The position numbers were made by a program, and so were the translations under genes. From the NCBI GenBank assembly GCA_023212725.1, contig JALBYF010000085.1:1-64000 (forward strand): DNA of 64,000 nt, read 5' to 3'. This stretch comes from Tranzscheliella williamsii. Its lineage: Eukaryota > Basidiomycota > Ustilaginomycetes > Ustilaginales > Ustilaginaceae. Below the pieces are notes generated by a model. That model was not told where the DNA came from and ran no database searches. It saw only the letters and a list, made by a program, of their open reading frames with translations. Positions within the stretch are counted from its first letter, which is position 1. Each line of letters begins with the position of its first letter. Below are positions 1-64,000 of the stretch, piece by piece.

Positions 1-916
1 GTGTGTTGAGCCGCGGCAGCACCTTTCATGTGGAAATGTTTGTCGGGTTCTCCCACCAGTTGTTTGTACCGGTGTCTCGGTACTTGGTAAATATATCGGA
101 GTTATCGGTCCAAGGTACCTGGGACCTTCACCGTGGTGCTGGACTGTTAGGACTTGGGCGCCCATAGCACTAAAGTTCCAACAGACAATCACCCAAACAG
201 CAGCAAGAAAGGCCTTCATCGAATGTGGTATGACTTCAAGACCAAACGAACACAAGATTCTTATGCGACTTCCTGGATATGTGCCGCCTGGCACACGGAC
301 ACCATCGCCGCCTTTACGGCTTGAGCAGGCAAGTACACCTCGTGATGCGAAGCGATTCTATTCCATGCTCCTTGATTTTGAGAGGTCCAACAGTCCACGA
401 GAGAAAGCGATACTACGGCGGAAGCTCAAGAAGGCCTATGAGACGCAGGATGCACAGGCGACACTTCTAACCCGGCACGAACAGCAACGACAACAAGCCT
501 CACAAAAGGCGAAGCGCACAGTACTTCTAGGTGACCGCAAGATGATATCAAAGGACAAGATGATTACACGTGAGTGGGCAGAGCAACAGATCTCGGTGAT
601 GGCACCGCAGATCGAGAAAGAGCAACAAGCTCGGGAGCAGAGGGCACAGCAGGTGGTCTTGACTGGACCGGAGTCAGGCCCATCAACTGTGGTGATGGGA
701 GGACATGATGCACAACAAGCACCATTGCAGCCTCGAGCTGTACACTATGATGATGCTGAGCCTCCCATCACCCATTCCAGCTGGACTTCACGCTTGCCCG
801 GCCCTTCCGCCCAACCTTTGGCTCCCGACAACCTTAGCCCGACCCCTCCTCAGTCTACCCCTCCTCCACTACCTCACTACTTTGTACCACCACCTTTTTA
901 TTGGCCTAGCATATGA
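1..916 (+). CDS. C-terminal part of a probable pogo/DDE_1-type transposase, open at the left edge
   Basis: The frame ending at the stop at 914-916 is open all the way to position 2, so the coding region may continue out of the window; the first internal ATG is at 230. The segment around 170-235 reads like the end of a DDE_1 domain (an 'AF-x2-CGM' stretch where pogo transposases carry 'AF-x-x-TG'). It is followed by an RTPSPP motif, a TPR segment, a basic Q/K/R-rich helix (about residues 55-130 counted from the ATG at 230), a KAKR stretch, and a Pro-rich end. This order of tail features is what fungal pogo-family transposases with a CENPB-type HTH show. No DDE triad or terminal repeats are visible because the body would lie to the left. 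Coding before about 120 is doubtful, since another frame is also open there. It could instead be an unrelated disordered protein. Confidence 0.45.
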   Translation, partial: CVEPRQHLSCGNVCRVLPPVVCTGVSVLGKYIGVIGPRYLGPSPWCWTVRTWAPIALKFQQTITQTAARKAFIECGMTSRPNEHKILMRLPGYVPPGTRTPSPPLRLEQASTPRDAKRFYSMLLDFERSNSPREKAILRRKLKKAYETQDAQATLLTRHEQQRQQASQKAKRTVLLGDRKMISKDKMITREWAEQQISVMAPQIEKEQQAREQRAQQVVLTGPESGPSTVVMGGHDAQQAPLQPRAVHYDDAEPPITHSSWTSRLPGPSAQPLAPDNLSPTPPQSTPPPLPHYFVPPPFYWPSI

Positions 917-1781
917 TCAAGCATCGAAGAGCGAAATGACATCTTATTCACATATGTTGTGCTAGTGTGTTGCTCCTGTTGATTGATGCAAACGTCAGCG
1001 AGTGGTGATGAGCATGGCATGACAGGGTGACCGCGTACTACGGGTGATCGGTAACTACGTGAATCGCGTTAGATGAAGAGTCGGGTGCTTTCCAGGCAGG
1101 ACGCGTGGATTGATCGGAAGTATTCAATCAGTAGATATAGATTTGGCTGCACGTCCCTCGCGGCATAGCGCTTTTTGAAAAGGTAGCTAGGCAAGGTTTG
1201 GAGCCGTGCTGCCACTTCTGATTGGCCGTCACTGTAATCAGTAGTGGCCTAAGGGTTGGGCTTACGGCGGCGTTGCGCCGTCACTTTTGCGCGACGGCTA
1301 AGACGGTACGATGAATAGCAGCGTTGGATTGGAGCACTGCGATGCGATCGGCCCATTAATTGCTTTTCCCCCACCGCGACGGTATGCAAGCCAAGGAAGG
1401 CATGGCAGGACGGGATGAGTGCATTACAGCACGGCTGTTGTGTGCCTTACGCTTGTGGATGGGCAGCACTCCGCGCTCTCGGCTCCGCGTCAAGCAGGGC
1501 TTTGCACGATCGCTCTTACGCCTACGAGCGAGTGTCTGTTGCTTTGGCTTCTTTGCGCTGCTCCGTTGGAGTTGCTGCCACTTCCCCTTTTCCCCACCAT
1601 CCCCCGTGTCCGCACTCGTCCCCTGCCCCGCACCACCGCGTTCTCAGCTCCCGGCTCGGAACGCTTGTTGCCCTTGATCACAACACCTCTACCTCCCTGT
1701 CGGACGTACACTCCCGTCGTCTTCGCCGAAGCCCGTCCAGCCCGTTCACTCACCCAACTTCACCCCCCGAGCTCGCGCAAG
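917..1781. other. Intergenic region and leader of GUT1
   Basis: No gene is visible. The last 250 bases are rich in C and T on the plus strand, the usual look of a fungal 5' leader. The glycerol kinase frame stays open upstream to about 1419, but that part has low-complexity Pro/Ser/Arg-rich translation unlike any glycerol kinase and is treated as untranslated. Confidence 0.5.
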
Positions 1782-3314
1782 ATGCCGGATCTGGTAGGTT
1801 CCATCGATGCAGGCACCACCAGTGTGCGCTTCATGGTGTTCGATGAGTACGCCAAGGTGGTTGCCTTGCACCAGATGGAGTTCACCCAGTACTACCCACA
1901 CCCGGGATGGCAGGAGCAGGATGCACACGAGATCATCGACTGCGTCAATGAATGCATCGAAAAGACGCTGCAGAAGCTCGAAAAGGATGGCCAGTACAAA
2001 AAGTCGGACGTCAAGGTCATCGGCGTCACCAACCAGCGAGAAACCACTGTGGTCTGGGACAAGAACACCGGCAAGGCGCTTACGCGCGCCATCGCCTGGC
2101 CCGATGCGCGCACCACCCACACCATCCGTCAGCTGGAGGCCAAGAGCGAGAAGGGCGTCGAGGCGGTCAAGGAAGAGACTGGCCTGCCGCTCTCTACCTA
2201 CTTTGCCTCGGTCAAGCTGCGTTGGATGTTGGACAACCTGCCCGAAGTGAGGAAAGCGCACGACAACAAGCAGATGATGTTTGGCACCGTCGACAGCTGG
2301 ATCGTCTACAACCTCACCGACAAGGCAGTTCACATCACCGACGCCTCCAACGCATCACGTACCATGTTTATGGACCTGCGCAAGCAGCAGTGGGACAAGA
2401 AGCTCTGCGACTTTTTCGAGATCGACATGGACATTCTTCCCGAAATCAAGAGCTCCTCCGAAGTGTACGGTAAGGTAGCGCACGGCTCGCTCAAGGATGT
2501 CGAGATTGCCGGCATTGTGGGCGACCAGATGGCGGCGCTAGTGGGCAACAAGTGCTTCCAGCCCGGCGAGGCCAAGAATACGTACGGAACGGGTGCCTTC
2601 CTGCTGTACAACACAGGCGAAAAGGTGGTCTCCTCCAAAAACGGCCTGCTCTCGACCATCGCCTACAAGGCGGGGCCCAACGCGCCGGTCCACTATGCGC
2701 TGGAAGGGTCGATCGCCGTGGCGGGATCGGCGGTCAAATGGGTGCGCGACAGCCTGGGCCTGATCAAGGAGGCTCATGAAATCGGCGACTTGGCAGGCCA
2801 GGTGGACGACACGGGAGGTGTCTACTTCGTCACTGCCTTTAACGGGCTCTTTTGCCCGTATTGGGACGACACCGCCGCCGGCACCGTCGTTGGCATCACC
2901 GCCTTTACCGACAAGCGCCACTTTTGCCGCGCTACGCTGGAGGCGACGTGCTACCAGACCAAGGCGATCCTGGACGCCATGGCCAAGGACTCGGGCGTCG
3001 CGCTCAAGGCGCTCCAGGTGGACGGTGGCTTGACCAACTCGGACGTTGCCATGCAGATTCAGGCGGACATCCTAGGCATCAACGTCGAGCGACCCGAGAT
3101 GCGCGAAAGCACCGCGCTCGGCTCGGCGCTCCTCGCTGGCTCAGCGGTGGGCCTGTTCGGATGGGACATCAACAAGCCAGAGACGCTGAGCAAGGTCAAC
3201 ACCGCTGGCAAGCAGGTCTTTGAACCCAAGATCGACAACAAGAAGCGCCAGGAGCTCATTCACGGCTGGGAGCGCGCCGTCGAGCGTGCCAAGGGCTGGA
3301 ACGAGAACCCCTGA
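1782..3314 (+). CDS. GUT1: Glycerol kinase
   Basis: Phosphorylates glycerol to glycerol-3-phosphate with ATP, the entry step of glycerol use, probably in the cytosol. The 510-residue product is the normal length for the FGGY carbohydrate kinase family. Visible marks are the N-terminal phosphate-binding motif IDAGTTS (residues 8-14), the TNQRETT stretch in the first half, TYGTGAF before the second ATPase subdomain, the CPYWDDTAAGT segment starting near residue 358 (FGGY signature region), and DGGLTNSD followed by ESTALGSA. The ATG at 1782 is chosen because it gives the canonical N-terminus directly before the phosphate motif and has A at -3. The frame is open further upstream but that stretch is not glycerol kinase-like. 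No intron is needed. The identification is firm. Confidence 0.96.
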   Translation: MPDLVGSIDAGTTSVRFMVFDEYAKVVALHQMEFTQYYPHPGWQEQDAHEIIDCVNECIEKTLQKLEKDGQYKKSDVKVIGVTNQRETTVVWDKNTGKALTRAIAWPDARTTHTIRQLEAKSEKGVEAVKEETGLPLSTYFASVKLRWMLDNLPEVRKAHDNKQMMFGTVDSWIVYNLTDKAVHITDASNASRTMFMDLRKQQWDKKLCDFFEIDMDILPEIKSSSEVYGKVAHGSLKDVEIAGIVGDQMAALVGNKCFQPGEAKNTYGTGAFLLYNTGEKVVSSKNGLLSTIAYKAGPNAPVHYALEGSIAVAGSAVKWVRDSLGLIKEAHEIGDLAGQVDDTGGVYFVTAFNGLFCPYWDDTAAGTVVGITAFTDKRHFCRATLEATCYQTKAILDAMAKDSGVALKALQVDGGLTNSDVAMQIQADILGINVERPEMRESTALGSALLAGSAVGLFGWDINKPETLSKVNTAGKQVFEPKIDNKKRQELIHGWERAVERAKGWNENP

Positions 3315-4227
3315 GCACAAATACAAAATTGCCGACTATCGTCCACACCCGTTCCCGCCTGTACGCCAGAGCCAATCGCCCCACTATCGACGTCGGATCG
3401 GTTTTGTTGCACTCATCCACTCATCCACTCGTATTTTTACGCTGGCTAAGGTCTGTGTAGCACCCAAAAGATGGGGGCTGAGATAACTGGCGCTGGTACG
3501 GATGTAGGCCACGGCCGTTCTAATTGTGCGCCTGAGCCGTCGCTGCCGTACGGGACAAGCCAACTTGGAAATGGAAAAGAGCGTTGTCGCTCCACGGCTC
3601 GTGCTGGGCATCCAAGCTGAGTCGAGTTCTAATTAATCAACATGATTTATCGATCGTCACTCTCAGTCACTGCGTCATTCAACCACACAGCCATTCATGA
3701 CGGCCACTTCTACAGACCCAACCGACCCAATCCTCCTTCTCTCACTCCCTTCTCACACCCTTTACGGCGGCTTTGATCCCTCGTTTGAGTAGCTTCGCTT
3801 CGCTTCTTCGTCCACCGTTCCACAGTTTCACCTCGTTCCAATCACACGCCATTACAGCACTTTTCTGGTCGGCTCGTCTTTCAGCTCTTCCCTTGGCTGC
3901 ACTGTACCGCAGCGTACGCTCCTCAGCCTCCTCCCACGTGTAAGAATTGGTGGGAGACGACTACTGTAGCTTAGCGCTGCGACCCCTTGCCGATTTACAG
4001 CGATCGTCTCGCCCGTTTGCCTGCTTCTGTCTACTGTCAACAACGCCTCGCCTTACGTTGCCTGTCTCGACCGCAGTGAGATAGACAACCATCCGGACCG
4101 TGGCAGATCAACGCGCCGCCAGATCACGCGTGCCCATCCGACCGACGCGTTTTCGCCGGCTCCTAGCGCCAATTTACTAGACCGGCGCAAATACGCAGCG
4201 AGAAGCACCTCCTGGTCTGAGCTGAGC
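3315..4227. other. Intergenic region between GUT1 and CIA1
   Basis: Holds the GUT1 3' end and the CIA1 promoter and leader. A pyrimidine-rich stretch runs from about 3715 to 4040. No coding or RNA gene was recognised. Confidence 0.5.
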
Positions 4228-5562
4228 ATGGCTGGTCCCGCCGCGGCTGCTGCTGCCCCAGCGCTGCATCTTGTCACCCAGCTCGAAGGTCATTCTTCGC
4301 GCGCATGGCATCTTGCCTGGAACCCCCGCCTGCCCCTCCTTGCCTCGTGTTCGGGCGACAAGGACGTCCGCCTGCATGCCTACTCGTTCGTCTCCAGCAC
4401 CTCGTCTGATGGGCCTTCGACGTCCAAGCGACCCGTTTTCAATCTACGAGAAGTCATCCCCACCGGCCATCAGCGCACTGTGCGGCAGGTAGCATGGTCG
4501 CCCAACGGCAAGATTCTTGCCACCGCCTCGTTCGATTCTACCGTCGGCATTTGGGAGAGGGTCCAGGATGGGGACGCTGACGCCGACCAAGGAGCAGCAG
4601 CCCAGCCGGGCTCGCTCCAGCTCAGCAACGGCGGTGCGCATGTCGACGAGCCCGAATGGGACTGCATCGGCACGCTCGAGGGCCACGAATCCGAGTGCAA
4701 ATCTGTCTCCTTCTCCCACACCGGCGGTGTCTTGGCATCGTGCAGCCGCGACAAGTCGGTTTGGATCTGGGAGGTGCAGCCCGACGCCGAGTTTGAGTGT
4801 CTTTCGGTCCTGATGGAGCATTCTCAGGACGTCAAGGAGGTCGCCTGGCATCCACACGAGGAGCTGCTTGCTTCTGCCTCGTACGACGACGCCATCAAGC
4901 TCTATATAGACGACCCTTCGGATGACTGGTTCTGCTTCTCCTCGCTCACCGGGCATGAATCCACCGTTTGGAGCCTCTCCTTTTCCCCGTGCGGCCAGTT
5001 TCTTGCTTCCGCCTCGGACGATTTGACCGTCCGGATCTGGAAGCGGCTCAACTCGGAGCAGTGCCAAGCGCGCGGCCTGCAGCCCGAGGGCAAGATGCCC
5101 GGCCGCAAGGGAGAAAGGTGGATTCCTGTCACCGTTCTTAGAGGCTACCACGACCGGACGGTGTACAGCGTCTCCTGGGGCACTGACAGGGCTTCGGCGC
5201 GTGCAGGCAACCTGGGCCGGCTGGCGAGCGGCGGCGGGGACGGGCGGATCTTGGTGTTTGAGATCTCCGAGAGCGAGGATGCCAAGCAGCTGGCTCCTAA
5301 GGTAGAGCTTGTCGCCAAAATGGAGCGCGCGCACGGGACCGCCGACGTCAACTGCGTTGCCTGGGCGCCTGCGAGCCTGGACGCGGACACCGGCAGCCGC
5401 GGCGCCCACATCCACGAGCTGATGGACGACGGCGAAACGCCCGCTCAGGCAGGCACCGTCGGTCCCTCGCACACGCACATGTCCGACCTGCTCGCCAGCG
5501 CCGGCGATGACGGCACCGTCAAGGTATGGACCCTCCGCACCTCCGCTTATGCCGCCGCCTAG
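4228..5562 (+). CDS. CIA1: Cytosolic Fe-S protein assembly WD40 protein Cia1
   Basis: WD40 adaptor of the CIA targeting complex, which with Met18/MMS19 and Cia2 hands [4Fe-4S] clusters to cytosolic and nuclear apoproteins. The 444-residue single-exon product is a run of WD repeats: a first blade beginning with LEGHSSRAWHLAWNP, then blades around RTVRQVAWSPNG, LEGHESECKSVSFSHTG (ending SVWIWEV), HSQDVKEVAWHP (ending IKLYIDD), LTGHESTVWSLSFSPCG (ending TVRIWKR), a blade near YHDRTVYSVSWG, and a last blade ending DDGTVKVWTL. The seven-blade count, the first blade and the HSQDVK blade are typical of Cia1. The ATG at 4228 has A at -3. Loops between blades 2-3 and 6-7 are longer than in yeast. A generic WD40 protein is the main alternative but fits less well. 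Confidence 0.92.
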   Translation: MAGPAAAAAAPALHLVTQLEGHSSRAWHLAWNPRLPLLASCSGDKDVRLHAYSFVSSTSSDGPSTSKRPVFNLREVIPTGHQRTVRQVAWSPNGKILATASFDSTVGIWERVQDGDADADQGAAAQPGSLQLSNGGAHVDEPEWDCIGTLEGHESECKSVSFSHTGGVLASCSRDKSVWIWEVQPDAEFECLSVLMEHSQDVKEVAWHPHEELLASASYDDAIKLYIDDPSDDWFCFSSLTGHESTVWSLSFSPCGQFLASASDDLTVRIWKRLNSEQCQARGLQPEGKMPGRKGERWIPVTVLRGYHDRTVYSVSWGTDRASARAGNLGRLASGGGDGRILVFEISESEDAKQLAPKVELVAKMERAHGTADVNCVAWAPASLDADTGSRGAHIHELMDDGETPAQAGTVGPSHTHMSDLLASAGDDGTVKVWTLRTSAYAAA

Positions 5563-5994
5563 TCTTTTCACACCGCCTCGCCCTGTTCATCGCCTGCTAT
5601 ACAACCCTCGCCTCGCCTTCCCAGGCCTGGCCGTCGAATACACGGTCGCACCCTGAGCTTACGGACCATTTTACAATGTACTTGTAGTGACAGCCCCGCC
5701 ATTCCTTGCGCAATGGGACTTTGCTCTGCACATGCTCTCTGCTCTTCTAGGCCTCGTCTTTGCGATTGCCGCAAAGCCGAAGCTGCAGCCTGTGCATCTA
5801 GCCCTGGCCGAGCGGCGGTGTGATCCAGAAATCTAACACAATCAGGCTCACTCCAACTTACGTTTTGCTGCCCCGCATCGCTCGCTAGGCCGTCCGGTGC
5901 ACCTGTCGTTCAGATTCTCATCATCCTCTTTCCCACCACCCTAGCCCGACTCTACGAGCAGCACGGCCGAGTCTAACAGCAGCACGGGCGAATC
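5563..5994. other. Intergenic region between CIA1 and INO80C
   Basis: CIA1 3' end and the 5' leader of the INO80C gene; the last 130 bases before 5995 are pyrimidine-rich. Nothing else is seen. Confidence 0.5.
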
Positions 5995-6724
5995 ATGTGA
6001 GTGCCAGTAGCGTTGTCGAGGCGCAGGGGTTGGCGATACGGTGGGGTACTGACGCTTTTGGGTTTGTGATGACAGGGCGATAGCGAAGGGGCGACCAGCG
6101 TCGGGGGGTGTATCGGGGGGTTCTACGCCGGGAGCGGCGTCGGTGTCGGAGGTGCTGAGTTTCCACGGGGCTGCGCGGCCGTTCAAGAGTGGGGAGTATG
6201 TGGGGCGTATGGCGCGGATTTCGTCCAACTTGTCGAGGAGGAACCGGTCGCTGAAGCAGATTGTGCAGGGGGAGCGGGAGGCGGCGCTGCGCGCGGCGGG
6301 TGCGCGGACCCGCGAACGCCGCCGCGACGGCGCACCCAAGCCACGCCTCGTCGGTGCCGCCCTCCAAGCCGCCGCCCGCCGCGAGCAGCGCGAGCGCGCC
6401 CAGGCCGCCTCCACCACCGAACCCCCCACCCCCAACACCCCCGAACCTCCCCCCGCCCATACAGACACCCCCTCAAACCCCCCCGCTTCCACACCGCCCG
6501 CTTCCAAACGCGACATCCCCACCTACGCCTCCGTAGAGGCACCCCCCTCCCTCCGACCCCCGAAAAAGTACTGCGACATCACAGGCCTCCCCGCTCCCTA
6601 CACCGACCCCAAGTCCGCCCTCCGCTACCACAGCGTAGAGGTCTACGAAATCATCAAGCAGTTCGGCCCCGGCGTCGACAACGCCTACCTCTCGCTCCGC
6701 GGCGACGCCTCCGAGATCAAGTAG
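5995..6724 (+). CDS. IES6: INO80 chromatin remodelling complex subunit Ies6/INO80C (YL1 C-terminal domain)
   Basis: Subunit that, with Arp5, couples the INO80 remodeller to nucleosomes. Model: join(5995..5996, 6076..6724), 216 residues. The last about 53 residues are the YL1_C domain: KKYCDITG, then YTDPKSALRYHS, VYEIIKQFGPGVDNAYL and SLRGD, preceded by SVEAPPSLRPPKKY as in yeast Ies6. The N-terminal RPFKSGEY element also matches yeast Ies6, so coding must begin before the first in-frame ATG of the main exon (near 6208). The only fitting start is an ATG at 5995 whose third base is supplied after an intron: donor GTGAGT at 5997, branch site CTGAC at 6049-6053, acceptor CAG ending at 6075. This gives an N-terminus MAIAKGRPASGG. 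The intron is 79 bases. The middle is Ala/Pro-rich and probably disordered. Confidence 0.88.
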
Positions 6725-6914
6725 CACCCCTCGCCCAACGCTTTGGAATTCGAGCCTTGCGCGGTCGCAGCAGGCACACCTCCCAATGGCGCAGGCGCTG
6801 CGGACAGCAGGAAGGATCTTAAAAGCGCTCGCAGCGCAGAACTGCGGGAGTCGGGGGTTGCTCTATGCGGCGAAAGTACAAGAAGCGATGGGGAGGGGAA
6901 GCCGGGTGGGCGGG

Positions 6915-7745
6915 TTAGGGCTCGACGTCGATGCCGTCCCAGTCGCGGAGGACGAGGGTGGTGGAGCCGCGCGGCTTGATGAGCTTGTAGCGGACGATGC
7001 TGTAGGTGTCGTAGCTGTTGGCGGCGTACTTGACCGCGGCGCGGTGGTGCGGGAGGGCGGCGGCGGCGAGGGCGGCGGCGCGCGAGGTCCAGAGGCAGGT
7101 GGCGAGGTTGGCGCCGGCGGGGGTGGGCGCGCCGTACCAATAGAGGAGGAGGCCGCCGGTGCCCACCGCCTCCTCGTGTGCGCGGCGGTCCGCCTCATAG
7201 AAGTTCTTTGACTCGGAGCCCGCGCGCCGCACCGAGCGGAAGAGGACGCCGTACCAGGCGCGCTCCACGTCCCGCCCCAGCCGCAGCGCGCTCCAGTTGA
7301 AGCTCGCCGCCAGCTGTGCCACCGCCTCTGTGGGGCCACTCCCCTCTGCCCCTGCCGCATAGTCCGCCGTTGTCGGTCGGAATGCGTGCAGCGCTGCCCA
7401 CAGCTCACGGCTCGCAGCGTCGATGCTTGGCAGCCGCGCCCGCGTGTACATCACCGCGCCGCTCACAATGTAGTCCAGCGCCGCCGCGCCCGCCGCGTCG
7501 TCCTCCGGCTCTGCTTCCGGCAGCTGCGCCAGGATCGGCCTGAGCGTCTCCAACGTCGCATTGCGCGGCACCGCGCCAAAGGCGTTCCCTACCGCGGCGG
7601 TTGCTCGCGGCGCCACCGTGACGGGGTCAATGGCAAAGTGCGGCTGCCCCAACTGCACCTGCAGCAAGCGCCGACGCGCCGACGCCCGGCCGATCTCGTC
7701 CTGCGTCAATGGAGATCTCCCCGGCGGTCCAGACGAGACGGACAT
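6915..7745 (-). CDS. UPF0643 family protein
   Basis: A 276-residue single-exon protein, convergent with INO80C. The C-terminal third carries features I associate with the fungal UPF0643 family: a GGLLLYWYGAP segment near residue 200, NLATCLWTSRAAA, and a run of aromatic and basic residues (SYDTYSIVRYKL) near the end, finishing with a VLRDWDGI element. Function is not established for the family. No signal peptide or membrane segment is seen. The ATG at 7743-7745 lies about 100 bases downstream (in gene direction) of a TATA box. Ala-rich low complexity in the middle matches the local GC richness. Confidence 0.7.
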   Translation of the reverse strand: MSVSSGPPGRSPLTQDEIGRASARRRLLQVQLGQPHFAIDPVTVAPRATAAVGNAFGAVPRNATLETLRPILAQLPEAEPEDDAAGAAALDYIVSGAVMYTRARLPSIDAASRELWAALHAFRPTTADYAAGAEGSGPTEAVAQLAASFNWSALRLGRDVERAWYGVLFRSVRRAGSESKNFYEADRRAHEEAVGTGGLLLYWYGAPTPAGANLATCLWTSRAAALAAAALPHHRAAVKYAANSYDTYSIVRYKLIKPRGSTTLVLRDWDGIDVEP

Positions 7746-7841
7746 GGTTCGTGGCAGACTTGGATCCTGGCGTCGCTATCTGCTTTCCTCGTCGGCCGGT
7801 GGGGCGGGAACGCGCGGCTGGGACCTACTCTTTGCCGAAAA

Positions 7842-7852
7842 GGATATATAGG
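7842..7852 (-). promoter_or_regulatory. TATA box of the UPF0643 gene
   Basis: Minus-strand CCTATATATCC about 100 bases upstream of the ATG at 7745, in an otherwise GC-rich region. It fits the distance expected for a fungal TATA element plus a short leader. Confidence 0.5.
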
Positions 7853-9349
7853 CTCGCCGCCGCACAGGCCGCGGGCGCCACGCACGCAACTCGAGCGCGC
7901 CACCCTACCTGCACACCACTCCTGTTGATGCGAATGCGTTTCGCGAACAACAACGTGCAAGACGTGCTCAGGCGGTCACACCCGCGCCAGACACGGCCTG
8001 GTCTGTACTGCAGTGGCAGCCTGATGAAGCGCTGTTCGACACAAGGAGGAAAGCCCCAAGCGCCTGCATACGGTATGTGCTGCACATGTCTGCCACTGGA
8101 AGGGCGACGGCACACCATAGCCTAGTCCGGCGGAAGACACCACCGCGAAGGCCTTGCCTGTCACGACATTGCATGACGAGGACACCTTGGGCCCGGCCAA
8201 GCGTTCTCACCCACCGCTCCATGGTGCCATCCTTCGAGGCAGTGGCGTCAGGCACTAAGAGAATTCAGATCGGGCCAGCGCAGATCGGCCCGATTCACAG
8301 TTTCACCAGATTCACGCTTGGGATGCTGGCTCGCGTGTTAGACTGCCATGAGCGACGCAGCTTACCCAACAAGCACCAGCATGGTAATGGGGGGAGCAGC
8401 ATACACCGAGGAGATCTTACAGAACCGCCTGTTTGCCTGTGGTGCCACAAGTGAGTGCGAGTGGGGCTGCCCTTTCTCTGCGTCCCAACCCCGACAAACG
8501 AGGGCAAAGACCACATGAAGATCGCGGATGGGACCCCGTTTCAAAGAAAGGGGTGGGGCCAAAGGTTTGCAAGCGTAGTGAGGCGGTGCAATGCGAGTTT
8601 TGACCGACGAACAAAGGAAAGCGTTCTGCTGCGGGCTTGTCTCCTCCCCTGCGTTCAGGGCGCCGCTACTGGCAGCTGGGCAACACCGCCCCCTTGACGC
8701 GAATGAGTCGCCCCTGCACGAGAGCAGACAAGCTGAGCCAAGACGAGACCCAGGCCCCGCTAGCAAAGTGCTGACCAGCAGGCCATCAAGCAGCTTCACC
8801 GATAATTAAGGTGATTGCAGAGGCCCTTTCAGTGCTTCCCGCTCGGAGTTCCGCCAACGGTGTCGCGCCAAACTCGAATTTTGTGATTGCAATTATTCAC
8901 TATTCGCAGCGCATGCATCACATGCTCCTATCGTAGCGTCTTACGTATCCTAACACTGTTGCTGTATCTAACTGTATCTAACACTAACTGTGATGTGACT
9001 GCTGTGCCTGTGACTTCGAAAGCACAAGGCTGAGTCTGTAGGAGCTCGTCGAAGCAAGCAAGAGCACCTTCCGTCAGCTACACCATCTCACGCTCACCAC
9101 TCAACGCTCTGACAGTGGCGTGATATTGTTGTGGCGAGTCAAGTGCCCTCGACGCCGGCGTTGCCACCAAACAGGCCTGACGCACACCGCACGCGCATCC
9201 TGGCTTCATCTCTTGTCCGCACTGCATTGCAGGTCGCACTGGCCCCATCGATCCCGCTAAGCACTGCAGCTCGTGCATCGTCGCTTCATCTCATCACATC
9301 TGCCGGCTTACAACCACAGCCCAACTGTGAGCGCTGGAATCCTGACAGT
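7853..9349. other. Intergenic region with no recognised gene
   Basis: About 1.5 kb. Several short open frames exist but none has an ATG with a convincing product. A perfect 8-base inverted repeat (ATCGGGCC at 8269-8276 and GGCCCGAT at 8287-8294, 10-base loop) is present. The part from about 8820 to 9060 is AT-richer. The end is the leader of the membrane protein gene. Confidence 0.4.
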
Positions 9350-11384
9350 ATGGCCGCTCCTCAGCTCGCCAGCCTGGATGGCGCTGCCCTGCTCAAACGT
9401 CAAATGTAAGTCTTGTCCTCTCGGCTCCCCATCTCTCCCGCCTTCATCTCGTCTGGCCTCGTCAAAGGCCCACATCCCACACCTCGTCCCCCTTTCGTGG
9501 CTCACAAACGGGCATTTGCAGGCTCGTCGAGGTAGGCTGCCTCTCCATCGGCGCGACTCGCTCTGCTGTCCTTGCTTCACCTCGCTTCTTTCGTCGGAAG
9601 CCTAGCAATAGTGGTTACCGTCTCTACTGGCCTTCGCAGTACTCCGGTGACAAAGCTCGTGATCCTTAGCGCGGATCATCAGCGCAGCCCGTCGTAGATT
9701 GCTCTTGCAATCATCTTGCCCGCTCGCCAACCCGTCCGCTTTGGCTCTCGCTCCTTACCTTGTCCTGCGTCGAGTCGGCGCTTTCCTTCCCTTCAAAGAT
9801 CTCCCTTGTAGCGCAGCAAACGAATGCTAACCGCTTACCCTCTTTACCATCATGGCTGACCTGCAACCCTTCAATGGCACCACTCCCTTGCCGTCTCACG
9901 ATGTTGCGCCTTTATCCCCGTCTGAACCTACCACGCCACAATTGGCTGGCGTACCTCGCTCCCCGCAACAACAACCCCTCCTCCATGTACCCCGCCCCTC
10001 TTCTGCTGCTGATCCGCTCGATTCGCACAACACTCCCAACAGCGACGACACGCCGACCAGCACTTCTTCCACCACCACCACCACCACCACCTCGACAACA
10101 CCTACCACCACCTCGACGACACCCACTAGCACAAGTACCACCAGCACCACCTCCAGTGTCGCCCCTCCTACCACCTCGAGCAACCCTCCACCTACCACCA
10201 CCTCTGCTGCCCCTACCTCTTCTTCGTCTGCTGCCGCCACGGGACCGACCTCCACTTCGGCTGCCCCAACCACCACTTCCGTCCCCGCTGTCACCCTCAC
10301 CGTTATTCAAACGTTGAGCGACGGCTCACTTAGCACCGGAATCACCACTTCCGCTGGCCCCACCAGCTCTGCCGCTGCCGGTTCTTCCTCGGGCGGTTCC
10401 AACACCAACCTTGGCGCTATCATCGGCGGTGTAGCTGGTGGAGTGGCTGGTCTCATTATCCTCATTTGGCTCATCCTCCTGCCATTGCGAAGGCGAGCTA
10501 AGAAGGCCAAAGAAGTCGAGTGGCTTGCCTTTGGTCAAGAAAACGACCATGTCAACGAATCTTCCGCCGAGGCCCTCTACGGCCGAGGCGCAGGCGGTAG
10601 CAACGAAGGCAAACCAGGCGGCTCTGTCGCCAACGTAAATGAGATTCAGATGGAGGACATGGGTGATGAAATGTCACAGCAACCCTACCACTATCAGAAT
10701 ATTGACAATAGCGCCGGTTGGGCTCCCGCCGGAACCGGTATAGCAGCCGCAGGCGCAGGTGCAGGTCTAGGCGCTGGCGCCTATGGCCACTCGCATTCAC
10801 AACACGACCAGTATGGTAACCAACCACCCGACGGATACGATGCGTATTACGGACATCCACAGCAGGCCTATGGCGGACCCGAATACCCACACCAGCAGTA
10901 TGCTTTGCCGGGACAGCAGCCATCGCAGGCGCCTGGCTGGTCCGCAGCTCAGCCAGGCTACTCTGCCGACCCAGCTTGGGGCGCAGCGCCCGGCTACACA
11001 TCGCCTTCGCAACAGTCCCAAGTGCACGGCGCCCAGGGTCTGCATCATAACCTTTCCGTGGGATCCACGCAAGTCGGTGCCGCACCATCGCTCTCGGCTC
11101 ATACCAAAGGATCTCAGGAAGGCCACGCTCCGTACGGAGGCTACCAGTCTCCTCCCAACTTGCCATCGCCTCATCAGCATCCGCAACACTACCAGGGCCA
11201 TCAGCAGCCCGGTGGCGGGTCGCCGCCGCATCAGGCGCAGCACTACCAAGAACAGCCAGCACCGCACTACGGTGGCTACGTCAACGAGGGATCCCAGCCA
11301 CAGCAAGAGGCGCAACGGTCGGGCTCTCCTGAGAGCGTGCGCCACGAAGCTGGCGGCGCTGGGTTACGCCTCGCCAATCCCTAG
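9350..11384 (+). CDS. Single-pass membrane protein with Ser/Thr-rich ectodomain (Mid2/WSC-sensor-like architecture)
   Basis: The product has a Thr/Ser/Pro-rich, probably heavily O-mannosylated segment, one hydrophobic helix (LGAIIGGVAGGVAGLIILIWLILL) followed by a basic stop-transfer RRRAKKAKE, and a His/Gln/Tyr/Gly-rich cytoplasmic tail. This is the layout of cell-wall stress sensors and of Skg6/Axl2-type fungal surface proteins; no WSC domain is seen. Two gene models fit. (a) Spliced: join(9350..9405, 10043..11384), 465 residues, start MAAPQLASLDGAALLKRQ, donor GTAAGT at 9406, acceptor CAACAG ending at 10042 with a CTGAT branch motif about 30 bases before; the frame joins exactly, but the 637-base intron is unusually long here. 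(b) Unspliced: ATG at 9852, good Kozak context, 510 residues. Neither gives a classical signal peptide, so it may be N-out without cleavage. Confidence 0.6.
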
Positions 11385-11781
11385 TCGCAGCCTTCTTAGC
11401 ACTTGCTTCTCCCTTGCGTCGACACGACCTGTAGTGCGCTTGGTCTTTGTGCTTGGAAGGATCACCCTTCCTAGCGAATCCTGCCATGCTCTTGGATCCC
11501 TACGTGTGCCTTGTCCCGTATCATTCCATCGTTCAACCGCAATTGCCACATTCCTTGCTCTCACCACTTTGGCTTCGGCACTAACACTGACCTATGTCGA
11601 ATCGATCAGCTTCGGGCGTTTCTGGGCAAATCTCACGTCAGGCATTGTAGTGGATGCAGCAAAACGTACATGCTCAACTTGACTGTGTCTTGTTGCGTGG
11701 TGATATGGCGGATGGGGTTGGCGTCGGAGGGTACAATTACAGGGTGGGTAGGTGGCAGCAGTCGGACGAGGTCTCGGTGGA
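11385..11781. other. Convergent intergenic region
   Basis: 3' ends of the membrane protein gene and the prefoldin gene. Nothing further was recognised. Confidence 0.5.
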
Positions 11782-12335
11782 TCAGTCTCGTTCGAGGTCT
11801 GCCGGGGGATGCGTGGGGGTTGTTAGCGATGGACGTTTGATGGGAGCGTGGGGGAGGGAGGGGTACGTACTGATATTGTCGCCGAACTTGGCGTAGAGCT
11901 TTACCTTGAGCGCCTTCATCTGGTCGTCGTGGTGGTCGAGCTGGGCGGCGAGGTGGGTGATCTGAGCGTCGGCGGCGGCCTGGTCGGTCTCGAGGCGCGC
12001 GAGCGCGTCCGGCTGCGGCAGGACGACAAAGACATCGGCGACGCGGTAGAGCACGCTGGCATCCTCGTCGGTCAGCTCGAGCTCCATGGCCAAGTCGTCC
12101 AGCGCCTCGCGCTCCTCCCGCTTCTGCCGCAGCTCCTCCTCGATGTCCGAGTAGGTGCTGTTCAGCCGCGAGAACGCATTGATCGCCTGCTGGTCCTCCC
12201 ACTTGACCTCGATCTCGTTCGCCTCGCTTTCGTTCGACAGCTGCAGCAGACCATTCCCACCCCGCATACCAAAGCGGCTCCGCGTCAGTATCTCAACTAC
12301 GGCCAAAGAAAAAGGACAATGCTTACCATGCGCAT
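11782..12335 (-). CDS. GIM3: Prefoldin subunit 4
   Basis: Beta-type subunit of the cytosolic hexameric prefoldin chaperone, which delivers unfolded actin and tubulin to CCT/TRiC. Model on the minus strand: complement(join(11782..11798, 11871..12240, 12327..12335)), 131 residues, the usual size. Exon 1 is only 9 bases (Met-Arg-Met), followed by an 86-base intron with donor GTAAGC and acceptor CAG; exon 2 carries VKWEDQQAINAFSRL, the helical coiled-coil arms, the beta-hairpin around ELTDEDASVLYRVADVF, and LYAKFGDNI; exon 3 is 17 bases and adds NLERD before the stop, after a 72-base intron (donor GTACGT, branch GCTAAC, acceptor CAG). The restored KFGDNINLE ending is exactly the family's conserved C-terminus, which strongly supports both splice calls. 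Confidence 0.93.
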
Positions 12336-12728
12336 CTTGGCGAGCAGTGACGACCAAGACCTTGACGACGAGAGAGCGGATGGTGACGAGAAGGTCCAAG
12401 CAACGACGTACGCAGAGAGACATCTTGGCCCTTCTCTGCTTTGTATTCAGCCTCTTTCAAGATAATACGCTTCGACTACCAGCGACAGACCAACACCGAG
12501 CAGTGAATACAAATCCACCGCACACATTCCAATCAACCAACACCCTTCTTCAGCCTTCTCATCACCACCATTGACGCTTCGCCGACCTGCCTTCTTGTTC
12601 GCTGACACACACAGCCGTTTCTCGTAGCAGCATGTCCTGAAGCGAGCGGGTGTTTCGAAAAGTTCTGCGGCCTCACATCGGTAGAAGTTGCCCGCGCCAG
12701 CCCGCCGCTAGGACAGAGCATTGCGAAC
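12336..12728. other. Divergent promoter region of prefoldin 4 and ALG1
   Basis: 393 bases between two outward-facing starts. No TATA box is obvious. A run of CACCACCA lies at about 12565-12573. Confidence 0.5.
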
Positions 12729-15020
12729 ATGTTTCTTTGGCTGGTCCTGTTGACCTTCTGTGCGGCGGTGACGCCGGTGGTCGGTCTGCTATGCCTCTGC
12801 CTATACATAGCAATGTACAGGTCGGCCTGGAGTGGCATTGCTACCTCCGCGTCGAGTCTGGGCCGCTCCGCCGCGGTGGTGGTGCTCGGCGATATTGGCA
12901 GGTCGCCGCGCATGTGCTACCACGTCGAGTCGCTGGCCAACGAGGGCTGGAAGGTCTCGATCGTGGGCTACGCTGGCGTGCGCCTCCCGCCAGCGCTGGA
13001 CCGGCCTAGCGTCAAGCGCCATGCGCTTCGGATGCCGCCCGCCTGGATCAGCAAGCTTCCCAGGTCGGCCTTCATGCTCGTCGCTCCCGCCAAGGTCCTC
13101 CTCCAGTCTGTGTCGCTTTTCATCGAGCTCGCAACCCAGGTCCACCCCCCGCCGGAAGTGATCCTTGTCCAGACGCCTCCTGCGCTACCCACGCTGTTCA
13201 TCGTAAAGGCCGTCTCTGCGCTGACGAGCGCCAAGGTCATCATCGACTGGCACAACCTCGGCTACACCATCCTCGCCCTGCGCATGGGCTCCCACTCGCC
13301 CCTGGTGCGTCTGGCCGAAACGCTCGAGAAGCTCACCGGTCGGACCGCCTACGCCCATCTCTTTGTCACTGAGGCGATGAAGAATCATCTCCACCTCAAG
13401 TGGAGGCTCAGGGGCCGCAAGGTCGTGCTGCACGATCGCCCGCCAGCCCACTTTCGCCGCTCGACGCTCGGAGAGACGCACGAGCTGATGGCGAGGCTGC
13501 TGCCCACCCTGCAGCCGCGTCTGAACGACGGTTTTCTGCCCGAGTACAGCCCGCCCGAATCGACCGCTTTCACCAAGTGGCAGCCCGCCGGCGCCCCGCC
13601 AGGATCGCCCGGGATGGCGGCTACACCGAGCGCGGCTCATGGCGGCTTGATACCGCAGTGGCGGCCGGACCGCCCGGCACTGGTCGTCAGCAGCACCTCG
13701 TGGACGGCGGACGAAGACTTTGGGCTGCTGCTGCATGCAGCACGCCTCTACGAGCGCCGCGCCAGGCAGCTCGCTGACGCCCCTGCCCGAACGCACTCTC
13801 GAGCCACCAACGGCGACTCGGCCTCGAGTCTCTCTCCTGTCACACCCTCCTCGGCAGCATCGGCGGGTACTTGGTCCTCGCAGCAAACGCTCGGATCGGA
13901 TGCCGAGGTGACGCGGACGAGCAAAGAACGGAGACGGCCGTCGCTGGGCGCGCTCCGCTCTGCGACGCTCCCGTTTGAGCCCGCCGGTGCGCTGCCCAAG
14001 CTGCTGATCGTGGTGACTGGCAAGGGCGAGCTCAAGGCGCGGTACATGGCTGAGATCGCACGGTTGGAGTCGACCGAGCAGTGGCGGTTTGTCCGGATCC
14101 GGACGGCGTGGCTGGAGCCCGAGGACTACCCGCTGCTGCTGGGGTCGGCGGACGTGGGTGTGTCGCTGCACACGTCGTCGTCGGGGCTGGATCTGCCGAT
14201 GAAGGTGGTGGACATGCTCGGGTGCGGGCTGCCGGTCTGCGCGCTCGACTTTGCATGCCTCGACGAGCTGGTGGCGGATCGGCAGAACGGGCTGATCTTC
14301 CGGGATGCCGAGGGGCTCGCGCGGCAGTGGGAGAGCCTGCTGGCGCGGCATCCCGAGCCGAACTGGTTGGCGGTGGGGGTGGGGATGCAGGAGCCGTTTG
14401 AGCGGAGCTATGCGGGCGGGGTGGGGACGCCGCTGCTGGATGTGGGGGCCGCGGGTGCGGTGCCGCTGTCGCCGCGGCCGAGCGTGACGCTGCTGCACAG
14501 TCCGGGGCTGGGTGGTGATGGCGGCGGCGCGCCTGCTCGCGCGCGCCCCCGCGACGCCACCTGGGCGGGCAACTGGAAGCGCGTCGTCCGGCCCCTCCTC
14601 AACGGCGCCGGCGCCGACGAGGCACCGGTGGACACTGCAGCGCGCTCCTCGACCCTCCAGCTCGTCTCCGCCGGCGCCCTCCTCCAGCGCCGCGCAAAAC
14701 CCACCCCCGACGCCGAGCACCAACCCCTCCTCGCCGGAACCCCCTCCGGCCCCCTCCGCCGCACGCTCTCCGGCTCCTCCTCCCCGCCCCGCTCCACCGC
14801 ACAGACCTCCGGCTACGAACGCATCCCCCTCGACCCACCCGACTCCGACCCCATCGACCACGCCGAAACTACGCGCTCGTCCAACCTCCGCCAGCGCAGA
14901 TCCGTCGTCGCCCACATACCCTCCCCCACCACTACCCCGCCGCCACACCCCCGCGCGCGCAGACGCAGCAGCGCCGCCGACGCCATCCCCTGCATCCACG
15001 TCTCCCACCCGCCCTCGTGA
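12729..15020 (+). CDS. ALG1: Chitobiosyldiphosphodolichol beta-mannosyltransferase (ALG1)
   Basis: Adds the first mannose from GDP-mannose to GlcNAc2-PP-dolichol on the cytosolic face of the ER, the committed step after the chitobiose core in N-glycan assembly. The 763-residue product begins with a membrane anchor (residues 1-28, FLWLVLLTFCAAV). Next come VVLGDIGRSPRMCYH (near 51-65), QTPPALPTL and VIIDWHNLGYTIL in the N-terminal Rossmann half, and ADVGVSLHTSSSGLDLPMKV and MLGCGLPVCAL (about 475-510) in the nucleotide-sugar half, with DELV following. Typical family length is about 450. The excess is a roughly 70-residue Ser/Ala-rich insertion near 347-420 and a disordered C-terminal tail of about 215 residues, both in the same frame without stops. 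The single ATG at 12729 gives the anchor directly. Confidence 0.94.
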   Translation: MFLWLVLLTFCAAVTPVVGLLCLCLYIAMYRSAWSGIATSASSLGRSAAVVVLGDIGRSPRMCYHVESLANEGWKVSIVGYAGVRLPPALDRPSVKRHALRMPPAWISKLPRSAFMLVAPAKVLLQSVSLFIELATQVHPPPEVILVQTPPALPTLFIVKAVSALTSAKVIIDWHNLGYTILALRMGSHSPLVRLAETLEKLTGRTAYAHLFVTEAMKNHLHLKWRLRGRKVVLHDRPPAHFRRSTLGETHELMARLLPTLQPRLNDGFLPEYSPPESTAFTKWQPAGAPPGSPGMAATPSAAHGGLIPQWRPDRPALVVSSTSWTADEDFGLLLHAARLYERRARQLADAPARTHSRATNGDSASSLSPVTPSSAASAGTWSSQQTLGSDAEVTRTSKERRRPSLGALRSATLPFEPAGALPKLLIVVTGKGELKARYMAEIARLESTEQWRFVRIRTAWLEPEDYPLLLGSADVGVSLHTSSSGLDLPMKVVDMLGCGLPVCALDFACLDELVADRQNGLIFRDAEGLARQWESLLARHPEPNWLAVGVGMQEPFERSYAGGVGTPLLDVGAAGAVPLSPRPSVTLLHSPGLGGDGGGAPARARPRDATWAGNWKRVVRPLLNGAGADEAPVDTAARSSTLQLVSAGALLQRRAKPTPDAEHQPLLAGTPSGPLRRTLSGSSSPPRSTAQTSGYERIPLDPPDSDPIDHAETTRSSNLRQRRSVVAHIPSPTTTPPPHPRARRRSSAADAIPCIHVSHPPS

Positions 15021-15195
15021 GCCCTCCTTCCCCCCCATCTAAAACGCCGGCACACCCCCGTCCGTACCTGACACCCCATTGCCACCGCCTGCGTAATGAT
15101 ACTACATCATCCACGAGAACTCTCCTCGACCCGCATCCCATCATATACCCACGCTAGCCAAGGTTGAGGCAGCACGCCCTAACATGGTGAGATGA

Positions 15196-15283
15196 TATAA
15201 ATGCAAATGCCGTAGCATTGTTGCACGGTATATAAATGCAAACGCGCCGCTTGTTGCACGGTATATAAATGCAAACGCGCCGC
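15196..15283 (+). promoter_or_regulatory. Tandemly duplicated TATA unit upstream of tRNA-Ser
   Basis: A 33-base unit containing GTATATAAATGCAAA is present in two identical adjacent copies, 15218-15250 and 15251-15283. A diverged TATAAATGCAAAT copy lies just before, at 15196-15208. TATA motifs therefore sit at 15196-15202, 15229-15237 and 15262-15270, the last one about 36 to 28 bases before the mature tRNA 5' end at 15298. That is the position of the upstream TATA element used by RNA polymerase III at tRNA genes in some fungi (known in fission yeast). Confidence 0.65.
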
Positions 15284-15297
15284 TTGTGTTTATGGAA

Positions 15298-15416
15298 GGC
15301 ACTATGGCGGAGTGGTTATCGCGTGGCACTAGAATCCTGCATTCTAGAGTAAAATTCTACTCACCAAAAACATGCCATTCCCTCTGGGAGCACAGGTTCA
15401 AGTCCTGTTAGTGTCG
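15298..15416 (+). tRNA. tRNA-Ser(AGA) with a 37-base intron
   Basis: Exons 15298..15334 and 15372..15416 give an 82-base mature tRNA. The acceptor stem GGCACTA pairs with TAGTGTC (one G-T), with G as discriminator. The D stem is GCG/CGC. The anticodon stem TGGCA pairs perfectly with TGCCA across the intron. The loop is CTAGAA-A with anticodon AGA (read as IGA; decodes UCU, UCC and UCA). The variable arm CCC-TCT-GGG is long, as required for tRNA-Ser. The T arm is ACAGG/CCTGT with loop TTCAAGT. Internal promoters: A box TGGCGGAGTGG at 15305-15315 and B box GGTTCAAGTCC at 15395-15405. The intron (15335-15371) follows base 37, the standard site, and contains TTCTAG, which can pair with CTAGAA of the anticodon loop. 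Confidence 0.95.
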
Positions 15417-15421
15417 TTTTT
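15417..15421 (+). terminator. RNA polymerase III terminator of tRNA-Ser
   Basis: A run of five T directly after the discriminator base of the tRNA, the standard Pol III stop signal. Confidence 0.85.
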
Positions 15422-16097
15422 GCCCGGCGCCGCGACTTTTTCCTCTCCTGGCTGCGCTCGCGGTTGCGTAGGCTGGCTCTGGGACCACAAATGGACGTGA
15501 AGAAAAGGGTAGAGGTTGATGGCGAAGGGTGCTGTGGCTGTGGTTGTGACTGCGAACCCAGCTGCCGGCCTCCACTTGACATGAAGGGGAGTTATGTAGC
15601 GACCCCCCTTTTCTCTAAAGCGACACAGGTATTCCCGATTTCTCATCAGAACGCAATGGTCTACTCGTGCATGTGATGCTTCCCTTGTTCACACCTGCTG
15701 GAACTATGTTGTGCTTAAGGATGGTCGCATGAGCTAGGAAAGAGTTACAGCACTGTCATGGCACGACTTTTGTGAAGTCAACAGCCTTCCAAAGCATGTC
15801 GATGAGTAGTCACGGTCATTTGCACGACTTCCATCGGGAGATGCGCTTTTGTGTTCTAGCGTGCAAATCGGGAAAACTGGGTCGTGTTAGCCACCAAAGC
15901 TAGCGCTGCGCAGGCGATGGTCTGTTTTCAATGTTAGACCGGCTTGCGCGTGCTATAAAGATGCCGGTTTGCCACCCGGACTCAGCGCAGCGCCATTCAC
16001 CAACGCTCCTTCCCTCTTTCCTCGGCACAACGTTCGATTACTCTGGTGAGAGCGGGTGTGTCGCTGGGCTGCTGCTCGGTAACAAGCGTCGGTTGCC
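15422..16097. other. Intergenic region upstream of the DUF1992 gene
   Basis: No gene recognised. A TATAAAG motif at 15954-15960, about 140 bases before the ATG at 16098, is a candidate promoter element. Confidence 0.45.
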
Positions 16098-18005
16098 ATG
16101 GGTATTCGCGGCGTGGCGACGCTGGTGGGTTTCACCGCTCCGGCCCGGGCTGTAGGCGCTCAGTTCCACCGCGCCGCTTTCTCCAGCACCGCTCATAAGA
16201 GCGACAGCACACAGACGGCTGCGTCTGCCTCAACGGCTGCGACGGCCGAAGATGCGAATGGGCAGGGGCGTCCATCGCCGTCCTCGTCGGTGTCCGATAC
16301 AGCGTCGTCGGGGCCGGGTGTCGCGGGGCTGACGGGCGCAGATAAGCTCCTGGCCGAGGCGATACTGCTGGAAGAGGAAGAGGCGGCCGTCTTGTCCCGC
16401 AAGGCACGCACGCAGGACCCGAACGATCCCGCATGGACCGGAGAGGAGCGCATCCAGGACACCGTCCTGCGCATGGTTATGGACAAGTACAAGCCGCTCC
16501 GCATCCCGCTCGACCAGGCAGGCACCAAGCATCCCGCCGACCAGAAGCTCAGCGCGGGCATACAGACGCCCTCGGCTCCCGGTCAGTCTGTCGACCAGGC
16601 CGCCTACCTCCCTCTCTCGGCCTCCCTTGCCATGGCCGGCGGCGACGGCCAGCACGAAGATGGCCGCAGGCTGCCCAAGACCCCCGACGCCAAGCCTTGG
16701 CGTGCTGTCTACGTACGCCCGCCGCATCTCATGGGCGCCGGTGCCGCCGAAGACACGCCGTCCGTGCACTATGGCCAGTTCCTGAAACGCTCCTCGTCGC
16801 CCGCCGCGCACAGCTCGTCTTCGGATCTCAGGAGCAAGCTCAAGGCAGCCGGCATCAACCCCTCGCAGCTGCCGCTGGACAACCCGAAAGCTATGACCCA
16901 CCTCCGCCAAGGATTGCGCGCCGCCGAGCGCCGCGGAAAACTGCTCAAAGCCAAGGAGAGTGTCCTTGACTATCAGTTGTCGCGTCCAGCGCAGGCGACG
17001 CCCACCGACGATCCGGAGGCCGATCCGAATCTGCAGCTCCAGCTCGGCCATACGCAGGGGTGGGATAGCGTCGTGGAGAAGCGTATCAAGGCAGCACAGG
17101 ACGCCGGCCTCTTCCGCGAAAACAAACTGCGCGGTAGGCCCATCACGCGCGACATGGAAGAGCGCAACCCGTTCCTGGGCAGAGAAGTGTTTTTCATGAA
17201 CCGGATCGTAAAGCGGCAGGGCGCGGCGCCGCCCTGGGTTGAGCTCAATGCCGAGCTGGAGCGCGAGACCAAGGGCTGGAAGGATAGGCTAGTGGAGAGC
17301 TGGGTGCGAAGAGCCGGTCGCATGATCACCACGTCCGCACAGCTGCGCCACGGCTTGGAACCGGTGCCGCTGTCCGTCTCCGCCTCGCTCGGGGTTTCCC
17401 AGCCAACGTCGACGGCGGTGAATACGCTTAGCGAGGGCCAGCGCGCGCTGCTGGACGTGGCCGCGCGCTATCGCGACCCGGAGTGGGAGGCGCGCGAACG
17501 GTCCTACCACGTTGTCGAGCTGAAGCGGCTCAACGATCTCGTGCGCAAGCACAACCACCTCGCGCCGTTCACCGCGCGCAAGGGGCTCCTCATGCTCGAC
17601 CTCGAGCTGACGGCCATGTACCAGCGCGCGATGCCCTTCCTCGTCGCGCGCGTCTCCGAGATCCTCGTCCAGCAGGCGCACGGCGGGCACGGCGCCACCG
17701 GTGCGCAGTTCGGCCCGGACGACCTGGTCACCGCCCAGCCCACGCCGGGACGGGCGCCCGTGTACGACATCTGGGGCCGAGAGACCGCGCCGACGCCCGA
17801 CAAGGCCGGCCTCTTTGACGGCTGGTTCGGCAACGCCACCGCCGACCGCAGCGACAAGACCGACTCGACGGTTCACGCCGATCCGCAGGCTGACCCGGCC
17901 GACCCGAGTGCGCGCCGCACAACAACGCCAGGCAACGAGCGCCTTGGCTTGCTGGTCGCCCTTCGAAGGAGCGTCGACTGGGCCCGCACGCGTATAGGCT
18001 TGTGA
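16098..18005 (+). CDS. Mitochondrial DUF1992 (DNAJC28 conserved-domain) protein
   Basis: A 635-residue single-exon protein. The N-terminus (GIRGVATLVGFTAPARAVGAQFHRAAFSS) is Arg/Ala/Ser-rich without acids, a mitochondrial presequence look. The central domain, about residues 322-415, starts WDSVVEKRIKAAQDAGLF and continues with KLRGRPI, NPFLGREVFFMNRIVKRQGAAPPWVEL. The 'NPF' and 'QGAAPPWVEL' elements are hallmarks of the DUF1992 domain found in DNAJC28. No J domain (HPD motif) is present. A C-terminal conserved helical part (about 450-540, RYRDPEWEARERSYHVVELKRL-type) follows, then a low-complexity linker. In yeast the related protein is a mitochondrial inner-membrane protein, but the molecular function is not settled. 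Confidence 0.82.
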   Translation: MGIRGVATLVGFTAPARAVGAQFHRAAFSSTAHKSDSTQTAASASTAATAEDANGQGRPSPSSSVSDTASSGPGVAGLTGADKLLAEAILLEEEEAAVLSRKARTQDPNDPAWTGEERIQDTVLRMVMDKYKPLRIPLDQAGTKHPADQKLSAGIQTPSAPGQSVDQAAYLPLSASLAMAGGDGQHEDGRRLPKTPDAKPWRAVYVRPPHLMGAGAAEDTPSVHYGQFLKRSSSPAAHSSSSDLRSKLKAAGINPSQLPLDNPKAMTHLRQGLRAAERRGKLLKAKESVLDYQLSRPAQATPTDDPEADPNLQLQLGHTQGWDSVVEKRIKAAQDAGLFRENKLRGRPITRDMEERNPFLGREVFFMNRIVKRQGAAPPWVELNAELERETKGWKDRLVESWVRRAGRMITTSAQLRHGLEPVPLSVSASLGVSQPTSTAVNTLSEGQRALLDVAARYRDPEWEARERSYHVVELKRLNDLVRKHNHLAPFTARKGLLMLDLELTAMYQRAMPFLVARVSEILVQQAHGGHGATGAQFGPDDLVTAQPTPGRAPVYDIWGRETAPTPDKAGLFDGWFGNATADRSDKTDSTVHADPQADPADPSARRTTTPGNERLGLLVALRRSVDWARTRIGL

Positions 18006-18285
18006 CCCCGCTGCCGCCGTCAATACGGCGCCGTCCGTAACTGCCGCTCGCCGCTCGCTCGCCCGCTGTATTTCTATCTCCCCCCTGATCGCACATTTGC
18101 GCCCGTATCTGTATCGCGAATACTCTGCACGTGTCTCAGTGTGGCCGAGCTCGTCTGCACAGCCACAGCCGCGAGTCGGGGCCGCGCTCCTGCCTTGTCC
18201 CTGCAAGCTTCGCCGAGGACTGCATTGTAAAAGAGCATGGATAGTACAAAAACGGCCACCGGCGGCAGGAAGCGGATCCAGTGTG

Positions 18286-18808
18286 CTACGCTCGCCAGAG
18301 GAGGAAGGCCATTTGGCCGAGATCTGTGCGGGGGAGGCGGGGGGTCAGTTGCTGAGCGTTGGCGCGCGTGGAAGGGCGGTGCGGCGGGGTGCCACTTACA
18401 GAAGTAGATGAAGTGTTTCGTTTCTGTAGCGCGGCGCGAGGGCGGGGTAAGGGGGGCGTGAGCGGCGTCAGTGCACGGACGCGGGGAAGGGCGGGGTGGG
18501 AGACGGCACTCACCGTGGGTGACGTAGCTGCCGTAGCGCTGGCCGACGACGGCGTGCCAGGTGGGGCCGAACTTGTGGTCCATGCTGCGCTTGACGTGGC
18601 CGGCCATGTCCTTCTCGACATTGAATTTCTCGAGCGCCTCGTAGGCAATCTCGATGGTCTGCGCCTGCATCTCCTCGGACATGTCGACGTTCTTGATCAC
18701 CGGCTTCAGCTCGCGCGCCGACGCATCGCCCACACCCGCAGGCGTCTCTGCAGGCGCAGCATCAGCAGCCGCAGCTGGCGCAGTAGTCTGGTCGGTGGCG
18801 GACGACAT
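18286..18808 (-). CDS. DLC1: Dynein light chain LC8 (DYNLL type)
   Basis: Dimeric hub protein of cytoplasmic dynein that also binds many short linear motifs. Model: complement(join(18286..18323, 18400..18423, 18514..18808)), 118 residues. Exon 1 has a 40-residue Ala/Thr-rich extension, then [52 protein letters not shown] LC8 sequence ending at VTH. Exon 2 is only 24 bases and encodes ETKHFIYF, the peptide-binding beta strand. Exon 3 completes [12 protein letters not shown]. Introns are 90 bases (18424-18513, GTGAGT...CAG) and 76 bases (18324-18399, GTAAGT...CAG). Both phases join exactly. The final residues (LLWRA) differ from the usual LLFKSG ending; otherwise the core is highly conserved. 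Confidence 0.94.
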
Positions 18809-19114
18809 TTTCGACGCAACGTAGCGAGTGGTGTTGTCTCGACAACAAAGGTGTGCGCACCGAGCACGAAAGAAGTTTCGACGCCGCCAACAGGAGCTCC
18901 GCCGAGATCAACACCCCACGCGTCGACGCAGCAGCCAATCTAACACGATGCCATTGTCTCTCGTGCGAGAAAGGCTGGCTTGCTTAGATGCAGGGTCGCG
19001 CAGCCCTGCATATGCTGCGCGCCATCCATTTGCCACCCTCTCTTTCTACCCTCTCCACCTCAATACCGTCTCCTACCCGGCGGTTCAAACGACACGCCGC
19101 ACGGCATCGTCAGC
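18809..19114. other. Divergent promoter region of LC8 and the 19115 gene
   Basis: 306 bases between opposite starts; no clear TATA box. The 19115 frame is open back to 18980 but without an ATG. Confidence 0.45.
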
Positions 19115-20722
19115 ATGATACTTCGGCCATCCCCAGGCGGGATGCGCGCCGTCGTCCGCGGCGCGGCCAGGTTCCGCCAGGCCGCGCTCCCGGATGGCGC
19201 ATCCCATCTCGCTGGACAGCGCAGCATCCACCGTTCCGCGTTCAAGCCCTCCTGCACCAACACTTCGTCCGCTTCCAGCTCCATTAGAGCGCTTCATCAG
19301 GCAGCGGTCAGGAGACTTGCCGCTCAGTCGAGCACGCTCATAGGGAAGGGCGCGGGCCCTCGTAGCCCTGCTTTCAAGGGCTGGCTGAGGAAGTTTGCCT
19401 CGACACTCCGCTCGCTCTCGCATGGTGACGTAGCCGGCCAAGTAGGCAGATTCTCTCGCCAGGCGCAGTTCAAGCTGTACGTCACGCGACCGTCGTCGAC
19501 ACCCCTCTCGTCGTTGTTGCGAGGTGCTGTGGCCACGTTCAGATCGACCGCCCAGGCGACCCCTCCCGCGGCCGCCCGTGCTGCCTACGCTCGTCTCCAC
19601 AGCCCCTTTGTCACCTTTGCTCGCCAGGCGGGTGTGCGCGGCAGCCTGGGCCATGCTTCAGCATCGAGGCCAGCATCCGGTTCCCTGCCCCTCTCGCCCC
19701 TCCGTGGCGGCGTGGGCCTGCAACCAGCCAGGCAATTCTCTTCCGGCGGTGCACGGATCTTTGATAACCTGGTTGTCAACGCTCCTCTCGCCCTCAGGCT
19801 GGCAGCTGATGAAGCCGAGGACAAGGCGAAGCTGGCACGCAAGAAGGCGCCCTTGAAATCTATCAAGGCTGCCAGAGCGGGTCCAAGAAGGACTGCAGGC
19901 ACATTTTCGAGCTCAAAGCTGCCTAGCAACGCACTTAAATTCGTGGCCGCCCGTAATGGGGAGATGTGCGTGGAGACCGCAGCACCGGCGCTGCCCACCG
20001 AGTCGGTGGTGTCTGACAGCACCCAGAACCTGGAGAAGGAGCTGTCGACCTACTTTCGCATCCCCGCGCTTCCACTTGACGACGCCGCTTGGGCATCGGA
20101 GCGCACCACTGCGGTTGTAACAATCCGTCTGATCGATCCGCTCTTCGATGCCCTCGGCGGTCGGCATCCACACGCACCCTCCAATGCTTCCAAGCCCCGG
20201 CTCTTTGATTCAGCCTTCTTCATGGATGCGACTACCGCGTTGGAGTACGAGCATCGGCGGTACCTCCAGGCTAAAGCCGTACTGCGGGTGCTTTGGGACC
20301 GTAAGCTGCTAGCCGCCCATCCGGCGTCGGCTGCTGCTGATATGGACCTCTTCAGCGACCCGGCAATTTGGACCGTTGTCCTCCCCGGTGTCAGCCAGCA
20401 TACAGTCCGTAGGGTGCTGCGCGACGAGCTCGCCTTCCACTTTGACGGCTGGGTGGACATTTGCGACGACGCAGACGACAGCGAGCGCGGCGCAGATGAG
20501 GGCTTCGGTGGCGGGCTCGACCTTTCCGTCGCCATGACGGCCAGCGGTCCCCCGTCGCCGGCAGCCTCCGTGCTCTCAGCCCCCCCTGCCTCGCACCTTT
20601 CGTGGTCTGCGCCCGAAGAGACCGCCGACGGTGTAGACAGTGAAGACCTCGTCTCCCTCCCCTCGTCGTTCGCTAGCTCCTCCGCAAGTACGCCCCTTTA
20701 CGACTCGCGCAGCTTCCTCTGA
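19115..20722 (+). CDS. Unrecognised protein with mitochondrial presequence-like N-terminus
   Basis: A 535-residue single-exon protein I do not recognise. The first about 200 residues are rich in Arg, Ala and Ser with few acids (MILRPSPGGMRAVVRGAARFRQAALP), compatible with mitochondrial import. A RQFSSG motif near 210 resembles a processing site, and the sequence after it (ARIFDNLVVNAPLALRLAADEAED) looks conserved and helical. The region about 310-450 is an ordinary folded-looking domain (ELSTYFRIPALPLDDAAW, VTIRLIDPLFDALGG, and a helix-rich stretch ending DELAFHFDGWVDI). The last 85 residues are acidic and Ser/Ala-rich. The ATG at 19115 is the first in frame; a second at residue 10 could also serve. 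Function unknown. Confidence 0.65.
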   Translation: MILRPSPGGMRAVVRGAARFRQAALPDGASHLAGQRSIHRSAFKPSCTNTSSASSSIRALHQAAVRRLAAQSSTLIGKGAGPRSPAFKGWLRKFASTLRSLSHGDVAGQVGRFSRQAQFKLYVTRPSSTPLSSLLRGAVATFRSTAQATPPAAARAAYARLHSPFVTFARQAGVRGSLGHASASRPASGSLPLSPLRGGVGLQPARQFSSGGARIFDNLVVNAPLALRLAADEAEDKAKLARKKAPLKSIKAARAGPRRTAGTFSSSKLPSNALKFVAARNGEMCVETAAPALPTESVVSDSTQNLEKELSTYFRIPALPLDDAAWASERTTAVVTIRLIDPLFDALGGRHPHAPSNASKPRLFDSAFFMDATTALEYEHRRYLQAKAVLRVLWDRKLLAAHPASAAADMDLFSDPAIWTVVLPGVSQHTVRRVLRDELAFHFDGWVDICDDADDSERGADEGFGGGLDLSVAMTASGPPSPAASVLSAPPASHLSWSAPEETADGVDSEDLVSLPSSFASSSASTPLYDSRSFL

Positions 20723-21823
20723 CCGATCTGTCCCGCAGCTTCCTCTGGCCGTTCCGCCTCCGTCGCCGTTCCTTGCTGTCCCAATTCTGTTGCTGTGGCC
20801 GCCACTGGCCTCTGATACCGCTCTCACTCCTGCACGGTGGGTTTGGACCCCCAATGACAAATTGATTCGTTGCTTGACTGATGCCTGCTGTGCCGAGACG
20901 GTACCGAGAAGGCGTGCTCCATCAGCCGGAATGGATATGAGTCGCGCCCTGCAGCGAAGCCAAGCTGGGAGGGTCGTGCTTCTGCAGAAATCTCCCGCGG
21001 TTCGAGTCTGCCGGAAGCGCGCCCAGGAGTCCTAGCAGACGCTGCTGGCTTCTTGGGCCCAAGTATGCCAGCAACGGAATCGTGCTAACCACCTTGTCGC
21101 CATTGTGCAGCCTCTTGTGGTGGTGCACCACCGTATTACCCCAGCCTCTCCCCCATCATCAGCACCACCAGTGGTCTACCCAGCACCAAAGGTTATCAGA
21201 CCCTGGGGCATAACAGTTATCAGACCATGGGGCATAACAGCAGTGTGACAGCAGTGTGACAGCAGTTGTTTTGTTCATGGTTGCATCACAACATGTAGGT
21301 TATCTCTGGGCAATGTGTAGGAGGTAGCAACCAAAGTGATATGGCAGTGGCAGAGGTTGGTGGTGATGATTGATAGTTCTAGAGCAGGCGCTGTGCTATA
21401 TATATTGATATGCTGTTTGGAGGTCTCTAGGAGCCCAGATTTAAACATTTGAAAGTGGGGTTCAAGATCAAGGGTCCATGTCTCCCACTCACACCCACAC
21501 TCAACACTCACATCATACTCATAATCACTCTCACTTGGTTTGATTAAATCGAATGCAATCCCACAGGTCCGCTGCGGAATGGATCACTATGATGATGCAT
21601 TGTCTCTCCGTGCCGCACAGGATTGCTCGCCTTCCCAGCTGGTTGTCAGTATGGCCATCAGTCAAGACCGCCTTAATCGCGCTTATGTAGTGCTCATAAC
21701 AAGCGTACTTGGCGATATATTCTCACTAATATACATGGTGGCATGCGATGGTGGGATTGAACTGTCGTACATGCTCGAAAGAATGTCGTGCAAGAATCTT
21801 GCGGAGGTGGTGGGGTGGTGAGC
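20723..21823. other. Intergenic region with short tandem repeats
   Basis: 1.1 kb between convergent genes. Holds the minisatellite at 21192-21261 listed separately and an AT-richer part from about 21270 to 21560 with TATATATA near 21413. No gene recognised. Confidence 0.45.
21192..21261. repeat. Minisatellite: 24-base unit x2 followed by 11-base unit x2
   Basis: The 24-base unit beginning GTTATCAGACC occurs at 21192-21215 and again at 21216-21239 with one substitution. It is followed at once by GCAGTGTGACA at 21240-21250 and 21251-21261. Confidence 0.85.
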
Positions 21824-24295
21824 CTAACCGATAGGAGCAGACAAAGTGGAGGCGGTCGAGTTGGGCGAGGAGGCTTCGTTGTGGCGGCTCGTCTGCTTGC
21901 GTTGTTCAAGGACGTTCTTGATGAAGAATTCGCCCGCCTTGTAGCTGCTACGCACGAGCGGTCCCGACGCGACGTACAGGAAACCGAGCTCCTCGGCCCG
22001 CTTCTGCCAGTGTTCGAACTTGTCTGGCGACACATACTCCTCCACCTTCATGTGCCGCTTCGTAGGGCGCATGTACTGGCCGAAAGTGACAACGTCGACC
22101 TTGGCCTCGCGCAGATCGCGCAACGTCTGCTCCACCTCGGCGTCCTGCTCGCCGCATCCGAGCATAATGGACGTCTTGGTGATCAGGTCCGGCTTTACCG
22201 CCTTAGCGTGCAGCAGGACTGAGAGTGACTGGCGGTACTTGGCTCGTCGATCACGCACAGACGGCGTTGTCCGCTCGACCGTCTCGACGTTGTGCGCAAA
22301 GACATCCAGCCCCGACTGCGCCACCGTCGCCACGCAGTCTTTGTCACCCGAAAAGTCAGGAACCAGGGCCTCGACTAGGATCGACGGCGACTTGAATTTG
22401 ATCTTGCTGATTGTGCTAGCAATGTGATGTGAACCTCCGTCGGGCATGTCGTCCCGGTCCACAGAGGTCAGAACGATATAGCCCAAGCCCCAGCGCGAGA
22501 TCGCTTCTGCTGTGTTCTCTGGCTCGTGTGGGTCAAGTGGCGCCGGAGCGCGCGATGTTTTGACAGCGCAGAAGCGACAGCCTCGTGTACAGGTATCTCC
22601 CATAATCATAATCGTTGCTGTCGCCGTGTCTTTACCGCCCGAGCCACCCCAACATTCACCGATGTTCGGGCAACGGGCCTCTTCGCAAACGGTGGACAAG
22701 CCGAGACCCCGCAAATCCGACTTGATCCGGGTGTAGTTGGCGCCAGTAGGAATCTTGGTCTTGAGGTGCGACGGCAAACGTGGCTGACCTACACGACCCA
22801 TTTGAACTCGCGACGAAGTAGGCTCGGTAGGCGAATCAGCAAGAATGGTCTCCACATCTCCGTTAGCAAAATCGTCAATGTTGAGATCCGCGGCCAATTT
22901 CTCTCGAAACGCCGCAATACGTGCGGATGGCCGCTTGGCATCCGATGACGTGCTGGCCAAACCGGACGAGCTGTCCCTAGGCGAAGCCGCTGTAGCATAC
23001 AACCTAACGCTTACACCATCCCGACCAGACGAAGGGGCAGCAGCGCCGGAGAAGGACGCACGAGTACTTGCGGACATCGGTGAGCCTGTGCCTCGAGAGC
23101 GTGGCGTGATTTGCGCAGAGTTGATCGTAGGTGGACCCCATTCGCTGTAGTGCTCGCGTTGAAGAGCTTTGCTCATACCCAAGCGCCCTCTCCACCTAGG
23201 CCAATGTACCAACCGTTCGCGCAAATCTTCCAGGTCATGTACAGAGCTTGCAGGTGCGAGAGCAGCACGTAGTAATAAGCGAGTATCGGTGGTCCGCAGA
23301 TTGCCATACCAGTCGCCATGAGGGTAGACAAGCGCATTAGCTGCCCATGCATGACCACCAACGTGACTGATGGAGAAGACCTTTACTTTCTTGGGTGCAT
23401 CTTTACCAGCAGATATGGCCTCGGCCTCGTTGTTCCGCACTTCCCTCTTTAGGCTCTGGTAGACCGCGGTGCCGGCAACGCCACAGCGGCAGTCGCGGGC
23501 GCCATGTGTGCAGACATAGATGTGGGTCTCATCGCCTATCTTAGCACGTCCGGTTTGCGGCTTAGCGCGACTGAGAGCCTCGTCCACCTGCCCTTGGAAA
23601 GCGCCATTCTGATCTAGGGTAGAAAGCGAGACGGGACCAATTTGAGCCATGGTACCGTTGGCGGCGTAGGCAAACACCATGAAGCGCTCCTCTTCCTCAG
23701 CGGTATTTGGCACAGGTCGCATCATCCGAGATGTCGACGGATCCCAAGGTTTGAATGCAGAAGAGGCATCTTCTCTGACCTCGCCCGCCGAAAAGGAAAT
23801 GCCGTAGCCTTCAAGACTGCCGCCTTTTCTGGCACGGCTTTCGAGCTCGGACATGAGGGGGGAAACAGCTTCAAGATGTGACGGCCACGAATCTACAGAC
23901 CTTGAGCGGTCGAACGCGTGGACAACTAGATGAACCTTGTAGGAGGGTGAAGTGCCTGCGAGCGGTAGGGCTGAGTAAGGAGCAGCTGGAATTTGACCAT
24001 TTTCGTCGAGCGCTATGGACAAATCCTGGCCGGAGATAGTCTTCTGCGCTGGTGTTGCATTTCTACGAGTCAAAGCAGATGAGAAGTTGCGACATGGCCG
24101 ATTTGTCGGAGTCGGCCTTGCTCGGCGGTTGAAGCTAGAGGCCAGCGAAGCGGAACTGGAAAGCGAGAGGGTAGCTTGGCTTGTGTAGATGCAAGAATGC
24201 AACGATCGCGAGAACAAGGCACCCCCAACTTTTATAGGTAGAAGCCTGGGCGCCATGGCTCGCACAACACCCGTGTTGGTGGTGAGGCAACTCAT
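21824..24295 (-). CDS. LIP5: Fusion: Aim32/Apd1-like bis-His [2Fe-2S] ferredoxin domain + lipoyl synthase
   Basis: One uninterrupted frame of 823 residues. (1) Residues 1-85: Arg/Ser-rich, acid-free mitochondrial presequence (second ATG at residue 14). (2) About 115-370: thioredoxin-like ferredoxin (sucrase/ferredoxin family) with [11 protein letters not shown], giving C262-x8-C271, and HVGGH, giving H311-x3-H315: the two Cys plus two His expected for the bis-histidinyl [2Fe-2S] cluster of yeast Apd1/Aim32. (3) About 395-460: a low-complexity linker beginning [11 protein letters not shown] (M407) with RLYATAAS, resembling a second presequence. (4) About 465-800: lipoyl synthase, with auxiliary-cluster cysteines C537, C542, C548 ([12 protein letters not shown]), radical-SAM cysteines C569, C573, C576 (CTRGCRFC), and the C-terminal RSSY motif (782-785) whose Ser caps the auxiliary cluster. 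It inserts sulfur into octanoyl-protein in mitochondria. The start is the first ATG, 24293-24295. Confidence 0.93.
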
Positions 24296-24939
24296 GACCG
24301 GTTGCACTAGAGAGCTGATTGGTGGTGGTGGTTAACGAGAAAAGCGGGTGTCACAAGTGGACGATAACCCTTTACATCTGCAACTTCCTACAGCAACCGC
24401 CACCAGCACTTTGCCCCAAAAACTACGCGGACGAACCAAGCCTTGTACAATATTAATTGCTGGATTTGATATTTGAGGTAACTATAGGTTACGAACCTAA
24501 TTGACCGCTGAGAAGGCCGTGATTACGAAATGCTGCGCCATTCTTACGGTAGCGTGTGCTTTCAAGCTTGAATCCTCCGTTCGGCTCTTTCCGCCGCTGC
24601 TGAGCACCAGCCAATATTGGGATCAGCATCGAGGTGGGTGTATAAGCTACACCACGCAAGAGATGGGTAGGTATTATGACGACCTGATGGTCATGCTTCT
24701 GGTTACAAATACAGATAGATCAATGGAAGTAGATGGGGCAAGCGGAACATCCGCCATTCAGACAGCCGCCAGAGCCGAGGCAGTTCAAGTTCACCGCTAG
24801 TCCAGCTCTGCTTACCGACGCCTAGCCACCTGCTTTCGTACAGTGCCTCTTGCAAAGGGCTCCGGATAGCTAGCTAGCTTCAAGACGCTTCTATCAAGGG
24901 CATACGACGAGGTACGGGAACCTAAGTGGCAGACAAGCA
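24296..24939. other. Intergenic region between LIP5 fusion and LEA1
   Basis: Promoter of the lipoyl synthase fusion (reading left) and the 3' end of LEA1. AT-richer around 24430-24500. No gene recognised. Confidence 0.45.
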
Positions 24940-25757
24940 TCATGTCGAAAACGACGTGTGCCCCATCTTGAGTTGTTCCTCCAATTTTCGAATCTCCTCC
25001 AGACTTTCGCTGGCTTCAATGGCCTCTTCGATCGCTTTGCGTTCTTCGGAGGTGAGCAGCCGGCGGCCACCACCATTGACTCTGCCAGGCTGGAAGGTCT
25101 TCTCCTTTGCAGCGTCAATATCCATGTCTGCAGATTCATCGCCCGACGGCTGCAATATGGATGCAGCGACGGCCGACGGCCTACCGTCCGACGTCTCCAT
25201 GAGGTCCTTGGACAGCGCCCGCTCCTACCAAACAGGATAGAAATCATATCGCCCGGTGAGTAATCGCGCGAATCACACCATCTTTGGATACAGCAACGTA
25301 CCTTGTCTTTGATTCGCTGGAAATCTAGTACTCTGACTTGCGGAAGCTTCCAGATGACAAACTCCCTATAGTGCTTCTCACGACTGACAGGGTTTCCCAT
25401 CAGGCTGAGGTATTCCAATTGCGAGCATTTGGAAAGGTGGACGAGTTCGGACAGCTCTGCTATTGAGTTGTTCGTCAACGTCAGCGACTGCAGTGCCGGT
25501 AATGAGAAGCCCAGTCTCGCATCGATACGGCTTATGAGATTGTTGCTGAGTCGAAGGTGTTTGAGCTGCTGCAACAATGGGAAGTTACCGAGAAACCGAA
25601 TGTCGTTGTCCGTCAAGTCAATGCTGTCATTCTGATCCTTGGTGACGCCAAAGTTCTCGATCGCAGGGATCTTCAGCCCGCGCAGATCAAGCTCTCGATC
25701 TTTGAGAGTGTTGATGTACGGTGTGCTCCGAGACAGGAGCTCTGGCGTGATCTTCAT
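24940..25757 (-). CDS. LEA1: U2 small nuclear ribonucleoprotein A'
   Basis: Leucine-rich-repeat protein of the U2 snRNP that, with U2B'', binds stem-loop IV of U2 snRNA during branch-site recognition. Model: complement(join(24940..25224, 25302..25757)), 246 residues, typical of the family. Exon 1 has MKITPELLSRSTPYINTLKDRELDLRG-type sequence with the U2A' N-terminus, IDLTDNDIRFLGNFP, LRLSNNLISRID, LTLTNNSIAELSEL, YLSLMGNPVSREKHYREFVIWKLPQVRVLDFQRIK: the LRR set and cap. Exon 2 joins in phase as DK-ERALSKDL and contains an acidic and then a helical C-terminus. The 77-base intron uses GTACGT and a TAG acceptor. A read-through into the intron would give an unrelated tail. Confidence 0.93.
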
Positions 25758-27376
25758 TGATAGTTGTTAGAGACTTATCCGGGCCTTGACCATACGCTCC
25801 TCCACAACACTGTCCCAATCGTTACTATTTGGTGGCTTGCTGATCTTCAGGCTTGGTGATGTGACCCTTTTGCTAGCAGATGGATGATACAGTGGCCGTA
25901 GATATGCTGCACGTCCTCAGCTCTGCTGTGTAATGCCTTTGATGTAGGGAGTGGTGAGTTGAGAAGCATTCACGGTTCAGTTGCCCTCCCGCTTCTTAGG
26001 TGGAGAAGAACGCACCCCGATGGAGGTTGAGGTCTTGTCACGTGCTGGTCTTCTTCCGCCTTTTATTCGCAATAATTCTCCTCTTCGTGTCCTCTCAAAC
26101 AAAAATTGCGCGGATTTGATATAAGCCCGACAGAACCTAGCTCTCGTTCGTTCCTTCTTCCCTATCATCCGCTTCTCAGCAATCATTTTCGTCAGTCTCC
26201 TTCTCTACCACAGCACTTCCCGTCCTGGCTCCTATTCTTCCCAGCATATCAGCGGTCGAGTTGGGGCTTCGGCTGGAAGCTGTGTATCAGTCTGTGTTAT
26301 CGACTTCCTTTTCGGTTCTTGCCCGCCATTCAACTGCCAAGAGCTACGCCCTACTCTTTCTTCGTTGTCCTTGCTTGTGTCTGTTCTTTTCCCTTTCTGC
26401 CACCTTCCTCCCTCTGATACTCCATCCTACACCCTTCTTCGGACCCATTCTGCCCGCTTTGCGCTCTCCTAAGCCGTAGCGGTTCCTGGTGAGGGTCCTA
26501 CAACAAATCATCTTTCTTCACGGAGAGAAGGGGCATATTCATCTGTTCGGCGACCTACACATTAGTCGGGCAGGTGGGTGTGTCAGCTGAGCCTGTCTTG
26601 TCTGCGGCTTTACTGGCCTCGGAAGTTTAGCTCTCTGTTCGTTACTGTAACAGGTGCGGAGTTTGTGGAGAGCTTTCTTTCTTGTCGGCAGAGTCCTAGG
26701 CAGGCTTGCCACATTTTTTCCACAACTTGTTCGTGCTCCTGCCATTGTATGCCTTTTGCCTGTTACCTCTATTCACTGGTCTCGGATCGCCCTAGCTTGA
26801 CACACATAATAGCGATTAACGCTGCTTTATTGCTGGACGGTAGAGACCGTGTATGTACAACTGAGAAACCGCGATAGCGTACAACCTAGATACTGTTGCC
26901 TAGAAGGCCCGTGAGCATGCTGAACAAAGGGAGGAGAACTCTGTGATGGTAGTGATACCGGACTATCAGCGCCCAGGTTGACTGGAGTTGTCCCGATAGG
27001 ATCGGGCATATCGCCGGTATGGAGGTCTATGTCTCGGCGCACCGGAGAGGAGAATCGTATCAGCGGGAAAGGGAGGGAACGGGCGGGCAGGCAAATCGGC
27101 GAGATTGGAGCCGATCGGCGATGGCAGGAGCAGAGGAGATGAGAGGCGAGAGGAAAGGGAAGCGAGGCTCGCGCTAGAGTGACACGCGAGTCCGGGGGAA
27201 ATAGGGCTGTGCACCTGTGCACAGATCGGCACGCAACGCTAGCGTCACCTGCCCGAAGCTCGAAACTAACGCGCGGGCGTATGACTCGGGCGCGAACCCT
27301 TCTTAATCATAAAAGATAAGATGCGCTTTAGGCCTTCCACCTTGGATACCTCTACATACCGAGCTAGGCCAAAAGC
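25758..27376. other. Long intergenic region with strand-switching pyrimidine bias
   Basis: 1.6 kb between divergent genes LEA1 and the MFS gene. The plus strand is pyrimidine-rich from about 26130 to 26480, and purine-rich from about 27040 to 27180, suggesting 5' leaders of transcripts on both strands. A candidate small minus-strand gene is listed separately. No homologous gene recognised. Confidence 0.4.
26827..27009 (-). CDS. Candidate small ORF of 60 residues
   Basis: ATG at 27007-27009 on the minus strand, product beginning MPDPIGTTPVNLGADSP. It is preceded by about 140 bases of CT-rich minus-strand sequence like local 5' leaders, and AATAAA lies at the stop. The product has no recognised domain. 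It could be the first exon of a spliced gene or a non-coding transcript; the evidence is only composition and position. Confidence 0.2.
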   Translation of the reverse strand: MPDPIGTTPVNLGADSPVSLPSQSSPPFVQHAHGPSRQQYLGCTLSRFLSCTYTVSTVQQ

Positions 27377-28915
27377 ATGAACAGTGACTCTGTAACACGG
27401 CTGAGCATGGAGAGAAGCGCCTCCCTTCCACAAGATGGCTCAGCAAAGAGGTGCCCCCGAAACGACGCCAAAGGAGGTCACTCTTCCCCTGTTGGCACCA
27501 TCCTCCTGACAAGACCGGCTTTTGATATGGAAGCGGCGACGGCTGTTGCTCCACCGCTACAAGGCCGTGCCGCCGTCGTGCCATCGGATCATGTACCGGC
27601 CCTATCGCAGAGCACGATTGTGCTTCTCTTTAATTTTTTGCTTAACGTCACCTTCTTCATCATCGTGCCCACCTCTGCTTCTTACGCCAACGAACTAGGG
27701 GCCTCGACATGGTTCTCAGGCTTGACGATCGGCATCAGTACCTTCATCGCCGGGATCTTCCTTGTTCCTTTTTCCAAACGGTACTCGAGGTCGTATCGAT
27801 TCCCTTTCCTGTTCAGCACGGTCTGCTTTCTTGTCGGCGAGATCGTGTACGCCCTTGCAGGGGTGGCTGACACAGCATGGCTCATGTTCGCCGGGCGCTG
27901 CATCATCGGCGCTGGGTTCGTTAGCTGGATGTACGTCAAGAAGTACATGACCGACGCCGAGATCGTGGGAACATCGAAGAGAACAATGATGTCGGCTTGT
28001 CTCGTCACAACGCAGGCCTGCGGAATGGCGGTCGGACCTTTTGTGGGAGGACTCTTATCGAAGGAGATCCAGCCTATGACGGATACCAACAGGCTCTGGA
28101 ACGGTTTTACAGCTTCCGGATGGCTGATGGCTGGTGTCTGGACCTTTTGCTTTGCTCTGACATGGTGCCTCTTCCACGATCCCACACCGCGACAAGTGAC
28201 GAATCTCGCTCTGGATACGCTGCAGGGAGGTACGGCACCAATCCCGCTGAAGGAGAGACCGCGGGATCCCACGCTCAAGTCGATGGCCCGCGAGCTCAAC
28301 TGGACGCAAAAGTTCTCGGTATTCACCATGTCTTGGTTCAGCATGGTAAACTTCCTCGTCCTGGGAGCGTGGGAAACCAACATCCCAGTCTTCGGCCACC
28401 TCCGATTCGGCTGGTCCGAGTATAATGCAGGAAATGTGATTGCTTTGGGTGGGATCGCAACGATGCCGATCCTGTTTGCGCTGGTTTTCGCTGCGCGGTA
28501 CCTGCAAGATCGAATGATACTGGCGGCGGGTCTGCTGTTCGGCCTGCTTGGCCTCTCGCTTCATATGGGCACGCTGGAAAGCCCGGCCAAGTCGGCCGTA
28601 GCACTGCTGGGCAACAGTCCGGTCAACTTTGGCTCATTCTTCACATCTTGGTTCATGGTGGCACTGGGCTACAACATGCTTACCACCATCACGCTATCGC
28701 TGCTCTCCAAGCAGATCCCCAACAAGTACAATGGGCTGACATCGACAGTGATTCAGCTGAGTAACTATACAGGGCGTATCACGGGCGCGCTGTGGGGATC
28801 TACCGTCTATCAAGTGGGTCAATTTGGCATAGTTTCGCTCGAGTTGGCAGTGACTCTGATCGGAGCCTTCCTCGTTGGCTTCATGTGGCGCCAAATCGAC
28901 GTCCAAAGGGGTTGA
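27377..28915 (+). CDS. Major facilitator superfamily transporter
   Basis: A 512-residue membrane protein with a 70-residue hydrophilic N-terminus, then 12 predicted helices. The first begins TIVLLFNFLLNVTFFIIVPTS. WFSGLTIGISTFIAGIFLVPF and RFPFLFSTVCFLVGEIVYALAG follow, with MFAGRCIIGAGFVSW as the MFS motif B-like GRxxxGxG region, and ACLVTTQACGMAVGPFVGG as the motif C-like segment near helix 5. A long cytoplasmic loop (about 260-310) separates the halves; the second half includes MILAAGLLFGLLGLSLHMGTL. Substrate cannot be told: the general layout resembles the MFSD8-like and SPX-MFS relatives in fungi, without an SPX domain. The stop is followed by two strong palindromes (see findings). Confidence 0.85.
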   Translation: MNSDSVTRLSMERSASLPQDGSAKRCPRNDAKGGHSSPVGTILLTRPAFDMEAATAVAPPLQGRAAVVPSDHVPALSQSTIVLLFNFLLNVTFFIIVPTSASYANELGASTWFSGLTIGISTFIAGIFLVPFSKRYSRSYRFPFLFSTVCFLVGEIVYALAGVADTAWLMFAGRCIIGAGFVSWMYVKKYMTDAEIVGTSKRTMMSACLVTTQACGMAVGPFVGGLLSKEIQPMTDTNRLWNGFTASGWLMAGVWTFCFALTWCLFHDPTPRQVTNLALDTLQGGTAPIPLKERPRDPTLKSMARELNWTQKFSVFTMSWFSMVNFLVLGAWETNIPVFGHLRFGWSEYNAGNVIALGGIATMPILFALVFAARYLQDRMILAAGLLFGLLGLSLHMGTLESPAKSAVALLGNSPVNFGSFFTSWFMVALGYNMLTTITLSLLSKQIPNKYNGLTSTVIQLSNYTGRITGALWGSTVYQVGQFGIVSLELAVTLIGAFLVGFMWRQIDVQRG

Positions 28916-28957
28916 TCTTGTTTGGAGGATCACCGTGACTCATGGCAACGCCGGCAC

Positions 28958-28971
28958 GTTGTCATGACAAC
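28958..28971. repeat. 14-base perfect palindrome
   Basis: GTTGTCATGACAAC is its own reverse complement, 43 bases after the MFS stop codon. Confidence 0.9.
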
Positions 28972-28987
28972 ACCCTTCCGGCCGATA

Positions 28988-29009
28988 TGACGTTCATGCA
29001 TGAACGTCA
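28988..29009. repeat. 22-base perfect palindrome with TGACGT/ACGTCA ends
   Basis: Two 11-base arms, TGACGTTCATG and CATGAACGTCA, abut with no spacer. The outer TGACGT and ACGTCA are CRE-like half sites of the kind bound by bZIP (ATF/CREB) factors. It lies 72 bases after the MFS stop codon. Confidence 0.9.
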
Positions 29010-30779
29010 ACGGCAAACCCCCAACTAGCTAGACCCACTGTCTTCACCATCGCTCACACCACACGCTCCTTCCGTAGTGTACATATATATCACATGAGGG
29101 CAGAGCCCGCTGTCGTAACCGTAATCGAAGTCCGTTTATTCTAACAGATCTAAGCTCACAGTTTCAGCTGTACTAGCCACGCGTCACACCTCACGACCTT
29201 ACAATTGGCGGCCGGGGCATGGTCCTGTTCGCAGACTGTCCTATTCTGGTGTACTCGCCATGTCGGCTTCGGCTTCCATCTCCACCTCTTATAAGAGATC
29301 TAGATTTGTGCTACTGTGCCTGCCGATTTGGACCAACCCCAGCTGCCTAGGGCCGCCCACATTGCCACTGCTAAAGATAACAGCGTGAGCCGCCACGCAA
29401 CAGATTACGTGCCGAGCATGCTTTCACACTCTCCCTTTGTACTTGGCCTGGTGAGACTGAAACAGTGATGCAACGGCAAGTGCAACCCCGCTAGTTGTCT
29501 GTTGTTTCCAAGCAATTTGCCAATCGTGAATGCGTTCACAGTCAGAGCCACAGTAGCCAACAAGTGGCACATCTATCGAGCAGGCGGCCAAGCGAGGACC
29601 CCTATCGCCGTGAGAAAATTACAATCAACACAAATGCAACGCGCTCGGAACGCCCCGTCTGCGGCCTAGAGCCCTGCTGGCTATGGACCACGAGATGGCA
29701 AAGGCCCGCGTCGGCCAGCCCCACCCAGGCTCGTGTCACAAGACAGATATCCATGATCATTGGCGCAGCCCGCACGCTCGATCATCTTGCTCGTTCGTTC
29801 TAAAGCCCCGCCAGTCAAGCCCCGCAGGAGCATAATATCAGCGAGCGCCAGTCGCGGCATCCGGGTTTTCCGGACACAGTACCAGCTCGTTTCTAGGCAC
29901 CGCATTGTCAATGCGAGATGTTTGTATCATGGGATCTCCGGTTCCCAGTTACAGATAGCCTTGATCAAAGCTAATGAACACCAACTGTCAACATCTCTCC
30001 CAACAATCCCCAGAAGATGACGCAATTGGCCCTGAAGCTATCATTTGACCTTGGTGCCGACGCAGCTACGGGTGCGGCTAGAGGCAGAGGCGGCGAGCTC
30101 CGAACCGAATACTTATTTCGGCCTACCCGTTTTGTCGCATCATCGTGATGCGATGGTGGCGGGCAATGCATATATAACTATCGATCGCGGCCTTGAGTCT
30201 CTAAAAGCTGGGTTACACCGAGCGTGCGTATCTGAATGTTCGTCGTGTGGCGAAGGATGGCTAGGTGCTGCACTCTGGGGAGTAGAGCAAGCTGCATATT
30301 CCCATGGCTCCGTTAGCAGAGTGCAGTGTGAGTAGGCGAAATGCATATTGTGGATGCATGCATGCACGTCAAGCGAAAGATCAAAAACGAGGCGCAATTA
30401 CAGGACGACCCCAAAAGGAAAAGCTAGATGGAGATGAATGACTTTAATTCCAGGCGTGCCTACGATACGCTCCACAGCATCCATACACACTCCCACTCAC
30501 ACTGACTTCTGTGGATAAGTGTCTATTTCTGCTTCATAGCGCCTCTCCTCCGTACAGCATCGACCTTCTTTCAGATCATCCTGACCGTGCCGCATTCACA
30601 CGATCGTGGTGTCTATATAGCTGAACTGAATCGTTCTCGCCCTCAGCAGCAGGCTCCGTCCATCATCTTGCCGAACGAAGCAGTCGACCTCACCCGACAG
30701 AGCAAGCTCAACATGACTTTTTGTGGATTCGCTTCGTTCTAGCTTCAGCAAACGACTGTCCGTATATCCTTTACGCCTC

Positions 30780-33665
30780 ATGACCACATTGGTTGCCACC
30801 ATGCCCATCCAACCAGCTCCGAGAAGGTTCGAGGCCGACGAGGAGTCGCCGAACTCGTCGGCTTTCGACACGCCCGTCTCGTCACCCTCTGGCCAGCATA
30901 CGCCAGCTGCTGGCTACAAAACCGCCGCCGGCACGCTGTCGACCGTGTTTGCTTCCCTGTGGGGAACCTACAATCAACAGCAACATGAAGCCGGCCCTTC
31001 GCGATCTCCCACCCTTGCGCAACCCCAGCAGCCGGCCCAGCATATTCCTTCGGTTCCGGGCGGATGGGGAAACTTGCTGAGCTGGGGTCCAGCTGCAGCG
31101 CGCCAGCAAAGGCAACAACAGCCACAGGGTGCGGCGCCAAAGGCCTCTGCATCTCCTACTCGCTCCAGCGGTGCTCACCGTGCCAAAGCCAGAGGTGCCA
31201 TCCCTTTCAATATCTCTGCACCTTTGCACGACTCCTCGGGCCTAACAGCTGACCCAGACACGGCCGACGTCTCCTTTGCTGATGCATCCTCCTTACACAA
31301 GTCACCCCACGCATCACCGAGGAGAAGGCCCCTACAAGGCCTTTTTGACGATACGGCTGCCGTGTCGTCTTCGCCAACTGCTGTCCGGTCGCCCGCGTCC
31401 CCCGGTAAAGCCCGGGAGTTGCCAGGAAGCCCAATGTCCCCAAGGATTGAGTCCCCAAGTGGAGCCTATGCTACATTGTCTCGTTTACAGCCAAAGCCTA
31501 CCAAAGGCCCGTTGCGCTCCGGCTCAGGCTTCCTCCGGGGTCCCAATCCTGTCAACTCGGGCGACTGGCTTTCTTCCCCAGCGCAGAAACCCGCTGCAAA
31601 CTGGAGCGAAGCCATAGCTCGTGCCGAAAAGCTCGATTCTTACGTCCGGCGGATAGTGTTTCAGGCTGGTCTGGACTTCGAAACGCGTCCCATGGTGGTT
31701 TTGGCCGCTTGCTGTCTACCTGATCCCAAAGAGGTCGATTACGACGCCTTGCTCGAACGCATCATGGACACCATGGACCTCTTTGTCGAAAATGACTATA
31801 CTGTCATCTATTTCGCTGGAGGCGGCCGACATCGGCCGGGATGGAATTGGATCTGGCGAGCATATCGACGTCTAGACCGCAGATTTCGCAAGAATCTGAA
31901 GAAGCTCTACATTGTCCATCCCACCTTCTTTACCCGGTCCTTGATGCAATTCGTCAACACAGGCGCGTACTTTATCTCGCCCAAGTTCTCAAAGAAGGTT
32001 TCTCAGCTGTATTCCCTCAGTGCTTTGGCGGAACATGTGCCATTGACGCAAATCGACATTCCACCCGAGGTCCTGCAGTGGAATCTCAAATACGAGAAAC
32101 AGGTAACGATAACGCAAAGAGAAGCGAGCTTAACCGGCGGCAAGGCGGCGAACAGGGTGTTTGGCGTTGATCTGGTGCACTTGATGGGAGAATACGGCGA
32201 GTGCGGCGGCATACCACGGGTCGTCCGGGACTGTGTCGAGGCTATCCTGGGCGACTTTGACGGCGTACGGCCCGCACAGGTCGAAGGCATCTTCAGACGA
32301 TCTCCCTCCTCAGCTCTACTTAAAACGGCACAAGAAAGCTATGACCGAGGACATCCCGTCAGTCTAGCTCAATACCGTGATCCACACATTCCCGCGGTGC
32401 TGCTCAAGGTATTCTTGCGGTCGTTACCAAGACCGATCTTCCCTTCGAGTATGTATGGACTGATCAGAGCCTGTCCAAGCCCTCCCGTGCCTACTGCCAG
32501 CGCCGACAAGTCTTACGAAGGCCAAGCTCAAGAAACGATCGACTATCTTCGAACGAAACTGCTCCCTGCCATCCAGCCTGCCTGCTACGGCATTCTCCTG
32601 TCCTATACGCTCGAAATGCTCCACAAGGTGTCTCAGCATCGAGAGGCGAACAAAATGGACGCTGCGAACCTGGCCACCGTGATTGCGCCTAATCTGGTGT
32701 CGAGCGGTAATGCCCTCAAGGACATGCTTATCTGCAAGGTCGAAGGCATCGGATCGATGGCGGATTCAGCGACTGCGCCCACGGCACCACATAACCGGGA
32801 TGCATCCATCTCCTCGACCCTCGAGGGACAGTCGACCACGCTGGGCTCCCTCTTGCGATTCTGTATCGAGCGCTACTACGAGATCTTTGACGAGCTGAAC
32901 GTAGATGCGCCGGTCGGTCTGGCCCAGGAGCTGGTGGACGACTTTAGCCGGGAGGAAGACAGCCGGTCTCCCTCGTTACAGAGCCGCTTCTTGCCGACGT
33001 CGCACGACGCGACGAGTACGGGTCTTGGGCTCGAGCATCGACGTGTCCTGCACCGACGCGGGGACTCGTTGGCGTCGGCCACCTCGGGCCTGTCATTCTC
33101 GCAGCCTTGCTCGCCCCGGGTGGGCGGAGTGGCGTCGAGTGGTGCTGACGATGACGAGGACTGGCGATCGACGGCTGCATCGCGCAGCGTCACGTCGCGG
33201 GATGGCTACCGCGCGGCGGGTGGTGTGCACCGCGGCACGATTGGGCGGAACTCGTCCGGCTCGCTGCGGCTTACCAAGGGGCGGTTGGGGTCGAACACGA
33301 ATCTCCGCGGCGGGTTTACGCCCTGCACTGGCTCGAGTCTCTCGCGGGCGGGCGGTAGCGGCCCGGCGCCGTCCGTCGCTTTGCCGAGCGAGGGACTAAC
33401 CTCGCAGCTGAGCGGCGTGGCCCTGACCGGTGCCAACGCGACCGCCATGTTCAGCTCGCCGCTTGCCGAGCGCACGCTGCAGCCGGAGGCCGCGCTGGCC
33501 TCCAGCCCCCCGCCCGCCCGCCGCGGCGAGTTCACCCCGCCCCCCACCTCGCCTGACGCGCCCGTGCCCGCCCCGGACCCACACGCACACCCGCTCTCGC
33601 GCCACAAGTCGCTCCGACGAGAACTCTCCGAAGTCGCAGAGGCCGACGACCCCGAAGACCCCTAG
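30780..33665 (+). CDS. CRAL-TRIO (BCH) + RhoGAP domain protein
   Basis: Likely GTPase-activating protein for a Rho-type GTPase, 961 residues. The first 280 residues are disordered, Ser/Pro/Ala-rich. About 285-438 is a divergent Sec14/CRAL-TRIO (BCH) domain: PMVVLAACCLPDP, DYTVIYFAGGG, LYIVHPTFFTRSLMQF and FISPKFSKKV followed by LSALAEHVPLTQIDIPPEVL. About 459-655 is the RhoGAP fold: FGVDLVHLM, then GGIPRVVRDCVEAI, the arginine-finger element EGIFRRSPSS near 500-510, IPAVLLKVFLRSLPRPIF and NKMDAANLATVIAPNLV. The remaining 300 residues are low complexity. The architecture equals p50RhoGAP/ARHGAP1 and yeast Ecm25. The first ATG in frame is at 30780; a second at 30801 is equally possible. Confidence 0.9.
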   Translation: MTTLVATMPIQPAPRRFEADEESPNSSAFDTPVSSPSGQHTPAAGYKTAAGTLSTVFASLWGTYNQQQHEAGPSRSPTLAQPQQPAQHIPSVPGGWGNLLSWGPAAARQQRQQQPQGAAPKASASPTRSSGAHRAKARGAIPFNISAPLHDSSGLTADPDTADVSFADASSLHKSPHASPRRRPLQGLFDDTAAVSSSPTAVRSPASPGKARELPGSPMSPRIESPSGAYATLSRLQPKPTKGPLRSGSGFLRGPNPVNSGDWLSSPAQKPAANWSEAIARAEKLDSYVRRIVFQAGLDFETRPMVVLAACCLPDPKEVDYDALLERIMDTMDLFVENDYTVIYFAGGGRHRPGWNWIWRAYRRLDRRFRKNLKKLYIVHPTFFTRSLMQFVNTGAYFISPKFSKKVSQLYSLSALAEHVPLTQIDIPPEVLQWNLKYEKQVTITQREASLTGGKAANRVFGVDLVHLMGEYGECGGIPRVVRDCVEAILGDFDGVRPAQVEGIFRRSPSSALLKTAQESYDRGHPVSLAQYRDPHIPAVLLKVFLRSLPRPIFPSSMYGLIRACPSPPVPTASADKSYEGQAQETIDYLRTKLLPAIQPACYGILLSYTLEMLHKVSQHREANKMDAANLATVIAPNLVSSGNALKDMLICKVEGIGSMADSATAPTAPHNRDASISSTLEGQSTTLGSLLRFCIERYYEIFDELNVDAPVGLAQELVDDFSREEDSRSPSLQSRFLPTSHDATSTGLGLEHRRVLHRRGDSLASATSGLSFSQPCSPRVGGVASSGADDDEDWRSTAASRSVTSRDGYRAAGGVHRGTIGRNSSGSLRLTKGRLGSNTNLRGGFTPCTGSSLSRAGGSGPAPSVALPSEGLTSQLSGVALTGANATAMFSSPLAERTLQPEAALASSPPPARRGEFTPPPTSPDAPVPAPDPHAHPLSRHKSLRRELSEVAEADDPEDP

Positions 33666-33857
33666 CCCATCGTCCTCGCACGCAGACCCCGTCCGTCCCG
33701 CCCCCTCCCCCACGGCACACGTTCCCGGCCTTAGTCACGCTAGTAATGGAAGGTACGCAGTCTGGACACGTCTGGCGGTGCCGGTACGGGGATCATCCTG
33801 GGTTGCGCGAGCGGTGCAGGAGCAGGTACGTTACAGGGGAAAATGGGGCGCGCGGGC

Positions 33858-36800
33858 TCAGGCAAAAACGCCGCGCGCAGCGCGGCGTGCGTTTTCGCGG
33901 CGGACGGCGTCGGCGGATTTGGAGGCGATCTCGATGAGGCGGCCGATGAGCGGGGTGCGGTCCCAGTCGGCGCGGTGGGTCCAGATCGCGTTGAAGCAGG
34001 CGGCGCGGAGGCGCGAGAGCTGGTCGATGCTGTACTCGCCCGTCGAGGCGAGGATGTGGCGGTGGAGCGCCGCGAAGGCCTCCTGGTCGTAGCTGAACTG
34101 CGGATGCGGCGCCGCCTCCGCCGCTGGCTCCACCGCCTCCACCGAGACTCCTGCCGCAGGGACGGCGACCGCCTCGGCTTTGACGCCTTCCCCCGCCTCC
34201 GCCGCGGGCTGCGGAGTGCCCGGGGAGGCGGTGCGATCCGCCAGCCGCGCACGCTTCCGCGACTCGTCGTCCGTCGCCTCAGCGGGCAGCGCGCTGACCT
34301 CGCTCGGCTTTACAGCCCCCGTCGATGGCTTGGCCTCGGGCGTGCCCAGCGCCGGCGATGCCAGCGACTCGATCTGGCGAGACGTGCTCCGCTGCCGCTT
34401 GTTCGCCCGCTCAATAGCAGCAAGATCCGCAGGCACCGACACCTCGGGCTCGATCCCGGCGATTCGGGCGCTGGACCTTTCGCCCTTGGCGGTCTCGGCC
34501 GCTTTCTTCGCCGCCTCTTCCGCCGAAGCCTTGGCTTTTTCGGTCGCTTGCTGCGCCTCCTGCTCGCGGGCCATCTGCCGCTGCGCCATCCGATCGCATT
34601 CTTCCCGGAAGCCTGCGTCGATGTACTGGTCGAGCAGCACGATGGCCAAGTTGCGCATCTGATGGGCACGGAAGACGCGATCCTGGTCGACCTCGCCTGC
34701 CTCCTCGGCATTTTCCACAATCTTCTGCACGTCTTCCATGAACGACGAGATCGACAGATAGCCGTTGTAGTAGAGCCGCTTCTGCATCTTTTCCAGATTC
34801 ATCGTCCAGATGGGCATCGTGCGAGTGAAGGTGGCATCGTTGACGTCTTTATTGGCGCTAACGGCAGAATCGGTGGAAACGCCCTCAGGAGCAGCAACAA
34901 CGTCGTTTTCCCCGGTGCCATTCGGTTGCAATGGCGGAACAACGTCGGACAAGGGTAGCTGGGCGGCACCTTCGCCTTCGACGCCTCCGTTCACGGCAGC
35001 CGTTATAGCGATGGCTTCGCCTTCCGGATTGGCCATGTTGACATCGTCGCCGGCCGCATCCACGGGCTCGGCTTGCGTAGAGGCGTCCGGCAAGATCTCT
35101 TCCGGCCCGGGTGTCGGTGTCCCCATGAATTGCGCGGCTGTGATCCCTTTCTTGGCTGCAATATCGCCTTGGGTCTGCAGCATCCCGTTGACGTCGTCTG
35201 CATCGTCCTCCACCGCGGACGGCTGCGGCTGCGCATCTTGGCCGTACCGGTAGTATAAAAGTTCGACGGTGATCTTGCCTTTCTCGCGCTTCCATGGGAA
35301 CTGCTGCGTCAAGTCGCGCAAGTTGTACTCATCCCACACGTCACGCGTGAACTTCTTGAACTTTTTCCTCAGCTCGGCAAGCACGGGACCGAGTCGGTAC
35401 TTGAGGTGTTCCAGTAGTTTCGAGTCGCTCTCGGCCTGTTGCTGCAGCTCGGCCTGGGTAAGTTTTCGCGGCGCACGCGGGGGCGCTTTCGGCAGGTCCT
35501 CCAGGATACGTTTGCGGCGCGGCAAGGCATCCGGAAACTCTGTTGGAGGCCGGATAACGTGATCAAAGATCTCCTTGAAGTAGTCCTGCCGCTGCTCTAA
35601 TGTGGGTTTAGCTATCTCTACCACGTCGTCTTCCAGGAAGTTGAACCAGGACTGCACCTCCTCGTCGAGCTCATCTAAGGGGGATTCTGCAATGCCGAGC
35701 AGCATCACGGGGTCGGCATCGGTAAGACCGTCGAGCAAAGCCTTGAACGTGGTCTTGACGCTCTCCGACACGGATCGCGCCCAGTGCACAATGCCGGGGA
35801 TGTACAAGACGCTTGGCTTGTGTCGTTTGGCCTCCACGAACAACTGAATGATGGCAGCTTCCGGTGTCCGTGCACTGTCACCCAGTAAAGTGCCGATGTC
35901 CATGGACTGCACATGGTAGCCTTCCAAATGCTGGAGTAAAGCAGCACCTACTGCCCCTTGGCCCATACCAACGTCGCCATGCACTAGCATCCGTGGCCGG
36001 TATACCCTCTGTGCTTCGAATGACTGCAAGAGCACTTCGCGACCGAAACCACGATCGCCACCGAGCCTGTCTGAAGCAGACAAACCTGACGCCAGACCCT
36101 TTGGCATAAAGACATCGTCCTCCCACAGCGCTTCCTCCAGAGGATTGCGCTTTGTAACAGGTGGCAGAATCCGGTCCAACACGCCAATGGCATGCTGCAC
36201 TACGTTACCGAGCAACGGCGCAAGCCTCTCGGGAAGAGGCGCTGCCGCAGACGCGGTGGCTCGTGCCGAAGAAGGCACGATTTTGTTGACAGACATCATG
36301 AAATCCTTGGCGTCGACCTGGATCGAGGCGGGGTCCAGGAGCAGCCGATCAGTTGTAGTGTAGATCTGCGGATATCTTCGCTGAACGGCATTGAGAGCAG
36401 CCTCGGTGCATAGGGCCCGCAAATCAGCACCTCCATAACCTTTGGTGACCTCTGCCAGTTTTAACTTGAACTCGTCGTCCAGAGGGGGTTCCCACTTGCT
36501 GGTATGAATATTGATGATGCTCCTACGTGCTTCGAGGGAAGGCAGAGGGAAGTAGAATTCGCGATCGAATCGACCGGGCCTACGCAAGGCGGGATCAACG
36601 CTGTCCGGTCGATTTGTTGCGCCGATAACGACGACTTGACCTCGGCCATCCATGCCATCCATCAAGGCCAACATGGTGCTGACAATACTTGCGTGGATCT
36701 GATCTTGCTTGCTGGATCGGACGGGGGCGAGACCGTCGATTTCGTCAAAGAAGATGATGCTTGGCTGCGAGTTCCTGGCTTCTTCAAACAGCAGCCGCAG

Positions 36801-39472
36801 CTGCCTTTCAGCTTCACCAACCCACTTGGAGAGACAATCGGCTCCTTTGCGCATGAAAAAGCTCACTTGTTGGCCGTCGGTGCTACAGCTTGCAGCGAGC
36901 GCCCGTGCTACTAGGGTTTTACCTGTGCCTGGAGGGCCGTGAAACAGGACACCCCTCGGAGGCGTAACCTTGAAGCGCTGGAATACCTCGGGATAGAGCA
37001 AAGGTAGCATGACCATCTCTTTGAGCTGCTGGATGTGCCCGTCAAGACCACCGACGCTGTCAAAGTTGATGTTCATATCAACGCCCAAGGGGTCGACGTC
37101 GGCCAAAGGATCTCCGCTCTTCTTGATTCTTCCAAAGCTGTCTGTTCCTCCTGAGCCGGTAAGACCACCGGGCGGTCCAGCCGCTCCTCCAGCTCCACCT
37201 GCGCCGAGCAGGCCATTGGCGGATCCGCCTGCGAGAGGGGCCGAGGTACCGGGCTTGCGCATGGCGTTGTTCTGCAGTTCGTCGTCAGAGCTATCCACGG
37301 GATCACCAAAGATGCGAGCATAGTCCTTTCCGGACATGGACGATGGAAGCGCATCCCAACCTTCTTTGCCTTTCTTGGCACGGCCAGGGAAGGGCATCGG
37401 TAACGCGGTCAGACCGTTCGAGGCAGCCGCGCCTGCGGAGGCGTCGCCGGAACCGTCTAGCTCGTAGGCGCCGTTATTGCGTCCTTTGGTAGAGCGGATG
37501 ACTCTGCCAAAGCCATCGCGAGGAGGGGAGGCAGGAGGCGGGACGAGGGAATAATTGACCCTTTTGCGTTGACGGAAGGAGTAGGCCTTCCCTTGACTGC
37601 CTTCTGGCTCGTCGCTGTGTAGATCCAGGGGGTCATCCTCGGCTCCAGAGATCTGCTCTTCCTCGGGCGTTTCATCGGCCTCCATCTCAAAGTCATCGTC
37701 ACGGACTTTGCGCTTGGCAGCTTTAGGGGCTCGGCCGTTGGCAGCACGCTTTTTAGCAGCAATGGCTTCTAGACGGTTGCCACGGCTGCCGCGGGTCAAG
37801 CGTGACGAAGAGCGTGTGCGGCGCTTCTGGCCGTACTCAGCTTCGCCGTCCTCGTCTTCGTTGTTTTCGTCGTCATGTTCGACGAAATCGCCAAGGGATT
37901 TGCTGTTGAGCCCCCGTGTACGTACACGAGGCTTGATGTCATCGTCGTCCGAGTCGGAAGACTCGACCATAGAAGGCATCATTTGTTTCACACGCCGGCC
38001 AGATCGACTACGGCTTTCGCGTGGGCCCTGAACATCGTCTTCTTCCCCTTCTGCGTCCTGCTCAGCCTCTCCGTTGTCGGAGGCGTAGGCGGCTTGACCA
38101 TCGTCCGCTTCACCATCAACATGGTCGTCGTTGTCCTGTGGAAATGCGAGATTAAGGGGCAAGGCTGGGTCAGCAACTGATCGCCAATGGACAAACAATC
38201 TACCATCGACGGCGGCGTAGCAATCTAGGCTCGCCACTTTATGCAATCAGTAGGACAGCTGCATCTGTGTTATAGTGTTCCCCTTGGAACTACCTGAATT
38301 TTACTCTGAGATGATGTCTGTCGCTGGGCCGAGGGTGTTGAAGGTGGTGGGCTTACCATTACCGCATCTGGCTTGGCGGCCAACTGCTGCCCAAGCTCTC
38401 CGTCTCCATATTCGTCTGAGTCATTATCCGTCGCGCCATCGTATCGCACTGACTGCTGTTGGCTGCGCGCTAGTCTTCCACTGCGTCTCTGGGCCGCGGG
38501 ATCGATGGCAATCTCAAACGCTCGACGTGACTTGGACTTGGCAGAGACGGAGGAAGCTGGGCGCGAGAGCTTCAACTTCAATACCCTTGGCTGTGGTTGA
38601 CTTACTTCTGCATAATCATCTTCGCTGGCGGGTGGTTTGGGGACACGAGGGCGAAGTGCACGACCGGCAGATTGCTCTTGGTCGGCGGGCTCATGCTCCC
38701 TACTGGATCTACGGGTAGGCATGTTGTTGTCGGACAAAGGAAAGAGTGGCAGGTGTGCTTGTATCTGCGGGTCGGCTGATCGGATTTGGGTGACTTGTAG
38801 GTCGGGTACGGATAAGAAGGCAGCGGAAGGATCAAGGGATCGCTCCGGGTGCGACTTTTGCAAACGGGGAGGCGAAGGGCTGAAGGACGGGGGCGGCTGC
38901 TGCTGAGGCGGTGGTGGTGGCGGCTGATGGGATTGCAGCGGAGGGTAAGGGCGCGGCTGCGGCGAGGAGGGAAACTGCTGGTAAGGAGAGACTGACGTAT
39001 AGGGAGTTGACGTTTGCGCTGGCTGCAGATGGAAATGTGGCGAGTGGGATGTAGTATGGCCAGGGCTATGCTGGTTCGGCCAGGCGTTCGGCAGCTCGTG
39101 AGGGATGGCGGCGGCGGCGGCGTGAAGATGGTGGGGAGCAGCGCTGGCAGGAAATCCGTAGCCGACAGGCAATGGGCCGTGATGTATGGGTAGAAGGTGC
39201 TGCGGAGGCTGGAACTCGGGAAGAAGACCGGCAGAAGCGCCGAAGTACTGATTGGTAGATGGATGTGAGGGATGATCTGGCTGATGATAGTTGGTGGAGG
39301 CAGCGAGGTTCTGGGCGGTATGGCTGTGAATGTAGGAGGGCTGGTTCAGCGGTGGCTCGGTGAAGCCAAGAGAGTGGTGAGGGAAGGAGTGATTAGGCGA
39401 AGAGGGATTGTAGTATACGTTGTGATGATTAGCAGGTGCTTCGAAGGGGTACGACGAGGAACCGCCTGACAT
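33858..39472 (-). CDS. YTA7: AAA ATPase with bromodomain, Yta7/ATAD2 type
   Basis: Chromatin-associated AAA+ protein that acts on histone H3-containing chromatin. Model: complement(join(33858..38135, 38357..39472)), 1797 residues; the 221-base intron has donor GTAAGC and acceptor CCACAG and joins in phase. Residues 1-240 are His/Pro/Gln/Ser-rich; 240-770 are acidic and basic patches (RLTRGSRG, SSDSDDDD). AAA1 has Walker A GPPGTGKT near 770 and Walker B IIFFDEIDG near 831, with a [20 protein letters not shown] segment. AAA2 near 1085 is degenerate, HGDVGMGQGAV in place of a lysine-bearing Walker A. The bromodomain is at about 1475-1550 (MPIWTMNLEKMQKRLYYNGYLSIS, then the VFRAHQMRNLA helix). 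Both coding blocks were otherwise separate open frames; fusion by splicing is inferred from phase and from the family's long acidic N-terminus. Confidence 0.9.
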
Positions 39473-40462
39473 GGACGCCGATAGAGAGAAGCAGCAGCGT
39501 CAAGAGGCTACAGGGGACGGAGAAGAACAAGAGTGTCGACCTTCAGCAAGCGCTATCCATCGTACGCAGATTCAGAGAGGCGTCGCTAGAGGCGACCGTG
39601 TGCGATAGCGATCGAGCTGGCGAGTGCGGGTCGAGCGGAAGCGGTGAGCTGTGGCGACCGTTTGGCTGTGGAAAAAGGCGCCAGTGCGAAAGGCAAAGCG
39701 GGATGCGCGAACGAAGGGAAGATGCGGAGAGGGAGGTAAGAGAAGGCGCAGTTGAGACGGCTGCGGCGTGCAGAGGGCCGACGGAAGAGAAGGCAGTAGG
39801 AAGTAGGAGTAGGAGTGTCGATGTGAGTGCGTTCTCCGTGCGCCTTTCGATCCAGCCAACGACGGACAAAGCGCAGACTGCGCAGTCATTCTGATTATCG
39901 GGAGATGGCAGCCCAACCCAACAATCACAACTATAAAATTGATTAATGCGTCCATAATACATTCTCAAATCTTAAAACCGGTCCGTCGTGTTTCTTCTAG
40001 AGTGGTATCGGTTGGCCTATTCGGGCAGTTGAAATGCATGGTAATGGCCCTGTTTGTTGCGAATAGGACGCGGATGATATGGGATTAGCAGCGGAATAGA
40101 AGGCAGTAGTAAATTTATTTATATCGATACATCGCTGACAGCTGAGCAGAGCACGTGACTGCGAAGCGCAGCGGGGATAGGTTGTTAGATCGGCTGCCGT
40201 TGGCCGGATATGCACTTAGACAGGCCGCGTGCATGGCGGAGCTCAGCAACACCGAACCAACACCTTACACAGACCCTGATAAGGAAACCAGACCCTGATA
40301 GAAAACACGATGGGCAGTCACAACAGCTGGGATGTGTGGACGCCGAGACTGTCTTGCTTGTCTGTGCGGTCGGTGCCGGTCAGCTTGTTTGTTGTTTCTC
40401 CTTGTTCTATGCCTTCACCGACGTCCTCCCCGTCATATTGACTTGATCCTATTGCCGGCCAG
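39473..40462. other. Divergent promoter region of YTA7 and the PI-PLC-like gene
   Basis: About 1 kb. GA-rich on the plus strand at 39480-39830 (leader side of YTA7), AT-richer at 39925-40140. Near 40273-40301 an 'aaccagaccctgata'-like short repeat occurs (CAGACCCTGATA twice). No gene recognised. Confidence 0.4.
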
Positions 40463-41998
40463 ATGAAGATACCAGCCTTAAGCAAAGAGAAGCATGCGCA
40501 CAGCCATGGCGATGCAGGCGCGGCCGAGGCTCGTCCGGCTTCATCTGGCGGCGGTGGCCGCGTCGCAGCGCCGCCGCCGTCGTGGCATGCTTCCCAGCGC
40601 GTCCGCGTTCACAACCGCACTCCGTTCCACTTCATTGCCGTCCCGCTCGTTGCCGCGCTCGCTGCGCCGGCAACCGGCACCGCGGTGCGCAATACGCCCG
40701 TACATCTTGCTGCGGGCTCCTCGGTCGATATGCCCACAGCGCGTCTCGCCGCTTCCACCGCGGCTGTCCAGTATGGCTATGCGATCCTGCTCAGCATCTT
40801 TGCCAAGGGCGCGCCTGCCGCTTCCGGCGCCATGGCGACGCTGGAGGCTCCACCACCGGAGCGTGCCGCTCGGGGAAAGCGATCCACGGGCACGCCATCC
40901 TCCTCTCGTCCGCGCAGCACCTGGAAGCGTCTCGAGCTGGTCTCTCCGGCTGCCGATGCGTTGGCGCGGCCTGTGTCTGCGCATGCGGCTGCTGCGGCTG
41001 CGACGCTGGCGGCTGGAGGTGTGTTTGCGTTGCAGACGGTGACGCAGGCGTCGGCAGAGGCAGTCGAGGTTCTGCTGCTCTCGAGCCCGCCACTGGCGAG
41101 CTGGATGGCGGGGCTGCCCGACGACGATCTGCTTTCGTCGCTGTGTCTTCCGGGGACGCACCAGTCGTGCGCGCTGTACGGCTGGCCGGTCAGCACGTGC
41201 CAGGACAAGGTGGCGACGATCGCGTATCAGCTCCGGCGCGGGATCCGCTTTCTGGACGTGCGGCTCTCGATCCGCGGTGCAGAGGGGCAGCGTGGTCTGT
41301 TTGCGTACCACGGGATCAGCGCACAGCGCATTGCGTTCGACGCCATCCTGACACAGGTGTATGCGTTCCTGGACGAGCAGCCGCGTGAGACGGTGGTGAT
41401 GAGCATCAAGCAGGAGGATGCAGCGGCGGGCTTCGAGGCGATGGTCATGGATGGCTATGTGCGCGCCGCGCCGCAGCGGTGGTATGTGGGGACGGGCGTA
41501 CCAGAGCTGGCGAGGGTTCGCGGGCGGGTGGTGCTCGTGTCGCGCTTCGGCGACGCGGATGCGCAGCCTGGAGGCATCCATCCGCCCGTCTGGCCCGACA
41601 GGTCGCCACTCTTCTCCTATGCACTTCCCGACGCCCGTACCGTCTGGACGCAGGACGCATACCACATCGCCACCCTCGCCGCGGTGCCCCAAAAGCTAGA
41701 CGCCGTCCGCACCCTCCTCACCCGCTGCGGCGCAGACCCGGACACCCTCGGCATCAACTTCACCTCCGCCGCCAGCTTCCCCCTCGCCCCGCCCCCGTTC
41801 GTCGCCAAGGGCTTCGGCTCCCCCTGCTTCCACGCAGCCGGCGTCAACGCAGGCCTCGTAGACCTCCTCGCTGACCACCTCGCCACGCCCCGCGCCCGCC
41901 GCGCCGGCCTGATGAACATCTTTGCCCTCGACTTTTTCGATCAGCCCGCCCTGCCCGCCGACCTCGCGACCCTCATCGTCGCCGCCAATTTCGTCTAG
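40463..41998 (+). CDS. PI-PLC X-like phosphodiesterase
   Basis: A 511-residue TIM-barrel phosphodiesterase of the bacterial-type PI-PLC group seen in many fungi. The barrel starts near residue 215: LPGTHQS (H233, first catalytic His), then RGIRFLDVRLSIRG with Asp and Arg expected in the active site, FAYHGISA (H283, second catalytic His), ETVVMSIKQED, and RVVLVSRFG. The N-terminal 200 residues are Ala-rich and include RVRVHNRTPFHFIAV, similar to an N-terminal beta domain found before this barrel in fungi. There is no EF hand, Y or C2 domain, so it is not eukaryotic PLC-delta. No signal peptide is obvious. Whether it cleaves phosphatidylinositol or another phosphodiester cannot be told. Confidence 0.82.
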   Translation: MKIPALSKEKHAHSHGDAGAAEARPASSGGGGRVAAPPPSWHASQRVRVHNRTPFHFIAVPLVAALAAPATGTAVRNTPVHLAAGSSVDMPTARLAASTAAVQYGYAILLSIFAKGAPAASGAMATLEAPPPERAARGKRSTGTPSSSRPRSTWKRLELVSPAADALARPVSAHAAAAAATLAAGGVFALQTVTQASAEAVEVLLLSSPPLASWMAGLPDDDLLSSLCLPGTHQSCALYGWPVSTCQDKVATIAYQLRRGIRFLDVRLSIRGAEGQRGLFAYHGISAQRIAFDAILTQVYAFLDEQPRETVVMSIKQEDAAAGFEAMVMDGYVRAAPQRWYVGTGVPELARVRGRVVLVSRFGDADAQPGGIHPPVWPDRSPLFSYALPDARTVWTQDAYHIATLAAVPQKLDAVRTLLTRCGADPDTLGINFTSAASFPLAPPPFVAKGFGSPCFHAAGVNAGLVDLLADHLATPRARRAGLMNIFALDFFDQPALPADLATLIVAANFV

Positions 41999-42384
41999 CC
42001 GCCCCGCCCCCAAGCTGCAGTCTACCACGCGACCTACGCCAGCGCACACAACGCGCCGGCCCGAGATGGCTCCGTGGCAGCGGGTTGACCAGGCTCGCCA
42101 CCGCGGTTCACACGGAGCCACCAACTTTAAACACAAGCACCAATAGCAAGGCCGCAGCGATACGCCCATGCCCTTCCCAGAGCGGACCGACACCGCGCAC
42201 GCCGGCAGAACAGCTCGGTCAACGCGATGGCACGGCGGATCAGCCTGGTTCCTACCAAAATCACTAGAGGAGCTGGAGGATATATATAGGCCTCGGCGCC
42301 AGGCACTTTTCTTCCCCGCCCCTCGAACCCGCCACGGCTCGACCCACTCGAATCACACCGCAGCGTTCTCGAGCCTAAGCCGTT
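41999..42384. other. Intergenic region with TATA box
   Basis: 386 bases. Includes the TATA element at 42282-42289 listed separately; otherwise nothing recognised. Confidence 0.45.
42282..42289 (+). promoter_or_regulatory. TATA box upstream of the coiled-coil protein gene
   Basis: TATATATA in GC-rich sequence, 96 bases before the ATG at 42385; supports that the small open frame there is transcribed. Confidence 0.5.
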
Positions 42385-43044
42385 ATGAGAGCCGCAGCAA
42401 GCGGGGCAAAGCGGTGCGGGAGCGGGTCAGCGCGGCGCACGGCCCAAGCACGGCGCGAAGAAGCGGACCGCGACACGGAGCAGCCTGACACACCCGACGA
42501 CTACACCAAAAGTAAAAGGGCACGTCTAGCGCGCAGGTTGCTCTCCAGCTCGCCCGAACCGATGACTCCACCGCGGGTCAAGGCTCGTTCCGGGCGCGGG
42601 AGGGCTGTGGACGCGTGCACGTCGGCAGCCTGCCCCGGAAGCGCGGGCGGTCGGAGCGTGTCTAGCGAAGCCGAGGCTCGGGGTGCTGGCTCGGCCAGCG
42701 CAACTGCAGATCCGGCAGCGGCACACGCGCCAGCGCCCGTCCAGAGCCGCGGCGAGGGAGCCAGGAAGACCTGCTCCACCAACACTTCAAAGACCTCGAA
42801 GGCCGCCTTGGCCGCCAAGCTTGAACGAGTCAAGGCGCGCGCCATACGCGATACTCGCCGAATCGGTCAGGAGCACCTCGACGTGGTCAACATGACGATC
42901 AAGGTCACGGAGCAACAGCTCAGTGATTTACAGGACATGGCCAGGACTTTTGCGGCCCAAGCCAGGGACTACCTCAACACTGGCGACTATGCGGCGTTGA
43001 TCTCGGCTATTGAGGAACTCGACCGCATCATGCAATCTTGGTAA
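42385..43044 (+). CDS. Small basic protein with C-terminal helical domain, function unknown
   Basis: A 219-residue protein I do not recognise. Residues 1-140 are basic, Ala/Ser-rich and disordered with RARLARRLLSSSPEP, which looks like a nuclear or SP-phosphorylation segment. Residues 140-219 are a continuous amphipathic helical region (KAALAAKLERVKARAIRDTRRI, then VVNMTIKVTEQQLSDLQDMA and ISAIEELDRIMQSW) of a kind seen in coiled-coil subunits. ATG at 42385; upstream TATA box at 42282. The regular heptad-like ending argues that it is a real gene. Confidence 0.6.
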   Translation: MRAAASGAKRCGSGSARRTAQARREEADRDTEQPDTPDDYTKSKRARLARRLLSSSPEPMTPPRVKARSGRGRAVDACTSAACPGSAGGRSVSSEAEARGAGSASATADPAAAHAPAPVQSRGEGARKTCSTNTSKTSKAALAAKLERVKARAIRDTRRIGQEHLDVVNMTIKVTEQQLSDLQDMARTFAAQARDYLNTGDYAALISAIEELDRIMQSW

Positions 43045-43473
43045 CGACCCAAGGCCGACAAGTATAACAAGCGCCGCACAGAAGTACAAGACGACCGTGG
43101 CGACCGATCCGATGGCGACACGGATGACGACGAAGGACGGCAACTGCGTCCCCCGACTCTGGCTTGCACCATCTCAGCAGCGACTTCCGCGAACCAAGCC
43201 GAGCACCAGGCCCCTCCTCAGCCAAAGGAAAAGGACGAGCTCGAGAATAGTCGAGGGGGAGACACAGTGTGGGAAACGGAATTCACTCGCCCCTCACTTG
43301 TGCGCACACGCTGGACATGTATTTACGTTCAGAAGAGTAGATACACGGTACACAGAAACCATCCGATGGGTGTGGCACGGCGGCCGACTTGCGCCCCTGT
43401 TTGCTGACCGGTGCAGCGATACTCGACAGGGATTTGCGAGTCAAGCGTCTTTGGCAGCAGAAAGAGGCGCGGC
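43045..43473. other. Convergent intergenic region
   Basis: 3' ends of the small coiled-coil gene and of carboxypeptidase Y. Nothing else recognised. Confidence 0.45.
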
Positions 43474-45344
43474 TCAGAGCTGCTGGCCGTCGAGCCAGCG
43501 GTTGAGCATGGCCAGCGCGGCGTCCGGCTGGTCGTACGGCACCATGTGGCCGGCTTCGTAGACGGTGGCCCAGGTGAGCCCGCCGCCGCTCTGCGTCTCG
43601 CCCGCCACTTTGCCGTCGACAAGCCACTCCTACCATTTCCCATCCCGCCAGCCGCAGCAAAAACAGAAAGCAAAGCGTCAGTAGCAAGCACCACAGCATC
43701 GGCAGGCAGAGCCAAGCAACGTACGTATTTGTCGGCCGATCGGAAGGCATGGCTGTCGGAAAAGGCGAGATTCGAGACCCACTGCCAATTGCCCTTGTGG
43801 TTGCAGATCCAGTCCAGCGTGCCGACGTAGATGAGTGCCTTGATGCCGCGTTCGAGCAGGCCGGCGACGTCGTACCCCGTGTCGTGGACGCTGTCAAGCG
43901 CCATGCCAAACTGCGTCGCCACCTCGTTGCTGCAGCTCTGGAAGGGGCCGATCTGGTCGACGTCAGCAGCGCCGAGCAGCGTGCGCACATCATCGCGGTC
44001 CAGGTAGCGTCGAATGTCGTCGGTGATGTTGTAGCACAAGTTGGGCATGTAGCCCGCCTTGCAGGTGTCCTTGATGTTGTACGGATTCATTCCCGTGGAC
44101 ATGTAGGGCCCCTCGACCTCTCCGGCGCACTTTTCAAACCACAACTCGCAAAGATCGGGATTGAACTCGTACACGCAGTGCTTCCGCAGCACCTTTTCGC
44201 ATTTGCTGACGTAGATGTTCATCCGTCGGCACGCCTCGATGCTCAGCAGCGGCTCCACCCCACCGCTGCGCGTGCACGTCATGTCGTAGTAGCCAGAGAT
44301 CTGCTTGCTCACATCCGTCAGTCCGTTGCCGACCAGGATACCTTTGAGTTTGATCAGCTCGTCTGTCTCGACAGGCTTGTCGGCGCGCATCGCCTTGTGG
44401 GTGATCTCGTGATTGCGATCGGCCACGTGGCTCGCAAAGACGGGGACGTAACGGCCGCCGTACGATTCACCTGCCATGTAAAAGTCGTTGTCCTTGAACC
44501 TGTCGAAAGCGGAGAAGAAGATGCGAAGGAAGGCGTAAACGTCCTTGGCGGCCTCGTCGGTGTTGTGCACGTCCTGCCCCGCGTCGGAGTAGGAAAAGCC
44601 GACGCCGACGGGCTGGTCGATGAAGAAGACGTTGGCGCGGTTGGTCCAGGATTGCGGATGCCAGACGGTGCCGTTGATCGGCGGGCCTTCTGAAAGCTTG
44701 CCGCCGCGTTCGGGCACACGGCATGGGCCGAGCTCCATAAAGAGGCCCAAGGACGACGAGCAGCCAGGGCCGCCGTTGGTCCACATAATCACCGGGTCCT
44801 TGGCCGGATTGCTGCGCGACTCGAAGAAGTAGAACCAGAGACTCTTGCTGCCGGAAGCGGTGTCGATGTATCCGGACCACGACGTCACCGTGGGGTCGCA
44901 AAACGCCTCTGGGTCGGAACGGCGATGCTTTACGACGGTGGCGTTGGTGGGCGAGTAGAGCTGCTTGATGCGCACCGAGAGCGACGGAAAGTCGCGGTGC
45001 GTCAGCACGGTAAACTCGCCGCGCTGAGAGGCAATGATCTGCTCGACGTTGGCCGATCCAAAAGCCGCTGACGATATGGCGTCCAAGGGAAGTTCCACCC
45101 GCGCCGGTCCGCCCAAGCCCGAAGTCGCGGTCAGCGCTTCGTGTGAGCCGGCACCACCAAGTCCTCCGGCGTCGAAGTAGCTCGAGGCGGGCTCGGAGGC
45201 GACAGATGTCTGCAAATTGGCAGGGAGCCGTTCGCCTGCAGCCGCATCGTAGCGCATACTGACTTGACCATTCTCGAGCTTGGCAGACGAGGCATAGCCA
45301 ACCAGTGCCGCGGCCAAGGCGCTAAGAAAAGCTGTTTTTCTCAT
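43474..45344 (-). CDS. PRC1: Vacuolar serine carboxypeptidase (carboxypeptidase Y type)
   Basis: Peptidase family S10 enzyme removing C-terminal residues in the vacuole. Model: complement(join(43474..43629, 43725..45344)), 591 residues. Signal peptide at 1-21 (MRKTAFLSALAAALVGYASSA), propeptide to about 130, then NGGPGCSSSLGLFMELGPC with the oxyanion loop. Catalytic Ser294 is in GESYGGRY, Asp511 in VGTLDWICNHKGN, and His568 in EAGHMVPYDQP. A Cys-rich insert (about 380-450) carries the CPY-specific disulfides. The 95-base intron (donor GTACGT, acceptor TAG) falls after SADKY; without it the catalytic histidine is lost. The spliced end, RWLDGQQL, is typical. The ATG at 45342-45344 is chosen for the clear signal peptide. 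Divergent from the PRCC gene. Confidence 0.95.
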
Positions 45345-45738
45345 ATTGAGGTCAGGAACTGCCGTCGAGCCGATGATGATGATGTTGGAGAGGCAGCAAG
45401 CAGCAGCAAGCGGCAGCAAGCGGCACCAACACGGCGCAACCTGCTCCGAAGCAAGAGCGGCCTTGCTGCACGAGCCACTTACTCTTTTATCTCTTTGTCT
45501 CTCCATCTTCTGATAAGAGGACCAATCGCCGATAAACGGCTGGCAGTAAATCTCACATCCATCTATCCTCAATTTGTGATGATCTCGGAAGACGGATCGG
45601 GAGACGGATCGGTGACCTATTCTGGTTTGGCGGCCTCCACCCCTTCTGGCCCATCTTCCACCAACAGCGACTGTACTGTGACTGCACTTGCCTATCCTTC
45701 TGTCTGTCAAAGACGTCGCTGTGCCAACTTCGGCGGTT
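45345..45738. other. Divergent promoter region of carboxypeptidase Y and the PRCC-family gene
   Basis: 394 bases between opposite starts. A CAGCAG/CGGCAG-type short repeat lies at about 45393-45424 on the carboxypeptidase leader side. Confidence 0.45.
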
Positions 45739-47181
45739 ATGACGGGCGGACTTACCTCGCTTGCCGGCTATGGCAGCGACTCGGATAGTGATGAGCCTCC
45801 ACAGTCATCCGTCGCTTCTTGCTCGGCGCTGCCTCCATCCCAGCCGCCTCCCCCGGCCTCCCTCCTCCGTCCGTCGGTGAAAGCTGCAAGACATGCATCA
45901 AGCGCGCAGGGAAGTGGACTCTCGCTTCCGCCTCCCCGAACCGCTCCCGCCGGTGCTTCTGATTCCTCCTCGTCTGCGCCTGCCAAACGCAAGATACAGA
46001 TCAAGGTGGACTCGCTAAGCCCGCTGCCAGACGACGATGATGCAGACAATCACGACCGCCCATTACTAAAGCGTGCAAAGCCGGCGAACGCTGGTATGTC
46101 GAGTAAGCACTCCTTGTTCGGGATGCTGCCAGCGCCGAAGCGTGCGGACGAGCAGGTGTTGGCCGAGCGTCACAAGGAGGCAGAAGCGCGCAAGGCGGTC
46201 AGAAGAGACGACACCGGCGAACAGCTGCACCTCGGCGATACCCCTCTAGCTTTCGACCCTGTCGCTCGCGAAGACCGCGATGGCGATCGAGAAGCGCAAA
46301 AGGACGAGTCGCAGGCGCAAGAGCAGAAGCGCAAGGGGAAGAACAACGACGCTTTCAGAGCTATGCTGGGGCTGAAACCCGCCGCAGCAGACACCGCAAG
46401 CGCCACCAAGCCAGAGTACTCCACTCAACCAGTCACAAACCTGTCTTCCTCCCTATCGACCCAGCCTGCGTCCACCCAGGCGCAAGTCGTACCGCCATCT
46501 GGGCCTGAAAAAGCCACCAAGCCGAAAGAAGCGAAACGCGAAGCGGCTACGGTCGACTTCTTCTCGCTCGGCCCGGGAATTGCGAGCCAAAGAGAAGCGA
46601 CCGCGTCCACCGCTGGATCCTCGCTCAAGATTTCTTCCGCCCCTACCATCGCTACAGATACTGCGGAGGAGAAGCAGGGGGCCAAGACACGGAGCGCCGA
46701 CGAGATGGATTCTTATCCAGGCTGGCAGCTGGATCCGGATGGGTCGTGGGTGGCCGTGACACCCGAGGCGCAGGCGCAGCTGCGGGCGTACCAGCAGAGC
46801 TATGCTGTGTCGGCCGGCTACGACAGCGCCGTGCCCAAGCGCACCACCAACGTCGACGGGATGCGCGACCTCCTTTCCGCCGGCCTCACCCCGGAGGACA
46901 TCCAGACGTTCGATGCATCGCACGCCGCACGCACCGCCTACGAAGCGAGCCGCCTCAAGGGGACCGACGAAACCGACGCAGACAAGTACGCGCAGGCCGC
47001 CGAGTTCGCCGCCGGCAACCGCGACGTCCAGCCCGCCCAGCCAGGCCAGCTCAGGGGCCTCCGCAAGGGCCAGCTCAGCACGCTCATCACCCTGGCCAAC
47101 AACAACCGCTCCCAGCTCGAGCAAAAGTGGCAGCGCGGCAGAGACGCCAAAGCGCGTGCAGGCAACCAGTATGGCTTTTAG
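45739..47181 (+). CDS. PRCC-family protein (proline-rich, splicing associated)
   Basis: A 480-residue mostly disordered nuclear protein. The N-terminus MTGGLTSLAGYGSDSDSDEPP is the typical PRCC opening, and the extreme C-terminus is the family signature: LRKGQLSTLITLANNNRSQLEQKWQRG-type helix followed by a basic segment and a terminal NQYGF (PRCC proteins end in a similar KYGF). Between lie Pro-rich, Lys/Glu-rich stretches and an acidic segment with YPGWQLDPDGSWVAVTPEAQAQL. In animals PRCC associates with spliceosomal proteins and a mitotic checkpoint factor. The ATG at 45739 is the first in frame. Lack of introns is usual here. Confidence 0.8.
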   Translation: MTGGLTSLAGYGSDSDSDEPPQSSVASCSALPPSQPPPPASLLRPSVKAARHASSAQGSGLSLPPPRTAPAGASDSSSSAPAKRKIQIKVDSLSPLPDDDDADNHDRPLLKRAKPANAGMSSKHSLFGMLPAPKRADEQVLAERHKEAEARKAVRRDDTGEQLHLGDTPLAFDPVAREDRDGDREAQKDESQAQEQKRKGKNNDAFRAMLGLKPAAADTASATKPEYSTQPVTNLSSSLSTQPASTQAQVVPPSGPEKATKPKEAKREAATVDFFSLGPGIASQREATASTAGSSLKISSAPTIATDTAEEKQGAKTRSADEMDSYPGWQLDPDGSWVAVTPEAQAQLRAYQQSYAVSAGYDSAVPKRTTNVDGMRDLLSAGLTPEDIQTFDASHAARTAYEASRLKGTDETDADKYAQAAEFAAGNRDVQPAQPGQLRGLRKGQLSTLITLANNNRSQLEQKWQRGRDAKARAGNQYGF

Positions 47182-47651
47182 AATGTATAATTCCTGCCAT
47201 CCATCGGTCCACACCTCCTACCATCATCTAGCTACCACTGGCTCTGCTAGCGTCTCCTAGTGTCCTCGCCTTGTGTTGCCTTGTCGAAGCGTGGCGAGTG
47301 AACTATCAGAGGCAGGGTCGCTCTTGCGTTGTTAAGTCGTGATGGAGAACAGCACAAGCCAAGGCGATCCTGTCAGTTGGAATTGTGAATGTGAATTGGC
47401 TTTCGGAGAAGTGTGGGTGTTGGTTTGACTGCCACCCTTCTTGCCGCTCATCCACTCTCACCCTTGCGGCCAACTAGAACCCTCATCATCTTCCCCAGAG
47501 GGTAAATCTTTCCAATAAGGCTATGGTGGTACGTGGCTACTCGCACTAGTGCTTGGAGAAACGCAGCAGCCAACGAGCCAAGCCCTGGTAGGCCTCCCTC
47601 AACAAAGACCCGATCAACGGAACAGGACCGTCCGTAGAGCGAGAGCCCATC
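47182..47651. other. Intergenic region upstream of TRAPPC11
   Basis: 470 bases between two plus-strand genes. No gene recognised. Confidence 0.45.
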
Positions 47652-50600
47652 ATGAATTCCTATCCACTAGAACTGCTCAACCACCACTTTGCCTGCATGG
47701 CCGTCGCTGGTCTCACACCGCCTGCGTCTTCACAGAACAGCGCTGCCGCCGCTGTGACGACGGCAGCTCCAGATACCAGCGCCATAACCACAGCGGTAGT
47801 TTCAACCGCCCCTCCAAATCCAGCCCAGGACGGCTCGGCAACAGCAGCCGCCTCTTCTCCTCCGGCTTTTGCGGCAGTGGTCTCGCCACCTCTTGCTAGC
47901 GATGCAGCCGCACCTTCGACATCCAAAATGACCTTGAATCCCGTCCATCCCACTACCGCCTTTCCGGAGCTGACCCAAAGTCTCCACGACATCCTCGCCT
48001 CGCGCGCCAAGGCCACAACCGTATGGGACCCAGCAAGAGGAAGATCTGCCGTATTCCACGCGGTTTTCGTCGAACACAATGTCCGCCTTCCTCCGCACAA
48101 GACCAAGCCGTCCGCTCGCCATGCAGCAGCAGATCTCTCACCTGCCCCTGCCTCCACCAACGCCAACGCGACGGTCGTGTCCCCAGCTGCCACCGCCGCC
48201 TTTGCCGCCCTCCCACCAAGGTCGCCCCTCTCGCCGCTCCATCCCAACTCGCCTCTCTTCCCAGATGGCCTGATCGCGCCCATCTGGGTACGCAAGCACC
48301 GCCAACTCATTCCCTCGGTCTTTGTCTCCTTCCTTTGCTTGCCTCCCAAACCCGTCCCCTCCGAGCATCCCTCCGAGCATCCCGCCGAGCAGGGCCAGGA
48401 GCTCGATCAGCTGCGAAGGTCGGACGAGGCGTTGATCAAGCTCATTTCGGAGCGCAAAAAGGGGCTCACCGAAAGAGGCATTAAGCTCACCATTGTCCTG
48501 CTCACCACGCGGGAAGAGCTGCAAGACGTCCAGCTCGAGGCTAGGCTCAGCTTCATCCGCCGTAACAGCGGTCTCGACTCTCGTGCCAGCCTCTTTGTCC
48601 TCACTCCTGTCAGCAAACAGGAACAAGCCGAGTTTGTCGGCAGCCTGCATACTGCGCTCTTTGAGTCGGCCGTCGACTTCTACCGCGAGCACGCCCGGCG
48701 TGTCAAGCGCAAGAGGACCCGCTATCCGCCACCGCAGAGCACCTTTGCGCCCATCTCCAGTGCCTTGTCTACGCTCCGCGGCGCAACGGCCCCGAGCGCC
48801 GCGGCGGGCAAGCTTGCAGGCTCTCCGGATCTTCACTGGCTCAGCAGGGAGGGGTGGCTGGTACGCAGCGAGTACAAGCTCGCTGTCTTTGCCGAGCTTC
48901 AGGGCGACAATGCTGAAGCGCTGATCCGCTACCGCGATGCATATGAACTGCTCTGCCTTTCACCGTCGTGCCTGTTGGGCAGCACCCTCCATCTCCCGCC
49001 GCGCACCAAACGCTGGGCCGAGGCCAAGGTGCTGGCCGATACACTCGCCATCAAAATCTGCAAGTTCCTCCTCTACCAGGACGACGGCGCCGCGGCCATC
49101 CTCTTCTTCCGCCAGCACATTGCACGTTTCACAGATCTGAGCACGGGCTGGGGCATCGGCTCGATGACGTTCGAGTACTGGGCCTGGCTAAGCAAGCAGT
49201 ACCGCATGTTGGCCGAGCTGGTGGAGCAGGCCACCCGTCCCGTCACTGGCTCGCCGCTGCCGCCGTTCCAGATCACCGAGCACGCGCCGCCGCTGCCCTC
49301 CCGGTTGCTGCATCCGGATGCGCTGCCCATGTTTTCCGATGGACGCGGCGGGTTGGCGCCGCCGGTGGGCATGTTGGCGCCCAACCAGAATGCTGTGGCG
49401 GCGTCTGTAGTTCCACCGAGCCTGCTGCAGACCGCGGGGGTGTACTACTACCTGGCTGCGCTGTGCCTGGTCGAGCGGCGCGAGCGGTACCTGAAGGCGA
49501 GTGGCGCGCAGACAGGCGATGGGGCAGGCGGTCCGCTGGCGCACGAGACCAAGGTCGACCACACGGCGCAGATTACCGAGACGCTCACCAAGGCGTACGA
49601 GGCGCTGAAGCGGAGCAAGCTGCCGCGGATGTCGCTCGTGGTTGCGGCGCGGATCGCGACCGTGTATGCCGACGGCGCGCAGCACCGGATGGCGCTCAAA
49701 TTCCTCGAGCGCATCGTGCGCACCTACACCAAGGACCGTGTCGCCGACGTCCGCGCCGCGCTCGTCCAGACCGCCGTCGACTGCGCCATCCGCGCCGCGG
49801 ACCCCAAGGCCGCCCTGGCGCTCCTCCTCGACGCGCTCGACCCCACCCTCCCCCTCCCCGCGCACGCCAGGGCCGCCGCCCTCGACGCACTCAAAACCTT
49901 CCTCGCCCAGACCGCCCCCCCGGACGGCGCGCCAACAGACAACCCATCCGAACCGCCGGCCACGCCGCTTCACCCTGTCCGCACCGCCGTCAAGATCCAG
50001 TCCGACTCGCCCTGCTACGGCCCTTTCGAGGTCCGGTCCGTCTTTCCCGCCGCGGCGGTCGAGTACGGCGCGCAGGTGCCGTTCCAGCTGCAGATCCACA
50101 ACGTTTCCGGCTCGGATCTGCGCGGCGTCCTGCTCTTCCACCGCGCTGTGCTCTACATTGCCGGTGGCGAGACGAACTACGCTCCGGTGACAGTCGTCTG
50201 CAGAGGCGACAGCGCGACGGATGGGGCTAGCTCCGGTTATCGCCATGCGATTGTGGATCTGGGCGCGATTTCGGCCGAGGCGGAGGGTGGCGAGGCGAAC
50301 GGGTCGATTCAGGCCGACCTGAGCTGGCACGCTGGGGCGGTGGTGGCACTGCAGGGGACAATCGTGCCGGCGGGGGCCGGGGCGGTGCAGGTGGCGCGGC
50401 TCGTTCTGTACGGCTCGGCCGCGGGTGCGGCGGGGTTGGATGGGCGTGGAGCTGTCGACCTCGAGATGGAGTTCCAGCTGGACGTGCGCGAGGCGCCGAG
50501 CGAGGTGGGCGGGGCGTGGCTGCTTCCGGGCGCGCGGGTGGATGTGCCTCCGCGGGACGGCGGGGCGGTGACGCTGGTGCGGCCGCGGACCTACCGCGTC

Positions 50601-51758
50601 GAGGTAGCGGTCGCGGTGCTGCCGGAGGGGGCGGGGTATGTGGACGAGGCGGTGCGGGTTGCGGTAGCGGTGACCAACCAGGAGCGCGAGGCGGTGCGGT
50701 GCTGGGTGGATGCGAGCATGCAACCTTGCTACGCGGGGGTTGACGATGTGCTGCGGCGCGATGCGGTGGCGGAGGCCGGTGCACAGATGCTCAAGGACAT
50801 CGACCTGGGGATGCTGGCGCCGTTGCAGCAGGCGCAGGTGGTCCTCTGGTTGACGCCGGCGGGGATGCCAGGCACGCGCACGCTCGATGTGGCTGTCCGC
50901 GTCGGTGGCGAGGACGCGCGCACCCGCGCGCACGTCTCGCTGCAAAGCATTCCCATCCCCGTCGTCGCCGCGTTCGAGACCACGCTGTGCGCCCTGCCGC
51001 TCGCGGCCGCCAAGCTGCCCACACAGCTGCTCGACCTCGACGGCGACTCGGACGACGACACACCCGGGCAGCAACCCTCGCAGCGCGTCAGGGTGACCGC
51101 CGAGATCGAGTTTGTGGGCAGTGTCCCGATCGAGGTTACGCGCGTCGGCGTTGTCGGTGGCGAGGGAGTCGAGGGTGGTGCGGCGGACGAGGGGCTGCTG
51201 GGTGTGTGGGAGCAGGGCGACCGCTTTGCGCTCGAGCGGACCGTGGGGGTGGCGGCGGGCACGGCGGCGGCGCTGGAGATCGAGTGGGCGCGGGGGGGTG
51301 GCCGCGCGAGCGTGTCGCGTGTCGCGGTGCCGCTGGCCCCCGCCCCGCCACCCAGTGCCGCGCTGACGGTGGTAGTGAGCTACAGCCCCGCCCAGCAGCT
51401 GCACAGGCCGTTCGACGTCGACGTCCACATCCACGGCGCGCCGCACGCCCACGCCGCGTCGCTCGTCTGCACCGTCGAGAGCAGCGAGTGGTTCGCCTTC
51501 GCCGGCGCGCGCAAGCTCGCCCTCCCCCACATCCTCCCCGCCCACACCCGCTCCCTCTGCCCCCTCGTCCGCCTCGTCCCCCTCGCCCTCGGCCCCCTCC
51601 CCCTCCCCACCCTCTCCCTTCGCGTCCTCGACCCCCCCGACGCACCCCCCCTCCCCGTCGAGATCAGCTACCAAGACCGCGCGGGCACCCGCGCCACTGC
51701 GCCCCCGCCCATCATGGTCCGCCCGCTCGGCTCGCCACGCACGCACGCCCACCATTGA
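47652..51758 (+). CDS. TRAPPC11: TRAPP complex subunit 11 (foie gras domain)
   Basis: Subunit of TRAPP III, which activates Rab1/Ypt1 for ER-Golgi and autophagy traffic. 1368 residues in one exon. Residues 1-180 are disordered Ala/Ser/Pro-rich plus a folded start (MNSYPLELLNHHFACMAVAGL, as in the family). The foie-gras domain begins near 395: SREGWLVRSEYKLAVFAELQGDNAEALIRYRDAYELL, RWAEAKVLADTLAIKICKFLLY, STGWGIGSMTFEYWAWLSKQYRMLAELVEQA. The middle is a solenoid of helices, then beta-sandwich-like repeats (VFPAAAVEYGAQVPFQLQIHNVSG from about 795), and a C-terminal gryzun-like segment near 1270-1350. Budding yeast lacks a direct TRAPPC11; many other fungi keep it. The ATG at 47652 is the first in frame. 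Confidence 0.92.
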   Translation: MNSYPLELLNHHFACMAVAGLTPPASSQNSAAAAVTTAAPDTSAITTAVVSTAPPNPAQDGSATAAASSPPAFAAVVSPPLASDAAAPSTSKMTLNPVHPTTAFPELTQSLHDILASRAKATTVWDPARGRSAVFHAVFVEHNVRLPPHKTKPSARHAAADLSPAPASTNANATVVSPAATAAFAALPPRSPLSPLHPNSPLFPDGLIAPIWVRKHRQLIPSVFVSFLCLPPKPVPSEHPSEHPAEQGQELDQLRRSDEALIKLISERKKGLTERGIKLTIVLLTTREELQDVQLEARLSFIRRNSGLDSRASLFVLTPVSKQEQAEFVGSLHTALFESAVDFYREHARRVKRKRTRYPPPQSTFAPISSALSTLRGATAPSAAAGKLAGSPDLHWLSREGWLVRSEYKLAVFAELQGDNAEALIRYRDAYELLCLSPSCLLGSTLHLPPRTKRWAEAKVLADTLAIKICKFLLYQDDGAAAILFFRQHIARFTDLSTGWGIGSMTFEYWAWLSKQYRMLAELVEQATRPVTGSPLPPFQITEHAPPLPSRLLHPDALPMFSDGRGGLAPPVGMLAPNQNAVAASVVPPSLLQTAGVYYYLAALCLVERRERYLKASGAQTGDGAGGPLAHETKVDHTAQITETLTKAYEALKRSKLPRMSLVVAARIATVYADGAQHRMALKFLERIVRTYTKDRVADVRAALVQTAVDCAIRAADPKAALALLLDALDPTLPLPAHARAAALDALKTFLAQTAPPDGAPTDNPSEPPATPLHPVRTAVKIQSDSPCYGPFEVRSVFPAAAVEYGAQVPFQLQIHNVSGSDLRGVLLFHRAVLYIAGGETNYAPVTVVCRGDSATDGASSGYRHAIVDLGAISAEAEGGEANGSIQADLSWHAGAVVALQGTIVPAGAGAVQVARLVLYGSAAGAAGLDGRGAVDLEMEFQLDVREAPSEVGGAWLLPGARVDVPPRDGGAVTLVRPRTYRVEVAVAVLPEGAGYVDEAVRVAVAVTNQEREAVRCWVDASMQPCYAGVDDVLRRDAVAEAGAQMLKDIDLGMLAPLQQAQVVLWLTPAGMPGTRTLDVAVRVGGEDARTRAHVSLQSIPIPVVAAFETTLCALPLAAAKLPTQLLDLDGDSDDDTPGQQPSQRVRVTAEIEFVGSVPIEVTRVGVVGGEGVEGGAADEGLLGVWEQGDRFALERTVGVAAGTAAALEIEWARGGGRASVSRVAVPLAPAPPPSAALTVVVSYSPAQQLHRPFDVDVHIHGAPHAHAASLVCTVESSEWFAFAGARKLALPHILPAHTRSLCPLVRLVPLALGPLPLPTLSLRVLDPPDAPPLPVEISYQDRAGTRATAPPPIMVRPLGSPRTHAHH

Positions 51759-51833
51759 AGCCATGCTACCCACCGAGTTCCACAATGCAACCACGAAAAT
51801 GCAGCGGTGTAGTTCGAGAAGCAGGCGTGTGGG

Positions 51834-53672
51834 TCAGATGCGGAAGAGCGAGGTGAAAGACGGGTAGCGGCGGGCGGGGGGTGGCGGGGCGGGGGAGGGA
51901 TGTGGGCGGTGGGCGTGGATGCGCGGCTGGCAAGGCTCGGTGGCAGGTGGGGCGAGGCGGTCGGGGGGGCAGTGGAGGCCGAGGGAGTGGCCGAGGGATG
52001 GGCCGAGGAGGGCGGGGCTGAGCTCGACGCGCGGGGCGGGCTCGTCGCGGGGCGCGGCGCAGGCTGGCGGCGGGAGGCGGCGCGGCTTGGTGCGCGCACC
52101 GAACCAGGCGCGCGACGGGAACGCCAAGCTGCTCACAGCCCCGCCCGCACCCTCGCTCGACACTGGGCACGGCGTGCGTGGCGCGCGCGTGTGCTCGGCA
52201 GACGCCCGCTTCGCCGAACCCGCAAACTGCACCGCCCGCCTCGATACCGAGCCACTCATCCCCCCGCCGTCCAACCCCCCCGCCCCGCACCCCGCGCTGC
52301 ATGGCAGATCCTTCCGCGCCCGCGGAGAGAAGAGATCGTCGATACAGACAGGGGCTGCAAAGCGCTGCGGCGGTGTCGCAGCCGCCGCCGACGCCTGGCG
52401 ACGCTTGGCGCAGTTCAGCCGGCGGTCCTGCTGCGATGCGGGTTTGCTCAAAAGGCAGGGCATGCCCTTGCCGGGACCACCACGCGCAGCGCCACCCGCC
52501 TCGGGGCGAGGGATGCATTTTTGACCGCGTAGGCCAAGCTCGGAGCTGTGATCGGGGGCGTGACGCGCCAAGCAACTGCAGAAGCCCGCAGGGCAGTGGC
52601 ACATGGAGAGCTGATTGCTCGGACTGCACTTGGTCGCCGAGGTCGCTGATGTCTCGGACAGGTCGTCCGTCCAAGTCAACGGCGATGGTTTGGCTTTAGT
52701 GTACCAAGATAACAGTACCATAACTTCGGCCGTCTGGGCCGCCGATCTCTTGATCGCTGTGATTAGGCGCTCTTCGATCTGTGAGCGCGGGGGAGAGGCG
52801 GGCAGATATTGGAGGAGTTGATCGCTGGCAAGGCGCAGGAGGGTCACCGACTCCTCGTAGTCGCAAGCCACGGCAGTGAAGTCCGACACAGGCATCGGTG
52901 GGAATGCAGAGCACGTCAGGTGGTCCTGCCTGGATGTGGATGTCGTAAAAGACGGTTCGGACCATGACTCGCTCGCATCGCCAGGGTTGCCGCTTTTCCG
53001 AAGCGTCGTTACCGACCGGCAGCTTTTCTTATCGTAGCGGCTGTTGCCCGCAGAGCCGCGAGAAAGCGGTGCTGGACTTTTTTCGGTGTGGACAAAGCAC
53101 GACCGGAGCGAGCGGACCGACTGTGGGCTCGAGTGGGGCGTGTAGATGGACGAGCTGGAAGTGCCGGATGAGAGCGAGACGGTGCGCTCAGATGGCCGAT
53201 GCCGATACTGTGCTTGAGAGATGGCGAGGCACACGCCGGCGTCTTCATATATGCTTTGCGAGGCCAACGGAGGCGTCATCGGTCCCACCGGTGGCGACGA
53301 CCCCATCCGCGCGGCGCGCTTGGGTTGCGGAGTGGACGGAAAATGCGAAATGGCAGAAAGAAGAGATGCCGACGTGCTAGTGGAAGAGGCAGATGAAGTG
53401 CCTGCCGAACCAGGCCGCGACGAAGGAGGGTAGCGTGTCCAAATGCTTCGACATGGCACCCGAGGAGGCGTAGAGCGGGAGAACCACGAAGCAGGGCTAG
53501 GTGGAGAATTGGGCCGAGCAAGGCTTTCTTGCTCCACCGCTGGCTGCGCTTGCGCTCGAATGTGGATGGTGTGAACGCCGTCATGATGAGCGACGCTGAC
53601 CGAGCTCCGCGACGTGTCACCATTGACCGAAGTTGTCCCATCTTCTGTCGATGGTCGATCTTTTGTCGACAT
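51834..53672 (-). CDS. Unknown low-complexity Ser/Pro/Arg-rich protein
   Basis: An open frame of 612 residues from the ATG at 53670-53672, convergent with TRAPPC11 at only 75 bases. The first 350 residues are Ser/Thr/Pro-rich with RSSVSV, SLSSGTSSSSIYTPHSSP and similar phosphosite-like stretches. About 255-340 looks folded: a helix DYEESVTLLRLASDQLLQYLP and EERLITAIKRSAAQTAEVMVLLSWYTK. After about 360 the sequence is Cys/Arg/Pro-rich and may be chance coding in a GC-rich region; the real gene may end or splice near 52600. No recognised domain. Confidence 0.45.
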   Translation of the reverse strand: MSTKDRPSTEDGTTSVNGDTSRSSVSVAHHDGVHTIHIRAQAQPAVEQESLARPNSPPSPASWFSRSTPPRVPCRSIWTRYPPSSRPGSAGTSSASSTSTSASLLSAISHFPSTPQPKRAARMGSSPPVGPMTPPLASQSIYEDAGVCLAISQAQYRHRPSERTVSLSSGTSSSSIYTPHSSPQSVRSLRSCFVHTEKSPAPLSRGSAGNSRYDKKSCRSVTTLRKSGNPGDASESWSEPSFTTSTSRQDHLTCSAFPPMPVSDFTAVACDYEESVTLLRLASDQLLQYLPASPPRSQIEERLITAIKRSAAQTAEVMVLLSWYTKAKPSPLTWTDDLSETSATSATKCSPSNQLSMCHCPAGFCSCLARHAPDHSSELGLRGQKCIPRPEAGGAARGGPGKGMPCLLSKPASQQDRRLNCAKRRQASAAAATPPQRFAAPVCIDDLFSPRARKDLPCSAGCGAGGLDGGGMSGSVSRRAVQFAGSAKRASAEHTRAPRTPCPVSSEGAGGAVSSLAFPSRAWFGARTKPRRLPPPACAAPRDEPAPRVELSPALLGPSLGHSLGLHCPPDRLAPPATEPCQPRIHAHRPHPSPAPPPPARRYPSFTSLFRI

Positions 53673-56559
53673 GATCGCCACTTTGTTGACGTGGAGCAAG
53701 GATGCAGCTCAGGCAGGGAAACCACAACTGAACACAAAGCGCCTCTATGGTCAGGACGGAGCGCGGTGGGAAATACGAAAGAGCTTTTATGTCTTTTGAC
53801 CATGATGCCGACGTGCAGTCAAGACGGCGCTTGCCGTGGCGGCGATGAGAGATGCTATGTGGCTTGGAGCTTGCTTTGGCTGCGGCGCGGCGAAAGTGGT
53901 TTGCGCACTGGAGCCGTTGCTTGCAAGCAGAGAGGTGGGATAGAGAGCGTGGGAAATGCTTCTGACGGAAGAGGCCGAAGTTGTCCCGCCAATGTGCGGA
54001 GCAGCCGGTCAAAGTTGAGCTCAATCGATCGTTCAGTACGGCACTGCACCCAACTGCCTTGACGGATGGCGACGCGCCTACATCCCTTCAAATGCGCCAA
54101 GCAAGCTCTTGCCCTTGACTCGCATCCATCGGCCCAGCAGACCCTCGCCGGCGATGGTCCCCCGCGCGCTCCATCAGAAGCGGATCCCACTGCCGCTCGC
54201 TTGTTGCAAAGCATAGCCAGTCAAGGAGATACGCATAGCCAGTCGAGGCAATACGTTGGCTCCCGCTGTCTGCTGAGACGCGGTGGAATCCGACAAGTTA
54301 GTTTGAATCAGTGTGAGTCTTCCACATCCCTCCCGCTGCGCAGTGGAGCAAACAGCCCCTTTTCCGCCTGATCATCTTCTGGAAAGCTCAGGCGAGCAGT
54401 CACAGTGTGAGTTGACTGTGAACTCTTTACAGTTTTCATTGCGTAGTGTTAGAGTGGAAGGCAATTGTGTCTCGCCATCGGCTGCTTCGCGGTGAGGCAG
54501 TTGCTTCTAGAATGGACGGTTGCGATCTAGCTTTCCAGCCCTGTGCATGCATGAACTCATTGCGGGGGAGAACAACACGTCACAGTGTGGATTGGTGACC
54601 AGACGACTTGGCCGAGGTGTCCGGACAATATGGAGGGGTACCCCGCGGTGTGGGAGCTGGCAAGACCGTGTCAATGTAGCAGAGGCCAGAACGGGCCCGA
54701 TTTGCCGCAATGTTGCCGTCTTAGTATCCGTGCCACGGCCCAATTGTGGCCATGTTGGCCCACTTCAGAACGTCGCTGTTCCTGACGTCGCTGTGCCGTG
54801 GAATCTGCGCTTAGTAGAGGCCAACCAGAAACTGTACCGACGGCATAGAAGCAGCTGCCAATTACCGTGGAAACACCCGTCGCGGCAGGCCATACTCCGC
54901 TTCGCGACAGTCGCAACAGGTAGAGAAACTCACACTACTCATGGGCTCCGAGAATGCTCCCCTTACACAGTGAATGACCTATCGAACCACACGCGCCAAA
55001 CTAGGCAAGTCAGATTTCGTCGTAAGAGAGCCTCGCTATCACCACAGTGCCGGCGCGGAGCAAGGCTGGATACTAACAAATGGATGCGGTCAGGTCTAGA
55101 AAGCGAATCTAAGAAGCTTCGGTTGAAGGCGGATAATCCGTCTCGCTAAGTGATATTGCGACAGCCTGCCGTGAATAGTTATTTTGTTACGATGCTGCTT
55201 GACGTTGGCGTCGAGATCCGAAGGTCTAGACTCCCTCGATTTGAGTCGCCTTTTTCGCGCATGTGTTCGGAAGCGGGGATCACTTAGGCCCAACTCTCGC
55301 CATTCACTAATCTTCGTTGTGTGTACTTACGGTCTTTGTTGCTCGTCGTTATCACAGAGATTCGGTTGTTGCGGGCGAAGGGCAGCAATGCGAACGGGTC
55401 GCCAGTAGCAGTAACCGCCTGCTTGTTTGCATAGCCAGATGGCGGCTGGAGCGGCGCAGTCGAGGCCTAAGCGGCGCGATTTCCAACTCGCAGTCGCAGT
55501 TACAGTCACGCTCCTGTCACAGTGATATTGCAGTAGCTCGACGTTGCCCAGCATAATTCATCCCCAATTGCGATCTTTTGCGCGGGTCTTCGGCTGTGGT
55601 CCGCTTTCGCATGCAGTGGAGATTCAAATCTCCGTCTTGCGATGCCCTGCGTCCCAACACCCGCTAGTCTCGCCACTCAACAATCATACCGTCTCTACAT
55701 AACTGTGACTCTGGCCCTCTGACTGCAGTGACTGCGACTGCGAATACGATGGGCGACTGCGACGGCGACTGCGACGGCGACTGCGAATACGAATACGACT
55801 GCGAATACACTCTCGGTGACTTTGCTTTTCTCCCTTTCGGTGCCTTTCTGTTCCGTTTTAGTTCCAACGCGCGTCGCTTGGCTTCCGCTTCGGCCTTGCA
55901 TCGGCCCAGTGTAGTCTTGAAAGGCCGTCCCTTTGGCTTCATTGTCCGGCAGCACCCAGTTCGCGCTTCATCTTACTTGCGCTGCGAACCGCGCCTCTCC
56001 TAGCCCGTCGCCTCGCCTTTGTCCATCGCCGTCGCCATCTCGTCGACGTCTGCCACTTTCCAGCGGCTCCCACTCCCGCCTCCTTGCTTCCGCCTCCTTC
56101 ATCTCTGCTCAACACAACCCGATCCGGCAAGCGTGGCCTAGCCGGAAGTCATCAATCAACGCATCGCCAGGCTCTAGATGCAGATCAAGTCATCGTCAGC
56201 TTCTTCGTCCGCTTATTTCTTCTCTATCTCTTCCTACAGCACCCGTCCTGTGCGCACGCATAGGCGCCATATCAGTACGCTCGTCTGTTGACCCGCTTCT
56301 TGCACATCTCTCGTCGCCCCACCACTCCAACTCCAGCCAGGCCTCGAGGTGGCCACCTTCGTCGGTGCACAACCGCTCCATCTCCCTCACTTGCCCGTAC
56401 ACTCTGATCTTGCCTTCCCAACAACCGGAGTGGACCCGCTCGACTGTGCTAGCTTTCTTCATTTACCGCCAGCGCCGGCACAGCTAGACTGTTCCACCCT
56501 GTATCCTGTGCTACCTGGCTGTCCTGGCGCAAAGCGTTTGCTTTATCCGTACATCCACT
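53673..56559. other. Gene-poor 2.9 kb region
   Basis: No recognised gene. Contains short repeats of the type CAGTCACAGTG/TGACTGTGA near 54397-54422, a hexanucleotide-like repeat at 55726-55808, and a pyrimidine-rich leader from about 55990 to 56560 of the transcription factor gene. Several short open frames exist on both strands without support. Confidence 0.4.
55726..55808. repeat. Imperfect hexanucleotide microsatellite (CGACTG/CGACGG/CGAATA)
   Basis: Runs of six-base units GACTGC, GACGGC and GAATAC alternate over about 80 bases. Related 'cagtcgcagttacagtcac' motifs occur 230 bases to the left (about 55490-55510). Confidence 0.75.
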
Positions 56560-59500
56560 ATGGCATTCCCTACACATATCGGCTCAGCCCAAGGCCAGGA
56601 CGTGGCTCGTAAGCAAAACCTCGCCGACCCTTATCGTATGCCCTCCGTATACGATCGGCCCTATCTTCCTTCAACATCCAGGCCTGACCAACAAGAGCGA
56701 CGCTGGGATCCGCACTACAGAACCCAACCGCCTCCCCTCCCCCCTTCCCGCTCATCAAGGGACCACGACTCTCTTTATCGGAGATACGATACAGACGCAT
56801 CATGGCCACCAGCTGCCGATCCATCCGCCATGTTGGCCGCGCAGGACGAGCAGGGACTCGGTCGCAAGCGACCCTCTGTCGACGAAGTGGACTACTACGA
56901 TCGCTCCACTCGCCCTCGCTTTTTGGCATACGCTGGTGATCGATCGGCGCCTTCCTTTTCCGGCTACAGCCGGCCCGTTCCACCTTCAGCTCGTTCTGGA
57001 CGCTACCAAGACTATGCCCGCGCCGATCACGCTGGCGCAGTGTTGGCTCGTGGTCCAGCTTTCCCTTCCCGCGCTAGTCTCGCCTCCGAGCACATATCTA
57101 CATCTGCTCCCTCGACTTTGCTTTCTTCCTCATTCGCTTCTTCTGAGGGCTCTTACACTGGCAACCTTGAATTACGGCATGACCCAAGCACCGCGCGGTC
57201 GTTCGACGAAGCCGATATGCCACATAATTACCCTGGGCCGTCCCCTGCTAGATCATCTTCGACCCGTGAGCAGCCGTGCGCATGGCATCCAGACTCCTTG
57301 CAGCGGCAGGCTTCGGACAGTGTCGTCGACCCACCACCTCGCACCTCGTCTTCTTCGGCTCAGTATGAACCCGCGACGCCGCACACTCACAATGAGTTGC
57401 GAGCCAAACATCCCAGCTTGCTGTCCGCACCTATCCCTTCCGACTACTCGCCTGATCAGCCGGACATGGTCGCTTCTTCGTCTTCCGCTCGACATCACAC
57501 CAAAGTCTCAAGATTCGAAACTCCACCCGGCATCCATCAGGCTCTTCAGCAGCCGGTCCAGCCCCAACGAAAACGTTTACGAGTTTCTAGAGCTTGCGAC
57601 GAATGTCGTCGGAGGAAGACACGCTGCGATATCGTCGGCGCATTTCCGGGCGAGCCCAACCATCCGCTTACCATTGCCGGTGTCGTGCCACCGCTCGAAC
57701 CTAATGTGGAGCCCAAGGGAGACATGCTCATCCTCCAGCCCTGCATGAATTGTCGTCGCAGTGATGTCACTTGCTCCTACAGCAAGCGGCCTCTCAAACG
57801 CGGTCCCAGCAAGGGCTACATCAAGGACCTTGAAAGACGGCTCAACTCGCTCGAATCCCAAATTGTAACCGGCGAAAAGGGGGAAGAAGGGCCAGACGAT
57901 CCGGAAGAACGCGAAAAAGAGCTTGGCCACAAGCCAAAGGTCCGCACAGAGGATCGCATCAGCCGCCTCGAAAGCGTCCTTGCTCGCCCCCATAGTGACA
58001 GGAGTGAATCTACCTTGGACCAGGATCCGCCCACCAACCGCGATGGTCATGAGCAGCCTGTTTACATCAAGAAAGAAGTGTCGGCATCAACGATTACCGC
58101 GGCCGAGACGCTCAATTCGGGGGGGGATTCGGGGGTGGACGAGCTGAAATCTCAGTCCAACAGCCCTACATCTGCCGCGCGGACACTGAGCGATTTCGGT
58201 GCTAAGTCGGTCGCATGCAACTCGGAGGGGACAACACCTGATACAGAAACGCAGCACAGAGGCTCTTATTCGGATCCCGCGCCGAAGACGCCAACTGCAG
58301 CAGTCAGCGTCGTGTCTGACGCGGCTGCGGTCAGAGCCGCATCTGACACGGCAACGCCCATGGCCTCGCCGGTAGATGGCACCGCCGCCCATGGAGCTGT
58401 TCGTGACCCTAGCGGCGGCCCAGCAGATCTCAAGGCCAAGGTGATGCAGTCGTATCTACATGGCACCTTCCCCGTTGTCGCGAACCGCGCATCGAGCGGC
58501 AACATTTCGCGCCTAGAGGACCGCGTTCTGGCCAGAGGCCTACGTCTGCTTGTCGACCCCGTCGAAGTCACTGGTTCTCCACGACCATCGGATGCGGAGC
58601 ACGACGGCGAGGATGCTAACGGCAGCACCCCGGCATCTGCGGGTATACGGACCAAGACCCATGCTGCCAAAGTGGCGGCCTTGGTAGGTCAGGCATCTGC
58701 CGGCCTTGGAACTTCTCGAAATGAGCTGGCGGTGCAAGGTCGTTGCAACGTTGAGAAGCTTCGGAGTCTACGAAAGATCTCGCAACGGCTCTCGGCACAA
58801 GAGGCTGACCTGCTGATGCTCTGCCATCTGGACCATCTGCGAAACTGCCAAAACAACAACTCGGCTCTCGCTGCCGCCGTCGCTAAAATAGGCTCTGGCG
58901 CAATCGCCCACGAAGATGGCGAGACCTATCGGCGACGTACGGTGCTGTTCATGCTGGATCGGTGGCACGCCGTTGCCTTTGGCACGCCGCACCTCCTGAC
59001 GGGCCGATTTGGCATGGAGCGACACAGCTATCGAGCGATGAAAGAGGCGCTAGGCGACGTATCTGCTTCTCCTCTGGGCGAAGGGGTCTATGAAGTTCTC
59101 CGTGCAGCGGTCATGCTGGGGCAACTGAACGACATGGTGCAGGACCGAGGAGGGTGGAAGCACGTTTCGCCCAGTGATGTTGACGCCGTTATCCACAGCG
59201 CCACGGACGAGAATGAGCCGGTGACAGCGGCGGAACCCGTGGGCCTTGGCGATGTGTCGCAGGAAGGCTCGGACGCGAGCCACGGCTCGGCGGCAGTGGA
59301 GGCGCCCGGCCTGCTTAGCACCGCGGCGGTCCGCTACAGCATGGAGTCGGCTGTGCGGTGCTACCACGCCCTGCACACGCTTCCTGGCGCCAGCGAAGCG
59401 CGCATCGAGGATGTGCAGCGCGTCTTTACGCTCGCCGAAAAGATTGTCGTGCTGGGCTCGGTCAAGACGCCGATCTCGCTGCAGGGCAAGCTGATCAACT

Positions 59501-60003
59501 CGGCCGTCGGTCCGCACGTGCTGGCGATTGCCGGGGTGGCGTTTTCATGGTGTCTGCGGGTGGTTTGCCGACTGGTCTCGGTGTCGCGCAGCGAGGGTGC
59601 GCTGTCTTTGGCGCCGGATGCGGGGCCGTCGACGGGCGAGGCGGGGGCGGGGGAGGTGGGGGCGGATGTGCTGCCGCTGGAGTACTACCGGCGCAAGATG
59701 CTGGACTATGTGCGCATGTGCGGGCCGTTCTGCATGTTCTCCGGCGGTGCGCCCGACGCGGCGGCCTCGTTCAAGGGTGTATATCTGCGGCTGGCGCTCC
59801 ACTTCAACCAGAGCGTCAGCTTCGCCGCCGCGATGGGCAGTCTCGTGGCCGCGCTCGCGCCCCAGAGCCCCGCGCGCACCGACCCTGCCGCCCTCGCCGC
59901 CGACGCCGACACCCTGCTCGACATGGCCCGCGACTTTGGCGTCCTCGGCTACCTGCTCGCCGCCACCAGCCCGCGCGAAGCCTGGCGCCTCCTCGGCATG
60001 TAG
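56560..60003 (+). CDS. Zn(II)2Cys6 transcription factor, RGT1-like
   Basis: A 1147-residue fungal binuclear-cluster regulator. Cluster cysteines: C346, C349, C356 (CDECRRRKTRC) and C395, C398, C405 (CMNCRRSDVTC). The loop between the two halves has 38 residues, much longer than usual. It is followed by KRPLKRGPSKGYIKDLERRLNSLE: the RGPSKGY linker is typical of the Rgt1/sugar-regulator subgroup, and the next helix is the dimerisation coiled coil. Residues 1-330 are disordered, Ser/Pro/Tyr-rich; 430-700 low complexity with acidic patches. From about 720 to 1147 is the helical fungal-specific regulatory domain (RRRTVLFMLDRWHAVAFGTPHLL, ESAVRCYHALHTLPGAS, QSVSFAAAMGSLVAAL). Probably nuclear; sugar signalling is inferred only from the linker. 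Confidence 0.88.
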   Translation: MAFPTHIGSAQGQDVARKQNLADPYRMPSVYDRPYLPSTSRPDQQERRWDPHYRTQPPPLPPSRSSRDHDSLYRRYDTDASWPPAADPSAMLAAQDEQGLGRKRPSVDEVDYYDRSTRPRFLAYAGDRSAPSFSGYSRPVPPSARSGRYQDYARADHAGAVLARGPAFPSRASLASEHISTSAPSTLLSSSFASSEGSYTGNLELRHDPSTARSFDEADMPHNYPGPSPARSSSTREQPCAWHPDSLQRQASDSVVDPPPRTSSSSAQYEPATPHTHNELRAKHPSLLSAPIPSDYSPDQPDMVASSSSARHHTKVSRFETPPGIHQALQQPVQPQRKRLRVSRACDECRRRKTRCDIVGAFPGEPNHPLTIAGVVPPLEPNVEPKGDMLILQPCMNCRRSDVTCSYSKRPLKRGPSKGYIKDLERRLNSLESQIVTGEKGEEGPDDPEEREKELGHKPKVRTEDRISRLESVLARPHSDRSESTLDQDPPTNRDGHEQPVYIKKEVSASTITAAETLNSGGDSGVDELKSQSNSPTSAARTLSDFGAKSVACNSEGTTPDTETQHRGSYSDPAPKTPTAAVSVVSDAAAVRAASDTATPMASPVDGTAAHGAVRDPSGGPADLKAKVMQSYLHGTFPVVANRASSGNISRLEDRVLARGLRLLVDPVEVTGSPRPSDAEHDGEDANGSTPASAGIRTKTHAAKVAALVGQASAGLGTSRNELAVQGRCNVEKLRSLRKISQRLSAQEADLLMLCHLDHLRNCQNNNSALAAAVAKIGSGAIAHEDGETYRRRTVLFMLDRWHAVAFGTPHLLTGRFGMERHSYRAMKEALGDVSASPLGEGVYEVLRAAVMLGQLNDMVQDRGGWKHVSPSDVDAVIHSATDENEPVTAAEPVGLGDVSQEGSDASHGSAAVEAPGLLSTAAVRYSMESAVRCYHALHTLPGASEARIEDVQRVFTLAEKIVVLGSVKTPISLQGKLINSAVGPHVLAIAGVAFSWCLRVVCRLVSVSRSEGALSLAPDAGPSTGEAGAGEVGADVLPLEYYRRKMLDYVRMCGPFCMFSGGAPDAAASFKGVYLRLALHFNQSVSFAAAMGSLVAALAPQSPARTDPAALAADADTLLDMARDFGVLGYLLAATSPREAWRLLGM

Positions 60004-60194
60004 TCGCCTGACTCCCCCCTTGCCCCCTCCGCGCCCAGACCGACGCAGATGTGGGCGCTCACCATGTACTGTACTTGCCCGAGAGCGGCGTGCTAATGGA
60101 AGCGGGGTTAGCGCACAGATGCATACGAGCAAGAAAGGAGAATGGAGAGGTAAGGGTATCGGATGGGCGAGCGGTAGAGTACAGGTGCGTGGGG

Positions 60195-61193
60195 TTAGCG
60201 GTGGCGCGGCGGCGGGTTGGCGGGGGCGGGGGACCAGGGGAGCCAGGTGCGGGGGCGGGGGGCGGGGAGGTCGGCGTGGTCGAGGAGGTCGTAGGACTCT
60301 GCGAGGGTGGGGGGTTGGTTGCGGGAAGCGGAGACGACGCGGGTGCGGAGGGAGGCGGGGGGGTGTGGGGCGGGTTCGGAGCGGGGGGTGGCGTCGTCGT
60401 CGTCGCTGCTGCCGGAGCTGGGGACACCGGAGGCATCGAGGGCTGCGAGCTGCCGCTCGAGCTCCCTGCGGCGCTGTGCGGCCACCTGCCGCTTCTTGTC
60501 GTCCGACCCGCCTGCATCCGCCCGCGCCCCCGCCGGCGACGATGGGGAGTAGGCGACGCCAGCCGGCTTGCCGGACTCGAAAAAGGTCTTGGCACCTGCG
60601 ACCGCCACGGGCGCATACGTGCGCAGCAGGTTGCCGAACAGCGACAGAGGCGCCTGCGCCGGATTGTGCTGCGTCGGCGGGGCAGCCGCGCTCGCCGGCC
60701 CCGGAGGCTGATGCCGCGCCCCCCTGCCACCAGCCCCCGGCGAGGACGGCGTACCGTCGGTACCAGCAGCAGACGCCGCCGCCGCAGCAGCAGCACTGCT
60801 CCATAGACCGCCAAGAAGCCCGTCGAGCCGGCCTTTGAGCTTGCTCTTGGCATCGTCAAGCAGGTCGTCGATCTGGGCCTGATTGGACGCCAGGAAAGGA
60901 TGCAGATGGTTGGTGTAGATATACATGGCGCCCCGGGTCTGCGGCGCGACGAGCCAGACGTTGAAGAGCAGGCGCATCTCATAGTAGAACGGAACCCACG
61001 ACCAGAGGAAGCCGAAGAGGGACTCCACGAGCGTCCAGCATGCGTAGACGGACCAGTAGACGAGCCAGGTCTCCATCTCGGCCACAGAGGTGGTGGAAGA
61101 GGTGACCGCCTTGTACGAGGAGTAGAGCGGGTAGAGGAGCGTCGTGACCGAGTTGAGCGCCAACGTGGGCAGGTGGAACAGGATGAGCGACAT
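60195..61193 (-). CDS. REEP/YOP1-family ER membrane-shaping protein
   Basis: A 332-residue TB2/DP1/HVA22 domain protein. Residues 1-115: SLILFHLPTLALNSVTTLLYPLYSSYKAV, then METWLVYWSVYACWTLVESLFGF, SWVPFYYEMRLLFNVWL, APQTRGAMYIYTNHLHPFL: the hydrophobic hairpins and the family's YPxYxSYKA and WxPFYYExR motifs. The short N-terminus and the amphipathic segment after the second hairpin (IDDLLDDAKSKLKGRLDGL) resemble REEP1-4 more than Yop1. The 180-residue C-terminal tail is disordered and Ala/Pro-rich. The first ATG is at 61191-61193; the frame is open further upstream but without an ATG. Confidence 0.9.
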   Translation of the reverse strand: MSLILFHLPTLALNSVTTLLYPLYSSYKAVTSSTTSVAEMETWLVYWSVYACWTLVESLFGFLWSWVPFYYEMRLLFNVWLVAPQTRGAMYIYTNHLHPFLASNQAQIDDLLDDAKSKLKGRLDGLLGGLWSSAAAAAAASAAGTDGTPSSPGAGGRGARHQPPGPASAAAPPTQHNPAQAPLSLFGNLLRTYAPVAVAGAKTFFESGKPAGVAYSPSSPAGARADAGGSDDKKRQVAAQRRRELERQLAALDASGVPSSGSSDDDDATPRSEPAPHPPASLRTRVVSASRNQPPTLAESYDLLDHADLPAPRPRTWLPWSPAPANPPPRHR

Positions 61194-61803
61194 GCTGACC
61201 GCCACTTGTCCCCACGCAGAGCGATGGACGTAGTTGTACGGCCAGCAAGTGGACGGCGGTGACGGCCAGGGCGACGGCTGTAGAGGGGCCAAAGAAGGCA
61301 AAGTACGGGTGTTGGTAATGGTGATAGCGACAACGGCGACGACAGTGGCGGTACGGCAGGGTGCGGTGCTAGATCGTGGCTCCAAGGGAGGAGATAGGAG
61401 CGGCCAAGGATCGCCTCGAAATCAAAATAATAATAAATCGCCTTGGCGGTGTCTGCAGGTGGTCTGCCTGTGTAGGCTTATGAGTGTGGAGCAGCACGAC
61501 TGCATCAGCCGGCATAGACACCCAAAATTGGCTGCTAGGTTTGCGCCCCTCGATGTTTTATGTCTGATTTCGGATTTTGGATTTCTGATAGTGGGCTATG
61601 CGCGTTATCTGCAGGCGGTCGTGAATCAGGGGTACCGTCTGTTAGATCTCTCCTCCCTCGCTCGCCCGCCCTGCGATCAGCGGTTTGGCACTTCACAACA
61701 GCCATGATGGCGACGAACCAAACCACCACGATGGCAGGTAACAACCACAGTGGATCTACTGCAATCCAGGAATTGGGCTCCCGTTCCAAAACGGCGAGGG
61801 AAG
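61194..61803. other. Intergenic region between the REEP gene and the carboxylesterase gene
   Basis: 610 bases, with AT-richer stretches around 61425-61440 and 61555-61600 in otherwise GC-rich surroundings. No gene recognised. Confidence 0.4.
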
Positions 61804-63792
61804 CTAGAGCTCTTTTCTGTTTCGGTTGGCGACGAATGTGCCCGCTCGGATGTCCATGAGCAGGTCCATGCCCTCCTTACGGTAGCTGTCTCGGATGACT
61901 TTGGTCTGTTGGCCGCCGCCGTTATTGACCCAGACGATGCTCTGTCCGGTACCGTCTGGACGGTAGGGAGGCCAGTGAGGGGCAAGAGCGGCTTGGCTTG
62001 CGCTTAGCCGGCCCGACTGGCGTGCCTCATTCGGGTCGCCGGAGTGGACGAAGGAGAGGAACGAGCTCGAGATCGCCTCGGCCAGGTCTACGTCTCGCGC
62101 TTCGGGGCCAAGGCTGTTCTGCGTGTCCAGCGGGTTGCCAAAGACGGACGGGACCTCGATAAAGTGAGCAGCACCCGCCGTGATCGCCGCGTTGTACGGC
62201 AACTGATCAAACCGAGACACGTAGACAGCCGCCGACGAGGCGCGGCTCAGCTGCACTGCCGCCTGCCGCTTAGGTCCGATGAACATCAGGTCGCCCTGGA
62301 TCGCACACGACCGTCGGTCCATCTTGCCCCCCTTACTCCCGTCGCTGCCAGGCAGCCGCCCGGCACCAGCCTGGTACGGCGGCCAGATCGCTTCGTTGTC
62401 CGGGTACGCTGCCATCACCGCTTCTTGCGCCTCTCGGTTGAACGCCCCTTGGGCAAATCCGTGCGACGCTTTCAGTCCATCGACAATGTCAGACGTAGTA
62501 TTGACATTGCGCAGCCCGAACGAGAGGCCTTCGTCGGAGTTGGCGTTGAGCAACACGTTGACGTTCTTGGTAAATGCCTCGTTCAAAAAGGCTTCCTGCA
62601 AATCTCGAGCCACAAGGTCACCATCTACCACCGGTTCGAACGTAGAGATCCTAGCGCTGTTTTGTATGCTCCAATTCTTGATCGTCTCTAGCGGCACCGC
62701 TCGCAGACAGTCCAGACGCGTCGCATTGCTGTCCGCACAGCCCGCAAAGTCGACAAAGTCTTGCCAGGCGCTGTTTCGCGTTGCCGTCGTGTTCTTCGAG
62801 TCGGGCTGCGTGACCCAGTATCCGCTCTGCACAATGGCCGAACGGAAGAGGCCATCGTTGCGTCCGTTGTACGCCGCCAGGTGCAGCAGCATGCTCCCGC
62901 CCCCCGCCGACTCGCCGACGATGGTCACCTTATCCGGGTCGCCTCCAAACGCTGCGATATTCTCTTGAACCCAATGGAGCGCCAGCCGCTGGTCATAGAG
63001 CCCAAGATTCTGAATGCCAAGTTGCTTGGCCTCGTCGCCGACGGGGAAGCCTAGCAATGAGGTGCGGTAGTTCAGGCTGACGAATACGATCGGCTGGTCC
63101 AGACGTTCCGACCGGTCGACGAGGAAGCTGCCGTTGTAACGCGTGTCAGCCGAGCCTCCGTACGAGAAGCCGCCGCCATGGATCCAAACCAGGACGGGGA
63201 GTTGGCTCCTTTCGTCCGCCCATGCCGGCCGCACGACATTCAGCGTCAGACAAGCCTCGCCCAGCTTGTATGTGATATAGGGTGGGCTGTAGTCGTTGTC
63301 GGTCCCCACACCGAAGCAATGTTCCGAGTATCGCTTGGCACTCTTGGTCTCGGACCACGTCTCATTCAGCGGTTCCGGACGAGCAAAGCGGCGCGAGCCG
63401 GTAGGCTGCTGCGAAAAAGGCATGCCGAGGAAGGCATGCTGCGACCGGTTGGTACCAAAGCCGGAAAGCGTCGCCTCGGCCGCAATCGGCGCAATGTGAA
63501 CGCCAGCGTACGAGCCGTTGCGCACCCGCACCACCGGGTCGGCTTCCGAGATCGGTAGTGGATTCACCCAGTTGCCCAGGTTGGTGCAGTTGGTGCAGTC
63601 GGCCGTGTTGTTACTGTTGATGCTGGAGGCCGTGCCATTGGCATCGGTGGACGATCGGGCAAGCAGCGCCAAGCCAGGCTGCGCGTCTGAGTAGATGCGA
63701 GCCGCCCCAGGAAGCGCCCAGACCGTCGGCGCCAAGACGGTCGCAAGCAACGCCGCCAGCACAAAAAAGGGACCTCCCGTCGAAGCTCGCAT
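61804..63792 (-). CDS. Secreted type-B carboxylesterase/lipase
   Basis: An alpha/beta-hydrolase of the cholinesterase-like family, 662 residues from the ATG at 63790-63792. Signal peptide at 1-27 (MRASTGGPFFVLAALLATVLAP, cut after WALPG). The stretch around 45-65 is Asn/Ser/Thr-rich with two Cys (CTNCTN), many N-glycosylation sequons. Then GMPFSQQPTGSRRF, ACLTLNVVRP (family EDCLxLNV), VWIHGGGFSYG (oxyanion hole), and nucleophile S295 in GESAGGGS. Active-site Glu/Asp and His lie in the second half but cannot be pinned from sequence by eye. The upstream frame (to 63954) lacks an ATG. Secretion and glycosylation are inferred; substrate unknown. Confidence 0.9.
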   Translation of the reverse strand: MRASTGGPFFVLAALLATVLAPTVWALPGAARIYSDAQPGLALLARSSTDANGTASSINSNNTADCTNCTNLGNWVNPLPISEADPVVRVRNGSYAGVHIAPIAAEATLSGFGTNRSQHAFLGMPFSQQPTGSRRFARPEPLNETWSETKSAKRYSEHCFGVGTDNDYSPPYITYKLGEACLTLNVVRPAWADERSQLPVLVWIHGGGFSYGGSADTRYNGSFLVDRSERLDQPIVFVSLNYRTSLLGFPVGDEAKQLGIQNLGLYDQRLALHWVQENIAAFGGDPDKVTIVGESAGGGSMLLHLAAYNGRNDGLFRSAIVQSGYWVTQPDSKNTTATRNSAWQDFVDFAGCADSNATRLDCLRAVPLETIKNWSIQNSARISTFEPVVDGDLVARDLQEAFLNEAFTKNVNVLLNANSDEGLSFGLRNVNTTSDIVDGLKASHGFAQGAFNREAQEAVMAAYPDNEAIWPPYQAGAGRLPGSDGSKGGKMDRRSCAIQGDLMFIGPKRQAAVQLSRASSAAVYVSRFDQLPYNAAITAGAAHFIEVPSVFGNPLDTQNSLGPEARDVDLAEAISSSFLSFVHSGDPNEARQSGRLSASQAALAPHWPPYRPDGTGQSIVWVNNGGGQQTKVIRDSYRKEGMDLLMDIRAGTFVANRNRKEL

Positions 63793-64000
63793 CTCTTTTG
63801 TACGGTCGAGAGTAAGCAGGTAGTCGTAGACGAGTCCTTGGATCGGAAAAGAGCGGACGGGGGCGAGAGGGCGGGGGAGACCTTCTTTATGGGGAAGAGT
63901 GTATGCATGCGCTATGCTGTGGTGCCCCGCAAAGAGGCATCCAAACAGAACCACGCCGCTACCACATGGGTGCGGAATAGACGGAACGTTCTCGTGGCTA
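63793..64000. other. Promoter side of the carboxylesterase gene at the right edge
   Basis: 208 bases upstream of the carboxylesterase ATG. Nothing further recognised. Confidence 0.4.

What the first reader, a model, noticed from the sequence alone, without database searches (positions are those of the whole stretch)
21824..24295. Aim32/Apd1-like [2Fe-2S] domain fused to lipoyl synthase
Seen: one 823-residue frame holds a complete thioredoxin-like ferredoxin (C262-x8-C271 with H311-x3-H315) followed by a complete lipoyl synthase with both cysteine triads (C537/C542/C548 and C569/C573/C576) and the RSSY motif. Known: Apd1 and Aim32 bind a [2Fe-2S] cluster through two Cys and two His; lipoyl synthase is a radical-SAM enzyme that needs reducing electrons and destroys its auxiliary [4Fe-4S] cluster each turnover. 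Inference: the fused domain may feed electrons to the SAM cluster or assist cluster rebuilding, a built-in partner for an enzyme whose physiological donor in fungi is unclear. I am not aware of a description of this fusion, but cannot check.
Basis: partly seen in the sequence, partly recalled or inferred. Interest (0 to 1): 0.86.

Follow-up and report, generated by a model that had tools for sequence, protein, structure and literature searches.

The report
Two mitochondrial enzymes, one cleavable precursor
In smut fungi and close relatives one gene encodes two mitochondrial iron-sulfur proteins end to end (an Aim32-type ferredoxin and lipoyl synthase), with what looks like a built-in cutting site between them; sister fungi carry a second ferredoxin in place of the lipoyl synthase, which points to a testable link between Aim32 and lipoic acid synthesis.

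Summary
The fusion is real. One uninterrupted 823-residue frame (21824-24295, minus) holds an Aim32/Apd1-type bis-His [2Fe-2S] domain and a complete lipoyl synthase. Searches of the genome found no second copy of either. Twenty other listed protein clusters have the same fusion, 11 from named Ustilaginomycetes, and the 17 fusions put in a tree form one clade: a maintained event, not a gene-model error. Two results change the reading. (1) The disordered linker carries R-x-[YF]-A-T in 20 of 21 fusions; no such motif occurs in 11,937 residues of their domains or in 25 linkers of a sister fusion. It resembles the presequence end of stand-alone lipoyl synthases. Likeliest product: a tandem mitochondrial precursor cut by MPP/Icp55 into two proteins, like Arg5,6 or Rsm22-Cox11. 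(2) In Malassezia, Ceraceosorus and Pucciniomycotina the same Aim32 domain is fused to an adrenodoxin-type ferredoxin, the kind that reduces lipoyl synthase in humans; the smut lineage has lipoyl synthase there instead. Cleavage and function are inferred, not shown. Observation confirmed; interpretation partly supported.

The parts
21824..24295 (-). AIM32-LIPA tandem gene, 823 codons plus stop, no intron needed
   Evidence: other fusions
24083..24295 (-). predicted N-terminal mitochondrial presequence, residues 1-71 (disordered, basic)
   Evidence: R69-N-F-S-S motif; first 45 aa net charge >=+3 with <=1 acidic in 18 of 18 fusions examined; pLDDT <50 for 1-91
24077..24091 (-). R69-N-F-S-S, candidate first processing site (mature end at about S72)
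   Evidence: inference from the Icp55 consensus in PMC8847149 (passages)
23249..23962 (-). Aim32/Apd1-type thioredoxin-like ferredoxin domain (PF06999)
23483..23512 (-). C262-x8-C271 cluster ligands (first codon to last codon)
   Evidence: motif as in PMC8482512 section 7
23351..23365 (-). H311-V-G-G-H315 cluster ligands
22940..23131 (-). disordered linker, residues 389-452
   Evidence: pLDDT <50; length and sequence vary among fusions
22991..23005 (-). internal processing motif R431-L-Y-A-T435; predicted MPP cut after L432, Icp55 removes Y433, lipoyl synthase starts at A434
   Evidence: 20 of 21 fusions; column entropies; 0 hits in 11,937 domain residues; shuffled linkers 0.27%; 0 of 25 AIM32-ferredoxin linkers
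22670..22951 (-). LIAS_N domain of lipoyl synthase
22652..22687 (-). auxiliary-cluster cysteines C537/C542/C548
22112..22609 (-). radical SAM domain
22568..22591 (-). SAM-cluster cysteines C569/C573/C576
21941..21952 (-). RSSY motif 782-785
   Evidence: serine ligation of the auxiliary cluster stated in PMC11138216 (passage)

Best explanation
The gene encodes a tandem mitochondrial precursor: presequence, Aim32-type [2Fe-2S] protein, second presequence-derived segment, lipoyl synthase. SHOWN by sequence: one frame, both domains intact, no second copy found, one clade among the fusions examined, and a conserved R-x-[YF]-A-T motif in the disordered linker, of the kind with which many stand-alone lipoyl synthases end their presequence. 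INFERRED: after import, MPP removes the N-terminal presequence (near residue 71) and cuts the linker after R431-L432. Icp55 trims Y433, giving an Aim32-type protein (72-432, 38.9 kDa) and a lipoyl synthase (434-823, 42.3 kDa) in equal amounts in the matrix. INFERRED, weaker: the pairing is kept because the Aim32 protein serves lipoyl synthase. It would do so either by keeping the cysteines of the cluster-less enzyme reduced between turnovers or as a relay next to the adrenodoxin-type ferredoxin, which in sister fungi is fused to the same Aim32 domain.
For: Motif: in the 20 fusions with a readable linker, R, A and T occur in 20/20 and Y or F in 20/20, while most flanking columns vary. R.[YFL][AS][ST] has 0 hits in 11,937 domain residues of the same proteins; shuffled linkers carry it at 3.4% and R.[YF]AT at 0.27%. 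It is absent from 25 of 25 AIM32-ferredoxin linkers examined, of 30 such proteins. Stand-alone lipoyl synthases carry R-x-[YFL]-[AS]-[ST] somewhere before the catalytic part in 17 of 34 rows of related lineages (25 of 34 with a looser pattern; 36 given, 2 too short) and in 126 of 164 other rows, for example RRGLASEA in Tilletia, RTLAT in Sympodiomycopsis and RPFAT in Parajaminaea. The stretch before the motif has net charge >=+3 and <=1 acidic residue in 17 of 20, against 1.2% of 1,866 domain windows. Linker pLDDT <50. Precedent: MPP cuts Arg5,6 internally, with motifs also found in Etp1 and Rsm22-Cox11 (PMC8847149 passages); Rsm22-Cox11 is cleaved after import (PMC12375894 passage). For function: AIM32-ferredoxin fusions; FDX1 as LIAS donor; yeast Aim32 loss raises aberrant disulfides, and MPP cuts its N-terminus (PMC8482512, abstract and sections 5, 7, 9).
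Against: No transcript, protein size or N-terminus was seen. The linker is not more amphipathic than domain windows (mean helical moment 0.25 against 0.36); the N-terminal presequences themselves score only 0.33 on this crude measure, so it neither supports nor excludes an internal import signal. The 20 fusions are related, so motif conservation is not 20 independent events, and a few neighbouring columns (A or V before the R; A in 18 of 20 two after the T) are also conserved. One of 21 rows (P0021, garbled there) lacks the motif. Half of the related stand-alone lipoyl synthases lack the strict motif. In this species an in-frame 81-nt or 114-nt splice could in principle remove the motif. The functional link rests on domain pairing; tandem precursors such as Rsm22-Cox11 can join unrelated proteins.
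Confidence: 0.66

Rival explanations
1. The protein stays fused and the Aim32-type domain works in cis as electron donor or cluster-repair partner of lipoyl synthase.
For: Aim32 ligand motif present in 19 of 20 and lipoyl synthase motifs in 19 of 20 fusions checked (exceptions are P0019, an odd gene model, and P0018, truncated). Long flexible linker.
Against: Conserved processing motif in the linker, resembling the presequence end of stand-alone lipoyl synthases. A bis-His centre is expected at a potential too high to reduce the SAM cluster directly (recalled).
Confidence: 0.18
2. The fusion is functionally neutral: two mitochondrial proteins share one precursor and one promoter, are cut apart and have unrelated functions, as Rsm22 and Cox11 appear to have.
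For: Known tandem precursors join unrelated proteins (PMC12375894 passage). Yeast Aim32 is described in general redox and import quality control, and the partners named in the section I read do not include LIP5 (PMC8482512 section 9). AIM32 and LIP5 only co-occur in a long Nfs1 pull-down list (PMC5675994 passages).
Against: In sister fungi the same Aim32 domain has another fusion partner, an adrenodoxin-type ferredoxin, the type that serves lipoyl synthase in humans. The fusion is seen in 11 named Ustilaginomycetes of the list, with at least Urocystidales and Violaceomycetales besides the smuts proper.
Confidence: 0.35
3. Two proteins are made by internal initiation or from two transcripts, so the open frame is never translated through.
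For: The window has an internal ATG (M407), and an internal Met lies between Aim32 domain and motif in 6 of 20 linkers.
Against: 14 of 20 fusions have no Met there. The frame is open through the linker in the 20 rows with a readable linker.
Confidence: 0.05
4. Assembly or gene-model artefact.
For: Gene callers do merge neighbours; P0034 looks like a chimeric contig.
Against: One frame without any intron in the window DNA, and the same join in 20 other protein clusters.
Confidence: 0.01

Closest known systems
Mitochondrial tandem precursors cut by MPP (Arg5,6 of S. cerevisiae; Etp1 and Rsm22-Cox11 of S. pombe)
   Same: N-terminal presequence, first protein, internal segment with a processing motif, second protein; Etp1 also carries an adrenodoxin-like ferredoxin part (PDB title).
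   Different: Other protein pairs; cleavage here is predicted only, and the internal segment is basic but not amphipathic above background.
Aim32/Apd1 bis-histidinyl [2Fe-2S] proteins (PF06999)
   Same: CX8C and HX3H ligand motif, basic N-terminus; yeast Aim32 is cut by MPP in vitro (PMC8482512 section 5).
   Different: Mostly about 240-310 aa and unfused in the mushroom-type fungi listed; here followed in frame by lipoyl synthase.
AIM32-adrenodoxin fusions of Malassezia, Ceraceosorus, Sporobolomyces, Rhodotorula, Leucosporidium, Microbotryum (found here)
   Same: Related Aim32 domain; most Ustilaginomycotina members share the tail WGPP....A..TPR.R before the join.
   Different: C-terminal partner is a [2Fe-2S] ferredoxin, and the linker lacks the processing motif (0 of 25 examined).
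Mitochondrial lipoyl synthase LIP5/LIAS
   Same: Both cysteine triads, RSSY, 66% identity over 296 aligned columns to human LIAS 8ugo.
   Different: Normally its own gene; here second half of a precursor.
Bacterial LplA-LipA fusion (NCBIfam NF053790)
   Same: Another fusion with lipoyl synthase as C-terminal part.
   Different: Partner is a ligase, not a ferredoxin; the window protein is far below that model's cut-off (320.9 against 800 bits).

Membership tests
Aim32/Apd1 bis-His [2Fe-2S] family | PF06999 domain | tested here: met
   96.2 bits against cut-off 34.9
Aim32/Apd1 bis-His [2Fe-2S] family | CX8CXnHX3H ligand motif | tested here: met
   C262, C271, H311, H315; 19 of 20 fusions
Aim32/Apd1 bis-His [2Fe-2S] family | bound [2Fe-2S] cluster with two His ligands | not testable with these tools
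   needs spectroscopy
Lipoyl synthase | equivalog model TIGR00510 | tested here: met
   422.4 bits against 310.25
Lipoyl synthase | auxiliary and SAM cysteine triads and RSSY serine | tested here: met
   model matches human LIAS 8ugo, E 3.2e-35
Lipoyl synthase | catalytic activity | not testable with these tools
   no experiment; only copy found in the genome
MPP-processed tandem mitochondrial precursor | N-terminal presequence | tested here: met
   basic, acid-poor N-terminus in 18 of 18 examined (P0013 and P0020, cut short, dropped), R69NFSS; no trained predictor was available
MPP-processed tandem mitochondrial precursor | internal MPP/Icp55 motif between the two proteins | tested here: met
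   R-x-[YF]-A-T in 20 of 21 fusions; controls
MPP-processed tandem mitochondrial precursor | internal targeting-like segment, basic and amphipathic | tested here: inconclusive
   basic in 17 of 20, but helical moment 0.25 against 0.36 background; the measure does not single out the N-terminal presequences (0.33) either
MPP-processed tandem mitochondrial precursor | two separate mature proteins in mitochondria | not testable with these tools
   needs immunoblot or N-terminomics
Permanent bifunctional redox fusion | domains joined without a conserved cutting site | tested here: not met
   conserved motif in the linker, unlike the AIM32-ferredoxin fusions; whether the motif is cut is not known

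The most novel reading that the evidence does not exclude
Aim32 is a dedicated partner of the ferredoxin-lipoyl synthase step in basidiomycetes. The ancestral Aim32-adrenodoxin bidomain protein of Malassezia and Pucciniomycotina serves lipoyl synthase, and in Ustilaginomycetes the ferredoxin module was exchanged for lipoyl synthase itself. Aim32 is then delivered one-to-one with the enzyme and protects or reduces its cluster-ligand cysteines at each turnover, while the one adrenodoxin-type ferredoxin found in the genome supplies the electrons.
Probability: 0.3. Interest if true: 0.82.

Novelty: new variant of a known kind. Interest (0 to 1): 0.64.

Why it matters
Aim32 is a conserved mitochondrial [2Fe-2S] protein whose main client is, as far as I know, not settled, and lipoyl synthase uses up its auxiliary cluster at every turnover. 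Two fusions of the same Aim32 domain, one with an adrenodoxin-type ferredoxin and one with lipoyl synthase, give a concrete, cheap hypothesis: test lipoylation in aim32 mutants. The predicted internal cut would also add a deeply conserved natural case of internal processing by MPP, with the donor presequence still recognisable. It bears on annotation too: databases call the whole chain, and several AIM32-ferredoxin proteins of Malassezia, 'lipoyl synthase'.

Tried and rejected
Separate AIM32 or LIP5 genes: none found in the genome. Internal start: rejected as a general mechanism, because 14 of 20 linkers have no Met. Hidden intron: a GTAAGC at 23014 could be a donor; in frame it would pair with AAG (81 nt) or GAG (114 nt), both weak acceptors, and only 2 of 20 fusions have the valine codon that such a donor needs at that place, so not a general feature, but not excluded in this species. 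Amphipathic internal targeting signal: not supported, by a measure that also fails on the N-termini. Gene neighbourhoods of AIM32 in other fungi: no eukaryotic contigs were reachable. The viral scan found no relative; the genome scan (one pattern) gave four bacterial loci without lipoyl synthase at E<=1e-3 in the DNA held. A close stand-alone lipoyl synthase (P0122, 416 aa, starts inside the linker) might be a split gene; a contig that begins in the linker is simpler, but I could not check. P0123 and P0124 look N-terminally truncated. Lipoyl synthase tree (quick, 46 chosen rows): fusions group with P0122 and P0124, weak support (91), so single origin rests on the AIM32 tree. That tree used 57 chosen rows; of the 21 fusions P0013, P0019, P0020 and P0021 were left out, and it warns of long branches among mushroom rows. 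The fusion model is weak around residues 470-580 (pLDDT about 50; pTM 0.47), so domain contacts were not read from it. Of the four Fer2 matches in the genome, two sit in long frames (1546 and 771 aa) and one is below the cut-off; I did not identify these three. One review (PMC7140478, passages) describes the S. pombe ferredoxin fusion as Yah1 with Arh1; that Etp1 is a Cox15-ferredoxin fusion is my recall, and I used only its ferredoxin part. Literature: no account of this fusion in the listings (6 papers, 5 listed; 14, 13 listed; none; 4, 3 listed; 47, 20 listed; 75, 25 listed), all of an open-licence library; absence there is not proof.
Full report
WHAT IS THERE. The minus-strand frame 21824-24295 is open for 823 residues. 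It contains Suc_Fer-like PF06999 (112-349), LIAS_N (449-542) and Radical_SAM (563-728), each above Pfam's cut-off, and scores 422.4 bits with the lipoyl synthase equivalog TIGR00510 (cut-off 310.25). Sequence search of solved structures matches mitochondrial lipoyl synthase 8tsk over residues 465-800 (445 bits); Foldseek with the predicted model gives human LIAS 8ugo, E 3.2e-35, 66% identity over 296 columns. In the window's genome (18.18 Mb, 135 contigs, unnamed) there is one PF06999 match at E<=10 and one LIAS_N match at E<=0.001, both in this gene.

WHO HAS IT. A database search with the whole protein scored 7,993 candidates, kept 411 and listed 120. Twenty of the 120 carry all three domains. 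Eleven bear fungal species names: Ustilago trichophora, U. loliicola, U. hordei, Sporisorium graminicola, S. reilianum, S. scitamineum, Melanopsichium pennsylvanicum, Pseudozyma flocculosa, Moesziomyces antarcticus, Thecaphora frezii and Violaceomyces palustris. One (P0021) is filed under a plant, Cichorium; its closeness to the Moesziomyces protein suggests contamination (inference). Eight are unnamed. Thecaphora (Urocystidales) and Violaceomyces (Violaceomycetales) were looked up as Ustilaginomycetes; the placement of the others in Ustilaginales is recalled. Tilletia, Malassezia, Tilletiaria, Jaminaea, Sympodiomycopsis, Microstroma and Ceraceosorus have lipoyl synthases without the Aim32 domain in the lists. 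In a tree of the AIM32 domain (57 chosen rows; four of the 21 fusions left out) the 17 fusions form one clade (100/97), inside a clade with the AIM32-ferredoxin proteins of Ustilaginomycotina (100/99). A quick lipoyl synthase tree agrees but weakly (91).

THE LINKER. Between the Aim32 domain and lipoyl synthase lies a disordered stretch (389-452, pLDDT <50) that varies in length and sequence. One short motif hardly varies: R-x-[YF]-A-T, in 20 of 21 fusion rows including the window (the exception, P0021, is garbled there). In the 20 rows R, A and T are invariant and the third position is Y (19) or F (1), whereas most of the 46 columns looked at have entropies of about 2-3 bits; A or V before the R and A two places after the T (18 of 20) are also conserved. 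The pattern R.[YFL][AS][ST] does not occur in 11,937 residues of the domains of the same 20 proteins; shuffled linkers carry it at 3.4%, and R.[YF]AT at 0.27%. The motif fits the two-step rule of MPP (arginine at -2) and Icp55 (removal of one Y, F or L before A or S) as stated in PMC8847149 (passages). Stand-alone lipoyl synthases carry the same kind of motif ahead of their catalytic part: 17 of 34 rows in my hand-picked set of related lineages (25 of 34 with a looser pattern; 36 given, 2 too short), and 126 of 164 other rows. So the linker is most simply the old lipoyl synthase presequence, now internal. Before the motif the sequence is basic and poor in acids (17 of 20, against 1.2% of 1,866 domain windows). 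It is not more amphipathic than background (0.25 against 0.36), but neither are the N-termini by this crude measure (0.33). The N-terminus of the chain passes the charge test in 18 of 18 (two rows with cut N-termini dropped), and in the window has its own R-N-F-S-S site.

THE SISTER FUSION. Searching with the Aim32 part alone (6-sequence profile) kept 450 proteins and listed 120. Of these 120, 30 carry a C-terminal ferredoxin motif C-x5-C-x2-C...[RKQ]L-x-[CA]Q, 65 end within 35 residues of the Aim32 domain, and 25 are fragments or unclear. The 30 include Malassezia, Ceraceosorus, Sporobolomyces, Rhodotorula, Leucosporidium and Microbotryum (names). Pfam sees Fer2 above its cut-off in 7 of 10 proteins scanned. 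The piece from P0229 matches adrenodoxins, the yeast adrenodoxin homologue and bacterial ferredoxins of that class in the PDB, and the P0229 model has two folded domains with a 28-residue disordered joint. Of 30 such proteins, 25 linkers were examined and none has the processing motif. In most Ustilaginomycotina members the joint follows the same Aim32 tail, WGPP....A..TPR.R, as in the lipoyl synthase fusions. In the window's genome the P0229 ferredoxin finds one match, which reads CEGSIACSTCH...DDENDMLDLA and by recall looks like Yah1. It is 28-36% identical to five AIM32-linked ferredoxins, which are 38-57% identical to each other. The Fer2 profile finds three more places, two in long frames and one below cut-off, which I did not identify. 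Parsimony on the tree, rooted on Pucciniomycotina, suggests that AIM32-ferredoxin came first and that in Ustilaginomycetes the ferredoxin module gave way to lipoyl synthase; the order of branches at that point is unresolved, and the absence from mushroom-type fungi needs a separate loss.

HOW IT MOST LIKELY WORKS. Shown: gene structure, domains, motif, distribution. Inferred: translation as one precursor, import, removal of residues 1-71, internal cut after L432, trimming of Y433, and release of a 38.9 kDa Aim32-type protein and a 42.3 kDa lipoyl synthase (masses). Internal cutting by MPP is known for Arg5,6, and such motifs were noted in Etp1 and Rsm22-Cox11 (PMC8847149 passages; PMC8835746 passage; PMC12375894 passage). 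The primary papers were not held. Function is less certain. Human FDX1 donates electrons to LIAS, whose auxiliary cluster must be reloaded at each cycle (PMC10470009 passages). Yeast Aim32 lies in matrix and intermembrane space, its N-terminus is cut by MPP, and its loss raises aberrant disulfides (PMC8482512 abstract and sections 5, 7 and 9). I therefore think it most likely that Aim32 guards or reduces the cysteines left bare, or relays from the ferredoxin, rather than reducing the SAM cluster itself. That bis-His centres have too high a potential for the latter is recalled, not tested.

WHAT SPEAKS AGAINST. There is no protein or RNA evidence. The fusions are relatives, so the motif's conservation could be partly inertia, though most neighbouring columns have changed. 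Some tandem precursors join unrelated proteins, so the pairing alone does not prove a shared task. In yeast, AIM32 appears in Nfs1 and Yfh1 pull-down lists and LIP5 in the Nfs1 list, but these lists are long (PMC5675994 passages). One close stand-alone lipoyl synthase (P0122) may be a truncated contig or a real split. A species-specific splice that removes the motif is possible on paper.

NOVELTY. I found no account of the AIM32-LIPA or the AIM32-adrenodoxin fusion in searches (listings, partly capped; the library holds open-licence papers only). Each half is a member of a known family, and tandem mitochondrial precursors are known. The pair, the retained presequence as internal cutting site, and the exchange of ferredoxin for lipoyl synthase are new to me.

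Noticed in passing
P0229-P0247, P0265-P0281: Aim32 domain fused to a C-terminal adrenodoxin-type ferredoxin in Malassezia, Ceraceosorus and Pucciniomycotina; two different [2Fe-2S] domains in one chain. Used in the argument, but a finding of its own.
   Followed up: partly
P0234, P0244, P0247, P0260 (Malassezia), P0246 (Ceraceosorus): AIM32-ferredoxin proteins without a lipoyl synthase domain are named 'lipoyl synthase' or 'related to lip5' in the databases, apparently by transfer from the smut fusion.
   Followed up: partly
P0043, P0049, P0061: Rhodotorula lipoyl synthases of 855-865 aa carry PF05063 (MT-A70 by recall) in three clusters; real fusion or merged gene models.
   Followed up: no
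P0056, P0059, P0083, P0086: Four mushroom lipoyl synthases are annotated with PF01200 (ribosomal S28e by recall); the recurrence suggests close neighbouring genes or a real tandem.
   Followed up: no
P0034: Short-contig protein joins the Aim32 domain to part of a U2A'-like protein, whose gene lies just upstream in the window, i.e. in the reverse order; probably a chimeric contig.
   Followed up: partly
window 24894-25766 (-): Upstream neighbour on the same strand: LRR_9 protein, by recall U2 snRNP A' (Lea1)-like.
   Followed up: partly
window 1419-3314 (+), 16083-18005 (+), 27368-28915 (+), 30717-33665 (+), 33858-38246 (-): Other genes by Pfam: FGGY sugar kinase, DNAJC28-like protein, MFS transporter, CRAL-TRIO/RhoGAP protein, AAA ATPase.
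   Followed up: no
window 22901-23014 (-): A GTAAGC next to the processing motif could serve as a splice donor; in-frame acceptors AAG (81 nt) and GAG (114 nt) would remove the motif. The donor codon (valine) is present in 2 of 20 fusions only.
   Followed up: partly
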